Of a DNA stretch of 35,619 bases, positions 1 through 35,619 are shown one piece after another. Within the stretch, counting starts at the first letter, position 1. Each line of letters opens with the position of its first letter. The stretch is taken from the IMG/VR virus record IMGVR_UViG_3300043015_000268, positions 1 to 35,619 of that record. One strand, 5' to 3'. This DNA is from a virus. The translations under genes and the position numbers were made by a program. The notes below the pieces were generated by a model. That model searched no databases, was not told where the DNA came from, and saw only the letters and a program-made list of their open reading frames with translations.

Positions 1-302
1 GTCACCAATCAGATTGCGCTACCGCTGACACCCGTCCCGATATGTATATGACAAGCGCGGACAATGCTGATCAAGCGATTGCGGCGTGGTCACGTGGTGA
101 ACGTACATTCCGTGTAGTAGCATCACAGAATGATCTAGTACGCGGCAAAGAAATAATATGCCCTGCGAGTAAAGAGGCGGGTCAACGTGTGTCGTGTGTC
201 GATTGCAAGCTATGTGTCGGATCATCCATTGCCGCCAAGTCAATCGCTATCGTTGCGCATGGCGCGGGTGCATCACACTTTGCAAACCAATCATTACGCT
301 AA
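1..302 (+). CDS. DUF7227-like phage protein, C-terminal part (5' end cut by window)
   Basis: The frame is open from the first complete codon at position 3 and ends at TAA 300-302, so the true start lies before the window. The visible part begins HQSDCATADTRPDMYM and contains GERTFRV, a cysteine cluster (CPASKEAG, then CVDCKLCVG) and the ending KSIAIVAHGAGA. These blocks match my recollection of the DUF7227 family of phage proteins, whose function is unknown. The C-x2-C-x2-C arrangement with an upstream Cys suggests metal binding, which is inference. The internal ATG at 42 would cut into the conserved block and is unlikely to be the start. Confidence 0.7.
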   Translation, partial: HQSDCATADTRPDMYMTSADNADQAIAAWSRGERTFRVVASQNDLVRGKEIICPASKEAGQRVSCVDCKLCVGSSIAAKSIAIVAHGAGASHFANQSLR

Positions 303-315
303 AGGAACAAAACCT

Positions 316-414
316 ATGTGGGATTTTATCACTGACTTAATCGGCGCGTTGTCGCTATTTGCAATGTTATTCGGGGGGCTCTGGATGCTGCCCTTATTAG
401 AGGGGGTTTTTTAA
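316..414 (+). CDS. Tiny membrane protein (32 aa)
   Basis: ATG 316 is preceded by AAAGGAAC at 301-308, a good ribosome binding site. The product is 32 residues, nearly all one hydrophobic helix (LIGALSLFAMLFGGLWMLPLL). The stop overlaps the next start (TAATG), which indicates translational coupling. No family is recognised. Tiny single-helix membrane proteins are common in early phage regions, where they modify the host membrane or exclude other phages, but no role can be assigned here. Confidence 0.5.
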   Translation: MWDFITDLIGALSLFAMLFGGLWMLPLLEGVF

Positions 415-593
415 TGACCGAGACACCAACACACAATTTCAAATGCACCTTGGGAATACCACGCCAAGGGACAATAGAGGGCCGCTATGAGGGCCAAGGA
501 ACTGACGTTTCCGTATTCATGCGCGACACCGATGGAAAACTGTTTGTTCTGTCGGGGTCATCACTCAAAACACTAGAAAGGATTAAACAATGA
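414..593 (+). CDS. Hypothetical early protein (59 aa)
   Basis: Starts at ATG 414, overlapping the preceding stop by one base, with AGAGGGGG about 11 nt upstream as ribosome binding site. The product starts MTETPTHNFKCTLGI, is soluble and looks beta-rich (short alternating strands with a GRYEGQGTDVSVFMRD stretch). No family is recognised. It is embedded in an unbroken run of small overlapping early genes, which supports it being real. Confidence 0.5.
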   Translation: MTETPTHNFKCTLGIPRQGTIEGRYEGQGTDVSVFMRDTDGKLFVLSGSSLKTLERIKQ

Positions 594-760
594 AAACCTA
601 CACGATCATACGCAATTATATGTGTAGCGATACCTACACCGTAGTCGCTGACACACCAGAACAAGCAAAAGAATTAGTTTTGAAACATGACGCAGGTCAA
701 CACCGTGGGACTAACCACGACGACGACGACACAAGCGTTGAAGTGTTTGAGGGTGAATAA
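590..760 (+). CDS. Hypothetical early protein (56 aa) with acidic DDDD run
   Basis: ATG 590 overlaps the previous stop (ATGA) and is preceded by AGAAAGG around 575-582. The product starts MKTYTIIRNYMCSDTYTVVA, followed by DTPEQAKELVLKHD, a beta-strand plus helix pattern common in small phage proteins. A HDDDD acidic patch follows, and the protein ends EVFEGE. No function is recognised. Confidence 0.5.
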   Translation: MKTYTIIRNYMCSDTYTVVADTPEQAKELVLKHDAGQHRGTNHDDDDTSVEVFEGE

Positions 761-761
761 A

Positions 762-920
762 ATGCCACATCTATGTTTATTTCACGAAAACAACGGGACT
801 TATGTCGTGTTGAATCGAACCTACAACGCCGATTTTCAGATTGAATTTAAAACGCAAGAAGAGGCGCAAAAATTCATCACTGAATTCATGTTTAAATTCT
901 TCACAGATCGGGTGAACTAA
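762..920 (+). CDS. Hypothetical early protein (52 aa)
   Basis: I chose ATG 762 (MPHLCLFHENNGTY), one base after the previous stop, with GAGGGTGA just upstream as ribosome binding site. A longer in-frame start at 687 would overlap the previous gene by 74 nt. The product has a beta-hairpin-like start and a helical end (TQEEAQKFITEFMFKFF). Its TAA shares one base with the next ATG (TAATG). No function is recognised. Confidence 0.5.
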   Translation: MPHLCLFHENNGTYVVLNRTYNADFQIEFKTQEEAQKFITEFMFKFFTDRVN

Positions 921-1138
921 TGCCAACATATGACATAACAAAAGAGCAATGGGTCAACGACAGCGGCGAACCAATCAGCGACCCACGCGTCACCCCTATC
1001 GACACCTTTATCAACCAACAAAAGGCCGATTTAGATCATTTAGAATTTGATGATCCCGAATTTGATGTGGTGTCTGACCGGATCATCGAAGCCTATCGAC
1101 TCATTGCAAAGGGGGAATCTCATGTCGTTCATTTCTAA
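920..1138 (+). CDS. Hypothetical acidic early protein (72 aa)
   Basis: ATG 920 overlaps the previous TAA by one base. The product is acidic and soluble (MPTYDITKEQWVNDSGEPIS, later LEFDDPEFDVVSDRIIEAY). No family is recognised. Its 3' end overlaps the start of the next small membrane protein at 1122. Confidence 0.5.
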   Translation: MPTYDITKEQWVNDSGEPISDPRVTPIDTFINQQKADLDHLEFDDPEFDVVSDRIIEAYRLIAKGESHVVHF

Positions 1139-1244
1139 TACAGTCATACCCTTCGTGGCCTCTAATCCGTGGTTAACAATTATCATTCTAGTGGTCATCT
1201 ATTGGATAATTGAGGAAATAGGTCTATATCATGCTGATGACTAA
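1122..1244 (+). CDS. Tiny membrane protein (40 aa)
   Basis: ATG 1122 follows AAAGGGGGAA (1108-1117), a strong ribosome binding site. The product is 40 residues with one clear hydrophobic segment (WLTIIILVVIYWII) and an acidic C-terminus ending HADD. It overlaps the genes on both sides. This is the second tiny membrane protein in 1 kb. No function is recognised. Confidence 0.5.
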   Translation: MSFISNTVIPFVASNPWLTIIILVVIYWIIEEIGLYHADD

Positions 1245-1683
1245 GGCTACACAAGAGGCGTTGCGCCTATATGGGATCGCTCTGTTAGAATACGAGCGTT
1301 ACCAGATCACACAGATATCCACAGAGGTTACACCCGAGGAACAGAAATTAATAACCTACGCGTTGTCCACGCAGAACAGGCGTTATTTTCTGAATTTGGC
1401 GACGACAGCGGCATTTGAAGAAAAACCTATTCTTGTTTCTCAGTGTGCCAGGCTACTTGGTATCTCACGCAATGCCGCCGATGTGATCTATCGTGAATGC
1501 TTAGATGCAGGGTGGATCACTGTCGATAGATCAAAAAAAGGCCATAGATACATTCAAGCGACTGAAATGCTTGTAAAACTTCAAATGCAATACGCAAGAG
1601 AAATGGTTGACGTTAGCTATCAAACAGGGATCACACCCGCCGCTGTAGCGTTAAAATTTCTACTAGAACAACAAGATCAGTAA
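1231..1683 (+). CDS. Winged-helix DNA-binding protein
   Basis: 150 residues. Residues about 65-112 form a helix-turn-helix with wing: KPILVSQCARLLGISRNAAD, then VIYRECLDAGWITVDRS and KKGHRYI. This is the MarR/GntR-style pattern of recognition helix followed by a beta wing. A predicted helical region flanks it on each side. Starts are possible at ATG 1231 or ATG 1237; GAGGAAATAGG (1212-1222) serves either. It lies in the early region, so an early transcriptional regulator is plausible, but its target is unknown. Confidence 0.65.
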   Translation: MLMTKATQEALRLYGIALLEYERYQITQISTEVTPEEQKLITYALSTQNRRYFLNLATTAAFEEKPILVSQCARLLGISRNAADVIYRECLDAGWITVDRSKKGHRYIQATEMLVKLQMQYAREMVDVSYQTGITPAAVALKFLLEQQDQ

Positions 1684-1763
1684 TGCACAACTTTTGGCAG
1701 TCTCACCACGAACTTAATTGTGGTATTTCTAGAGGCGGGGATGTTAACGCATTACAGGAGTAA
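1683..1763 (+). CDS. Possible micro-ORF (26 aa)
   Basis: The ATG overlaps the previous stop (TAATG) and the frame ends at TAA 1761-1763, just before the next gene. The product would be MHNFWQSHHELNCGISRGGD plus six residues. The same stretch contains an inverted repeat (ACCACGA 1705-1711 and TTGTGGT 1718-1724), so this may instead be an untranslated structured spacer. No homologue is recognised. Confidence 0.2.
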   Translation: MHNFWQSHHELNCGISRGGDVNALQE

Positions 1764-1769
1764 ATAAAA

Positions 1770-2006
1770 ATGATAAGTGAAACACTATTTCACATGATAC
1801 TAACCACAGTTCAACAACAGCTAACCAATGAGGAATATACAGTCACGGGCTTGCCCCTTCCTTGTCAACCAAAACAGATACAAACAAAAGAGGAGTTTGA
1901 TGCAATCCTACACGAACTACTGGCCCACGTGGAGCAAGAACAGAATAAAGAGATCGACGGACACCTATCTGCACTATTCTCTTTAAATCTTGAATTCAAA
2001 TCGTAG
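1770..2006 (+). CDS. Hypothetical protein (78 aa)
   Basis: ATG 1770 has AGGAG at 1756-1760 as ribosome binding site. The product is acidic and mainly helical (MISETLFHMILTTVQQQL at the start, LHELLAHVEQEQNKEIDGHL near the end) with a Pro/Cys turn (GLPLPCQPKQ) between. No family is recognised. A 38-bp gap follows before the regulator-integrase pair and may hold a host-type promoter, but no clear -35/-10 pair was found. Confidence 0.5.
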   Translation: MISETLFHMILTTVQQQLTNEEYTVTGLPLPCQPKQIQTKEEFDAILHELLAHVEQEQNKEIDGHLSALFSLNLEFKS

Positions 2007-2044
2007 TTACGTTAGGGGTTGTTTAGTCAATCTGGGAACACATC

Positions 2045-2386
2045 ATGTCTAGAAACAATAACAACATTCGCAAATTGATCGCTGCACTCGAAGAGTTCAA
2101 AAAGATCGATCCAACGATGTCGCTACCCTCTATGCTTACCATGCTTTACTACCACAATGTGGAGAACAACAGCGGGAATAGGTCTATCGTTGAAGAGCGT
2201 CTTAATATGTCAGGTGCAACCGCATCACGTGCGACCCTTTACTGGTGTGAACACAAGACACCACGCGAAAAAGGGCAGAACATGTTGGAGATGATTCAAG
2301 ACCCCATGAACCGCCGTGCGAACATTGTCCAGTACAATCGCAAGGGTTTGGAGTTTATGGAAAAACTTAGCGAGGTATTAGAATGA
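2045..2386 (+). CDS. MarR-like winged-helix regulator paired with integrase
   Basis: 113 residues. Residues about 27-108 read as a MarR-type winged helix: SLPSMLTMLYYHNV (first helix), RSIVEERLNMSGATASRATL (helix-turn-helix), then the wing IQDPMNRRANIVQYNRKG and a closing helix. GGGAAC at 2034-2039 can serve ATG 2045. The stop overlaps the integrase start (ATGA at 2383), so the two are probably translated together. MarR-like proteins beside integrases in related phages may regulate integration or act as excision factors; that role is inferred from position only. Confidence 0.7.
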   Translation: MSRNNNNIRKLIAALEEFKKIDPTMSLPSMLTMLYYHNVENNSGNRSIVEERLNMSGATASRATLYWCEHKTPREKGQNMLEMIQDPMNRRANIVQYNRKGLEFMEKLSEVLE

Positions 2387-3387
2387 GCGTTGCGCAGCGA
2401 GGGAGTAAGTTTCAAGCGCGGGTGAAAGAACCCAACGGCGGTAAATACCATCGCGTAACCTTTGACACCTTAGAGGCCGCTGAGTTCTGGGAAGGGAAGG
2501 CTAGGGCAGCGATCAAAGCTGGCCTACCTGTGCCTGATGGTTGCGATATGGGAACTGTTACCCTTCGCTCTCTGGCTGACAGATACCACGCTTACCTGTG
2601 GCCTAACCAGAGGCGCAAGATGATCGAGACAGACATTCGCCACGCGGAGCGTTTGCTTCCTTCCGACCCTCTAAAACTTACGACAAAGGATGTTATACGT
2701 TTCGTTGAAAAGCGTAAGATGGAAGGGGTAGGGGACACCACGATCAGGATCAACCTGACCCGTGTGAAGACTCTGCTCAAACACAGTCATAAGATGGGCG
2801 ACATCCATCTAAGCAACAACATCGAGTGGCCCTCGTTCCGCGCGGGAAGCAGCCGCATCCGTTATCTCACAGATGATGAAGAAACAGCCCTTTTAGACGA
2901 ACTCAATATCCTAGACTATCGGATGCTTGCGGAGTTCATGATCGACACAGGTGTGAGACCCTCAGAAGTCTCCACGACCCAAGCGGTGGTCGCCAAGCCC
3001 TTCGAGTGGGCTGACGTATCCAAGAGCAAGGACGGGCGTACCCTGATCACCCTGTGGAAGACCAAGACCAACACACCACGCACCTTGCCGCTGACACCAC
3101 GCGCCCTTGAGGCTCTGGAGTGGTCACGCGAGGAAGGACACCAGCGACCCTTTGATGGTATCTCATACACTGCATTCAAGGATGCCGTTGTAGCCGCCGC
3201 CCAGCGCAGAGGCTTAAAGGATATCGTTGTATATACATTCCGCCACACCTGTGCCTCTAGGCTAGTCCAGAGGGGTGCTGACATCATGCGGGTGAAGCAA
3301 TGGATGGGCCATTCTAACATCGAGACCACGTTAGGTTATGCCAAGCTGGCCCCAGAAGACATTTATAGCTTGTCTGATTTGTTGTGA
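2383..3387 (+). CDS. int: Tyrosine recombinase / phage integrase
   Basis: 334 residues, a normal length for a phage integrase. The order is an N-terminal arm-binding region (QRGSKFQARVKEPNGGKYHR), a core-binding helical domain (about 60-145) and the catalytic domain. Visible catalytic residues are R192 (DTGVRPSE), a Lys in LWKTKTNT (K226 or K228), R287 and H288 (YTFRHTCASRL), H310 (GHSNIETT) and nucleophile Y319 (LGYAKL). The usual first His of box II is Y284. All key positions are filled, so the enzyme should be active. GAGG at 2372-2375 is the ribosome binding site. It implies the phage can integrate, and the attachment site should lie close by. Confidence 0.95.
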   Translation: MSVAQRGSKFQARVKEPNGGKYHRVTFDTLEAAEFWEGKARAAIKAGLPVPDGCDMGTVTLRSLADRYHAYLWPNQRRKMIETDIRHAERLLPSDPLKLTTKDVIRFVEKRKMEGVGDTTIRINLTRVKTLLKHSHKMGDIHLSNNIEWPSFRAGSSRIRYLTDDEETALLDELNILDYRMLAEFMIDTGVRPSEVSTTQAVVAKPFEWADVSKSKDGRTLITLWKTKTNTPRTLPLTPRALEALEWSREEGHQRPFDGISYTAFKDAVVAAAQRRGLKDIVVYTFRHTCASRLVQRGADIMRVKQWMGHSNIETTLGYAKLAPEDIYSLSDLL

Positions 3388-3408
3388 CACAAGCGTGACA
3401 CGGTGACA
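3384..3408 (+). repeat. Three GTGACA direct repeats after int (possible arm-type sites)
   Basis: GTGACA occurs at 3384, 3395 and 3403, starting on the integrase stop codon. The first lies within TGTGACAC (3383-3390), whose exact reverse complement GTGTCACA occurs at 3601-3608 across the control region. Short repeats beside an integrase gene are typical of arm-type integrase or excisionase binding sites. This is inference from position and repetition; no core attachment site was identified. Confidence 0.3.
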
Positions 3409-3420
3409 TGACACCAAGAT

Positions 3421-3461
3421 AAAAAAAAGGGTAAGCCTTTGATTTAACAAGAGGCTCACCC
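3421..3461 (-). terminator. Intrinsic terminator facing leftward
   Basis: GGGTAAGCCT (3429-3438) pairs with AGGCTCACCC (3452-3461) with one mismatch, and the stem extends by two weaker pairs inward. The run of eight A at 3421-3428 is a T8 tract when read on the minus strand, immediately after the stem. Read on the + strand there is no T-tract, so it would stop transcription coming from the polymerase side towards int. No minus-strand gene is seen nearby. Confidence 0.6.
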
Positions 3462-3522
3462 ATGTACCAGTGGCACAAGTCAACAGGGAGTTGGAAATAT
3501 CAAAGTTAAGTTGGACGAACAC

Positions 3523-3540
3523 TTACTCTAGCGTGAGTAA
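3523..3540. promoter_or_regulatory. Palindrome TTACTC-N6-GAGTAA (possible operator)
   Basis: Perfect 6-bp arms with a 6-bp spacer. It lies between int and the RNA polymerase gene, 117 bp before the polymerase start, and partly resembles the TTACG-N4-CGTAA palindromes nearby. A repressor site is possible; the binding protein is unknown. Confidence 0.35.
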
Positions 3541-3569
3541 ATAAATCCATATTTTCTGTGTTTTCAATA

Positions 3570-3585
3570 GTTACGATACCGTAAC
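3570..3585. promoter_or_regulatory. Palindrome GTTACG-N4-CGTAAC (possible operator)
   Basis: Perfect 6-bp arms with a 4-bp spacer (ATAC). The same core, TTACG-N4-CGTAA, recurs just after the RNA polymerase gene at 6147-6160. Repetition of a symmetric 14-bp site at both ends of the polymerase gene fits a dimeric DNA-binding regulator, perhaps one of the two winged-helix proteins upstream. The regulator is inferred. Confidence 0.45.
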
Positions 3586-3616
3586 AGACCCTGAAACGCT
3601 GTGTCACATCAGTAAT

Positions 3617-3636
3617 CCATTATTCACCCTTTCTAG
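3617..3636 (+). promoter_or_regulatory. Phage-type promoter candidate P1 (upstream of RNA polymerase)
   Basis: CCATTATTCACCCTTTCTAG matches the site at 33979-33998 at 18 of 20 positions and shares TCACC-N4-CTAG with others at 6172 and 7842. By comparison with T7/T3 promoters the final G (3636) would be +1. The transcript would then carry a 20-nt leader with GGAG before ATG 3657. The presence of this site implies that the polymerase can transcribe its own gene. Confidence 0.55.
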
Positions 3637-3656
3637 ACATCCCAATGGAGACATCT

Positions 3657-6143
3657 ATGTACACAAGAGAACTTATAGATACCCAACATATCCTCGAAGA
3701 AGAAATGCGAGGGGCGGCGATCACGCGGTTCCACAACAGGCACAACAAAGCTTTAGAAAAGAAATTCTTTGGTGAGAGTGCGGCGGGACAGACGATCTTA
3801 CGACAGGTAATTCAACCGTTTAGCGATGCGATCACTGAGTGGACACAAGAGGCACTGACAGGGACCACAGGTCGCCGTAGCACAGCCGCTCTTATGGTCA
3901 GTGAGTTTGATGATACGGACGCAATGGCGTACATCTTTGCAAAGGCGGTGATCAACGCCGTGCCTATGCTACAGAACAAGCAAGGGACAGCATCACGCAC
4001 GGGTGTCGTACTGACCTCGACCAACGCGATCCACGATGAACTGAGACTGAGATGGTTTAACAAAAACTATAACCTGATTTTCAGACGAATCATGAAAGAC
4101 TGCGACACACGTAACCTTCCACGCCAACGCCGCAAGGAAGTCTATCGCAAAGAGTTCACACGTAGACAGATCGAATGGGTAGCCGACAACTGGCATACCA
4201 AAAACCGTGTGCATCTAGGCATGAGATTGCTAGAGATATTTAAAGAGGTCACGGGCATGATCCGTTTCTCTGAGGTACGCATGAGCAATGGCAAACGCCG
4301 TGCGATTGTCGAGGCCACACCTGAACTCATGGAGATGCTGAAGGAACGCTTGGAGCGTTGCGAGAACATGTTCCCTATCTTTTACCCTATGGTAGTCAAG
4401 CCACGCCAGTGGACTAACGACATGCTGATCGGTTCATCATACCTCACGAACAACGTGCAGCCATACAAGCTGATTAAACGTGCAAAGATGAACTACATCA
4501 GGGAACTAGAGAATACCGACATATCCATCACGCTCAACGCTGTGAATGCACTGCAAGAAACACCGTGGCGTGTGAACACTGAAATGCTAGAGGCATTGCG
4601 GTGGGTGTACGACAACAGCTTGCAGGTGGACAAACTACCACCGGCTGATGATCTACCTCTGCCACCCTTACCGGCAAACATGGATGACGATAAGGCACGT
4701 AAACAAAATGCGGCGGCTTGCGCTCATGTGCATAACCAAAACAGAAAGTTTGTGTCTAAACGTCTAGCGTTGCTACAGGTGATGCAGCTTGCGGAAAAGT
4801 TCAAAGACTTTAATGAACTGTATTTCCCACACGATCTCTGTTCACGTGGTCGCGCATACCCGAAGCCTCACTATCTAAATCCACAAGGTCCAGCGTATGT
4901 ACGCAGCCTGTTAGAGTTCTCTGAGGGTAAACCGATAGAGACTGAATCGCAGGTCGAGTACATTGCAATCGTAGGGGCAAACGCATGGGGGCATGACAAG
5001 CTACCTATGAAGGAACGCATCCAGTGGGTGTGGGACAACGAGGACATGTTCGTGCAGATCGCGGATAACTGGAAAGAGGATCGCCGTTGGTTCGATGCCG
5101 ATTCACCTTTCGAGTTCCTACGTTTTTGTCTGGAGTGGCGTGGCCTCAACGATACAGGTGTTGGCTATTACAGTCACATGCCGATCAACTTCGATGCTAC
5201 GTGTTCAGGTCTACAACACTTCTCAGCGTTGCTCAAAGACAAGACAGGTGGTTTCAATGTCAATCTGACAGCCCACCCAGAACGTCAAGACATCTACGGC
5301 GCAGTCGCAAAGAAAGCGAAAGCGGCGATTGAGGCTGATATTCACTGCAAAGAGAAAGGCACCCTTGCGAGGGCTGCACTTGAACTGAAGGTGGATCGTA
5401 AGTTGTGCAAGCGGCCTGTGATGATCGTGCCATACTCAGGGACGTTCAAAGCTTGTATGCGGTATGTACAAGAGCATTACGATGAAATGCGTGATGCGGG
5501 TGTGAAGATGCCTTTACGTGACGAAGAGACTTCATACAGACTCGTACCCTACGTTGCCCGTAAGGTGTGGGATAGTATCTCTGACACTGTCGTAGCTGCA
5601 CGTGATGCTATGGATTGGATCACAAAGATTGCGAGGTTAGTTACGAAGAACGAGAACCCACTACCATTCATGTGGACAACACCGACAGGCTTTGTCGTAC
5701 AGCAAGCTAAGTACAGCATGGATCGGCACTCTGTGCAGACTATGATCGATGGGCGTATGTTGAAGGTAGAGTTCTTAACGGACTCAAAGGTACTCGACGC
5801 AAACAAGAATGCGCAGTCTCTGTCACCTAACTACATCCACAGCATGGATGCGGCACACTTGCAAAAGACGATTAACCTTGCGCTCAACAGTGGGCGAGAC
5901 ATGTCGTACTGCATGATCCACGATAGCTTTGGCGTTCACGCGGCAGACATGGATTACTTTCTGCATCAATGCATCAAGCCTAGCTTCTATGACATGTACA
6001 AGGATGGGAATGTTCTACAGAAATTCTTAGATGAAATCTTTCCGCTGATCCCTGAAAAGTCGCGGGACAAGATACCGCCGCTACCTGATCTTGGTGACTT
6101 GGAGATTTCTGAGGTACTTCAGAGTGAGTTCTTTTTTAGCTAA
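3657..6143 (+). CDS. T7-type single-subunit DNA-directed RNA polymerase
   Basis: 828 residues from ATG 3657 (T7: 883). I prefer 3657 over ATG 3645 because GGAG at 3647-3650 is correctly spaced for it and 3645 has no ribosome binding site. Catalytic landmarks of the T7 family are present: D513 in DATCSGLQHFSA (T7 D537), K585 and Y593 in KRPVMIVPY (T7 K631, Y639), SPNYIHSMDAAHLQKT, and H755-D756 in MIHDSFG (T7 H811-D812). The C-terminus is aromatic (EFFFS), as in T7 (FAFA). It should transcribe the middle and late genes from the phage-specific promoters listed here. Confidence 0.97.
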   Translation: MYTRELIDTQHILEEEMRGAAITRFHNRHNKALEKKFFGESAAGQTILRQVIQPFSDAITEWTQEALTGTTGRRSTAALMVSEFDDTDAMAYIFAKAVINAVPMLQNKQGTASRTGVVLTSTNAIHDELRLRWFNKNYNLIFRRIMKDCDTRNLPRQRRKEVYRKEFTRRQIEWVADNWHTKNRVHLGMRLLEIFKEVTGMIRFSEVRMSNGKRRAIVEATPELMEMLKERLERCENMFPIFYPMVVKPRQWTNDMLIGSSYLTNNVQPYKLIKRAKMNYIRELENTDISITLNAVNALQETPWRVNTEMLEALRWVYDNSLQVDKLPPADDLPLPPLPANMDDDKARKQNAAACAHVHNQNRKFVSKRLALLQVMQLAEKFKDFNELYFPHDLCSRGRAYPKPHYLNPQGPAYVRSLLEFSEGKPIETESQVEYIAIVGANAWGHDKLPMKERIQWVWDNEDMFVQIADNWKEDRRWFDADSPFEFLRFCLEWRGLNDTGVGYYSHMPINFDATCSGLQHFSALLKDKTGGFNVNLTAHPERQDIYGAVAKKAKAAIEADIHCKEKGTLARAALELKVDRKLCKRPVMIVPYSGTFKACMRYVQEHYDEMRDAGVKMPLRDEETSYRLVPYVARKVWDSISDTVVAARDAMDWITKIARLVTKNENPLPFMWTTPTGFVVQQAKYSMDRHSVQTMIDGRMLKVEFLTDSKVLDANKNAQSLSPNYIHSMDAAHLQKTINLALNSGRDMSYCMIHDSFGVHAADMDYFLHQCIKPSFYDMYKDGNVLQKFLDEIFPLIPEKSRDKIPPLPDLGDLEISEVLQSEFFFS

Positions 6144-6146
6144 TAC

Positions 6147-6160
6147 TTACGCTAACGTAA
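6147..6160. promoter_or_regulatory. Palindrome TTACG-N4-CGTAA (possible operator)
   Basis: Perfect 5-bp arms around CTAA, three bases after the RNA polymerase stop and 12 bp before a phage-type promoter-like site. It shares its arms with the palindrome at 3570-3585. A repressor bound here could affect the promoter at 6172-6191. Confidence 0.4.
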
Positions 6161-6171
6161 CAGTACCGATA

Positions 6172-6191
6172 GAGTTAATCACCATTACTAG
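6172..6191 (+). promoter_or_regulatory. Phage-type promoter candidate P2 (start of DNA metabolism block)
   Basis: GAGTTAATCACCATTACTAG. It resembles the T3 promoter (AATTAACCCTCACTAAAG) at about 12 of 18 positions when the final G is set as +1. It matches the site at 7842-7861 at 17 of 20 positions, and the match continues through the following AAAA. It lies 17 nt before ATG 6209, the first gene after the polymerase. Confidence 0.6.
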
Positions 6192-6208
6192 AAAACGCGA
6201 GGTTTCAT

Positions 6209-6328
6209 ATGGTTAACATATACAACAAATCAGGAAGCTACACAGTAGTCGTGGGCGGTATCGTCATTGCCCACAACGTCACAAAACAGGAAGCGTTGAA
6301 GAAAGCCGAGGAATACGACTTTGGCTAA
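6209..6328 (+). CDS. Hypothetical small protein (39 aa)
   Basis: ATG 6209 follows CGCGAGG (6196-6202). The product starts MVNIYNKSGSYTVVVGG, continues IVIAHNVTKQEALKKAEEY and ends DFG: two beta strands and a helix, a compact fold frequent in small phage proteins. It is the first gene after promoter candidate P2. No family is recognised. Confidence 0.5.
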   Translation: MVNIYNKSGSYTVVVGGIVIAHNVTKQEALKKAEEYDFG

Positions 6329-6533
6329 AACACGCTTCGAGCCTCACATCTACGAGATTGATGATCAGGAAAGTTTACCAATCACAGTCATCGTAGATGT
6401 CGAGGGCTTCCACCTAACCCAAACTGACAACATGGGACTAGAGGACCACATTAGTCTCTCATGGTCACATCTGTCAGGCATTTTCGAAATCACACAAAAA
6501 ATTGAAGGTATGTTCAAACATGTCAGACACTAG
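6321..6533 (+). CDS. Hypothetical protein (70 aa, TTG start)
   Basis: Begins with TTG 6321, overlapping the previous gene by 8 nt, with GAGG at 6308-6311 as ribosome binding site. The product (MAKTRFEPHIYEIDDQESLP at the start) looks beta-rich, with a short helix near ITQKIEGMF. The end overlaps the SSB start by 14 nt. No family is recognised. Confidence 0.5.
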   Translation: MAKTRFEPHIYEIDDQESLPITVIVDVEGFHLTQTDNMGLEDHISLSWSHLSGIFEITQKIEGMFKHVRH

Positions 6534-7116
6534 AATTTCATTGCCTCTTGGTCGTGCCATTTATCCAGCACTTAAAATTGCAGACACCAAGTTCCATGAT
6601 CTAGGCATCTACAAATGCAATGTCAGTGTTCCTCTCAAGGAAGCGACAAGCACGATGGAAAAACTTACAGAAATCCACAAGCGACACACAGGTAAGGCAC
6701 CACCTAAAGCTGAGAACACCATGTGGAAAATGGAAGTGGATGAAGAGACAGGCGAAGAGACAGGTAACGTCATCTTCAAATGCTCAGTCAAGAATGTGCG
6801 CCGCCGCGATGGCGAACTCTGGGACCGACGACCAAAACAATTCGATGCCAAGATGAACCCTGTTGATCTGAACCCATACGGCGGCACTGAGTTGTATGTC
6901 TCAGCGTCGATCTACGAGTGGTCGGCAGGGGGCAAGAAAGGCGTAAGCTTACAACCCTTGGCAGTCCAGATCATTAACCTTGTTGAAGGTGGTGCAAGTT
7001 CAGGTGAGAACTTTGGCTTTCAGAAACATGAGGGCTTTGAGGGCGAGACAACAGAATACAAATTCGGAACAATAGATGACACAGCGCAAGAAGAGGAAGT
7101 CTACGACGACTTCTAA
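6520..7116 (+). CDS. T7 gp2.5-like single-stranded DNA-binding protein
   Basis: 198 residues from ATG 6520 (MSDTRISLPLGRAIYPALK); a TTG at 6502 would add six residues. It has the OB-fold pattern of the T7 gp2.5 family, including NPYGGTELYVSASIYEW, and a highly acidic tail ending EEEVYDDF. In T7 the acidic tail with terminal Phe contacts the polymerase and helicase. The position, after the RNA polymerase and before endonuclease I, matches T7 (2.5 then 3). It should coat ssDNA and organise the replisome. Confidence 0.85.
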   Translation: MSDTRISLPLGRAIYPALKIADTKFHDLGIYKCNVSVPLKEATSTMEKLTEIHKRHTGKAPPKAENTMWKMEVDEETGEETGNVIFKCSVKNVRRRDGELWDRRPKQFDAKMNPVDLNPYGGTELYVSASIYEWSAGGKKGVSLQPLAVQIINLVEGGASSGENFGFQKHEGFEGETTEYKFGTIDDTAQEEEVYDDF

Positions 7117-7525
7117 GAAAGCTGTTGGTCTGAAATATGGGTTTCGTTCAGGATTAGAAGAACGAATCTCAAAAGAGCTACAAGACACAGGGTGTTGCTT
7201 CACATACGAAGAGGAAGCGATACACTACGTCAAACCAGCTCGACAGAGTAAGTACACACCTGACTTTATTATACAAAAACGTCCTGATGGTACATCTAAG
7301 AAGCGGCCTTTAGTAATTGAATCTAAGGGCCGGTTCCTTACGGCAGATAGACAAAAACATTTATTGATTAAAGACCAACACCCAGACATAGACATTCGGT
7401 TCGTATTCTCGAACTCACGCCAGAAGATCAGCAAGCAATCAAAGACCACGTATGCAATGTGGTGCGAGAAGCACGGCTTCAAGTATGCTGATGGTTCTGT
7501 GCCGGATGAATGGCTACGAGAATGA
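7076..7525 (+). CDS. T7 gp3-like endonuclease I (Holliday junction resolvase)
   Basis: 149 residues, the same length as T7 endonuclease I. The catalytic signature is complete: E28 (FRSGLEE), D63 (KYTPDFI) and E82-x-K84 (VIESKGRF). The N-terminus is very basic (MTQRKKRKSTTTSKKAVG). It overlaps the SSB gene by 41 nt in another frame. In T7 the enzyme resolves branched DNA and helps degrade host DNA to supply nucleotides. Confidence 0.9.
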   Translation: MTQRKKRKSTTTSKKAVGLKYGFRSGLEERISKELQDTGCCFTYEEEAIHYVKPARQSKYTPDFIIQKRPDGTSKKRPLVIESKGRFLTADRQKHLLIKDQHPDIDIRFVFSNSRQKISKQSKTTYAMWCEKHGFKYADGSVPDEWLRE

Positions 7526-7529
7526 ATAC

Positions 7530-7955
7530 ATGTACAACAACAATAAGAAGCGTGAACAAACGCTCTACATGATCATCGATCACACAGGCACGACACCTAA
7601 CATAGAAATCGATGCGCAAAACTTAGACAACCGAGATCGCTCGAAAGGGTATTTCGGTTGTCGATACCATTACGTCATCACACGTGATGGAAGTGTGCAA
7701 ACAGGTAGAACACTGGACCGCGTATCGCCGCTGACCGGTGTCTATGATTATCTATCGATAGCTGTCTGTTTAGTCGGTGGAAAGAACATAGAGGGTGAAC
7801 CTGAAGACAACTTCACGGATGAACAAAAAGCAGCCCTGAAAGAGTTAATCACCGTATCTAGAAAATCGTATCCTGAATTACAGGTACTTGGACGCAAAGA
7901 AGTACGGCGACAGCGTACTACTGGTCCCGCTCTTGATCTCACACCTTTCAGATAG
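7530..7955 (+). CDS. T7 lysozyme-like (amidase fold) protein, zinc ligands degenerate
   Basis: About 141 residues from ATG 7530; ATG 7506 and ATG 7569 are alternatives. The fold signature of T7 gp3.5 is clear: YHYVITRDGSVQTGR and SIAVCLVGG, then a C-terminal PALDL. In T7 lysozyme zinc is bound by His17, His122 and Cys130. Here the RAHHEV block reads LGRKEV and CPSFDL reads GPALDL, so the second His and the Cys are gone. The first His region is IIDHTGT, ambiguous by one position. The conserved Tyr of YHY (T7 Tyr46) remains. Peptidoglycan cleavage is unlikely; the RNA polymerase-binding function of T7 lysozyme could remain. Position after gp3 matches T7. Confidence 0.8.
   Translation: MYNNNKKREQTLYMIIDHTGTTPNIEIDAQNLDNRDRSKGYFGCRYHYVITRDGSVQTGRTLDRVSPLTGVYDYLSIAVCLVGGKNIEGEPEDNFTDEQKAALKELITVSRKSYPELQVLGRKEVRRQRTTGPALDLTPFR
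7842..7861 (+). promoter_or_regulatory. Phage-type promoter candidate P3 (inside lysozyme-like gene)
   Basis: GAGTTAATCACCGTATCTAG lies within the lysozyme-like gene, 103 nt before the primase-helicase ATG. It matches site P2 (6172-6191) at 17 of 20 bases, and both continue AAAA. Since it is inside a gene, codon constraint must be considered, but the long match to an intergenic site favours a promoter. Confidence 0.45.
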
Positions 7956-7964
7956 GAAACGCTC

Positions 7965-9572
7965 ATGGATACTCAGGAACAAAGTTCTTTGATACAACAC
8001 GGCCCTTGTGACAACTGTGGGTCATCAGATGCAAACGCTGAGTATTCAGATGGTCACTTCTTTTGTTTCTCATGTGAGACACATACGCCCAGCGCAAGTG
8101 AAAAACCAAAGACACAACCACGACTAGCCCCTGATCTAATACCTGTGGGTCAGTTCAATTCTCTCGTCAAACGTAAGATCAGAGAGGACACGTGTCGTAA
8201 GTTTGGCTATTCAATCTCGACCTACAAGGGTCAGACAGTTCAGGTAGCCAACTACAAACGCAATGGTCAAATCATTGCACAAAAGATTAGGTTTCCAAAC
8301 AAAGACTTTCTCATGCTTGGTAATGCCAAGGAATGCGGATTGTTCGGGCAGCACCTGTGGAAAGAGGGCGGTAAGATACTTGTCATCACAGAGGGTGAGA
8401 TAGACACGTTATCTGTATCACAAGCGATATCATCCACCAACAACTGGCCTGTGGTTAGCATACCACAAGGCGCAGCGGGTGCGGCCCGTGCGATCAAGAA
8501 AGAGTTAGAGTTCGTATCCTCGTTCAAGAAAGTCATCATTATGATGGACAGCGACGAGGCGGGAACAAAAGCTGCATCTGAGATCGCCGCTCTACTGAAA
8601 CCTAACCAAGCTTTCATAGCTGAACTCCCAGCCAAAGACCCATCAGAACTATTGATGAAGGGTCAGGCTAAAGAAATTATTTCAGCTTATCACGAAGCAA
8701 AACCATACCGACCTGATGGTATCATCAACGGTATAGACATTTGGGATGACCTGATCTCAGAGGACAACACGGAAAGTATCCCGTGGCCTTACGATGGTCT
8801 GAACAAATTAACACACGGTTTACGCAAAGGTGAACTTATTACACTGACCGCTGGTTCAGGCGTGGGTAAGTCACAAGTGTGCCGTGAGATTGCTTATCAT
8901 CTAATCAAACAAGACGAGACTGTCGGCTATGTTGCCCTAGAAGAGAACGTCAAGCGTACCGCGCTTGGCCTCATGGGATTGGCAATCGATAAACCTTTAC
9001 ACTTATCCAAGGAAGGAGTGTCAAATGCTGATCTCAAGTCTGCTTTCAGTGACACCGTTGGTTCTGGTCGTGTTTACCTCTACGATCATTTCGGCTCTAT
9101 GCTTGCGACCAATCTTCTCGACAAAATCAGATACCTTGCCAAAGGCTGTGATGTTGGGTGGGTTGTCCTCGATCACCTCAGTATTGTTGTTTCAGGCATT
9201 GATGATGGTGATGAGCGGAAAACTATCGATGTTTTGATGACCCAGCTTCGCTCTCTTGTAGAGGAGACAGGTATAGGACTTATACTTGTGTCACACTTGC
9301 GGCGACCCGAAGGTAACCGTGGGTGGGAGGAAGGTCTAATCACAAGTTTGAACGCTTTACGGGGGTCAGCCAGTATCGCGCAACTCTCAGACTCCGTCAT
9401 TGGCCTAGAGCGTAATCAACAAGACCAAGAGGCTGCTAACCAAGTTACCGTGCGTGTTCTCAAGAACAGGTTCAGCGGTGAGACAGGGATAGCAACCAAA
9501 CTGTATTACGACAAAGACACTGGTCGATTGTCAGAACATGAGTTCGCAAAAGATGAGTTCGAAGAATACTGA
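7965..9572 (+). CDS. T7 gp4-like primase-helicase
   Basis: 535 residues (T7 gp4A: 566). The N-terminal zinc ribbon has C15-x2-C18 and C34-x2-C37, which recognises priming sites. A TOPRIM primase core follows, with E144 (ITEGEID) and D195/D197 (MMDSDEAG). The RecA-like helicase has Walker A at 296-303 (AGSGVGKS), Walker B at VVLDHLS (D403) and the arginine-finger region VLKNRFSGETG (R502). The C-terminus is acidic and aromatic (KDEFEEY), like the T7 tail that contacts the DNA polymerase. It unwinds the fork as a hexamer and lays lagging-strand primers. GGAAACG lies before ATG 7965. Confidence 0.95.
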   Translation: MDTQEQSSLIQHGPCDNCGSSDANAEYSDGHFFCFSCETHTPSASEKPKTQPRLAPDLIPVGQFNSLVKRKIREDTCRKFGYSISTYKGQTVQVANYKRNGQIIAQKIRFPNKDFLMLGNAKECGLFGQHLWKEGGKILVITEGEIDTLSVSQAISSTNNWPVVSIPQGAAGAARAIKKELEFVSSFKKVIIMMDSDEAGTKAASEIAALLKPNQAFIAELPAKDPSELLMKGQAKEIISAYHEAKPYRPDGIINGIDIWDDLISEDNTESIPWPYDGLNKLTHGLRKGELITLTAGSGVGKSQVCREIAYHLIKQDETVGYVALEENVKRTALGLMGLAIDKPLHLSKEGVSNADLKSAFSDTVGSGRVYLYDHFGSMLATNLLDKIRYLAKGCDVGWVVLDHLSIVVSGIDDGDERKTIDVLMTQLRSLVEETGIGLILVSHLRRPEGNRGWEEGLITSLNALRGSASIAQLSDSVIGLERNQQDQEAANQVTVRVLKNRFSGETGIATKLYYDKDTGRLSEHEFAKDEFEEY

Positions 9573-9903
9573 TGAAGTATTTGAGTTGGCTGAAATGTAC
9601 GCCGTTCTAGCCGCTCAAAACCCAGATGTATACACGGCTGTATATACACACTGGAATAACCAAGCCCAGAAACTTGAACATAAAGGATGGAAAAAGATGT
9701 CAGGTAAAACACAACACGACAAGATCATGAAGCACTTAAAGAAAGCTGGATCAATCACCGTGCGTGAAGCGATGCTCGAATACTCTATTCAATCACTGAC
9801 CAAGCGTATCCAAGAGTTACGCGAGATGGGCCACAATATTGTGTCCAAGGTCAAGTTCCATCCTGTGACGGGACAGAAATACACACGTTATTCACTCAGT
9901 TAA
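9538..9903 (+). CDS. Winged-helix (HTH_39-like) protein
   Basis: The open frame gives 121 residues from ATG 9538, overlapping the primase end; ATG 9553 is nearly equivalent. Residues about 54-121 (MSGKTQHDKIMKHLKKAGSI, then TVREAMLEYSIQSLTKRIQE and LREMGHNI) match the small phage winged-helix domain of the HTH_39 type. ATG 9697, at the start of that domain, has AAAGGATGGAAAAAG directly upstream, so a 68-residue product by internal initiation is possible. A DNA-binding role between helicase and polymerase genes is inferred. Confidence 0.7.
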   Translation: MSSQKMSSKNTDEVFELAEMYAVLAAQNPDVYTAVYTHWNNQAQKLEHKGWKKMSGKTQHDKIMKHLKKAGSITVREAMLEYSIQSLTKRIQELREMGHNIVSKVKFHPVTGQKYTRYSLS

Positions 9904-9916
9904 ATAGGGGGCCGCT

Positions 9917-11710
9917 ATGAGTACATATGTAGGCGACATCGAAACAGACGGTTTGTTAGACACACTAACCAAGGTACACTGTCTGGTACTACAAGACGTA
10001 GATACACACGAAGTGTTCTCATACGGCCCTAACGAAATCCAACAAGGGTTAGATCGTATGGCGGCGGCTGATAAGCTGATCTTCCACAACGGTATTAAGT
10101 TTGACTTCCCTGCGTTGGAAAAGGTTTACCCTGATTGGCGATATGATCGTAGCAGGGTAATCGACACCCTAGTTTGTACCCGACTTATCTGGACCACCCT
10201 AAGTGACACGGATGGTGCTAGAATTGCAGCCGGTAAGATTGAACCTAAACTTAGAGGTTCACACTCGCTTGCAGCGTGGGGCAAAAGGTTAGGGGTCTTG
10301 AAGGGAGACTTCGGTCAAACTACGGATTGGTCCGAGTGGTCACCTCAGATGCAGACGTACTGCGAACAGGATGTAGCTGTCACTTTAAAACTGTGGGCAG
10401 CAATCTCAGCAAAGGAGTATGCGCCTACTGCTATTGAACTAGAGCATCAAGTTGCTTGGATCGTAGCAGAGCAAGAACGTCATGGGTTCCTTTTTGACGT
10501 AGCAAAGGCAGAGAAACTTTTGATGCACCTTCAGCAAGAACGTGCAAAAATTGAGACAGACCTACAAACTATATTCGACCCGTGGTACTCCGCTGTCGGC
10601 GTGAAGCGTCCAAAGAAAACTGTTAACTATAAAACTTTGGATCGACACTCTGTGTGGGAAGGTGCGCCGTATACAGTCATACGTTGCAATGTCTTCAATC
10701 CTAACTCTCGTATGCATATAGCTGATCGCTTGATTGCTAAGTACGGCTGGGAGCCACGCGAGTACACACCTGATGGTAGACCCAAGGTAGATGAAACCGT
10801 TCTAGAAAATCTACCCTACAAAGAAGCCCAAGCTATCGCGCAGTCGCTGATGCTACAAAAACGTATTGGCATGTTGGCTGAAGGTAAAAACGCATGGCTT
10901 AACCTTGTTGAAGACGACAACCGTATACACGGCTCAGTCAACACAAACGGGGCTGTATCGTCGCGCATGACCCACGCATACCCAAACGTGGCCCAGACAC
11001 CTTCAGTGGGTAAACCATACGGTAAAGAATGCCGTGAACTGTTCTGTGTTCCTGAAGGTCGCAAGCTAGTAGGTGTGGACGTTTCAGGTTTGGAACTCAG
11101 AATGTTAGGCCATTTCTTACATCGTTTCGATGAGGGTGCTTATGGTTATGAAGTCGTCAACGGCGATATCCATACCGTAAACATGCAAGCAGCCGGTCTT
11201 CCTGACAGGAGTGCTTCAAAACGCTTCATATATGGATTTTTATACGGGGCAGGTGCGGCGAAGATTGGCGAGATTGTAGGTAAGGGTCCAAAGGAAGGTC
11301 AGAAGCTAAAGAACAAGTTTCTAGATCGGACCCCTGCGTTAGCCAAGCTAATCAAAGCGGTTACCCAAGCAAGCAAGCGTGGGTATCTGAAGGGCTTAGA
11401 CGGTAGACTACTTCATTGTCGCAGTTCGCACTCTAGCCTCAACCTGCTTTTACAAGGGGCGGGTGCGCTAGTGTGTAAGCAATGGGCAGTCGAAATGGAT
11501 AAGGCACTTATCGCTAATCATCTTAAAGACAAATGTCAGGTGGTGGCAAACATTCATGACGAACATCAATACGAGTGTGATGCAGACGTAGCAGAACTGG
11601 TTGGTGAACTTAGTGTTCAATCAATCAAGAAAGCCGGTGAACACTTCAAACTAAAGGTAGAATTAGATGGCGAGGCAAAAATCGGCAACAACTGGTACGA
11701 AACCCACTAG
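9917..11710 (+). CDS. T7 gp5-like family A DNA polymerase with proofreading exonuclease
   Basis: 597 residues (T7: 704). The exonuclease is intact: D7-x-E9 (GDIETDG), D63 (NGIKFDFP) and Y148-x3-D152 (YCEQD). Polymerase motifs are D388 (VDVSGLELR), K435/Y439 (SKRFIYGFLYG) and H547-D548-E549 (NIHDEHQ). NPNSRMHI and NGAVSSRMTHAYPN match T7 blocks. The region corresponding to the T7 thioredoxin-binding domain (residues about 221-261) is roughly 33 residues shorter than in T7 by my alignment from memory. GGGGG at 9906-9910 is the ribosome binding site. This is the replicative polymerase. Confidence 0.95.
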   Translation: MSTYVGDIETDGLLDTLTKVHCLVLQDVDTHEVFSYGPNEIQQGLDRMAAADKLIFHNGIKFDFPALEKVYPDWRYDRSRVIDTLVCTRLIWTTLSDTDGARIAAGKIEPKLRGSHSLAAWGKRLGVLKGDFGQTTDWSEWSPQMQTYCEQDVAVTLKLWAAISAKEYAPTAIELEHQVAWIVAEQERHGFLFDVAKAEKLLMHLQQERAKIETDLQTIFDPWYSAVGVKRPKKTVNYKTLDRHSVWEGAPYTVIRCNVFNPNSRMHIADRLIAKYGWEPREYTPDGRPKVDETVLENLPYKEAQAIAQSLMLQKRIGMLAEGKNAWLNLVEDDNRIHGSVNTNGAVSSRMTHAYPNVAQTPSVGKPYGKECRELFCVPEGRKLVGVDVSGLELRMLGHFLHRFDEGAYGYEVVNGDIHTVNMQAAGLPDRSASKRFIYGFLYGAGAAKIGEIVGKGPKEGQKLKNKFLDRTPALAKLIKAVTQASKRGYLKGLDGRLLHCRSSHSSLNLLLQGAGALVCKQWAVEMDKALIANHLKDKCQVVANIHDEHQYECDADVAELVGELSVQSIKKAGEHFKLKVELDGEAKIGNNWYETH

Positions 11711-11861
11711 GAAGCCCAAACCTAAACTATGTGAGGCGTGTATCTACTTCTCAACAAGAGGTAAGGACCACTTCCGCACGTACTATTGTCGAAGGTATCC
11801 GAAAACAGAAACTGTAGTGCCTGATTACTGGTGTGGTGAATGGAAAGATAAACATGAGTAG
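11667..11861 (+). CDS. Small four-cysteine (zinc-ribbon-like) protein
   Basis: 64 residues starting inside the 3' end of the DNA polymerase gene (44-nt overlap). After a very basic N-terminus (KPTRKPKPK) come C22-x2-C25, C41 and C56, with aromatic residues between. Four cysteines in this order suggest a single zinc site, and DNA or RNA binding is plausible given the basic arm. Its role beside the replication genes is unknown. Confidence 0.6.
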   Translation: MARQKSATTGTKPTRKPKPKLCEACIYFSTRGKDHFRTYYCRRYPKTETVVPDYWCGEWKDKHE

Positions 11862-12585
11862 AACTATACTGATTGATGCTGACATCACCCTATACCAAGT
11901 CGCAGTTACCAATGAGGAACCCACAAGGTTTCACAACGGTCTATGGGTGCTGTGGGCAGACGAAGCTAAGACAAAGAAAGACTTTGATGAGGCTATCGAA
12001 AACATAGTGTCACAGACTAACGCCGACGATTACTTACTCTGTCTGACATCACCTACAAACTTCCGTAAGGACATCTTGCCATCATACAAGGGTAACCGTA
12101 AGGAATCCCGTAAACCTATGATGCTCCCGTTCTTACGAGAACATGTCATGAAGAACCACAAACATGACATGAGGGAAGGTCTGGAAGGTGATGATTTACT
12201 TGGTATTTATGGGACAGACCCTAACGCCAAAGATGAGCGTGTTATCTTTTCTGCCGACAAAGACATGAAGACACTCCCAGCTAAACATTGGGATACCGAT
12301 TGGGCTTTAGTTCGTGAGATAACTGAAGAGGAAGCTAATCGCTGGTGGTTATACCAATCACTGACAGGTGACACCACAGATGGATACAAAGGCTGCCCCA
12401 AGGTCGGGCCTGTCGCAGCTAACAAAATCTTAGACAAAGATTGTAGTTTTGATGCGGTGGTAGCGGCGTTTGAGAAAGCCAATTTGTCTATCTTTGAGGC
12501 AACACAACAAGCGCAGGTCGCAAGAATTTTGCGGTATGACAATTACGATCTAGAAACAGATACGCTAAAGGTGTGGGAACCATGA
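11854..12585 (+). CDS. T7 gp6-like 5'-3' exonuclease (FEN/RNase H-like)
   Basis: 243 residues from ATG 11854, with GGAAAG upstream; the start overlaps the previous stop. The acidic metal-binding residues of the FEN family are visible: D8/D10 (LIDADITLY), E111-D113-D114 (EGDDL), D135/D137 (SADKDMK) and D173/D176 (TGDTTDGY), with the H3TH-like GCPKVGPVAANKIL following. YKGNRKESRKP is the conserved basic region. In T7 this enzyme removes RNA primers and degrades host DNA. The stop overlaps the next start (ATGA). Confidence 0.9.
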   Translation: MSRTILIDADITLYQVAVTNEEPTRFHNGLWVLWADEAKTKKDFDEAIENIVSQTNADDYLLCLTSPTNFRKDILPSYKGNRKESRKPMMLPFLREHVMKNHKHDMREGLEGDDLLGIYGTDPNAKDERVIFSADKDMKTLPAKHWDTDWALVREITEEEANRWWLYQSLTGDTTDGYKGCPKVGPVAANKILDKDCSFDAVVAAFEKANLSIFEATQQAQVARILRYDNYDLETDTLKVWEP

Positions 12586-12851
12586 ATGGATTTGACGTTA
12601 TAGAGACTACCGATGAGGACATCGTGAAGCGGCCCTCACATTACACACGGTTCAAGATCGAACCTGTGACGTTCATTATGCGCAACGATCTGCCTTTCCA
12701 TACAGGTAACATCGTGAAGTATGCGCTACGTGCGGGTCACAAACTTTACCCACAGCAAGACAAGGTGGAGAGTGAGATAACTGATCTACGCAAGGTCATG
12801 CGTTACGCCGAAATGCGTATCAGCTTACTTGAAGGTGAGATGGAATTATAA
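12582..12851 (+). CDS. DUF3310 family protein
   Basis: 89 residues from ATG 12582, overlapping the exonuclease stop. The family signature is clear: KRPSHYTRFKIEPVTFI, then NIVKYALRAGHK and a helical C-terminus with DLRKVMRYAEMRI. DUF3310 (SaV-like) proteins are common in phages, often near nucleotide metabolism or replication genes; their biochemical role is not established. Confidence 0.85.
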   Translation: MNGFDVIETTDEDIVKRPSHYTRFKIEPVTFIMRNDLPFHTGNIVKYALRAGHKLYPQQDKVESEITDLRKVMRYAEMRISLLEGEMEL

Positions 12852-12853
12852 AG

Positions 12854-13528
12854 GTGCGTAAGAAAACCTATAAAGACAAAGTGCGAGAGGCTTCAGACAA
12901 TAAACAGGTGCAGCCTCTCCTACCCAAAACCCCAGCGCAAAAAAACTACATGGAATGTATCTACAGGTTTCCGCAAGTGTTCGTTACAGGACCGGCAGGG
13001 ACAGGTAAAACGTACATAGCCGCCGCAATAGCCGCTGACATGTTCAACAAACGACAAGTCACAAAGATTATCCTGACCCGACCTAACATACCGGCAGGTA
13101 AATCTTTGGGTTTCTTTGCGGGAACCATAGAGGACAAAATTGCGCCGTGGGTTGTCCCTCTGACAGAGGTATTGGAGCAACGACTAGGCAAGGGCCGCTA
13201 CGAGGTGGCCTTGAAACGCAAGGATATTGAGATCGTACCTTTTGAGGTTATGCGTGGTCGCTCATTCAATAATGCCTTTGTTATTTTAGACGAAGGACAG
13301 AACTTAACACCCCATGAAATGAAGATGTTCCTCACTCGAATAGGTGAAGACACAAAAGTTGTAGTCAATGGCGACCTATTGCAGCACGACCTGAAGCAAG
13401 ACTCAGGGTTAACCATAGCTATAGACCTGATATTTAAACATAATATTGAGGCGGCGGTGTGTAATTTTACACACGATGATGTCGTTAGGTCAGGTATTTG
13501 TGCGCAATGGACACGTGCTTGGGGATAA
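12854..13528 (+). CDS. phoH: PhoH-like ATPase
   Basis: 224 residues with a GTG start at 12854, two bases after the previous stop. Walker A is GPAGTGKT (46-53) and Walker B is FVILDEGQN (D146, E147). KIILTRPNIPAGKSLGFFAG, FEVMRGRSF and VVVNGDLLQHDL are characteristic PhoH blocks. phoH is widespread in marine phages, where a role in RNA metabolism or phosphate stress has been proposed but not settled. It closes the DNA metabolism block. A long inverted repeat (13457-13474) lies near its 3' end. Confidence 0.92.
   Translation: MRKKTYKDKVREASDNKQVQPLLPKTPAQKNYMECIYRFPQVFVTGPAGTGKTYIAAAIAADMFNKRQVTKIILTRPNIPAGKSLGFFAGTIEDKIAPWVVPLTEVLEQRLGKGRYEVALKRKDIEIVPFEVMRGRSFNNAFVILDEGQNLTPHEMKMFLTRIGEDTKVVVNGDLLQHDLKQDSGLTIAIDLIFKHNIEAAVCNFTHDDVVRSGICAQWTRAWG
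13457..13474. repeat. Perfect inverted repeat GTGTGTAA-TT-TTACACAC in phoH
   Basis: 8-bp arms separated by TT, 54 bp before the phoH stop. There is no following T-tract, so it is not an intrinsic terminator. It could be an mRNA hairpin or protein site just upstream of promoter candidate P4, or coincidence in coding sequence. Confidence 0.3.
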
Positions 13529-13544
13529 TCTTAACCGTTACTAG
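13525..13544 (+). promoter_or_regulatory. Phage-type promoter candidate P4 (start of structural block)
   Basis: ATAATCTTAACCGTTACTAG shares 15 of 20 positions with the site before the MazG gene and ends ACTAG like P2. It starts inside the phoH stop codon and lies 18 nt before ATG 13563, the first gene of the structural block. This is where a T7-type late promoter is expected. Confidence 0.55.
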
Positions 13545-13562
13545 ACCTAGAAGGGTAACTTC

Positions 13563-13754
13563 ATGTCTCAATTACCTAATATTGACAAAGTATTAGTCGA
13601 TTATCTTGATCGTATGTATCCCGATGTCTCCCCTGAACTGAACATGACCGAGCGTGAAATCTTTTTTCGCCGTGGTGCAGTAGATGTAGTCCGTACACTA
13701 CGTCGAATTTACTCAGAACAAAATGAAGACATATTAGGAATACAAGATGCTTAG
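13563..13754 (+). CDS. Conserved hypothetical protein (63 aa)
   Basis: AGAAGGG (13550-13556) precedes ATG 13563. The product is a soluble helical protein (NIDKVLVDYLDRMYPDVSPE, later EREIFFRRGAVDVVRTLRRI). I recall similar short proteins between replication and head genes in marine T7-like phages. The function is unknown. It overlaps the next gene by 8 nt. Confidence 0.6.
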   Translation: MSQLPNIDKVLVDYLDRMYPDVSPELNMTEREIFFRRGAVDVVRTLRRIYSEQNEDILGIQDA

Positions 13755-14163
13755 AGGAAATTTACTCCCACTCACAAACATGATCGCTGTCGATGAAATG
13801 TGGCCTCAAATTGAGGTATTCCTAGACCGCGTAGCTGATGAAAAAGTTTTGGTTGAAGACATCTATCAGTTTGTATCCGAGGGGCGTTGGATGTTGTGGG
13901 TATGTGAAGTACCAGACACGTTTGTTCTAACAACCGTTATAATCACTGAGTTCATTGAGTACCCACAGGTCACAAATTTAAGGATCATATTTTTATCTGG
14001 CGATGATGAAGATTGGGCCTATGGAATACATGTGTTTGAAGATTTCGCACGTATTAACAAGTGCCATTCTCTTGAGGTTCTTGGTCGTAGAGGCTGGGAA
14101 CGTGTTCTGAGAGAACGCGGTTACAAACTCAATTACATAACTCTTAGTAAACGGATATTATAA
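13747..14163 (+). CDS. GNAT-like hypothetical protein
   Basis: 138 residues. The second half (LRIIFLSGDDEDWAYGIHVF, then KCHSLEVLGRRGWERVLRER and GYKLNYITLSKRI) follows the strand-helix pattern at the end of GNAT acetyltransferase folds, where GRRGWERVL-x-G-Y is typical. An acetyl-CoA binding loop (Q/RxxGxG/A) is not evident, so catalysis is doubtful. Similar proteins occur just before the head genes in marine podophages. The role may be structural or regulatory. Confidence 0.5.
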   Translation: MLRGNLLPLTNMIAVDEMWPQIEVFLDRVADEKVLVEDIYQFVSEGRWMLWVCEVPDTFVLTTVIITEFIEYPQVTNLRIIFLSGDDEDWAYGIHVFEDFARINKCHSLEVLGRRGWERVLRERGYKLNYITLSKRIL

Positions 14164-14981
14164 TGTTTCTAATAGACCTAATTAAACCACAGATTGCTTT
14201 TGGAAGTGGCGGTGGTTCGTCAGGTGGTGGTGGTGGCGGTGGTGGTTCATCTAAATCATCCTCTTCCCAATCACGTTCTAAACGTACAGCACCTAAACCA
14301 GCTAAATCATCAGGCGGTGGTAAAGGAAGTAAATCATCATCGACACCTAAATCCAGTGGTGGTGGACGTAACCTAGACGCTGACATGTTTGCAGGGTCAG
14401 GATACGCACCGACAAAGAATGCCGGTACATCCAAGGCTAGTCAGGTTACATACACAAATGACTCATACGGCCCTAATCGCCGTGCAGTTCCTGTAACTGG
14501 TTCGACTACAAACTTTAATAGTAAAACAAGTGTTACAGCTAAAGACTTGGCTGATGGTAATGTCACAACGTTCAAAGCTAAGAACGGTACAGGATCACTT
14601 ACCGTTGCCCGTGGAACTGCATTTAACGATGCGCCACAAGTTGAAGTTGGCGGTCGAACAAATTCTGAAATTTACGACACTAAAGATGTTGCGACACCTA
14701 AGACAACTGCTCCTGTAAATACAAACACAGGCTCATCTTCGCCAGTTACAGCACCTGAGAAAATCGACCCACGTGATGGTGTAGGTGGTGGTCGAGATGG
14801 TGGTAAAGCTTCTCGTTTGAAAGCTTCTAAGACACAAGAAGACAAGATTGCGATTGAACGTAAGGCGGCAGGTACTGATCGATACAAGGTACGCGGTAAA
14901 CAAGCAGCGGCTGCGTCCATTAGAGGACAACGTGCAAACCCTATGTCAATTCGAAAGAACAGAAATAATCGGAGTGCCTAA
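14163..14981 (+). CDS. Gly/Ser/Lys-rich low-complexity protein, probably virion-associated
   Basis: 272 residues; ATG overlaps the previous stop (TAATG). After a short hydrophobic start (MFLIDLIKPQIAFG) comes a Gly/Ser tract with up to eight consecutive glycines (about 16-31), then a Ser/Lys/Arg-rich stretch to about 70. A Thr/Asn-rich middle follows, then a basic C-terminus (AASIRGQRANPMSIRKNRNN). It is largely disordered by composition. By position before the connector it may correspond to T7 6.7/7.3-type minor virion proteins; that is inference. Confidence 0.5.
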   Translation: MFLIDLIKPQIAFGSGGGSSGGGGGGGGSSKSSSSQSRSKRTAPKPAKSSGGGKGSKSSSTPKSSGGGRNLDADMFAGSGYAPTKNAGTSKASQVTYTNDSYGPNRRAVPVTGSTTNFNSKTSVTAKDLADGNVTTFKAKNGTGSLTVARGTAFNDAPQVEVGGRTNSEIYDTKDVATPKTTAPVNTNTGSSSPVTAPEKIDPRDGVGGGRDGGKASRLKASKTQEDKIAIERKAAGTDRYKVRGKQAAAASIRGQRANPMSIRKNRNNRSA

Positions 14982-14983
14982 AC

Positions 14984-15214
14984 ATGTGTTTTATGAATAG
15001 TCCAACTCCACCGCCTCCTCCCGCTCCACCCCCCGCTGCTCCCCCTGTATTAGAACAGGAAGCACCGGCGTTGAGCAATATGAGTGAAGAGGGTGACACA
15101 CTAACACGCCGCTCTCGCGGTATGAAAAGTTATAAGATTTCTAAAAGAAATAATTATACATCTGACAAAAACAAGTTGGGTGGCATGATGCAGAAATCAA
15201 AGTCAAACGTATAA
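14984..15214 (+). CDS. Proline-rich small protein, T7 gp7.3-like
   Basis: 76 residues with an N-terminal Pro/Ala tract (SPTPPPPPAPPPAAPP) and a basic C-terminus (RRSRGMKSYKISKRNNY). It lies directly before the portal gene. Short Pro-rich proteins beginning MCF occur at this place in many T7-like phages and correspond to gp7.3, a tail-assembly protein ejected at infection in T7. Assignment rests on position and composition. Confidence 0.5.
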   Translation: MCFMNSPTPPPPPAPPPAAPPVLEQEAPALSNMSEEGDTLTRRSRGMKSYKISKRNNYTSDKNKLGGMMQKSKSNV

Positions 15215-15231
15215 AGTCAGGAAGGTAAACC

Positions 15232-16815
15232 GTGCATAAAGGTGACGCTAATTGCGCTAAAAAGTACGAAAACCTATCCTCACACAGAACGACATATTTA
15301 GAACGGGCAAGAGAAGCGGCTAAACTAACTATCCCTTCTCTTGTTCCCGAAGAAGGTCATACATCATCTAGTAAATTCTACACTCCATATCAGGGTGTAG
15401 GGGCTAGAGGTGTGAACAACCTCGCATCTAAATTATTACTGTCATTGCTACCACCTAACGCGCCTTTCTTTGCTATGCGCTTGGACGATTTCACGATCCA
15501 AGAATTGTCGCAAACAGAGGGCGCACGTGCAAAAGTAGACGAAGCGTTAAATAAATATGAACGCGCTGTTATGACCGAGATTGAAAACTCAGGTATGCGG
15601 TCACCTATTTTTGAAGCACTAAAACAGTTAATTGTCGCAGGTAACGTACTTCTCTACCTTCCCCCAGAGGGCGGCGCACGGGTCTTTCCGTTGAGCCGCT
15701 ATGTAGTGAAACGTGACCCTATGGGTGAGGTCATTGAGGTTATTGTAAAAGAAACCATGTCACGGGTTACACTGCCCGAAGACATACAACAACTCTTGAT
15801 GGTTAAGGAAGGTGATCTTCCTAGCGAACAAAACAACAAAAAGACAGACGAAATAAATCTTTACACAAAGATGTACCGCGAGGGCGACAAATATATACTG
15901 TATCAAGAAATTGATGGTATGATCGTCCCTAAATCTCAAGGTAAATATCCCTTAGATAAAGCACCTATGCTTGCTTTGCGTTGGACACGCATTGATGGTG
16001 AAGATTATGGGCGATCATATGTAGAAGAATACATTGGCGATCTTATCTCTTTAGAGGGTCTGTCTAAAGCAATTCTTGAAGCATCTGCGGTATCAGCCAA
16101 AGTAGTATTCTTGGTAGCACCAAACGGTACTACACGTGCAAGAGACATTTCAAAAGCTGATAACGGCGCTATTGTATCAGGTAACGCCGCCGAAGTTTCC
16201 ACACTGCAAGTTGCTAAACAGGCTGACATGTCTGTGGCTTCTAGTACAGCATCAGTGATTACTGAGCGTCTATCCTTTGCGTTCCTAATGAACTCTGCGA
16301 TTCAACGCGCAGGTGAACGTGTGACAGCCGAAGAGGTTCGTTACATGGCAGGGGAACTAGAGGATGCACTCGGTGGTGTTTACTCAATTCTAAGTCAGGA
16401 ATTTCAATTACCATTGGTCAACCGCATCATAGCGAGGATGACTAAGAAGAAACGGTTACCCTCATTACCAAAAGGTGTGGCTAACCCAACAATCGTTACA
16501 GGTCTTGAGGCTCTCGGTCGTGGACATGATATGAATAAGTATCAAATGTTCCTAACGGCTCTCGCACCTCTAGGACCAGAAGCTGTCGGTCAGTTTATGA
16601 ACGTTGGTGATTACATCACCCGCGTAGGAACTGCATTGGGTATCGACATGGACGGTTTGATTAAATCAGAACAACAAATGCAACAAGAACGACAGATGCA
16701 GATGCAGATGATGCAACAACAGCAAATGGCTGAAATGGCTAAAGCTGGTGTTGGTCCAGTTGCTAAAGAAGCAGCCGGCGCAGTGCGTGAAGCTGTCGCA
16801 AGAAATGGTGAATAA
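15232..16815 (+). CDS. Head-tail connector (portal) protein, T7 gp8-like
   Basis: 527 residues (T7 gp8: 536), with a GTG start at 15232 and AGGAAGG at 15219-15225 as ribosome binding site. T7-type portal blocks are visible: FYTPYQGVGARGVNNLASKL, LLSLLPPNAPFFAMRL, ALKQLIVAGNVLLYLPPEGG and RYMAGELEDALGGVYSILSQ. The C-terminus is Gln/Met-rich (QMQMQMMQQQQMAEM). It forms the dodecameric channel at one capsid vertex through which DNA is packaged and ejected. Confidence 0.95.
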   Translation: MHKGDANCAKKYENLSSHRTTYLERAREAAKLTIPSLVPEEGHTSSSKFYTPYQGVGARGVNNLASKLLLSLLPPNAPFFAMRLDDFTIQELSQTEGARAKVDEALNKYERAVMTEIENSGMRSPIFEALKQLIVAGNVLLYLPPEGGARVFPLSRYVVKRDPMGEVIEVIVKETMSRVTLPEDIQQLLMVKEGDLPSEQNNKKTDEINLYTKMYREGDKYILYQEIDGMIVPKSQGKYPLDKAPMLALRWTRIDGEDYGRSYVEEYIGDLISLEGLSKAILEASAVSAKVVFLVAPNGTTRARDISKADNGAIVSGNAAEVSTLQVAKQADMSVASSTASVITERLSFAFLMNSAIQRAGERVTAEEVRYMAGELEDALGGVYSILSQEFQLPLVNRIIARMTKKKRLPSLPKGVANPTIVTGLEALGRGHDMNKYQMFLTALAPLGPEAVGQFMNVGDYITRVGTALGIDMDGLIKSEQQMQQERQMQMQMMQQQQMAEMAKAGVGPVAKEAAGAVREAVARNGE

Positions 16816-16817
16816 AA

Positions 16818-17552
16818 ATGGTCGAACAAGTAGTTATCGACACCTCAGAGGAAAACTCTGGTCCTACACTTGAGCAACAAGCTTCCGAAATGGAAGAACA
16901 ACAAACTGAACAAGTGGATGACCGGCCTGAGTGGTTGCCAGAAAAGTTCAATTCGGCAGAGGATATGGCACGTGCATATTCTGAACTAGAAAACCGAATG
17001 AGTTCTCAAGAGAATGAACAATACGAAGACGATGCAAGATCAGAACTTGATAATGTAGGCGTGGATTACGATGCTCTATCTCAAGAATTTTGGGATAACG
17101 GCGATCTCTCTCCAGAAAGCTATGATTTGCTAGATCAAGCGGGGATACCACGTGAGATTGTTGATAGCTACATCGATAGTCAACTAAATGCAGTTGATGC
17201 ACAACGCGGTCAGATAATGAATGAGGTCGGCGGCGAAGAAGGTTACTCTGAGTTAACCGAGTGGGCCGCTGACAACCTTGAAGACAATGAAATCGACTAT
17301 TTCAATTCAGTGATGGACACCAATGATTGGCAAGCTATTCAGATGGCGGTTCGCGCCGTTGCCGCTCGTAAAGATGCTGCAATGGGTATGGAACCTGAAC
17401 GTAACCTATCTGGAAGCTTGTCTGGTGGCGGCGGTGGTTCTTACGAAAGCGTTAACCAGTTAATGCAAGATATGCAGAACCCGATGTATGAAAACGATCC
17501 GGCTTTCCGTGCGCAGGTCGAAGCAAAACTTGCGAGGTCAAACATTCTTTAA
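16818..17552 (+). CDS. Capsid assembly scaffolding protein, T7 gp9-like
   Basis: 244 residues, very acidic (EEQQTEQVDDRPEWLPEKF near the start), which is typical of scaffolds. RPEWLPEKFNSAEDMARAYS is a block shared by T7-like scaffold proteins. The C-terminus has a Gly-rich linker (SGGGGGS) and a helical tail (NPMYENDPAFRAQVEAKLAR), as in the capsid-binding end of the family. It lies two bases after the portal stop. It directs procapsid assembly and then leaves. Confidence 0.9.
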   Translation: MVEQVVIDTSEENSGPTLEQQASEMEEQQTEQVDDRPEWLPEKFNSAEDMARAYSELENRMSSQENEQYEDDARSELDNVGVDYDALSQEFWDNGDLSPESYDLLDQAGIPREIVDSYIDSQLNAVDAQRGQIMNEVGGEEGYSELTEWAADNLEDNEIDYFNSVMDTNDWQAIQMAVRAVAARKDAAMGMEPERNLSGSLSGGGGGSYESVNQLMQDMQNPMYENDPAFRAQVEAKLARSNIL

Positions 17553-17716
17553 TGTCGCTTTACGAAAACATTAAAAACAAACAGAACCGAATAAAGAATG
17601 GTTCTGGTGAACGGATGCGTCGAAAAGGTGAAAAGGGTGCGCCCTCTGATACCGATTTCAAAAACGCAGCTAAAACTGCAAAACCAACCGACATGAAAAT
17701 TAAGAAGAAATCATGA
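17552..17716 (+). CDS. Small basic conserved phage protein (54 aa)
   Basis: ATG 17552 overlaps the scaffold stop by one base, and the stop overlaps the next start (ATGA). The product (MSLYENIKNKQNRIKNGSGE, then RMRRKGEKGAPSDTDFKNAA and KTAKP) is basic. I recall very similar short proteins near structural genes in marine T7-like phages. The function is unknown; DNA association or a minor virion component is possible. Confidence 0.65.
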   Translation: MSLYENIKNKQNRIKNGSGERMRRKGEKGAPSDTDFKNAAKTAKPTDMKIKKKS

Positions 17717-17943
17717 GTAAATCAGGACGAGTATATTCAGCATACGATAGAGAGTATCAGGCTCGTCCTGAACAGGTTAAGAAGCGTGTTTCACGCAACA
17801 AGGCTCGTCGTATGATGATCTCTAAACATGGTAAGTCTAAACTATCTGGGAAAGACATTGATCACTCAGACGGTAACGCAACAAACAACACAAATTCTAA
17901 TCTGAAAATCATGGATCGCTCAAAGAACAGAGCGAAAAAGTAG
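17713..17943 (+). CDS. HNH-endonuclease-like small protein
   Basis: 76 residues, basic. DIDHSDGNATNNTNSNLKIM resembles the second half of an HNH motif (DH...N...N), preceded by KARRMMISKHGK, which may bind DNA. A classical Cys-rich or full His-Asn-His module is not complete, so catalytic activity is uncertain. It sits between scaffold and capsid genes. HNH genes at such junctions are often free-standing mobile endonucleases, but related phages also use HNH proteins in packaging. Confidence 0.6.
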   Translation: MSKSGRVYSAYDREYQARPEQVKKRVSRNKARRMMISKHGKSKLSGKDIDHSDGNATNNTNSNLKIMDRSKNRAKK

Positions 17944-17988
17944 GGGGTCTTCGGACTCCCTCGCTACGCCGCTTATTAGTGGGTGGCG
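17943..17988 (+). other. Two consecutive RNA hairpins before the capsid terminator
   Basis: Hairpin 1 pairs GGGGGTC (17943-17949) with GACTCCC (17954-17960) around a TTCG tetraloop. Hairpin 2 pairs CGCTAC (17962-17967) with GTGGCG (17983-17988), with an inner CGCT/AGTG stem and TATT loop. The first begins on the last base of the preceding stop codon. They could be RNase III-type processing sites or 3'-end stabilisers of the upstream transcript. Confidence 0.5.
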
Positions 17989-17991
17989 AAA

Positions 17992-18025
17992 TGAACATTC
18001 TAGGCCAAGGGTGTTCACTTTTTTT
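17992..18025 (+). terminator. Intrinsic terminator upstream of capsid gene
   Basis: TGAACATTCT (17992-18001) pairs with AGGGTGTTCA (18008-18017), ten pairs including two G-T, around the loop AGGCCA. CTTTTTTTC follows immediately (18018-18026). This is a textbook rho-independent terminator on the + strand, 126 bp before the major capsid ATG. Confidence 0.8.
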
Positions 18026-18151
18026 CATCTAACTCAACAAAGCAATTATTACGTTATGGCCCCTTACGAGGGATAACCTTAATGGAAAGAAAGCAAATGG
18101 TGACGTTAGAAAAATCCTAACAACCTAACTCTTTTTCCAAGGTGAAATAAA
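18026..18151 (+). promoter_or_regulatory. Capsid gene leader, expected to hold a promoter
   Basis: 126 bp between the terminator and the capsid ATG. Since a strong terminator precedes it, the region should contain a promoter for the capsid gene, but no copy of the CTAG-ending promoter motif is present. GGGATAACCTTAA (18072-18084) partly resembles GGGATAATCTTAA in candidate P4. GTTAG (18105-18109) and CTAAC (18117-18121) could pair. AAGGTG just before ATG 18152 is the ribosome binding site. Confidence 0.35.
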
Positions 18152-19108
18152 ATGTCTAATGCAAATCCATCCCGCGTGGGTCAGGCCGGATTAACAGGTG
18201 CAACCGATGCTCTGTTCCTGAAGGTCTTCTCAGGCGAGGTAATGTCTACTTTCAACGCTCAAACAGTGATGAAAGAGAAAACACGTATTCGTTCTATCAA
18301 TAACGGTAAGTCTGCACAGTTCCCAGCAATCGGTAAAACAGTTGCTGAGTACCACACAGCCGGTGCCGAAATTCTTGGTAACAACATCGAACACGGCGAA
18401 AAAGTTATCACAATCGATGATCTATTGATTGCGAACACTTTCATTGCAAACATCGATGAAGCCAAGAACCACTATGATGTGCGTTCAGAATACTCTAAGC
18501 AAATGGGTCAAGCCCTAGCACAAACATATGACCGCAACTTGCTATCTATGGCAATTAAAGCCGCACGTGACCCATCAGGTCTAGGTGCTGGTGTTGCAGG
18601 TCAAGGTAACGCAGCGTCTGAAACACTAGGTTCAACAACACCTACAACTGACGCTATTGTTACTGCTATGTATGATGCGGCGGCGACTCTAGACGCAGCA
18701 AACATTCCTGAAACGGAACGTTATGTCCTTGTTAACCCAGCGACATACTACGCTCTAGTTCAGAACGATAAACTGATTAACCGTGACTTCGGTCAAAACG
18801 GTTCATACTCTGACGGCACAATCATGCGTGTCGCAGGTATGCAAATTGTTAAATCTAACAACTTGACAGTGGATCACACAGCTTCAACAGCTTATCCAGA
18901 CTTCAACTCGAAGTATGCTGTGGATGCCTCAGACACATCTGCACTTGTCATCCAGCGTCAAGCGTTGGGTACAGTTCAGTTGATGGATATGGCAACCGAA
19001 ATGGAATACGACATTCGTCGTCAAGGTACACTAGCTGTATCTAAGATGGCTGTCGGTCACGGTGTATTGCGCCCAGAGTGCATCATCGAACTACGCGCAG
19101 CGTTATAA
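18152..19108 (+). CDS. Major capsid protein, T7 gp10-like
   Basis: 318 residues (T7 gp10A: 345). The T7-like capsid pattern is clear: ALFLKVFSGEVMSTF, RIRSINNGKSAQFPAIGKTV, then IDDLLIANTFIANIDEAKNH, and the late block YVLVNPATYYALVQNDKLIN. It has the HK97-type fold of the family by homology. The gene stands alone between two intrinsic terminators with a 126-bp leader, which fits strong independent expression of the most abundant virion protein. Confidence 0.96.
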   Translation: MSNANPSRVGQAGLTGATDALFLKVFSGEVMSTFNAQTVMKEKTRIRSINNGKSAQFPAIGKTVAEYHTAGAEILGNNIEHGEKVITIDDLLIANTFIANIDEAKNHYDVRSEYSKQMGQALAQTYDRNLLSMAIKAARDPSGLGAGVAGQGNAASETLGSTTPTTDAIVTAMYDAAATLDAANIPETERYVLVNPATYYALVQNDKLINRDFGQNGSYSDGTIMRVAGMQIVKSNNLTVDHTASTAYPDFNSKYAVDASDTSALVIQRQALGTVQLMDMATEMEYDIRRQGTLAVSKMAVGHGVLRPECIIELRAAL

Positions 19109-19115
19109 AATTAGA

Positions 19116-19150
19116 TGGCCTCTCTAGTTAACCTAGAGGGGTCATTTTTT
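19116..19150 (+). terminator. Intrinsic terminator downstream of capsid gene
   Basis: A 12-bp stem (19116-19127 with 19133-19144, two G-T pairs) around the loop TTAAC is followed by TTTTTT (19145-19150). It corresponds in place to T7 terminator T-phi, just after gene 10. Read-through would express the tail genes at a lower level. Confidence 0.9.
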
Positions 19151-19168
19151 ACATTTAAGGGAAAACTC

Positions 19169-19762
19169 ATGGCAACTCTACTGACCCCTACGACAGAACT
19201 AGAAGCTGTCAACGTGTGCCTTGCGAACATTGGCGAGTCGCCAGTGAGTTCCATTACAGGTGATACCGTAGTTGACGCGGCTCTTGCTAGAGACTTAGTT
19301 CGTCAGGTAACACGTGAAACACAGACACATGGGTTCTATTGGAACACAGAACTTAGTTACAAACTAATTCCTAACACCTCTGAAAACCTAGTTCTACCTG
19401 CTAACATCTTATCGGTGGACACTACGTTGAGTGATAAGGATAAAGACTTGGTAGCGCGTGGTCGTCTTCTTTATGATCGCCGCAATCACACATATAATTT
19501 TAAACAACCTGTTACAGTAAACATCATTGTTGCTCTAGGTTTTGAAGAACTTCCTGAAATTGCTAGACGTTATATCGCTGTACGTTCAGCACGTATCTAT
19601 CAAGAGCGTGTTATGGGTAACGGCGCAGTATCAGCTTTTAACGCTGCCGACGAAGACATGGCGCGGGCTGCGTTGTTAGCTGAAAACATGGAAGTTGAAG
19701 ACAATAACATGCTGTCAGGAAACACCGCTGTATCAGGTATTCTTGCCCGTTCAGCTTATTAA
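19169..19762 (+). CDS. Tail tubular protein A, T7 gp11-like
   Basis: 197 residues from ATG 19169 (MATLLTPTTELEAVNVCLAN), almost exactly the T7 length of 196. AAGGG at 19157-19161 is the ribosome binding site. An upstream in-frame ATG at 19115 would lie inside the terminator hairpin and is rejected. ANIGESPVSSI and the TQTHGFYWNTE block are typical of the family. The protein forms the gatekeeper ring between portal and nozzle. Confidence 0.93.
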   Translation: MATLLTPTTELEAVNVCLANIGESPVSSITGDTVVDAALARDLVRQVTRETQTHGFYWNTELSYKLIPNTSENLVLPANILSVDTTLSDKDKDLVARGRLLYDRRNHTYNFKQPVTVNIIVALGFEELPEIARRYIAVRSARIYQERVMGNGAVSAFNAADEDMARAALLAENMEVEDNNMLSGNTAVSGILARSAY

Positions 19763-19773
19763 AAGGTGACATA

Positions 19774-22092
19774 ATGCCCCTAGTTTCAACTACGGTTTCC
19801 AACCTAATTAGTGGTGTTTCACAACAGCCGGCACCTCAACGTCTACGGACTTCGGGTGAGGAAATGAAAAACGCCTATCCGTCTGTTGTTGCTGGATTGC
19901 AAAAAAGACCACCTACACAATTTGTATCCGCGTTGAACACAAACGTTCCAGACGATGACACAACAGCGGTTCATGTAATTAACAGAGACTTTGAAGAACG
20001 ATACATTGTTATCGGCGGTAGCGGCGATCTTGAAGTATTTGACACTGATGGTGTTAAGAAAACGGTGACGTTTCCTGATGGTAAATCTTATCTACCCACC
20101 AGCGACATGTGGAAAAAGCTAAGATTTGTTACAGTAGCTGATACGACATTTATTCTAAACACAGAAAAAGTCACAGCAACTCAAGCAGTGACAGAAACTC
20201 GCGCTGATCCGAGTGCTACAGCTTCGGTATTTATCAAACGTGCTGTCGCATCTACAACATACGCTATCTACATTAACAATGTTTTAGCCGCGACCACTTC
20301 GACTGAAGACAACACCACAGCATCCACAGCACTAGAGGGTACATCTGATATTGCAGAAGAACTCAAAGCAGATGCAATAAGTCGAGGATACACTGACGCA
20401 CAAACCTTTGGACCAACACTGACATTCTCTGTACCCGCTGGTGCCCAAATACGTGTTCTCGACCAATTTGGTGGTAACGCGATGGAAGCGTTCACTGATC
20501 GCATACAGTCATTCGATAAACTACCACCACAAGAAAAACAGGGCCGCATTGTACAAATTAAGGGTAACCTTAACGATGCTACTGAGGATTATTGGGTAGA
20601 ATTTGACAATAACGTTTGGATCGAAACTGTAGGATATGATGCAGGTGAAACCTTTAATCCAGCAACTATGCCTCATGTTTTGATTAGAAACCCAGATGGA
20701 ACATTCACGTTTCAACAACACACGTGGGATGAAAGATCAGTAGGTGATGCAGACACTAACCCAGCACCTAGTTTCGTCGATAAAGCAATTAGTTCGATGT
20801 TTCTATTTAAAGGTCGAATGGGTTTTCTTTCTGAGGAAAACCTTATTATGTCGGCTGTGGGTGAACTAGAAAGTTTGTATCGCAGTACCGTTGTACAAGT
20901 TTTCGCATCTGACCGAATTGACGTAGCTTCAACGACAGGTAGGGTGAACAACCTTTACCACGCAGCGGTCTTTTCGGACACTTTGGTTCTATTCTCAGAT
21001 AGCCAACAATTTAAACTTGTGTCTGAAAACGTGTTATCGCCGCTGTCGGTTGGTATCGTTCCTTCGACTAAGTTTGCTTGTTCACCTTACACCGCTCCTG
21101 TGGCCTCCGGTCCAATCGTATTCTTTGTAACTGACGGTGCTACTAACTCAACGGTTCGAGAGTTGTATATCGATGAAGAACTAAAGACCATCGATGCGGA
21201 TGAGATAACGGTTCAGATACCCAGCTACATACCAAACGAGGTCAGGACACAGGCTGTGTCTACATATGATGACGTTATGGTTCAGCTATCCGCATTAGAG
21301 CCTAGTAAGCTTTATGTATATAAGTGGTACACAAACGGCGGCGAAAAAGTACAAACGGCTTGGTCACATTGGGACTTTGGCGAAGACACCATTATTATGG
21401 GTTGTGAGTTTCTAGAAGACTTTTTGTATGTCGTCTACAAAACAGGTGGTCAGATGTACTTGGATAGAATGTTCTTGGATACTAAGCCTGTAGACAAGGC
21501 GTTGTTAGATCATAGGGTAGAAGAATCTGCCATGACAATCACTTACAATGCGACTGATGATAGAACGGAAATCGTTTTACCGTACTCAACTCCAGCGACC
21601 TTACAATTCTATAAAATGGAAGACCCCAAGGGTCAGTTAATGCACGTTACAAAGGTAGCTGACAATGAGTATCATTTAGCTGAAGTTGACGCTACTACTT
21701 GGACGATCAACGCTGGCGTACCTTATACTTTTGAATACATCTTTTCTCCTCAATACATTCGAGAAGATACACCTACAGGTGAGGCGGCAATTCAAGAAGG
21801 TCGCGTACAACTACGTTACATGTCTCTGATCTACATGGACACAGCGTTCTTCAAAATATTGATCACACCTAAAAACAACCAAACTTTTGAGCATCTCTTT
21901 AACGCCCGTATACTTGCTGACGAAGATAACATTGCAGGTTTGATGCCTAGAGATACAGGAGAATACAAATTCCCTGTGTTTGCGCAAAACGACAGAGTTG
22001 AAATTAAAATTGTTAACGACAGCGCGTTCCCTTGTGCCTTTGGTTCAATGGAGTGGACGGGTATGTATGTAGGAAAATCACAGAGGTTATAA
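19774..22092 (+). CDS. Tail tubular protein B (nozzle), T7 gp12-like
   Basis: 772 residues (T7 gp12: 794). The N-terminus (STTVSNLISGVSQQPAPQRL) and GLQKRPPTQFV are the usual start of the family, and DERYIVIGGSGDLEVFD-type beta blades follow. AAAAGGTGAC precedes ATG 19774. It forms the hexameric tail nozzle through which DNA is ejected and to which the fibres attach. The stop overlaps the next start by one base. Confidence 0.94.
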   Translation: MPLVSTTVSNLISGVSQQPAPQRLRTSGEEMKNAYPSVVAGLQKRPPTQFVSALNTNVPDDDTTAVHVINRDFEERYIVIGGSGDLEVFDTDGVKKTVTFPDGKSYLPTSDMWKKLRFVTVADTTFILNTEKVTATQAVTETRADPSATASVFIKRAVASTTYAIYINNVLAATTSTEDNTTASTALEGTSDIAEELKADAISRGYTDAQTFGPTLTFSVPAGAQIRVLDQFGGNAMEAFTDRIQSFDKLPPQEKQGRIVQIKGNLNDATEDYWVEFDNNVWIETVGYDAGETFNPATMPHVLIRNPDGTFTFQQHTWDERSVGDADTNPAPSFVDKAISSMFLFKGRMGFLSEENLIMSAVGELESLYRSTVVQVFASDRIDVASTTGRVNNLYHAAVFSDTLVLFSDSQQFKLVSENVLSPLSVGIVPSTKFACSPYTAPVASGPIVFFVTDGATNSTVRELYIDEELKTIDADEITVQIPSYIPNEVRTQAVSTYDDVMVQLSALEPSKLYVYKWYTNGGEKVQTAWSHWDFGEDTIIMGCEFLEDFLYVVYKTGGQMYLDRMFLDTKPVDKALLDHRVEESAMTITYNATDDRTEIVLPYSTPATLQFYKMEDPKGQLMHVTKVADNEYHLAEVDATTWTINAGVPYTFEYIFSPQYIREDTPTGEAAIQEGRVQLRYMSLIYMDTAFFKILITPKNNQTFEHLFNARILADEDNIAGLMPRDTGEYKFPVFAQNDRVEIKIVNDSAFPCAFGSMEWTGMYVGKSQRL

Positions 22093-22553
22093 TGACAGGT
22101 TACGTCCGTGAAACCCAACAAAAAGACTTGGATCATCTAGGTTACAATTTAAGGGATGCGGATGTAAGTGAGTTATACGCTCAGACAGGTTTGAAACCAT
22201 ACATGGCGTTACACCTAGCGTTAATCCTATGTAAACGTATGAAAACAATGGTAGCCCCTGATGGCACTCCTGTGGGTGTCTATGGGGTTACCGATACAGA
22301 TAAAATAGGTCTGGGTAACATCTGGATGATGGCGACCCCAGACTTACTAAAACATCAAAGACAATTTCTTCGAGAATGCAGAGAGGGTATCTCTGAGATT
22401 TCTCAGGGGTACAAGTGTGTATATAATTACACAGACGCACGTAACACGGTCCATCATAAGTGGCTAAAGTGGTGCGGGTTTACCTTCATTAATAAACACA
22501 AGAACTTTGGTAGGAATGGAGAGTCATTCTACGAGTTCGCTAAAATATTGTAG
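22092..22553 (+). CDS. Internal virion protein A-like (T7 gp13-like, GNAT-related)
   Basis: 153 residues from ATG 22092. The middle and end (IGLGNIWMMATPDLLKHQRQ, then HHKWLKWCGFTFINKH) match the phage gp13-like family, whose pattern resembles a degenerate GNAT acetyltransferase. Position between nozzle and gp14-like genes is as in T7. In T7, gp13 is needed for virion assembly although it is a minor component. Confidence 0.8.
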   Translation: MTGYVRETQQKDLDHLGYNLRDADVSELYAQTGLKPYMALHLALILCKRMKTMVAPDGTPVGVYGVTDTDKIGLGNIWMMATPDLLKHQRQFLRECREGISEISQGYKCVYNYTDARNTVHHKWLKWCGFTFINKHKNFGRNGESFYEFAKIL

Positions 22554-22562
22554 GACATAGAT

Positions 22563-23042
22563 ATGGACCCAATTACATTAGCCGCTGCTTCGGCTGGATT
22601 TAACTTATTAGGTAGTATCTTTGAGGTAAACGCTCAGAACCAAGCCGCGTTAAATAATGCAGCGATGGCGAGACAAGCCGCCGCATATAAATACGATCAA
22701 GAGATGGAAGGTTATGTTGAATATAACCGTCAACTTCTGATGCAAGCTATGGACCGAGCGTTAACTGCACGTTCAAACACTGATCTAGCAATGGTTAGCA
22801 TGTTTGAAACAGGTGGTGGCGGTCAAGTAATGTCAGATATGATTGCAGAGCGGAGATCAGTCGAAGCCCGTAATCTGTATCGTGATCGTTTAGAGCGTAA
22901 TAGCCTCAAAATTCAAACAAGACGCAATCTTCAAGGTTACGAAGACGAAGCCAAGGGGCGTATTGCACAAGTCCCAACAACCTCGCTCAACATGGGACAC
23001 ATTGCGTCTGCTGCGACAGCGGGTCTTCCGTACTTAGCATAA
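22563..23042 (+). CDS. Internal virion protein B, T7 gp14-like
   Basis: 159 residues (T7 gp14: 196). It starts DPITLAAASAGFNLLGSIFE, a hydrophobic, membrane-active stretch, followed by long Ala/Gln/Arg-rich helices (ALNNAAMARQAAAYKYDQEM). In T7, gp14 forms a pore in the outer membrane during genome ejection. Position and composition match. Confidence 0.85.
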   Translation: MDPITLAAASAGFNLLGSIFEVNAQNQAALNNAAMARQAAAYKYDQEMEGYVEYNRQLLMQAMDRALTARSNTDLAMVSMFETGGGGQVMSDMIAERRSVEARNLYRDRLERNSLKIQTRRNLQGYEDEAKGRIAQVPTTSLNMGHIASAATAGLPYLA

Positions 23043-23051
23043 GGTATCGAC

Positions 23052-25202
23052 ATGGCACCAAGAATTACTCCAGACACTCCTCAACGGGGAGCGTCACAAA
23101 ATCTATTGCGTGTCATCGACAACTATTATCGCCCAGCGCGGGACCGTGTCGGTGAGGCAGCAATGTCTAGGGGCTTTCGCGATGTTTCTAACTTCTTTGG
23201 TAATGAAGCTGCGAAAGCGAAAAAAGAACAACTAGAACAGATACAAACAAAAGCACAACAGGACGCTATGGCGGGACTTGATCCAGACCAAGAACTGTCT
23301 GAAGTTCGTAACGGCTTTCTGTTTAGGTCAAACTCTAAAGCATATAATCAAGCCTATAACGAAACTATGGGTAAAAAGGCGGCTATTGAGTTCAAAGAAC
23401 AAGCCACATTGGAATACGAAAAGTCGGGCCTAAAGTATAACACAGACCCTAACCGTTTCCGCGAGTGGATGAACGAAAAGGTTCACGGGTTTCTCAAGAA
23501 TCCTGAACACAACAACCCGTATTTTCTCGCGGGTGCTATGCCATATGTTCAACAGGCTACGTTTAACATGTCGGCGGCGCACACAGGTAACATCTCGCGT
23601 CAGATGGAAGCTAACCACTTATCGGCTATTCAGAAACAAGCTGATGACATTGCTATGAGCATTGCCACAGGTGAAATGTCTATAGAAGACGGTTTAGGCG
23701 CGTTGACTAAATTGAATGGTCAAGCATATGGCACAGGTTTCAGTGGTCCTAAATCCCGTGCAGCCTTGCTAACATCTTTCCTCACTGTCGCTGACGCTAC
23801 AGACAACATGGAAATGATCGATGCTCTGCTTGAGGCTCAGAAAAGCGGTGATCTTAAACTTACACCGAAAGAGTGGAATGCTGTCGTAAATCAAAGCCAA
23901 GGTATTCAACGTGATATTCAGTTTAGAGCGGATCAAAAAGAACGGGCTGCTAAAGCTGCACGTGAACAAGAAGAAGCGATGGTCACAGACGTAGTAGCGG
24001 ATTTCTATAACAACCCGCAAAACGCCGCTGTTCCATTTCAAGTATTCTTGCAAACACCTGTGGGTGACTCAGGGCAAACTATGGCTGACATGATCAATGG
24101 TAGTGCGAATACGGCTGCGTTGATGACTAAAGCTAAGACAGCCTATGAGACTATCAACACGATCTACGACATACCTAAACCTGTCGAACTAGGGAACAAC
24201 TACGCGATTACTGAAGCGTTTGAGAATAGTGAAATAACTGACATGGCATCTATGATGTCGTGGTTTCAAACAGCCCAAAAAGATGGACTACAGTTCAATG
24301 ATAAAAATTGGGAACACGCTTACGGTCAGTTAGAGAAGTTCGGGGATGATGAACAACCATACAAAACCCAGACTTACAAAGACTACAAAACACCGGCTCT
24401 TAACCGTATCATTGGTGCGCTAACGCCGGATGAAAACGCTCTAAGCTTTAGCTTTGAGGGTGAATACCAAGGTGGTATGTCAGATGACATCAAGATACGT
24501 TTCCAGAGTTATCTAGACGAAGCACTTGGGGCAATCCCAGAGGCATCACAGAAAAACCCTGAGTTGATCCGTAAGGCTATCGAACTTGCTGAACAGCAAA
24601 CTATGGACTTCTACAAACAGAACGATCCAAGCCTGTTTAACAAGCAATTCGAGTCATTCACGGATGCAGTAAACAAAGGTACGGTATCTTGGACATCTAA
24701 CCCATACTTTGCTCAAGAAGCCGCACGTTTGGCTGAAGAGCAAGCGGCAGCGGTGGCTGAACAGACACTTAACATGGAAGCCGCAAGGTCATCTGAAACT
24801 GTACCGTTTGGTCGGACTGATCTGGATATTCAACGTGGTAATGCAATTTTAGACGGTAAACCAAAAGATCAAGGGTATATTGCTCCTACTATTGGCGCAA
24901 CCGAGTTAAACCAGCCTAAAATCCGAAACGCACAACCTGAATCCGGTATCGATTTGGAAAAAGTGATTAAGGGTGACGCTACAGAAATTGAAAAAGCAGT
25001 TGAAACTGTAGTGAAAGCAATACCGGCTGATGTCGATTACGGAGCAATGCTTAATGATCTTCAACAAAGATATGGTTTCGAGTTGCCAAAAACATACGGT
25101 GATGTAGCTAAACTTGCCAACGTATTAGCAGGGATTGCAGACGTTAATCCTGATGACGTTGAACAGCTATTGCAAGCCGCTATGGAAAGCATGAGACAAT
25201 AA
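23052..25202 (+). CDS. Internal virion protein C, T7 gp15-like
   Basis: 716 residues (T7 gp15: 747). Mostly long amphipathic helices; the N-terminal part contains SRGFRDVSNFFGNEAAKAKK and DPDQELSEVRNGFLFRSNSK, a pattern seen in related gp15 proteins. AAGGTATCG precedes ATG 23052. In T7, gp15 with gp16 builds the periplasmic tunnel and ejection motor. Assignment rests on size, position and helical composition. Confidence 0.85.
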   Translation: MAPRITPDTPQRGASQNLLRVIDNYYRPARDRVGEAAMSRGFRDVSNFFGNEAAKAKKEQLEQIQTKAQQDAMAGLDPDQELSEVRNGFLFRSNSKAYNQAYNETMGKKAAIEFKEQATLEYEKSGLKYNTDPNRFREWMNEKVHGFLKNPEHNNPYFLAGAMPYVQQATFNMSAAHTGNISRQMEANHLSAIQKQADDIAMSIATGEMSIEDGLGALTKLNGQAYGTGFSGPKSRAALLTSFLTVADATDNMEMIDALLEAQKSGDLKLTPKEWNAVVNQSQGIQRDIQFRADQKERAAKAAREQEEAMVTDVVADFYNNPQNAAVPFQVFLQTPVGDSGQTMADMINGSANTAALMTKAKTAYETINTIYDIPKPVELGNNYAITEAFENSEITDMASMMSWFQTAQKDGLQFNDKNWEHAYGQLEKFGDDEQPYKTQTYKDYKTPALNRIIGALTPDENALSFSFEGEYQGGMSDDIKIRFQSYLDEALGAIPEASQKNPELIRKAIELAEQQTMDFYKQNDPSLFNKQFESFTDAVNKGTVSWTSNPYFAQEAARLAEEQAAAVAEQTLNMEAARSSETVPFGRTDLDIQRGNAILDGKPKDQGYIAPTIGATELNQPKIRNAQPESGIDLEKVIKGDATEIEKAVETVVKAIPADVDYGAMLNDLQQRYGFELPKTYGDVAKLANVLAGIADVNPDDVEQLLQAAMESMRQ

Positions 25203-25210
25203 GGAAAATC

Positions 25211-28200
25211 ATGGACAATAACCAAGGACAACCCTCTCAAGAGGTGTTGGATCGCCTGTTTGAGAACAGGAATGATCCTAATGTTCTGGCAGCATTTAAT
25301 CAACGCTTCGGCGCAAATGCCGCTGAGAACTATTTGAATGACACGGCGAGTGCAACTCTAGAGAACGAAGCCTTGGTTATTCCACAGGCTGACATAACGT
25401 ACCTCAAGGAAAACTCAGATAACCAAGCGGCTATCATGGCGTTTGATAAGATGCACGGTGCCGGTCAAGCACAAGCAATTCTAACACCCACACAACAAAC
25501 TCAGACTGAGGAAAGACCAAGCTACGGTGCAGATATCTTACAAGGTATCGCCGCCGGTGCTGAAGACATTGTCACAGGTACAATTAAGTTCGGTAGTTGG
25601 GTAGGCGATAGTCTATTCGGTGTACAACCTCGCGTAGTCTGGGGTGATGGTCAGGGACTTCGTATCATATCAGGTGAAGAGTTCTTAAAGCTACAAGAGC
25701 AAGGTATGACAAACCCAGAGGGGTTCGATTACATCGCTGATGCAGAAACTATGGTAGGCGGGTTTGCCCAAGGGGTAACCACGTTTGCCGTACCTTACTT
25801 CGGTATGTTTGGTAAGATCGCTAAGTCTGGCAAGGTATTCCAAGGTATCATGGCGGGTGCCGTGATCGATGGTACAATTATCAACCCAGATGATCCAAAC
25901 CTTACAGCAACCTTAGAGGCACTTGGGGCAGACACAGGTATCGTTGGGGAACTCCTAGCGACAGACCCAGATGATCCTGAGTGGATGAACCGTGCGAAGA
26001 ACATGGCTGAAGGTGGTGTCTTAGGTCTAGCACTAGAAAGTGTTTTCTATGGATTAAAAGCGGCGAAAGCGAAGAAAGCTGGAAACCTAGAGGAAGCCCA
26101 AGAGTACCTAGACCAAGCCAAGGCAGTTTCTCAGTCAATCGATCAGGAAATCGACAGTGTAGCACAGGCTGCTACTAAGGACGCTGAGACAACCATTGAG
26201 ATGACCAAGCGTTTATTTCCTGAAGAGGAAGTCGATGGTCAGATGACGCTCGATTTGGAAGGAACTGTGCCACAAAGTAAGGAAGCTATCGAAAAAGCTG
26301 TCAAAGTCCCATATCGCCTTACTTCTGAGCAAATTGAAAACATCCGCATGATGACCAAGATTGGTGATCTAGACCCACAGGATGCAGCACAAGCTGTCAA
26401 GCTATCTTTCCGCTCAGTGGACACCATGAATGACTATGACGATGTTCTATCACAGATGTCGGCAGTTAAGCATGTCATGGAGAAAGAGTTCCTAGAGATG
26501 CGTGGTGGTGACGTACAGCGTTGGTCTACTGTGAAAGCACAGACGACACGCCGAGTGCGCCACATGGCTGATATGCTAGGTAAAGACCCAGAGGCATTCC
26601 TAGAGGAAATGACAGGTGGGTTCAAAGATGTACCTTATCACAAACTAGCCGCCGAAGTCGCTGCTAAAGACCGTATGCTTCTAGCTATGGAACTAGAGAT
26701 CAAAGAACTTGGTCAGATGATCGATAGCGGTAAGGTGACAGGTAACTACCAGAGCATGGAAGAGGTCATTATGGCCTTTAACGCTCGACGCGAAGTGGCT
26801 GCAAACGTGCTGATGTCAGTAGACGCTGCACGGGCTAACGTAGGTCGCGCATTGAACGCCATGAAGATGTCACGAACAGCCGATAAGAAGCTACGTGAGA
26901 TGATCAAGAACGCTGCGTCTAATTCAGATGCACGGGCGGTGGCGAAAGCTGTGGTAAACTCAGATCAACCTCTGAAAACCTCGCTACGTCTTGGCAAGTC
27001 CTTGCAGAAAACGATGGACATGGTGAACCACTTCCGCATCAACGCTTTGTTGTCAGGTATTGGTACACAACAGGTCAACTTGATCGGTACAGCGGTTAAC
27101 TCTGTGATGATCCCCATGCAGCAAATCTTGGGTGGTCAGGTTAAACACGGGGTACGCACACTCGCATATCAATTATCATCCTCTCTAGAGGCACTACAGA
27201 TGGCGGGTAAGGCGTTCATGGACGACACATCGATCCTTGACGTTCTATCGACTAAATTCGACATGACCGATGATATCGCCAAAGGCCGCAAGGGTCTTGG
27301 AATGAAGGTTATCTCTTCACCGTCACGTTTCTTGCTTGCTATGGACGAGTTCTTCAAACAGGCGACATATCGTGGTCGTATATCGGCTGATGCGGCGATG
27401 GAAGCTGACAACGCTGGACTAAAAGGTGCAGAACGTGCAGAGTTCATGCGTAAGTACATCTTAGACAGCTTCGGCAAGAACGGTGAGGCTATACGTGCGG
27501 ATGCATTGCTACAGTCACAACGTAGTTCATTTACTGAATCACTAGAAGCAGGTTCTATAGGACAGAAATTTCAGTCTCTAGGTCGTGGTGAGGGTGTCGG
27601 CTCAGCTATGTTCCGGTTTGTCGTTCCGTTTGTTCGCACTCCGATCAACATTCTAAGCCAATCTTTCCAAAACATGCCGGTGTTACAGTTTGCATCTAAG
27701 CGTTTTAGAGATGATCTATACAGTGGTGACCCAATTCGCGCGGCTCAAGCCCGTGGTAAAATATACACAGGGTTTGCCTTACTTGGATTAGGTTATTTCC
27801 TCGCAGGGCGTGGAGACTTCACAGGTTCTGGCCCTACAGACCCACGTATCCGCGCAGAGTGGTTAAAGAACAACCAACCTTACTCTATTAAAATTAGTAG
27901 AGATGATGGTTCGTTCTATTGGATGTCATATCAACGACTAGAGCCACTAGCTAACGTTCTTTCTATTCTTGCAGATGCTAACGAGGTCATACGTGATCCA
28001 TACAATGAACGTGAGACATCAAAACAGAACGTAGTAGCGGCGTTGGCGTTAGCCATAGCTGAAAACACAGTGAACAAGACGTTTACTAAAGGTCTAGCTG
28101 ACACCTTTGCTCTAATGATGGGTGATCCGATTAAGTCTGAACGTGCATTGTATAGCATTGCCGGTTCGTTTGTTCCTAACATCTTGAACCAAACTAATGG

Positions 28201-28846
28201 TGACGAGGCATTCCGCGAGGTGCGTAGCACTTTAGACGCATTGCAGTCACGCACAGGGCTTTACGAAGGTGTCGATCCAAAGCGTAACGTTCTTGGTGAA
28301 ATCATTGAACGCCCTACGCCGAAGTACGACCCAATGGGGTTGTCCAATATCGGTAACTACAGGGAAAACGACATGGTTCTAGGTGAACTAAGCCGTGTCT
28401 CAATGATGGATCGTTCAGCGTTCTCTCAATTTGGTTCATCGATCTTCATGAATGGTAAGAATGAAAACCTAAAAGACATGCCATATCAAGGCGGTCCTCA
28501 ATCGATTTACGATAAGGTTTTAGAACAAACATCAACAACCAAAATTGATGGATTAACACTCAGAGAAAAACTTGCGGAAATCATTACATCTGATGATTAC
28601 AAGAGAGCGATTGATGGTGCGCAAGGGCTAGGCTCTAAAGGTACTAAAGGTCAGATTATAAGCACGGTTATTAAAGCTTACCGCGATAAAGCTAAGTATG
28701 AAATTCCAGAATACATGGAAGTTCTAAAGCGTAGCGAAGAAAGCAAAGTTGAAACAATAAAATCTCAACTGATTGAACAAAGACCTAATATTTCTCAACA
28801 AAGTTTAGAACGCTTCAAACGCTTTAACGAAGTATTCACAGAATAA
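25211..28846 (+). CDS. Internal virion protein D, T7 gp16-like, without transglycosylase domain
   Basis: 1211 residues (T7 gp16: 1318). The N-terminus has two tandem related motifs (LFENRNDPNVLAAFNQRFGA at about 11-30 and LKENSDNQAAIMAFDKMHGA at about 60-79). Two Gly/Ala-rich hydrophobic helices lie at about 100-130 and 185-220. I do not see the catalytic pattern of the lytic transglycosylase that begins T7 gp16. The C-terminal half includes MVNHFRINALLSGIGTQQVN and FRFVVPFVRTPINILSQSFQ, typical of gp16-like ejection proteins. AAGGAAAA precedes ATG 25211. Confidence 0.88.
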   Translation: MDNNQGQPSQEVLDRLFENRNDPNVLAAFNQRFGANAAENYLNDTASATLENEALVIPQADITYLKENSDNQAAIMAFDKMHGAGQAQAILTPTQQTQTEERPSYGADILQGIAAGAEDIVTGTIKFGSWVGDSLFGVQPRVVWGDGQGLRIISGEEFLKLQEQGMTNPEGFDYIADAETMVGGFAQGVTTFAVPYFGMFGKIAKSGKVFQGIMAGAVIDGTIINPDDPNLTATLEALGADTGIVGELLATDPDDPEWMNRAKNMAEGGVLGLALESVFYGLKAAKAKKAGNLEEAQEYLDQAKAVSQSIDQEIDSVAQAATKDAETTIEMTKRLFPEEEVDGQMTLDLEGTVPQSKEAIEKAVKVPYRLTSEQIENIRMMTKIGDLDPQDAAQAVKLSFRSVDTMNDYDDVLSQMSAVKHVMEKEFLEMRGGDVQRWSTVKAQTTRRVRHMADMLGKDPEAFLEEMTGGFKDVPYHKLAAEVAAKDRMLLAMELEIKELGQMIDSGKVTGNYQSMEEVIMAFNARREVAANVLMSVDAARANVGRALNAMKMSRTADKKLREMIKNAASNSDARAVAKAVVNSDQPLKTSLRLGKSLQKTMDMVNHFRINALLSGIGTQQVNLIGTAVNSVMIPMQQILGGQVKHGVRTLAYQLSSSLEALQMAGKAFMDDTSILDVLSTKFDMTDDIAKGRKGLGMKVISSPSRFLLAMDEFFKQATYRGRISADAAMEADNAGLKGAERAEFMRKYILDSFGKNGEAIRADALLQSQRSSFTESLEAGSIGQKFQSLGRGEGVGSAMFRFVVPFVRTPINILSQSFQNMPVLQFASKRFRDDLYSGDPIRAAQARGKIYTGFALLGLGYFLAGRGDFTGSGPTDPRIRAEWLKNNQPYSIKISRDDGSFYWMSYQRLEPLANVLSILADANEVIRDPYNERETSKQNVVAALALAIAENTVNKTFTKGLADTFALMMGDPIKSERALYSIAGSFVPNILNQTNGDEAFREVRSTLDALQSRTGLYEGVDPKRNVLGEIIERPTPKYDPMGLSNIGNYRENDMVLGELSRVSMMDRSAFSQFGSSIFMNGKNENLKDMPYQGGPQSIYDKVLEQTSTTKIDGLTLREKLAEIITSDDYKRAIDGAQGLGSKGTKGQIISTVIKAYRDKAKYEIPEYMEVLKRSEESKVETIKSQLIEQRPNISQQSLERFKRFNEVFTE

Positions 28847-28858
28847 CAGGAAAGTTAA

Positions 28859-31516
28859 ATGGCAAAGTTTGCTATATCAGCCTATATCGCAGATGGTTCT
28901 ACGACAGACTATTTAATAACGTGGAACTATCTAGACTCAGATCACATTGCTGTCTATGTCGATGGTACATCAGACACTGATCCAAATTCCACACATATTT
29001 TCAATCTAATTAACAGTACGACAGTTCGGATAACGGATGAACTAGGTAACGCAATAGCGTCAGGTGCAGAACTTGAAATTCGACGCGAAACACCAATTCA
29101 AAACCGTGCTGTCACCTTTGCGGATGGTTCCGCTCTTCTCGCAGAGGACTTAAACAAAAACTCTGACTACTTGCTATATTCAATGCAGGAAGTTTTGGAC
29201 ACAGTAGAAAGCGCGGCGGGGGATGCTGCACTTCAAGCGCAAACTGACGCGGAAGCTAACCGCGACGAAACGTTAGTGTTGAAAAACACAACGGCAGGTT
29301 ATCTTGCTACTGTTCAAGCAGACGCGGCAGATGCTGATGCGCACCGTATAGCAGCGGCGGCAAGCGAAGCGGCTGCGGCAGCAAGTGAGACAGCAGCGGC
29401 GGCCTCAGAAACAGCAGCAGCAGCTAGTGAAACAGCGGCGGCGGCAAGTGAGGCTGCGGCGGCAGCGTCTGAAACAGCGGCTCAGACAGCCGAAACAGGT
29501 GCCATTGCTGCACAAACAGGTGTGTCTGCCGCACAGACAGCTTCTGAAAACGCAAGGGACGCAGCACAACTAGCACAGACAGGTGCAGAAACGGCTGAGA
29601 CTAATGCGGCGGCTTCAGAAACAGCGGCAGCTACCTCTGAAACCAACGCAGCAACTTCTGCAACTAACGCCGCGACCTCAGAGACAAATTCTGCCAATTC
29701 AGCGGCTGCATCGTTAGCGAGTCAAAACGCAGCGGCGACTTCTGCAACTAACGCCGCTACATCTGAATCTAACGCAGCGGCGAGTGCTTCGGCAGCGTCT
29801 ACGTCTGAGACAAATGCGGCAGCTAGTGAAACTGCGGCAGCGGCTAGTCAGGTCGCAGCGGCAACATCCGCTAGTAACGCAGCTACATCTGAGACTAACG
29901 CAGCGACAAGTGAAACTGCGGCAGCCTCAAGTGAAACAGCGGCAGAAGCTGCATGGGAAAGTTTAGATCAAAGATATCTTGGTGCAAAAAGTACAGCACC
30001 TACTGTAGATAATAGCGGCAACGCAATTATAAACGGTGCATTGTACTGGAACACCTCTGACAGCACCATGTACGTGTATAACAACGGTTGGGGTGTAACG
30101 CAGTCTGGTCTTGCCGCTGTAGCTACTTCTGGGGATTACAATGACTTGGTCAATGTCCCACCGGCTACCGCAAGCAGTCTTGTACAATACGCATCAGACC
30201 CAGCATCAGCTTCAGAAGGTGATGTCTATTACAATACCACAAGTGACAGCATTCTGTTCTACAACGGAAATTCTTGGGTAGATATTTCGAACACCGCGCC
30301 TACTTCTACAGGCGGTACTGTTGTTCTAACATCACAAAATAGTAGTACGAGTTTTTCATATGATCTAGCTACTGACTTTTCAGATAATGAGGATGCAGCC
30401 ACTGATCTTACCTTCACTGGAGGTAATCTACCTTCTGGTATTAGTTTACCATCGTCCGGCGCAACCGTGATGAGTGGTACATTACCCACAGTAACGCAAG
30501 ACACCACATATACCTTTAGCGTTACAGCGACTGATACAGGTGGCGCACAAGCCACACAGAATTACTCTATAACTGTTCTTGCAATTACGTCTGGCGAACA
30601 GGTTTATACTTCAGCGGGAACGTATACGTGGGTGGCACCGGCAGGTGTAAACAGTGTAAACGTGGTTGCTGTAGGCGGCGGCGGGGGCGGTGGCCTCTAT
30701 TTCGGATGGGGCGGCGGGGGCGGTGGCCTTGGCTGGAAAAACAACATCCCTGTGACATCCGGTAACTCTTACACAGTAGTTGTAGGTGCTGGTGGTGTAA
30801 GTTTAAATTCGACAATAACAGGTAGTGACGGTGATTATTCTGCGGGTTCTGCATCTAGCGGTAATGGTGGCGACAGTTATTTTATAAGTGGCAGCACTGT
30901 TGCTGGTCTTGGCGGCACTCACGGTGCTGGTCACAACGTAAACTCTGGTCCAACCAGTAGAGCGTGGGGTGGTAACTACGTTGGTGACGGTGGTGGATCA
31001 GGTGGTCATGGTTGGGGGCCATACAACACCAGTTATGGTGTGAACTACCTTTCATCTGGTGGTGGCGGTGCCGGCGGTTATACAGGAAACGGTGGTAACG
31101 GTGCAGGTTCTGACGGTGCATACAACGACACTTTCACTGATGCAACAAATGGCTCTGGTGGAGGCGGGGGCGGCGGCTCGTCCCGTTTGGTTGATACCAA
31201 TACTAACTCTTATGGCGGTGCTGGTGGCGGCGGTGTAGGCTTATACGGTCTAGGAACCAGCGGTGCTGTGGGTACGTTTAACAGTACAACAAGTCAATCT
31301 ACACTAGTTTCAGGCACTGGAGGCCAAGGCGGTTCTGGTGGTTCTAACGGTGGTGACTCTACAGTAGCACAGACAGGCGGCCCAGGTGGTGCCTATGGTG
31401 GTGGTGGTGGTTCAGGCCACGGTACTGCCGCAACATCCTATGGCGGTGTTGGTGGTTCAGGTGCTGTAAGAATTATGTGGGGCACTGGTAGATCGTTCCC
31501 TAACAACGCAACGTAA
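28859..31516 (+). CDS. Tail fibre with T7 gp17-type N-terminus, Ala-rich shaft and Gly-rich tip
   Basis: 885 residues. Residues 1-115 match the T7 fibre attachment domain (DGSTTDYLITWNYLDSDHI, RRETPIQNRAVTFADGSALL, LNKNSDYLLYSMQE). Residues about 160-365 are Ala/Ser/Thr/Glu repeats (ASETAAAASETAAAASE), forming a trimeric coiled-coil or helical shaft. Two short related repeats follow (GALYWNTSDSTMYVYNNGW and EGDVYYNTTSDSILFYNGNS), then an Ig/cadherin-like module (about 477-575). The tip from about 580 is very rich in glycine runs (VGGGGGGGLYFGWGGGGGG). The Gly-rich tip is the probable host receptor-binding part. Confidence 0.92.
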   Translation: MAKFAISAYIADGSTTDYLITWNYLDSDHIAVYVDGTSDTDPNSTHIFNLINSTTVRITDELGNAIASGAELEIRRETPIQNRAVTFADGSALLAEDLNKNSDYLLYSMQEVLDTVESAAGDAALQAQTDAEANRDETLVLKNTTAGYLATVQADAADADAHRIAAAASEAAAAASETAAAASETAAAASETAAAASEAAAAASETAAQTAETGAIAAQTGVSAAQTASENARDAAQLAQTGAETAETNAAASETAAATSETNAATSATNAATSETNSANSAAASLASQNAAATSATNAATSESNAAASASAASTSETNAAASETAAAASQVAAATSASNAATSETNAATSETAAASSETAAEAAWESLDQRYLGAKSTAPTVDNSGNAIINGALYWNTSDSTMYVYNNGWGVTQSGLAAVATSGDYNDLVNVPPATASSLVQYASDPASASEGDVYYNTTSDSILFYNGNSWVDISNTAPTSTGGTVVLTSQNSSTSFSYDLATDFSDNEDAATDLTFTGGNLPSGISLPSSGATVMSGTLPTVTQDTTYTFSVTATDTGGAQATQNYSITVLAITSGEQVYTSAGTYTWVAPAGVNSVNVVAVGGGGGGGLYFGWGGGGGGLGWKNNIPVTSGNSYTVVVGAGGVSLNSTITGSDGDYSAGSASSGNGGDSYFISGSTVAGLGGTHGAGHNVNSGPTSRAWGGNYVGDGGGSGGHGWGPYNTSYGVNYLSSGGGGAGGYTGNGGNGAGSDGAYNDTFTDATNGSGGGGGGGSSRLVDTNTNSYGGAGGGGVGLYGLGTSGAVGTFNSTTSQSTLVSGTGGQGGSGGSNGGDSTVAQTGGPGGAYGGGGGSGHGTAATSYGGVGGSGAVRIMWGTGRSFPNNAT
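29340..29960 (+). repeat. Imperfect tandem repeat encoding the Ala/Ser shaft of the fibre
   Basis: Degenerate copies of a 21-nt unit encode ASETAAA or TSETNAA heptads, varying mainly at third positions (GCAGCGGCG, GCTGCGGCA and so on). Such repeats are prone to recombination and can change shaft length between related phages. Confidence 0.8.
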
Positions 31517-31526
31517 GGACTATTAA

Positions 31527-32042
31527 ATGCAGTACATAATTAAAACAGTAGACGGTAGTCCGTCAGGTAATCCTATTTCTGTTGCCAACGCTATAGAGAG
31601 CGGTATTTTAAATATAGACGCATCTGTTAAACATATTAACAGCAATTTACTGGCTGATAGCGGGTATTGTTTATATGTAAAAACTACGCCGCCTCTTCCC
31701 AAAAATCTACTAGAAGAATATCAAGAAGTAGACCCAGTTTTTGTAGAAGAAGATTTAACATACATCCAAACATTTGAATTGGTAGATCGTGTGTTCTCTT
31801 CAGACGAAGAAAGACAGAAAGCTTTAGATTACGTTCTAGAAAGTAAGAAAAAAGAAATAAGAGAAAAGCGGAATGAATTGCTCAATAGATGTGATTTCAC
31901 TCAAATAACTGATGCGCCTTGTGACAAGTCTGCGTGGTCAGTTTATCGACAACAGCTACGGGATATCACAGATCAAACGAGTTTCGCCAATGGAGAGGTC
32001 GAATGGCCTGAACCACCTTTCGCACTTGAAAAAGGTGTATGA
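31527..32042 (+). CDS. Tail fibre assembly chaperone-like protein (Phage_tail_APC type)
   Basis: 171 residues directly after the fibre gene. The C-terminal block RNELLNRCDFTQITDAPCDK, then SAWSVYRQQLRDITDQTSF and VEWPEPP, matches the phage tail assembly chaperone domain (PF16778 type). Such proteins assist folding or trimerisation of the adjacent fibre. AAGGAC precedes ATG 31527. Confidence 0.8.
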   Translation: MQYIIKTVDGSPSGNPISVANAIESGILNIDASVKHINSNLLADSGYCLYVKTTPPLPKNLLEEYQEVDPVFVEEDLTYIQTFELVDRVFSSDEERQKALDYVLESKKKEIREKRNELLNRCDFTQITDAPCDKSAWSVYRQQLRDITDQTSFANGEVEWPEPPFALEKGV

Positions 32043-32045
32043 TAA

Positions 32046-32318
32046 ATGTCAACGCAAGAGAGTTGGCACTTATCCAAAAGTGTACCCATAACTCTCATCT
32101 TTGGCCTGATTACCCAAGGTGCTGCGATAGTGTGGACGGTATCAATGATGCTTGGAGACATTGATCGCAACACCACCAACATCAAAGAGATGGAACAACG
32201 AGTGAACCGTATTGAAGACATGGTTCATGAGCAAGCTGTCTCTATGGCTCGTATAGATGAGAATATAAAAGCAATACGTGCGGCTGTCGAAAAGATGGCC
32301 TCGCGTAACCGAGAGTAA
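32046..32318 (+). CDS. Membrane protein with coiled coil, holin candidate
   Basis: 90 residues. One hydrophobic segment at about 14-36 (VPITLIFGLITQGAAIVWTV) is followed by a long heptad-patterned helix (IKEMEQRVNRIEDMVHEQAV). This layout occurs in phage proteins near lysis genes, variously called holins or accessory membrane proteins. The stop overlaps the next start by one base. Confidence 0.55.
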   Translation: MSTQESWHLSKSVPITLIFGLITQGAAIVWTVSMMLGDIDRNTTNIKEMEQRVNRIEDMVHEQAVSMARIDENIKAIRAAVEKMASRNRE

Positions 32319-32767
32319 TGCTTGCGGAACTCGCAGCTTGCAACGCGGCATTCCAGACCATAAAAACTTTTGTACAGAACGGGAAATCACTAAGTCAGTG
32401 CGCCCAGCAAATAGCTACAATCGTTACAAATAAAGAAGTCTTGCAAGATAAGGTCAAAAAGAAACAGACCGGCTTTATGGCTTCATTGAAACCCCAAACG
32501 GCTAATGATTTAGAGGAGTTCTTGGCACTTGAACAGATCAAGGAACATGAACACAATCTAAAACAACTGATGATATATCAGGGCCGTGCGGGGCTGTGGT
32601 CGGATTTTATCGCGTATCAAGCCGAAGCCCGTAAACGCCGAAAGCAAGAAAGGTTAGAAGCTGAGAAAGCCCGTGAAGAGTTGATCGAAGGATTGGCTAT
32701 TGCGGGGTCCATTATTCTAGGCTTCGCCGGCGCAGCTTTCATACTTTATTTAATATTTATCAGGTAA
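32318..32767 (+). CDS. Helical protein with C-terminal membrane segment
   Basis: 149 residues. Residues 1-118 are charged and helical (LAACNAAFQTIKTFVQNGKS at the start, QAEARKRRKQERLEAEKARE near the end). The C-terminus is one membrane segment (LAIAGSIILGFAGAAFILYL). The family is not known to me with certainty; similar proteins occur before the endolysin in marine T7-like phages. It is either an internal-core-like or a holin-like protein. Confidence 0.5.
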   Translation: MLAELAACNAAFQTIKTFVQNGKSLSQCAQQIATIVTNKEVLQDKVKKKQTGFMASLKPQTANDLEEFLALEQIKEHEHNLKQLMIYQGRAGLWSDFIAYQAEARKRRKQERLEAEKAREELIEGLAIAGSIILGFAGAAFILYLIFIR

Positions 32768-32770
32768 CAA

Positions 32771-33403
32771 ATGTCACATCATATATTCGACATTGCCGAA
32801 GACTACCTTGGGGTCAAAGAGTACCCCGCTGCTAAACACAACGACCAAATTGTTAAGTTCTTCGCGGATGCCGGTCACGGCTACGTGCAAGACGATGAAA
32901 CACCTTGGTGTGCCGCATTCGTCGGCGCAGTATTAGCAGAGTGTGGTGTTAAAGGCAGTGGTAAACTAAACGCTCGTTCTTATCTAGATTGGGGTCAACC
33001 AGTAGACATCAACAACGCCCAGAAGGGTGATGTCGTGGTATTCTGGCGTGGTTCTAAAAAAGGATGGAAAGGACACGTTGCATTCTATTCACATCACGAC
33101 GATGAGAATATCTACGTTCTAGGGGGCAACCAAGGAAACAAAGTTTCAGTTGCACCATACCCACGTGACCGTTTGTTGGGAGTACGGACCCTAAAACAAC
33201 CACGTAAAAAGAAAGTACAAAGTAAAACCATGCAAGCCTCTGTTGTACAAGTAGGTACAGCGGCGGGTGCGGGTGTTACAGCTATTGGATCACTTGACGG
33301 TACAGCACAGCTTATCGCGATTGGTGGTGCAGTAGTTATCGCCGTAACAGCTTTGATCATTCTTAAAGAACGTATCGTTAAATGGAACGCGGGTGATCGA
33401 TGA
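32771..33403 (+). CDS. CHAP/NlpC-type endolysin (TIGR02594-like) with C-terminal membrane segments
   Basis: 210 residues. The catalytic part (1-140) has C47 in DETPWCAAFVGAVL, H102 in GHVAFYSHH and N120 in VLGGNQGNKV, the Cys-His-polar set of this peptidase family. It should cleave peptide bonds in peptidoglycan. A basic linker (QPRKKKVQSK) is followed by two hydrophobic segments (about 157-175 and 180-197), unusual for a soluble endolysin and suggesting membrane anchoring or a built-in holin-like module. The stop overlaps the i-spanin start (ATGA). Confidence 0.85.
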   Translation: MSHHIFDIAEDYLGVKEYPAAKHNDQIVKFFADAGHGYVQDDETPWCAAFVGAVLAECGVKGSGKLNARSYLDWGQPVDINNAQKGDVVVFWRGSKKGWKGHVAFYSHHDDENIYVLGGNQGNKVSVAPYPRDRLLGVRTLKQPRKKKVQSKTMQASVVQVGTAAGAGVTAIGSLDGTAQLIAIGGAVVIAVTALIILKERIVKWNAGDR

Positions 33404-33618
33404 TTACCTCGTATCTACAAAAATGGCTGCTAGGGGCGGGATCGCTCCTAGTTGTCATCTTAGGGGCTTTCTTCAAGGGTGCTGCATCTGCCCGTCAGAA
33501 ACAAGCACAGAAGCAAGCTGAGAATTACATTAAAACACGGGAGCGCATCGATGAAGCTGCTACCACTAATCGTGACGCTGACGATGCTCGTGAGTGGCTG
33601 CGCAATCGCAACAAGTGA
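33400..33618 (+). CDS. i-spanin (Rz-like)
   Basis: 72 residues. An N-terminal membrane segment (LLGAGSLLVVILGAFF) is followed by a helical, charged periplasmic domain ending ERIDEAATTNRDADDAREWL RNRNK, a pattern I recall from Rz-like proteins of alphaproteobacterial phages. A lipoprotein gene starts inside it in another frame, the classic nested Rz/Rz1 arrangement. It joins inner and outer membranes in the last step of lysis. Confidence 0.75.
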   Translation: MITSYLQKWLLGAGSLLVVILGAFFKGAASARQKQAQKQAENYIKTRERIDEAATTNRDADDAREWLRNRNK

Positions 33619-33751
33619 ACAAGCTATCTGCGATGGCACAGAGAGACTCAGAGACTTCCATACAGACGCTTTAATAGAGGATGGGGGTGATCAGTCAGTG
33701 ATAACTGGTTCCGCGCTTCTAGACGCTCTAGACAGAGCCTGTGAGGTATAA
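33551..33751 (+). CDS. o-spanin lipoprotein (Rz1-like), overlapping Rz
   Basis: 66 residues from ATG 33551. The signal peptide MKLLPLIVTLTMLVSGC has a clear lipobox (LVSG-C17), so the mature protein should be an outer-membrane lipoprotein. The gene starts within the i-spanin gene in another frame and runs 133 bp beyond it. A longer in-frame start at 33479 would place the signal peptide internally and is rejected. Confidence 0.75.
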   Translation: MKLLPLIVTLTMLVSGCAIATSEQAICDGTERLRDFHTDALIEDGGDQSVITGSALLDALDRACEV

Positions 33752-33752
33752 C

Positions 33753-33974
33753 ATGTCTGCAACTAAAGAATTACTTGGAGAACTACACTCCGCTATCGCC
33801 GCTGAACTATTACAGCGCATTAAAACAGGTGAAGCGAGTGCGGCTGAATTATCAACAGCTATTAGATTTCTAAAAGATAACAACATTGAAGCTATCGGTG
33901 CTGAGAACGAAGGTTTGACTGAATTGATGAAAGCCTTACCCGATTTTGATAGCGAAGAGTATTACACGAACTAA
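33753..33974 (+). CDS. Terminase small subunit-like, T7 gp18-like
   Basis: 73 residues from ATG 33753, with GAGGT at 33743-33747 as ribosome binding site. ELHSAIAAELLQRIKTGEAS and AAELSTAIRFLKDNNI match the small terminase / DNA maturase A proteins of T7-like phages. T7 gp18 is 89 residues. It recognises concatemer DNA and loads the large terminase, which is not adjacent here and is absent from the window. Confidence 0.75.
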   Translation: MSATKELLGELHSAIAAELLQRIKTGEASAAELSTAIRFLKDNNIEAIGAENEGLTELMKALPDFDSEEYYTN

Positions 33975-33978
33975 GAGG

Positions 33979-33998
33979 CCATTCTTCACCGTTTCTAG
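33979..33998 (+). promoter_or_regulatory. Phage-type promoter candidate P5 (upstream of MazG/RNR block)
   Basis: CCATTCTTCACCGTTTCTAG is 18 of 20 identical to P1 upstream of the RNA polymerase gene. It lies in the 47-bp gap after the small terminase, 23 nt before ATG 34022. Near-identity between two distant intergenic sites is the best single piece of evidence for the promoter family. Confidence 0.65.
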
Positions 33999-34021
33999 GT
34001 AACCCAAACTTAGGAGCGAGA

Positions 34022-34348
34022 ATGGACCTCTCTTTTTATCAACTAACAGCAATAAAGACAGCAATCTATCCGACCAGTAACCGAATTTCATACCCAGCGA
34101 TGGGGCTGGCAGGTGAAGTCGGTGAAGTGATGAATAAAATCAAAAAAGTTTACCGCGATAAGAACGGTGAATTTGATAAAGAAACCAAACAAGATATTGC
34201 CTCAGAACTTGGGGATGTCCTGTGGTATCTCGCTGTGCTGTCGCAAGACTTAGGTCAAGCACTTGAAGACATTGCTGAAAACAATCTGAAGAAACTGCGT
34301 GAACGTCAAGAACGTGGAACGCTTGGTGGGTCAGGAGACAAACGATGA
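34022..34348 (+). CDS. MazG-like nucleotide pyrophosphohydrolase
   Basis: 108 residues with TAGGAGCGAG just before ATG 34022. The metal-binding pattern of the all-alpha NTP pyrophosphatase family is present: GLAGEVGEVMNKIKK (E-x2-E) and ASELGDVLWYLAVLS (E-x2-D). These enzymes hydrolyse (d)NTPs or, as proposed for phage MazG, alter alarmone or nucleotide pools. It sits with a ribonucleotide reductase gene, consistent with nucleotide metabolism. The stop overlaps the next ATG. Confidence 0.85.
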   Translation: MDLSFYQLTAIKTAIYPTSNRISYPAMGLAGEVGEVMNKIKKVYRDKNGEFDKETKQDIASELGDVLWYLAVLSQDLGQALEDIAENNLKKLRERQERGTLGGSGDKR

Positions 34349-34524
34349 GTTGGTTCTGGCGATACATCAATTATCTGGCGACTTGGCGTACACACCGAGA
34401 AGCAATCAAACAACTTAACCGTCTAACTGACAAAGACCTCAAAGATATTGGGATCAACCGTGCCGACATTGATCGCATGGTTTGGCTTGGTGAAGACAAA
34501 GATCAGCGGGGGCGTGGCGTATGA
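34345..34524 (+). CDS. DUF1127 family small protein (59 aa)
   Basis: ATG 34345 overlaps the MazG stop, and its stop overlaps the RNR start (ATGA both times). The product has RTHREAIKQLNRLTDKDLKD followed by IGINRADI, the DUF1127 (YjiS-like) signature. DUF1127 proteins are abundant in alphaproteobacteria, where some affect RNA turnover (CcaF1 of Rhodobacter sphaeroides) and phosphate or carbon metabolism. A phage copy may act on host RNA metabolism. The domain also supports an alphaproteobacterial host. Confidence 0.8.
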   Translation: MSWFWRYINYLATWRTHREAIKQLNRLTDKDLKDIGINRADIDRMVWLGEDKDQRGRGV

Positions 34525-35619
34525 GCAATTACTTCCCTACAGATTACCAAGCGTTCATCCACACATCACGGTATGCCCGTTGGTTAGAAGACGAACAACG
34601 TCGAGAAAATTGGGGTGAAACTGTTAACCGTTACATGACACACGTTGTCGGTGATAAGGTCGATGGATACACAAAGACAGAGATCGAAGAGGCTATCCTC
34701 AATCTAGAGGTAATGCCTAGCATGAGAGCGGTGATGACCGCTGGACCTGCGTTAGATCGTGACAACACTGCCGGTTATAACTGTTCGTATCTACCTGTGG
34801 ATGACCCCAAGGCTTTTGACGAAGCTATGTTCATTCTATTGTGTGGTACTGGTGTTGGGTTCTCTGTTGAACGTCAATACATTAACAAGCTGCCAGAAGT
34901 ACCTGAATTGATGTTCGAAAGCGATACAACGATTATCGTAAAGGACAGTAAAGAGGGTTGGGCTAAAGCACTAAGACAACTGATTGCATTGTTGTACTCA
35001 GGTGAAATCCCGAAGTGGGATGTGTCAAAGGTACGCCCAGCGGGTGCCAAGCTTAAAACGTTTGGTGGTCGTGCATCAGGTCCAGCACCGTTGGTAGACC
35101 TGTTCAACTTCGTTGTGAACGTCTTCAAGAACGCCAAGGGCCGCAAGCTGTCCTCAATCGAATGTCATGATGTCATGTGCTTCATTGGGCAGATTGTTGT
35201 TGTAGGCGGTGTACGGCGATCAGCCATGATCTCTCTATCTAACCTATCTGATGATCGTATGCGCCATGCGAAGTCAGGCGAGTGGTGGAAAAACAACCCA
35301 CAACGTGCCTTGGCTAACAACTCAGTGTCATACACCGAGAAACCAGACAGCCTGTCTTTCATGCGTGAATGGATGGCGTTGGTCGAGAGTGGTTCAGGTG
35401 AACGTGGTATCTTCAACCGTGAAGCTTCTAAGAAACAAGCAGAGAAGAATGGAAGACGCGATGCATCCTATGATTTTGGAACGAACCCGTGTAGCGAAAT
35501 CATCCTTAGACCGTACCAATTCTGTAATCTTACAGAGTGTGTTGTCCGTGCTACGGATACTATCGACGATATTGTTCGCAAGGTACGAGTGGCTACAATC
35601 CTTGGGACCATCCAATCAA
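34521..35619 (+). CDS. nrdJ: Class II (adenosylcobalamin-dependent) ribonucleotide reductase, 3' end cut by window
   Basis: 366 residues are visible; the frame is open at the window end. C88 (GYNCSY) is the first redox Cys. N322-P-C324-S-E326 (TNPCSEI) holds the thiyl-radical Cys with its Asn and Glu partners, and C335 (QFCNL) is the second redox Cys. LLCGTGVGFSVERQ and VVVGGVRRSAMISLS are typical of NrdJ. It makes deoxynucleotides for phage DNA and needs B12 from the host. Similar genes occur in marine podophages such as roseophage SIO1. Confidence 0.93.
   Translation, partial: MSNYFPTDYQAFIHTSRYARWLEDEQRRENWGETVNRYMTHVVGDKVDGYTKTEIEEAILNLEVMPSMRAVMTAGPALDRDNTAGYNCSYLPVDDPKAFDEAMFILLCGTGVGFSVERQYINKLPEVPELMFESDTTIIVKDSKEGWAKALRQLIALLYSGEIPKWDVSKVRPAGAKLKTFGGRASGPAPLVDLFNFVVNVFKNAKGRKLSSIECHDVMCFIGQIVVVGGVRRSAMISLSNLSDDRMRHAKSGEWWKNNPQRALANNSVSYTEKPDSLSFMREWMALVESGSGERGIFNREASKKQAEKNGRRDASYDFGTNPCSEIILRPYQFCNLTECVVRATDTIDDIVRKVRVATILGTIQS

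Follow-up and report, generated by a model that had tools for sequence, protein, structure and literature searches.

The Pseudomonas phage LUZ100 provides the closest described system. An experimentally mapped phage promoter, phi1, lies directly before its RNA polymerase gene (about 60 nt ahead), a MarR-like gene and an integrase gene lie upstream, and a positive-feedback model has been put forward for the arrangement (PMC10134795). That paper leaves as a question what first activates the polymerase, and it quotes Boeckman et al. 2022 as proposing MarR sites near the polymerase promoter (quotation in PMC10134795). The same autocatalytic loop, in which a polymerase gene is placed under a phage promoter recognized by its own product, exists in engineered form as the T7 autogene (PMC6395690). 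In the Pseudomonas phage gh-1, an annotated phage promoter, also named phi1, occupies the same position before the polymerase gene, but this phage is lytic, the host promoter A4 is adjacent, and the motif is T3-like. No phage promoter was found within 300 nt upstream of gene 1 in T7, where the weak phiOL promoter lies far upstream of that gene.

The sequence analyzed here (the window), a 35,619-base contig from IMG/VR, represents part of the genome of a T7-like marine bacterial virus. It carries early genes, genes for a MarR-like regulator, a tyrosine integrase, and an RNA polymerase, replication and structural genes, and mazG, and it ends in the ribonucleotide reductase region, after which the large terminase gene would come (Table 1). 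CRP-118, a Roseobacter phage, is a close relative (86.7% identity over 94% of the first 25 kb of the window); the Roseobacter phages CRP-403 and CRP-804 are more distant. All three belong to the same phage group and contain the seven promoter sites, the palindromes, the regulator, and the integrase discussed below; promoters are not mentioned in the paper describing their genomes (PMC11092137). The 113-aa regulator had no match of its own in a Pfam search, and its PHROG is also that of the MarR proteins of LUZ100 and CRP-125. The polymerase retains the catalytic residues aligned to D537, K631, Y639, and D812 of T7. An ATG at 3645 was considered as its start, but 3657 (ATGTACACAAG) is most likely and matches the annotated start in CRP-118.

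Three features of the relatives' gene models bear mention. The annotated MarR gene of CRP-118 (L001, 1468-1647) is too short; the full 113-aa frame spans 1306-1644 and is 96% identical to that of the window. The ribonucleotide reductase of CRP-118 (L001, 34084-36157) is annotated as two open reading frames 400 nt apart, whereas CRP-403 has a single one. The polymerase of contig L017 (2362-5070) has about 68 extra residues that duplicate adjacent sequence, either an assembly artifact or a real duplication.

Table 1. Promoters, genes, and candidate regulatory elements in the window, in order of position
Feature	Positions	Strand	Basis or remark
MarR-like (winged-helix) transcriptional regulator, candidate repressor	2045..2386	+	113 aa; phrog_9665, E 3e-16
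Tyrosine integrase	2383..3387	+	Pfam PF00589, E 7e-18; phrog_1
Likely attP region	3384..3607	.	Sequence; conserved in 11 loci; geometry of prophage relatives
Intrinsic terminator-like hairpin GGGTGAGCCT...AGGCTTACCC, then eight T	3420..3466	-	Fold -23.5 kcal/mol; aligned hairpin in relatives
Diverged dyad TTACTC-N6-GAGTAA, possible second operator	3523..3540	.	Exact TTACG-N4-CGTAA there in L017
Palindrome GTTACG-ATAC-CGTAAC, candidate operator upstream of P1	3570..3585	.	TTACG-N4-CGTAA at 3571
P1, promoter of the polymerase gene	3617..3636	+	27.4 bits; predicted +1 at 3636
T7-class single-subunit RNA polymerase	3657..6143	+	828 aa; phrog_414, E 8e-219; Pfam PF00940
Palindrome TTACG-CTAA-CGTAA, candidate operator before P2	6147..6160	.	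Three nt past the polymerase stop codon
P2, first middle promoter	6172..6191	+	24.3 bits; predicted +1 at 6191
P3, in the 3' part of the amidase gene, before primase/helicase	7842..7861	+	24.2 bits; predicted +1 at 7861
P4, before the structural block	13525..13544	+	19.9 bits; predicted +1 at 13544
P5, before mazG and ribonucleotide reductase	33979..33998	+	25.3 bits; predicted +1 at 33998

The putative promoters form a repeated short motif found mostly in gaps ahead of gene blocks and always oriented with transcription. All five 20-mers lie where a preliminary description of this DNA had placed them, with the pairwise matches it gave (18/20 for P1 and P5 and 17/20 for P2 and P3). A matrix trained on the five returned the same five as its top matches over both strands, with leave-one-out ranks of 1, 1, 1, 2, and 1. 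The scores in Table 1 come from a leave-genome-out matrix trained on CRP-118, CRP-403, and CRP-804 only, by which P1 to P5 rank first in the window (19.9 to 27.4 bits). The next plus-strand match scored 15.2 bits, 4.7 lower, and the best minus-strand match scored 14.6 bits, while first-order Markov resamples of the window gave an expectation of 0.13 matches of at least 15 bits. The motif is not equally frequent inside genes or on the minus strand. Two candidates for additional promoters, at 27169 on the plus strand (15.2 bits) and 16818 on the minus strand (14.6 bits), were rejected; both fall within coding sequence or at its beginning and lack the full invariant block.

The distances from site to start codon, 20, 17, 18, and 23 nt for P1, P2, P4, and P5, agree with the earlier view that four of the sites occupy short intergenic gaps, except that P4 overlaps the last 4 nt of phoH; the amidase gene that contains P3 spans 7452-7955. 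All five positions are conserved as orthologous sites in CRP-118, CRP-403, and CRP-804. P3 orthologs are also present in most contigs, P2 was found in 15 of the 15 loci examined, and P1, the one family copy directly ahead of the polymerase gene, is kept wherever the region is available among close relatives (12/12 loci of this phage group). The family, first described as having five members, has at least seven, two of which fall beyond this fragment: each of the three complete Roseobacter phage genomes combines the five orthologs with a divergent pair of sites close to the right end. Contig L009, which matches the window at 99.9% identity over 13.5 kb, also has the pair, located 1.3 kb leftward of where the window begins. 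In the relatives the minus-strand member faces a minus-strand glutaredoxin-thymidylate synthase cluster, and the plus-strand member precedes the early genes and so could also feed the MarR, integrase, and polymerase genes.

The divergent pair occupies 39254-/39272+ in L001, 38585-/38606+ in L002, 40616-/40655+ in L003, and 2349-/2367+ in L009. Such a pair is atypical of T7-like phages, in which transcription is almost entirely confined to one strand.

Across 26 sites in four genomes, T-12, A-10, C-9, C-8, T-6, T-2, A-1, and G+1 are invariant, T-15 and C/T at -3 are nearly so, and the stretch from -17 to -13 is AT rich. This composition suggests a promoter in which an AT-rich upstream part (-17 to -13) is followed by the recognition block (T(C/a/t)ACC, -12 to -8) and an invariant T-6, with initiation predicted at the G of (C/T)TAG. 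The promoters of T7 and T3 are similar in being served by a T7-class polymerase, in initiating at G, in their AT-rich upstream part, and in a recognition block at -12 to -8, but in sequence the match is no better than chance (6 to 8 of 18 positions). The likeness of P2 to the T3 promoter (AATTAACCCTCACTAAAG) that was initially suggested did not hold up: aligned at +1, the two agree at 6/18 positions, a value equaled by 43% of shuffles, and the resemblance is a chance one.

The relationship between the motif and the polymerase is most apparent at position -11. A C occupies this position at 4/5 sites in the window, 6/7 in CRP-118, and 7/7 in CRP-804, whereas CRP-403 has A or T there (C at 0/7 sites versus 17/19 elsewhere; p = 5e-5). 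In T7 polymerase, residue N748 contacts -10 and -11 (PMC5937735, citing Raskin 1992). At the equivalent position the window and its close relatives carry Q, the only exceptions being CRP-403 and its near twin L011, which carry R; this covariation represents one evolutionary event in which further loop residues also differ. Since seven scattered sites have shifted jointly at -11 with the residue that reads this position, the sites are, on this comparative evidence, promoters served by the T7-class RNA polymerase that the phage itself encodes, as the preliminary description proposed; orthologous sites in three complete relatives and the conservation of P1 argue for the same assignment, and a register with +1 at the G of CTAG fits the joint change. 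As a cross-check, the polymerases of prophages L057 and L076, which combine an acidic residue at 748 with R756 and Q758, pair with CCCT in a repeated element. The gh-1 promoter also has CCCT at the matching place, as does that of T3.

It is highly improbable, and already contradicted, that the 20-mers reflect chance, coding conservation, or host sigma-70 promoters. The intragenic position of P3 would suit such an explanation, as would a presumed alphaproteobacterial host, whose promoters would be poorly known, but the leave-genome-out scan and random sequences oppose chance, a -35/-10 pattern is absent at the sites, the seven CRP-403 sites changed together alongside the polymerase, and the sites vary between phage groups with their layout kept. 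Taken as promoters for the phage enzyme, they would add a new polymerase-promoter pair with a natural specificity variant (Q or R at the 748 equivalent; C or A/T at -11) that could be useful for orthogonal transcription.

The arrangement around P1 resembles that of LUZ100, in that P1 lies between the integrase and polymerase genes and a MarR-family gene and the integrase gene are directly upstream. The other sites are placed like the remainder of the LUZ100 phi1 to phi8 series, which lie after the polymerase gene, after the amidase gene, before the structural block, and near the terminase gene, and for which feedback is likewise proposed. The LUZ100 motif, AATTACCACACAG...GG, differs from the TCACC....CTAG of the window, and the polymerases are 33% identical. 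Of the two phages, only LUZ100 has a tRNA-Leu between the MarR and integrase genes and mapped starts, those of the window being predicted. The preliminary description had held that P1 creates positive feedback absent from T7; feedback is indeed predicted and the contrast with T7 is correct, but an autogenous copy is not in itself new for the family, having been mapped in LUZ100 and annotated in gh-1.

In other phage groups the position of the site is kept and its sequence is changed. CRP-125, CRP-113, and CRP-227, for example, have copies of a GGTTGCACC element on both sides of the polymerase gene and at other borders between blocks. Polymerase loci were compared by asking whether an 18-mer matching at 16/18 positions or better occurs both within 300 nt ahead of the gene and within 220 nt behind it. 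Outside the window's own group, this was the case in 22 of 80 independent loci versus 12 of 1,092 cross-genome pairs, and in none of all 91 loci when the reverse strand was used; in about 7 of the 22, the shared element resembles a palindrome more than a promoter. The remaining 58 loci, the majority, lacked a strong repeat flanking the gene by this test. The test is conservative, since the window itself reaches only 15/18. No two-sided element was found at 16/18 in T7, SP6, gh-1, HTVC048P, or HTVC200P, some of which may have weaker motifs or other spacing. A phage promoter ahead of the polymerase gene is thus common among integrase-bearing T7-like phages and prophages. In CRP-227 (L022), two promoter-like copies, at 4017 and 4291, lie between the integrase and polymerase genes, and the motif, TTAGGTTGCACCTAA, is itself palindromic.

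The gap between the integrase gene and P1 has features of an attachment site. GTGACA is repeated at 3384, 3395, and 3403, and an inverted copy, TGTCAC, at 3602 adjoins P1, while a conserved inverted repeat, CAACAGGGAGTTGG, at 3481-3494 is a candidate attP core. The gap looks like attP arms and core, although the core itself is inferred. No tRNA marking an attP was found in the window. The T run of the terminator-like hairpin is on the minus strand, which would leave plus-strand readthrough to the polymerase gene open.

Further indications come from integrated relatives. In free phages, the regulator and integrase genes directly precede the polymerase gene. A regulator of this family was present in 18 of the 20 bacterial genomes with a T7-like polymerase that were searched, and in all 16 prophages for which the polymerase and the regulator-integrase pair could be placed on one contig (L029 and L039 were left out) the pair lay 34.6 to 39.3 kb downstream of the polymerase in the same orientation. 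Displacement of the pair by one genome length is the permutation expected if attP lies between the integrase and polymerase genes, so that integration separates the two. In a Methylovorus prophage (L050), a 60-bp tRNA-Leu repeat marks both attL, 281 nt before the polymerase gene, and attR, about 140 nt after the integrase gene, and a weak promoter-like repeat (15/18) sits between attL and the polymerase gene. Shorter tRNA-derived repeats in L026, L032, L037, and L062 are consistent with this picture, and in Reyranella (L074) the order is tRNA-Leu, a perfect promoter-like repeat, and polymerase. By analogy with such relatives, whose polymerases are 29 to 40% identical to that of the window, attP would lie in this gap and the phage would be capable of lysogeny, as a temperate member of the Autographiviridae. 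No close integrase that would mark a prophage of the window's own lineage was found in 391 Rhodobacterales genomes, and short matches to the attP region in two genomes were rejected as prophage traces, being at chance level for 391 genomes. The LUZ100-like prophages L114, L115, and L116 have, like LUZ100, a tRNA-Leu between the MarR and integrase genes, here at the far end of the prophage.

These observations bear on whether the sites could be true promoters with P1 serving no feedback switch, the polymerase mRNA being mostly host made and P1 providing a late top-up or a primer for replication, a function that phage promoters near origins have in T7. Lytic gh-1, too, has its annotated phage promoter before the polymerase gene and beside a host promoter, so that the arrangement is not tied to lysogeny, and polymerase mRNA is already high by 1 h in the pelagiphage HTVC022P (PMC12753301). 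Against this, promoter-like repeats persist between attL and the polymerase gene in integrated relatives even though the gene is there apart from the regulator-integrase operon, and a scan for a host sigma-70 promoter before the polymerase gene found none. We regard this account of P1 as quite unlikely and favor autogenous feedback.

Two palindromes flank the polymerase gene. TTACG-N4-CGTAA occurs twice in the window versus 0.037 expected occurrences, once upstream of P1 and once before P2, and both places are kept in relatives, with mismatches in some. Upstream of P1 in L010, both arms have changed in step to TTACC-N4-GGTAA, although ahead of P2 this contig has a degenerate copy. In each of five unrelated lineages (L059, L066, L067, L075, and L103), a palindrome of other sequence lies upstream of the polymerase gene, with a second copy beyond it, three or four nt past the stop codon or nearby. 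An identical dyad flanks the polymerase gene in 6 of 80 independent genomes (300 shuffles averaged 0.12 such genomes and never exceeded 2); in the sixth of these, CRP-227, the dyad is promoter-like. The palindrome is probably an operator of the MarR-like repressor, and the 113-aa regulator is the natural candidate to bind it since it shares a PHROG with the LUZ100 MarR protein. Repressor binding ahead of a T7-class promoter does not necessarily shut that promoter off. With 31 nt separating the end of the P1 palindrome from the 20-mer, a bound repressor may serve as a roadblock to transcription reading through and not as a block on P1.

The palindromes might alternatively be RNA hairpins, either RNase III sites or 3'-end stability elements. 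That the second palindrome starts three or four nt past the polymerase stop codon in every lineage would fit such a role, and gh-1 has annotated RNase III stem-loops near promoters. The arms, however, are only 5 to 7 bp, the same palindrome also occurs well upstream of the polymerase gene, its sequence varies by lineage as would be expected of sites tracking a changing repressor, and the one-family regulator is as widespread in such genomes as described above. Overall, hairpins appear unlikely, and the operator reading is preferred.

Taken together, we read the locus as an integration-gated, repressible positive-feedback switch, and we consider it likely that the family consists of phage-polymerase promoters with P1 providing autogenous feedback and that integration at attP together with the MarR-like repressor holds the loop off in the lysogen. 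Early in infection, transcription by host polymerase would cover the regulator and integrase genes and continue across the attP region into the gene for the phage polymerase. The initial molecules of this enzyme would fire P1 and the right-end plus-strand promoter, producing self-amplification of a strength that we can only infer, and would then activate the middle and late blocks through P2 to P5 and the right-end pair. Integration between the integrase gene and P1 would place the regulator-integrase operon at the opposite end of the prophage, leaving the polymerase gene without transcription from the upstream operon, while the MarR-like protein, bound to the palindromes beside P1 and P2, would keep the loop off. 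The promoter family, its joint change with the polymerase, the conserved P1, the permuted gene order in prophage relatives, and the conserved palindromes are read directly from sequence; the start sites, the binding of the repressor, and lysogeny of this phage are predictions. Since the polymerase gene is taken off the host-read operon upon integration, a self-amplifying P1 with bracketing operators could be the lysis-lysogeny switch. Unlike the engineered T7 autogene, this loop would be natural and apparently linked to repression and integration. A purpose for the feedback is suggested by features missed in the preliminary description, namely the pairing of regulator and integrase genes, the likely attP, and the palindromes beside P1 and P2.

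More tentatively, with a probability a little short of even, an integration-gated autogene may be common to T7-like temperate phages: integration at an attP between the MarR-integrase operon and a self-driven polymerase gene would by itself disconnect that gene from host-read transcription, and a lineage-specific operator pair bracketing the gene would hold its own promoter and the first middle promoter. If this is true, lysogeny and induction would be set by a DNA rearrangement combined with a repressible positive-feedback loop. Reading the locus as a switch also makes the question of first activation in LUZ100 testable. The general geometry and the bracketing palindromes may be new, although part of this is possibly contained in Boeckman et al. 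2022.

Variants of the P1/P2 palindrome, TTGCGNNNNCGTAA, also occur in several relatives (39220 in L002, 41354 in L003, 1075 in L013, and 4963 in L015), either within the early region or close to the end of the genome, and are perhaps operators for an early promoter.

Follow-up and report, generated by a model that had tools for sequence, protein, structure and literature searches.

A conserved structured RNA before the capsid gene of many T7-like phages and its possible role in capsid mRNA processing

Genes and flanking hairpins of the capsid locus

The window (the whole stretch of DNA that was analysed) is a virus record of 35,619 bases, from a marine virus of bacteria. The phage record closest to it is that of the cultured Roseobacter phage CRP-118 (85.7% over a 3.2-kb query). 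The features of the capsid (MCP) locus are collected in Table 1.

Table 1. Features of the capsid locus and its leader in the window
Feature	Position	Strand	Basis or remark
Nearest upstream copy of the promoter-like motif	13532..13545	+	4.6 kb 5' of MCP, one mismatch
Small HNH endonuclease gene, 5' of the leader	17713..17943	+	Named after syntenic CRP-118 gp27
HP1, GGGGUC-UUCG-GACUCC, directly 3' of the HNH stop	17944..17960	+	Clade alignment
HP2, 5'-bulged hairpin, UCGCUAC-g-CCGCU-UAUU-AGUGG-GUGGCGA	17961..17989	+	Fold, relatives
HP3, terminator-like hairpin (10 pairs, GGCC in loop) and T7 run	17992..18025	+	Sequence, relatives
UUUCAUCU, predicted P0 partner of Shine-Dalgarno region 18140-18147	18023..18030	+	Clade fold
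Extended imperfect stem around the core	18053..18083 (18053-18057 / 18079-18083)	+	Flank pairing
Leader core, 21 nt	18058..18078	+	Alignments, covariance model
Core P1	18058-18059 / 18077-18078	+	
Core lone C	18060	+	Opposite AYAA 18073-18076
Core P2, loop UACG 18065-18068	18061-18064 / 18069-18072	+	
HP5, GAAAG/CUUUU-type stem 18085-18089 / 18133-18137	18085..18137	+	Clade alignment
HP5 inner stem, GUUAG/CUAAC	18105-18109 / 18117-18121	+	Clade alignment
Shine-Dalgarno region, AAGGTGAAA	18139..18147	+	Sequence
MCP gene, 318 aa	18152..19108	+	94.3% identical to CRP-118 capsid protein
Post-capsid terminator-like hairpin and T6 run	19113..19150	+	Sequence

Judged by sequence, the hairpins on either side of the capsid gene have the form of intrinsic (rho-independent) terminators. 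HP3 has a stem of 10 pairs with a 6-nt loop (17992-18017, -10.3 kcal/mol), followed by TTTTTTT at 18019-18025, and with its T-run lies 126 nt 5' of the MCP ATG (18152). The post-capsid hairpin (19113-19147, -20.9 kcal/mol) has 14-15 pairs, and TTTTTT is found at 19145-19150. Both had been reported in the original prediction and both are present. HP3 is a stable hairpin with a U-run directly 3', and both parts are kept in relatives: the T-run in 17/17 aligned relatives of the window's clade, the stem with 95.6% of pairing and one pair changed on both sides. Only three pairs of this stem are G-C (terminator scan). The number of terminator-like sites in 10001-29000 was not above chance (16 vs 14.1 +/- 4.1 in shuffles); the two capsid-flanking hairpins rank first and third in stability among the 32 T-rich positions of the window.

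Promoter search

A phage promoter-like motif of the TTAATCACCNTTWCTAGA type, common to the window, CRP-118, CRP-403 and CRP-804, was found at 3624, 6179, 7849, 13532 and 33986 of the window. The copy at 13532 is the nearest before the capsid gene, in agreement with the earlier statement that none precedes it closely. Set against a T7-type capsid unit, the window has the terminator after the MCP gene and no phage promoter motif closer than 4.6 kb upstream. As had also been stated, phage T7 has the downstream terminator only; TE and Tphi are the only terminators annotated in its record, in which phi10 lies 63 nt before gene 10. No sigma-70-like site was found by scanning the + strand of 17943-18151. 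A hidden promoter in the leader was rejected as a candidate, the sigma-70-like and the phage-promoter-like scans both being empty there. The promoter of another type that the original prediction had considered possible gains no support, what is conserved in the leader being an RNA structure with compensating changes; nor does anything point to the anti-termination control that it had also considered. The structured leader that it had described is real, and its extent had been missed, the whole leader being a conserved multi-hairpin RNA.

Structure of the leader in the clade of the window

Seventeen distinct leaders of the window's clade were aligned (alignment A3) and their consensus was folded. 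The fold contains HP1, HP2, HP3, the core, HP5 with its inner stem, and P0. Of all cells in the 52 named pairs, 96.7% keep their pairing (94.5 +/- 0.2 in shuffles), nine pairs are changed on both sides where 2.5 are expected, and covariation is 0.154 (0.111 shuffled; slid versions never above 0.088). The leader of the window itself folds more stably than all 200 shuffles (z -3.43). Compensating changes are present in HP1, HP2, HP3, P1 and P2. In HP1, 99% of cells are paired in the 17 relatives and 3/6 pairs are changed on both sides. HP2 is a helix of 7 + 5 pairs whose sole bulge lies in the 5' strand (-17.9 kcal/mol); its nine counted pairs are 100% paired in the 17 relatives, two of them with changes on both sides.

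The support for P0, HP5 and the inner stem is conservation, compensating changes being absent from all three. HP5 is 100% and its inner stem 98.8% paired, and neither is changed on both sides. In P0, 94.9% of cells are paired without a compensating change, which leaves this helix unproven, and its pairing decays where the Shine-Dalgarno sequence diverges. TTTTTTCATCTAAC (18019-18033 of the window) is invariant in 17/17 relatives, a conservation that exceeds the needs of a terminator. It would be explained by pairing with the Shine-Dalgarno sequence, yet this pairing fails in locus L032 while TTTTTTCATCTAAC stays.

Structure and covariation of the core

The core has the form NGG-C-P2-AYAA-CCN, the P2 hairpin being usually UNCG-looped, and this form is kept in leaders of MCP relatives that were recruited by protein alone. 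Loci L120-L197 were found by the motif, so that their fixed letters are no evidence of conservation. Redundant rows (leaders >75-80% identical) were left out of the counts.

In an alignment of 87 cores, 84 of them distinct (alignment A2), 504/504 cells (100%) are paired and 91 cells are changed on both sides, as against 27.3 in shuffles. Covariation is 0.467 (0.164 shuffled, reached in 0 of 500; at most 0.227 in slid versions), and 4/6 core pairs covary. The search pattern placed no constraint on columns 20/27, in which CG was counted 32 times, UA 24, GC 21, AU 5, GU 1 and UG 1. The presence of G-U pairs on this strand speaks more for an RNA than for a DNA site. In A2, P1 is mostly GG/CC, with GA/UC in seven rows; by eye, AG/CU was seen in further leaders, GAG/CUC in Syn5, AAG/CUU in P-SCSP1i and UUG/CAA in P-SSP7. 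In both Prochlorococcus phages AYAA is replaced by AUAC.

The flanks of the core pair as well. Their mean energy in 97 leaders is -18.1 kcal/mol, compared with -14.7 +/- 0.31 kcal/mol when the downstream flanks are dinucleotide-shuffled, and the native pairing beats at least 19/20 shuffles in 39/97 rows. The outer stem is clear in this energy test and stands only about 2.6 sd over permuted partners in a test of the single best helix. Openness of the ribosome site is slightly reduced relative to shuffled leaders (0.488 vs 0.530, P 1.5e-4; lower in 63/97). By eye, the leader of L108 apparently carries two copies of the core motif. A possible mimicry of rRNA, through a resemblance to the peptidyl-transferase strands, was also considered.

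Distribution of the core

The core sits about 60-150 nt 5' of the MCP gene in IMG/VR contigs whose MCPs go down to about 50% identity. It also occurs in cultured roseophages, pelagiphages and cyanophages, in LUZ100 and in Rhizobium phage Pasto. Viral contigs were then scanned with the motif only, and the downstream MCP was called by profile (E<1e-3). At least 119 stretches were found. Eighty places were examined among the matches listed: 78 precede an MCP gene, nearly all at a distance of 78-147 nt, and two are cut by contig ends. In L131 the motif lies 612 nt before the MCP, which is split by an insert, the first exon being in place. The pattern was met 21 times in 257 Gb of cellular genomes, and three of these occurrences precede an MCP gene. 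A chance origin of the motif was rejected on the basis of these two scans.

With a covariance model of the core (E<0.01), 78/97 MCP-recruited IMG/VR loci had a match positioned at the MCP leader; the matches listed outside the MCP leaders of these 97 loci had E >=0.014. The model was also run on about 22 cultured-phage or complete records, window included. Matches at the MCP leader had E<1e-4 in the window, CRP-118, CRP-403, CRP-804, HTVC304P, CRP-125 and CRP-171 and were weak (E 0.027-0.25) in LUZ100, Pasto, P-SCSP1i and HTVC134P. No MCP-leader match was obtained in T7, SP6, phiKMV, ICP3, Yersinia phage Rambo, phTUNSv and Ponderosa, and the sole match in Laguja-5 (E 8.4) overlaps the gene start. 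Syn5, S-CBP3 and P-SSP7 were missed by the model; core variants are plain in their leaders. When loci were recruited by MCP type, the core was found in 49/53 LUZ100-type loci searched (80 fetched, E<=0.1), in 21/46 Syn5-type loci searched (50 fetched) and in 0/80 T7-type loci. The structural descriptor alone misses 9/50 MCP-recruited leaders and fires in 138/1200 random stretches.

One of the 49 LUZ100-type loci, L304, has a split MCP gene. In L304 (about 517-1195), L305 and L131 the capsid gene is split at the same place, after residue 55, by an insert of about 500-600 nt, which in L304 encodes an HNH-type protein (by eye). No group I intron was found here at the Rfam cut-off.

Comparison of the leader with Rfam 15 at curated cut-offs gave no leader match in the window or in 20 diverse loci. 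For the leader of the window, a search at E up to 5 returned only sub-threshold freshwater-2 (E 3) and SOX2OT_exon1 on the minus strand (E 4.7). The only Rfam match in the 20 loci was a group I intron (E 1e-13) at 2669-3278 of L084, where the capsid gene ends or directly behind it. The leader is classed as a cis-acting mRNA leader of a family that is not in Rfam. It is not described in the literature searched, which left bioRxiv and most subscription journals outside its scope, and the word 'capsid' is absent from the main texts of two structured-RNA surveys.

Elements upstream of the core

According to passages of PMC11143913, RNase P acts efficiently on hairpins made of acceptor stem, T-stem and T-loop, and its targets include some phage RNAs and mRNAs. 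HP2 has the shape of such a substrate, with a helix of about 12 pairs, a continuous 3' strand and an interruption of the 5' strand. It is without a 7-nt T-loop or a 3' RCCA, the loop being UAUU and the stem being followed by AAT. HP2 is proposed to be a processing or tRNA-mimic hairpin.

The shape of HP2 recurs in several other clades; a bulged or tRNA-like upstream element was not found in all of them. Among 95 leaders, 13 have a 5'-bulged hairpin with a score >=26, compared with 3 in the mirror image and 0-2 in shuffled sequences; over all rows the excess is modest (mean 14.6 vs 13.4 for the mirror). With larger 5' insertions (score >=28) it is weaker, at 22 vs 11 in the mirror image and 2-4 in shuffled sequences, and tRNA-likeness is therefore not claimed across all clades. 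The LUZ100-type hairpin has the form outer-(GC or AC)-ACUGGC-loop-GCCGGU-outer', in which the outer stem varies yet stays paired. Its pairing is kept in 12 distinct sequences from 27 loci, and the Pasto version reads ACUGCC/GGCGGU.

Only four tRNAs were found in 245 records. Three of them belong to non-redundant leaders whose upstream sequence is long enough, and their ends lie 259-285 nt 5' of the MCP gene; L305, fetched later, has a further tRNA upstream of its MCP. T-arm-like hairpins lie directly 5' of the core in 21/27 Syn5-type leaders (by eye). T-arm-like sequences within 330 nt were counted in 12/127 leaders, about 3 being expected, and several look accidental. With the mascRNA model, Syn5 reaches 23.4 bits (E 0.014), short of the family cut-off of 42.5.

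Other elements were seen near the leaders. Hairpins with a GACG tetraloop precede the core in 9/95 leaders (L034, L038, L067, L069, L076, L079, L095, L097 and L154) and in 0/457 control windows. Glutamine-II riboswitch matches above cut-off lie a few hundred nt before the MCP in L220 (695-747, E 4e-8) and L129 (2348-2401, minus strand, E 5.7e-6). An abiF RNA match exactly at cut-off was obtained at 63-122 of L305, near the tRNA 5' of the MCP. Small ORFs with a YRGVxY motif were seen by eye upstream of the MCP in L129, L142, L242 and P-SSP7.

RNA 3' ends mapped in LUZ100

According to passages of PMC10134795, -60 to +40 was inspected around each RNA 3' end of LUZ100. The 100-nt terminator features of the LUZ100 record were taken as these stretches. 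Read in this way, T4, T12, T16 and T19 fall in or beside U-rich runs, which supports the reading. T14 (20829) then lies 2 nt 5' of tRNA-Asn, and T15 (21030) coincides with the bulge of the conserved capsid-leader hairpin. The position of T14 suggests that the list includes processing sites, in which case T15, published as a termination site, may mark cleavage 5' of the capsid leader. T15 lies inside the hairpin, about 6-7 nt from where RNase P would cut the outer stem, and this 3' end names no enzyme. Its place in the LUZ100 leader suggests processing of the RNA and not a second promoter. In passages of the same paper, the LUZ100 MCP is said to have its own nearby phage promoter and, downstream, a strong terminator. 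Promoter phi7 lies about 560 nt before it, so processing need not be the sole source of capsid mRNA in LUZ100.

Discussion

We read the region as one copy, that of the window, of a composite 5' leader RNA which is conserved at the MCP gene in many T7-like phages and in many clades has a 5'-bulged hairpin, a tRNA or a tRNA-like hairpin before its core; the capsid mRNA would be released by processing, and we give this reading a probability of slightly under one half. The recurrence of the leader in distant T7-like viruses suggests a shared, previously undescribed way to make capsid mRNA. Most clades that carry the core are without an upstream T-run (by eye). HP3 with its T-run appears to be an addition peculiar to the window's own clade, inserted between the proposed processing hairpin and the core. 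Since the T-run is limited to this clade and the core and the bulged or tRNA-like hairpin are widespread, the explanation should rest on the latter two.

Long late transcripts from a distant phage promoter would be cut at the upstream element by host enzymes, perhaps RNase P or another endonuclease. The downstream product would start with stable hairpins, be protected and act as a discrete capsid mRNA, whose ribosome site may be modulated by the fold of the leader. The core would be recognised by a factor that many hosts share. Against this reading as a whole, the conserved AYAA/C loop is more what one expects of sequence-specific binding than of a plain processing stem. In the window's clade, the terminator-like HP3 would end part of the transcripts before the capsid gene. 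A working HP3 would lower, not raise, capsid mRNA, and would fit a high capsid output only if stability or translation favours the read-through RNA.

One alternative is that the core is a translational operator, its C/AYAA loop being bound by a protein of the phage (capsid, scaffold or another) or by a ribosomal or RNA-binding protein of the host, so that capsid synthesis is matched to assembly. Protein operators are typically bulged hairpins with invariant unpaired bases and free stem letters. The core is such a hairpin, it is always tied to the MCP gene among the motif matches listed, and the lower openness of the ribosome site also counts in favour of this alternative. However, the effect on openness is small, the core lies 60-150 nt from the start codon, and it is kept while the MCP drops to about 50% identity, and we hold an operator to be unlikely. 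Self-cleavage, by the core with its flanks or by the bulged hairpin, would suit a small conserved internal loop and the LUZ100 3' end inside the conserved bulge. No Rfam ribozyme matched in the window or the 20 diverse loci and no shared arrangement of further helices was found, which makes it very improbable.

Two other explanations start from the hairpins around the capsid gene. Were they terminators and the gene an isolated transcription unit with a cryptic promoter of another kind, the position of terminator-like hairpins on both sides and the exact conservation of TTTTTTCATCTAAC would be understood. But the interval holds no promoter-like site, its conserved letters form a covarying hairpin, and the T-run is limited to the window's clade while the core is not; this arrangement seems improbable. 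A cis-acting anti-termination or pausing element, by which the phage RNA polymerase passes or recognises the flanking hairpins, would be a structured nascent RNA between two terminator-like hairpins, and phage HK022 has cis-acting anti-termination RNAs. Against it, the upstream T-run is missing from most core-bearing clades and the core from T7, which has a similar polymerase and Tphi, and we give such an element little credence.

Release of the capsid mRNA by processing, as preferred here, can be carried further, to a proposal that is possible but doubtful. The leader would belong to a new RNA class that makes capsid mRNA through the host tRNA-maturation machinery: an upstream tRNA, tRNA mimic or bulged minihelix would be cut, and the invariant C/AYAA core would be the receptor of a universal host factor, by which the released message is stabilised or boosted; this would take the place of the local capsid promoter of T7. 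If true, the class would span T7-like phages of alpha- and gammaproteobacteria and of cyanobacteria. Such phages make the capsid protein in larger amounts than any other product, and how it comes to exceed its neighbours is understood mainly for T7. Where no capsid promoter is close, the leader would offer phages a general solution. It supplies a direct tag by which capsid genes can be located in viromes, connects tRNA-like elements with the processing of phage mRNA in a way that can be tested, and may be of use as a portable leader for expression.

Comparison with known systems

In T7, gene 10 stands between phi10 and Tphi. The window likewise has a strong terminator-like hairpin after the capsid gene and a special leader before what in T7 is the most highly expressed gene; it differs in the distance of the phage promoter motif, and T7-type MCP loci differ in being without core matches. 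The 12-pair HP2 is interrupted on the 5' strand only (7 + 5), as are RNase P model substrates and mascRNA, phage M3 RNA and C4 RNA. Its 4-nt loop, without T-loop or CCA, sets it apart from tRNA-like processing elements; tRNAs or T-arm-like hairpins stand at the equivalent place in other clades. The capsid leader of the Pseudomonas phage LUZ100, studied by ONT-cappable-seq, differs from that of the window in its long P2, a true tRNA, phi7 upstream and the absence of a terminator-like hairpin between bulged hairpin and core. In LUZ100 itself, the RNA 3' end mapped in the bulge is labelled a terminator in the record. Both leaders have the core and the 5'-bulged hairpin, and both capsid genes are followed by a terminator or a hairpin of that form.
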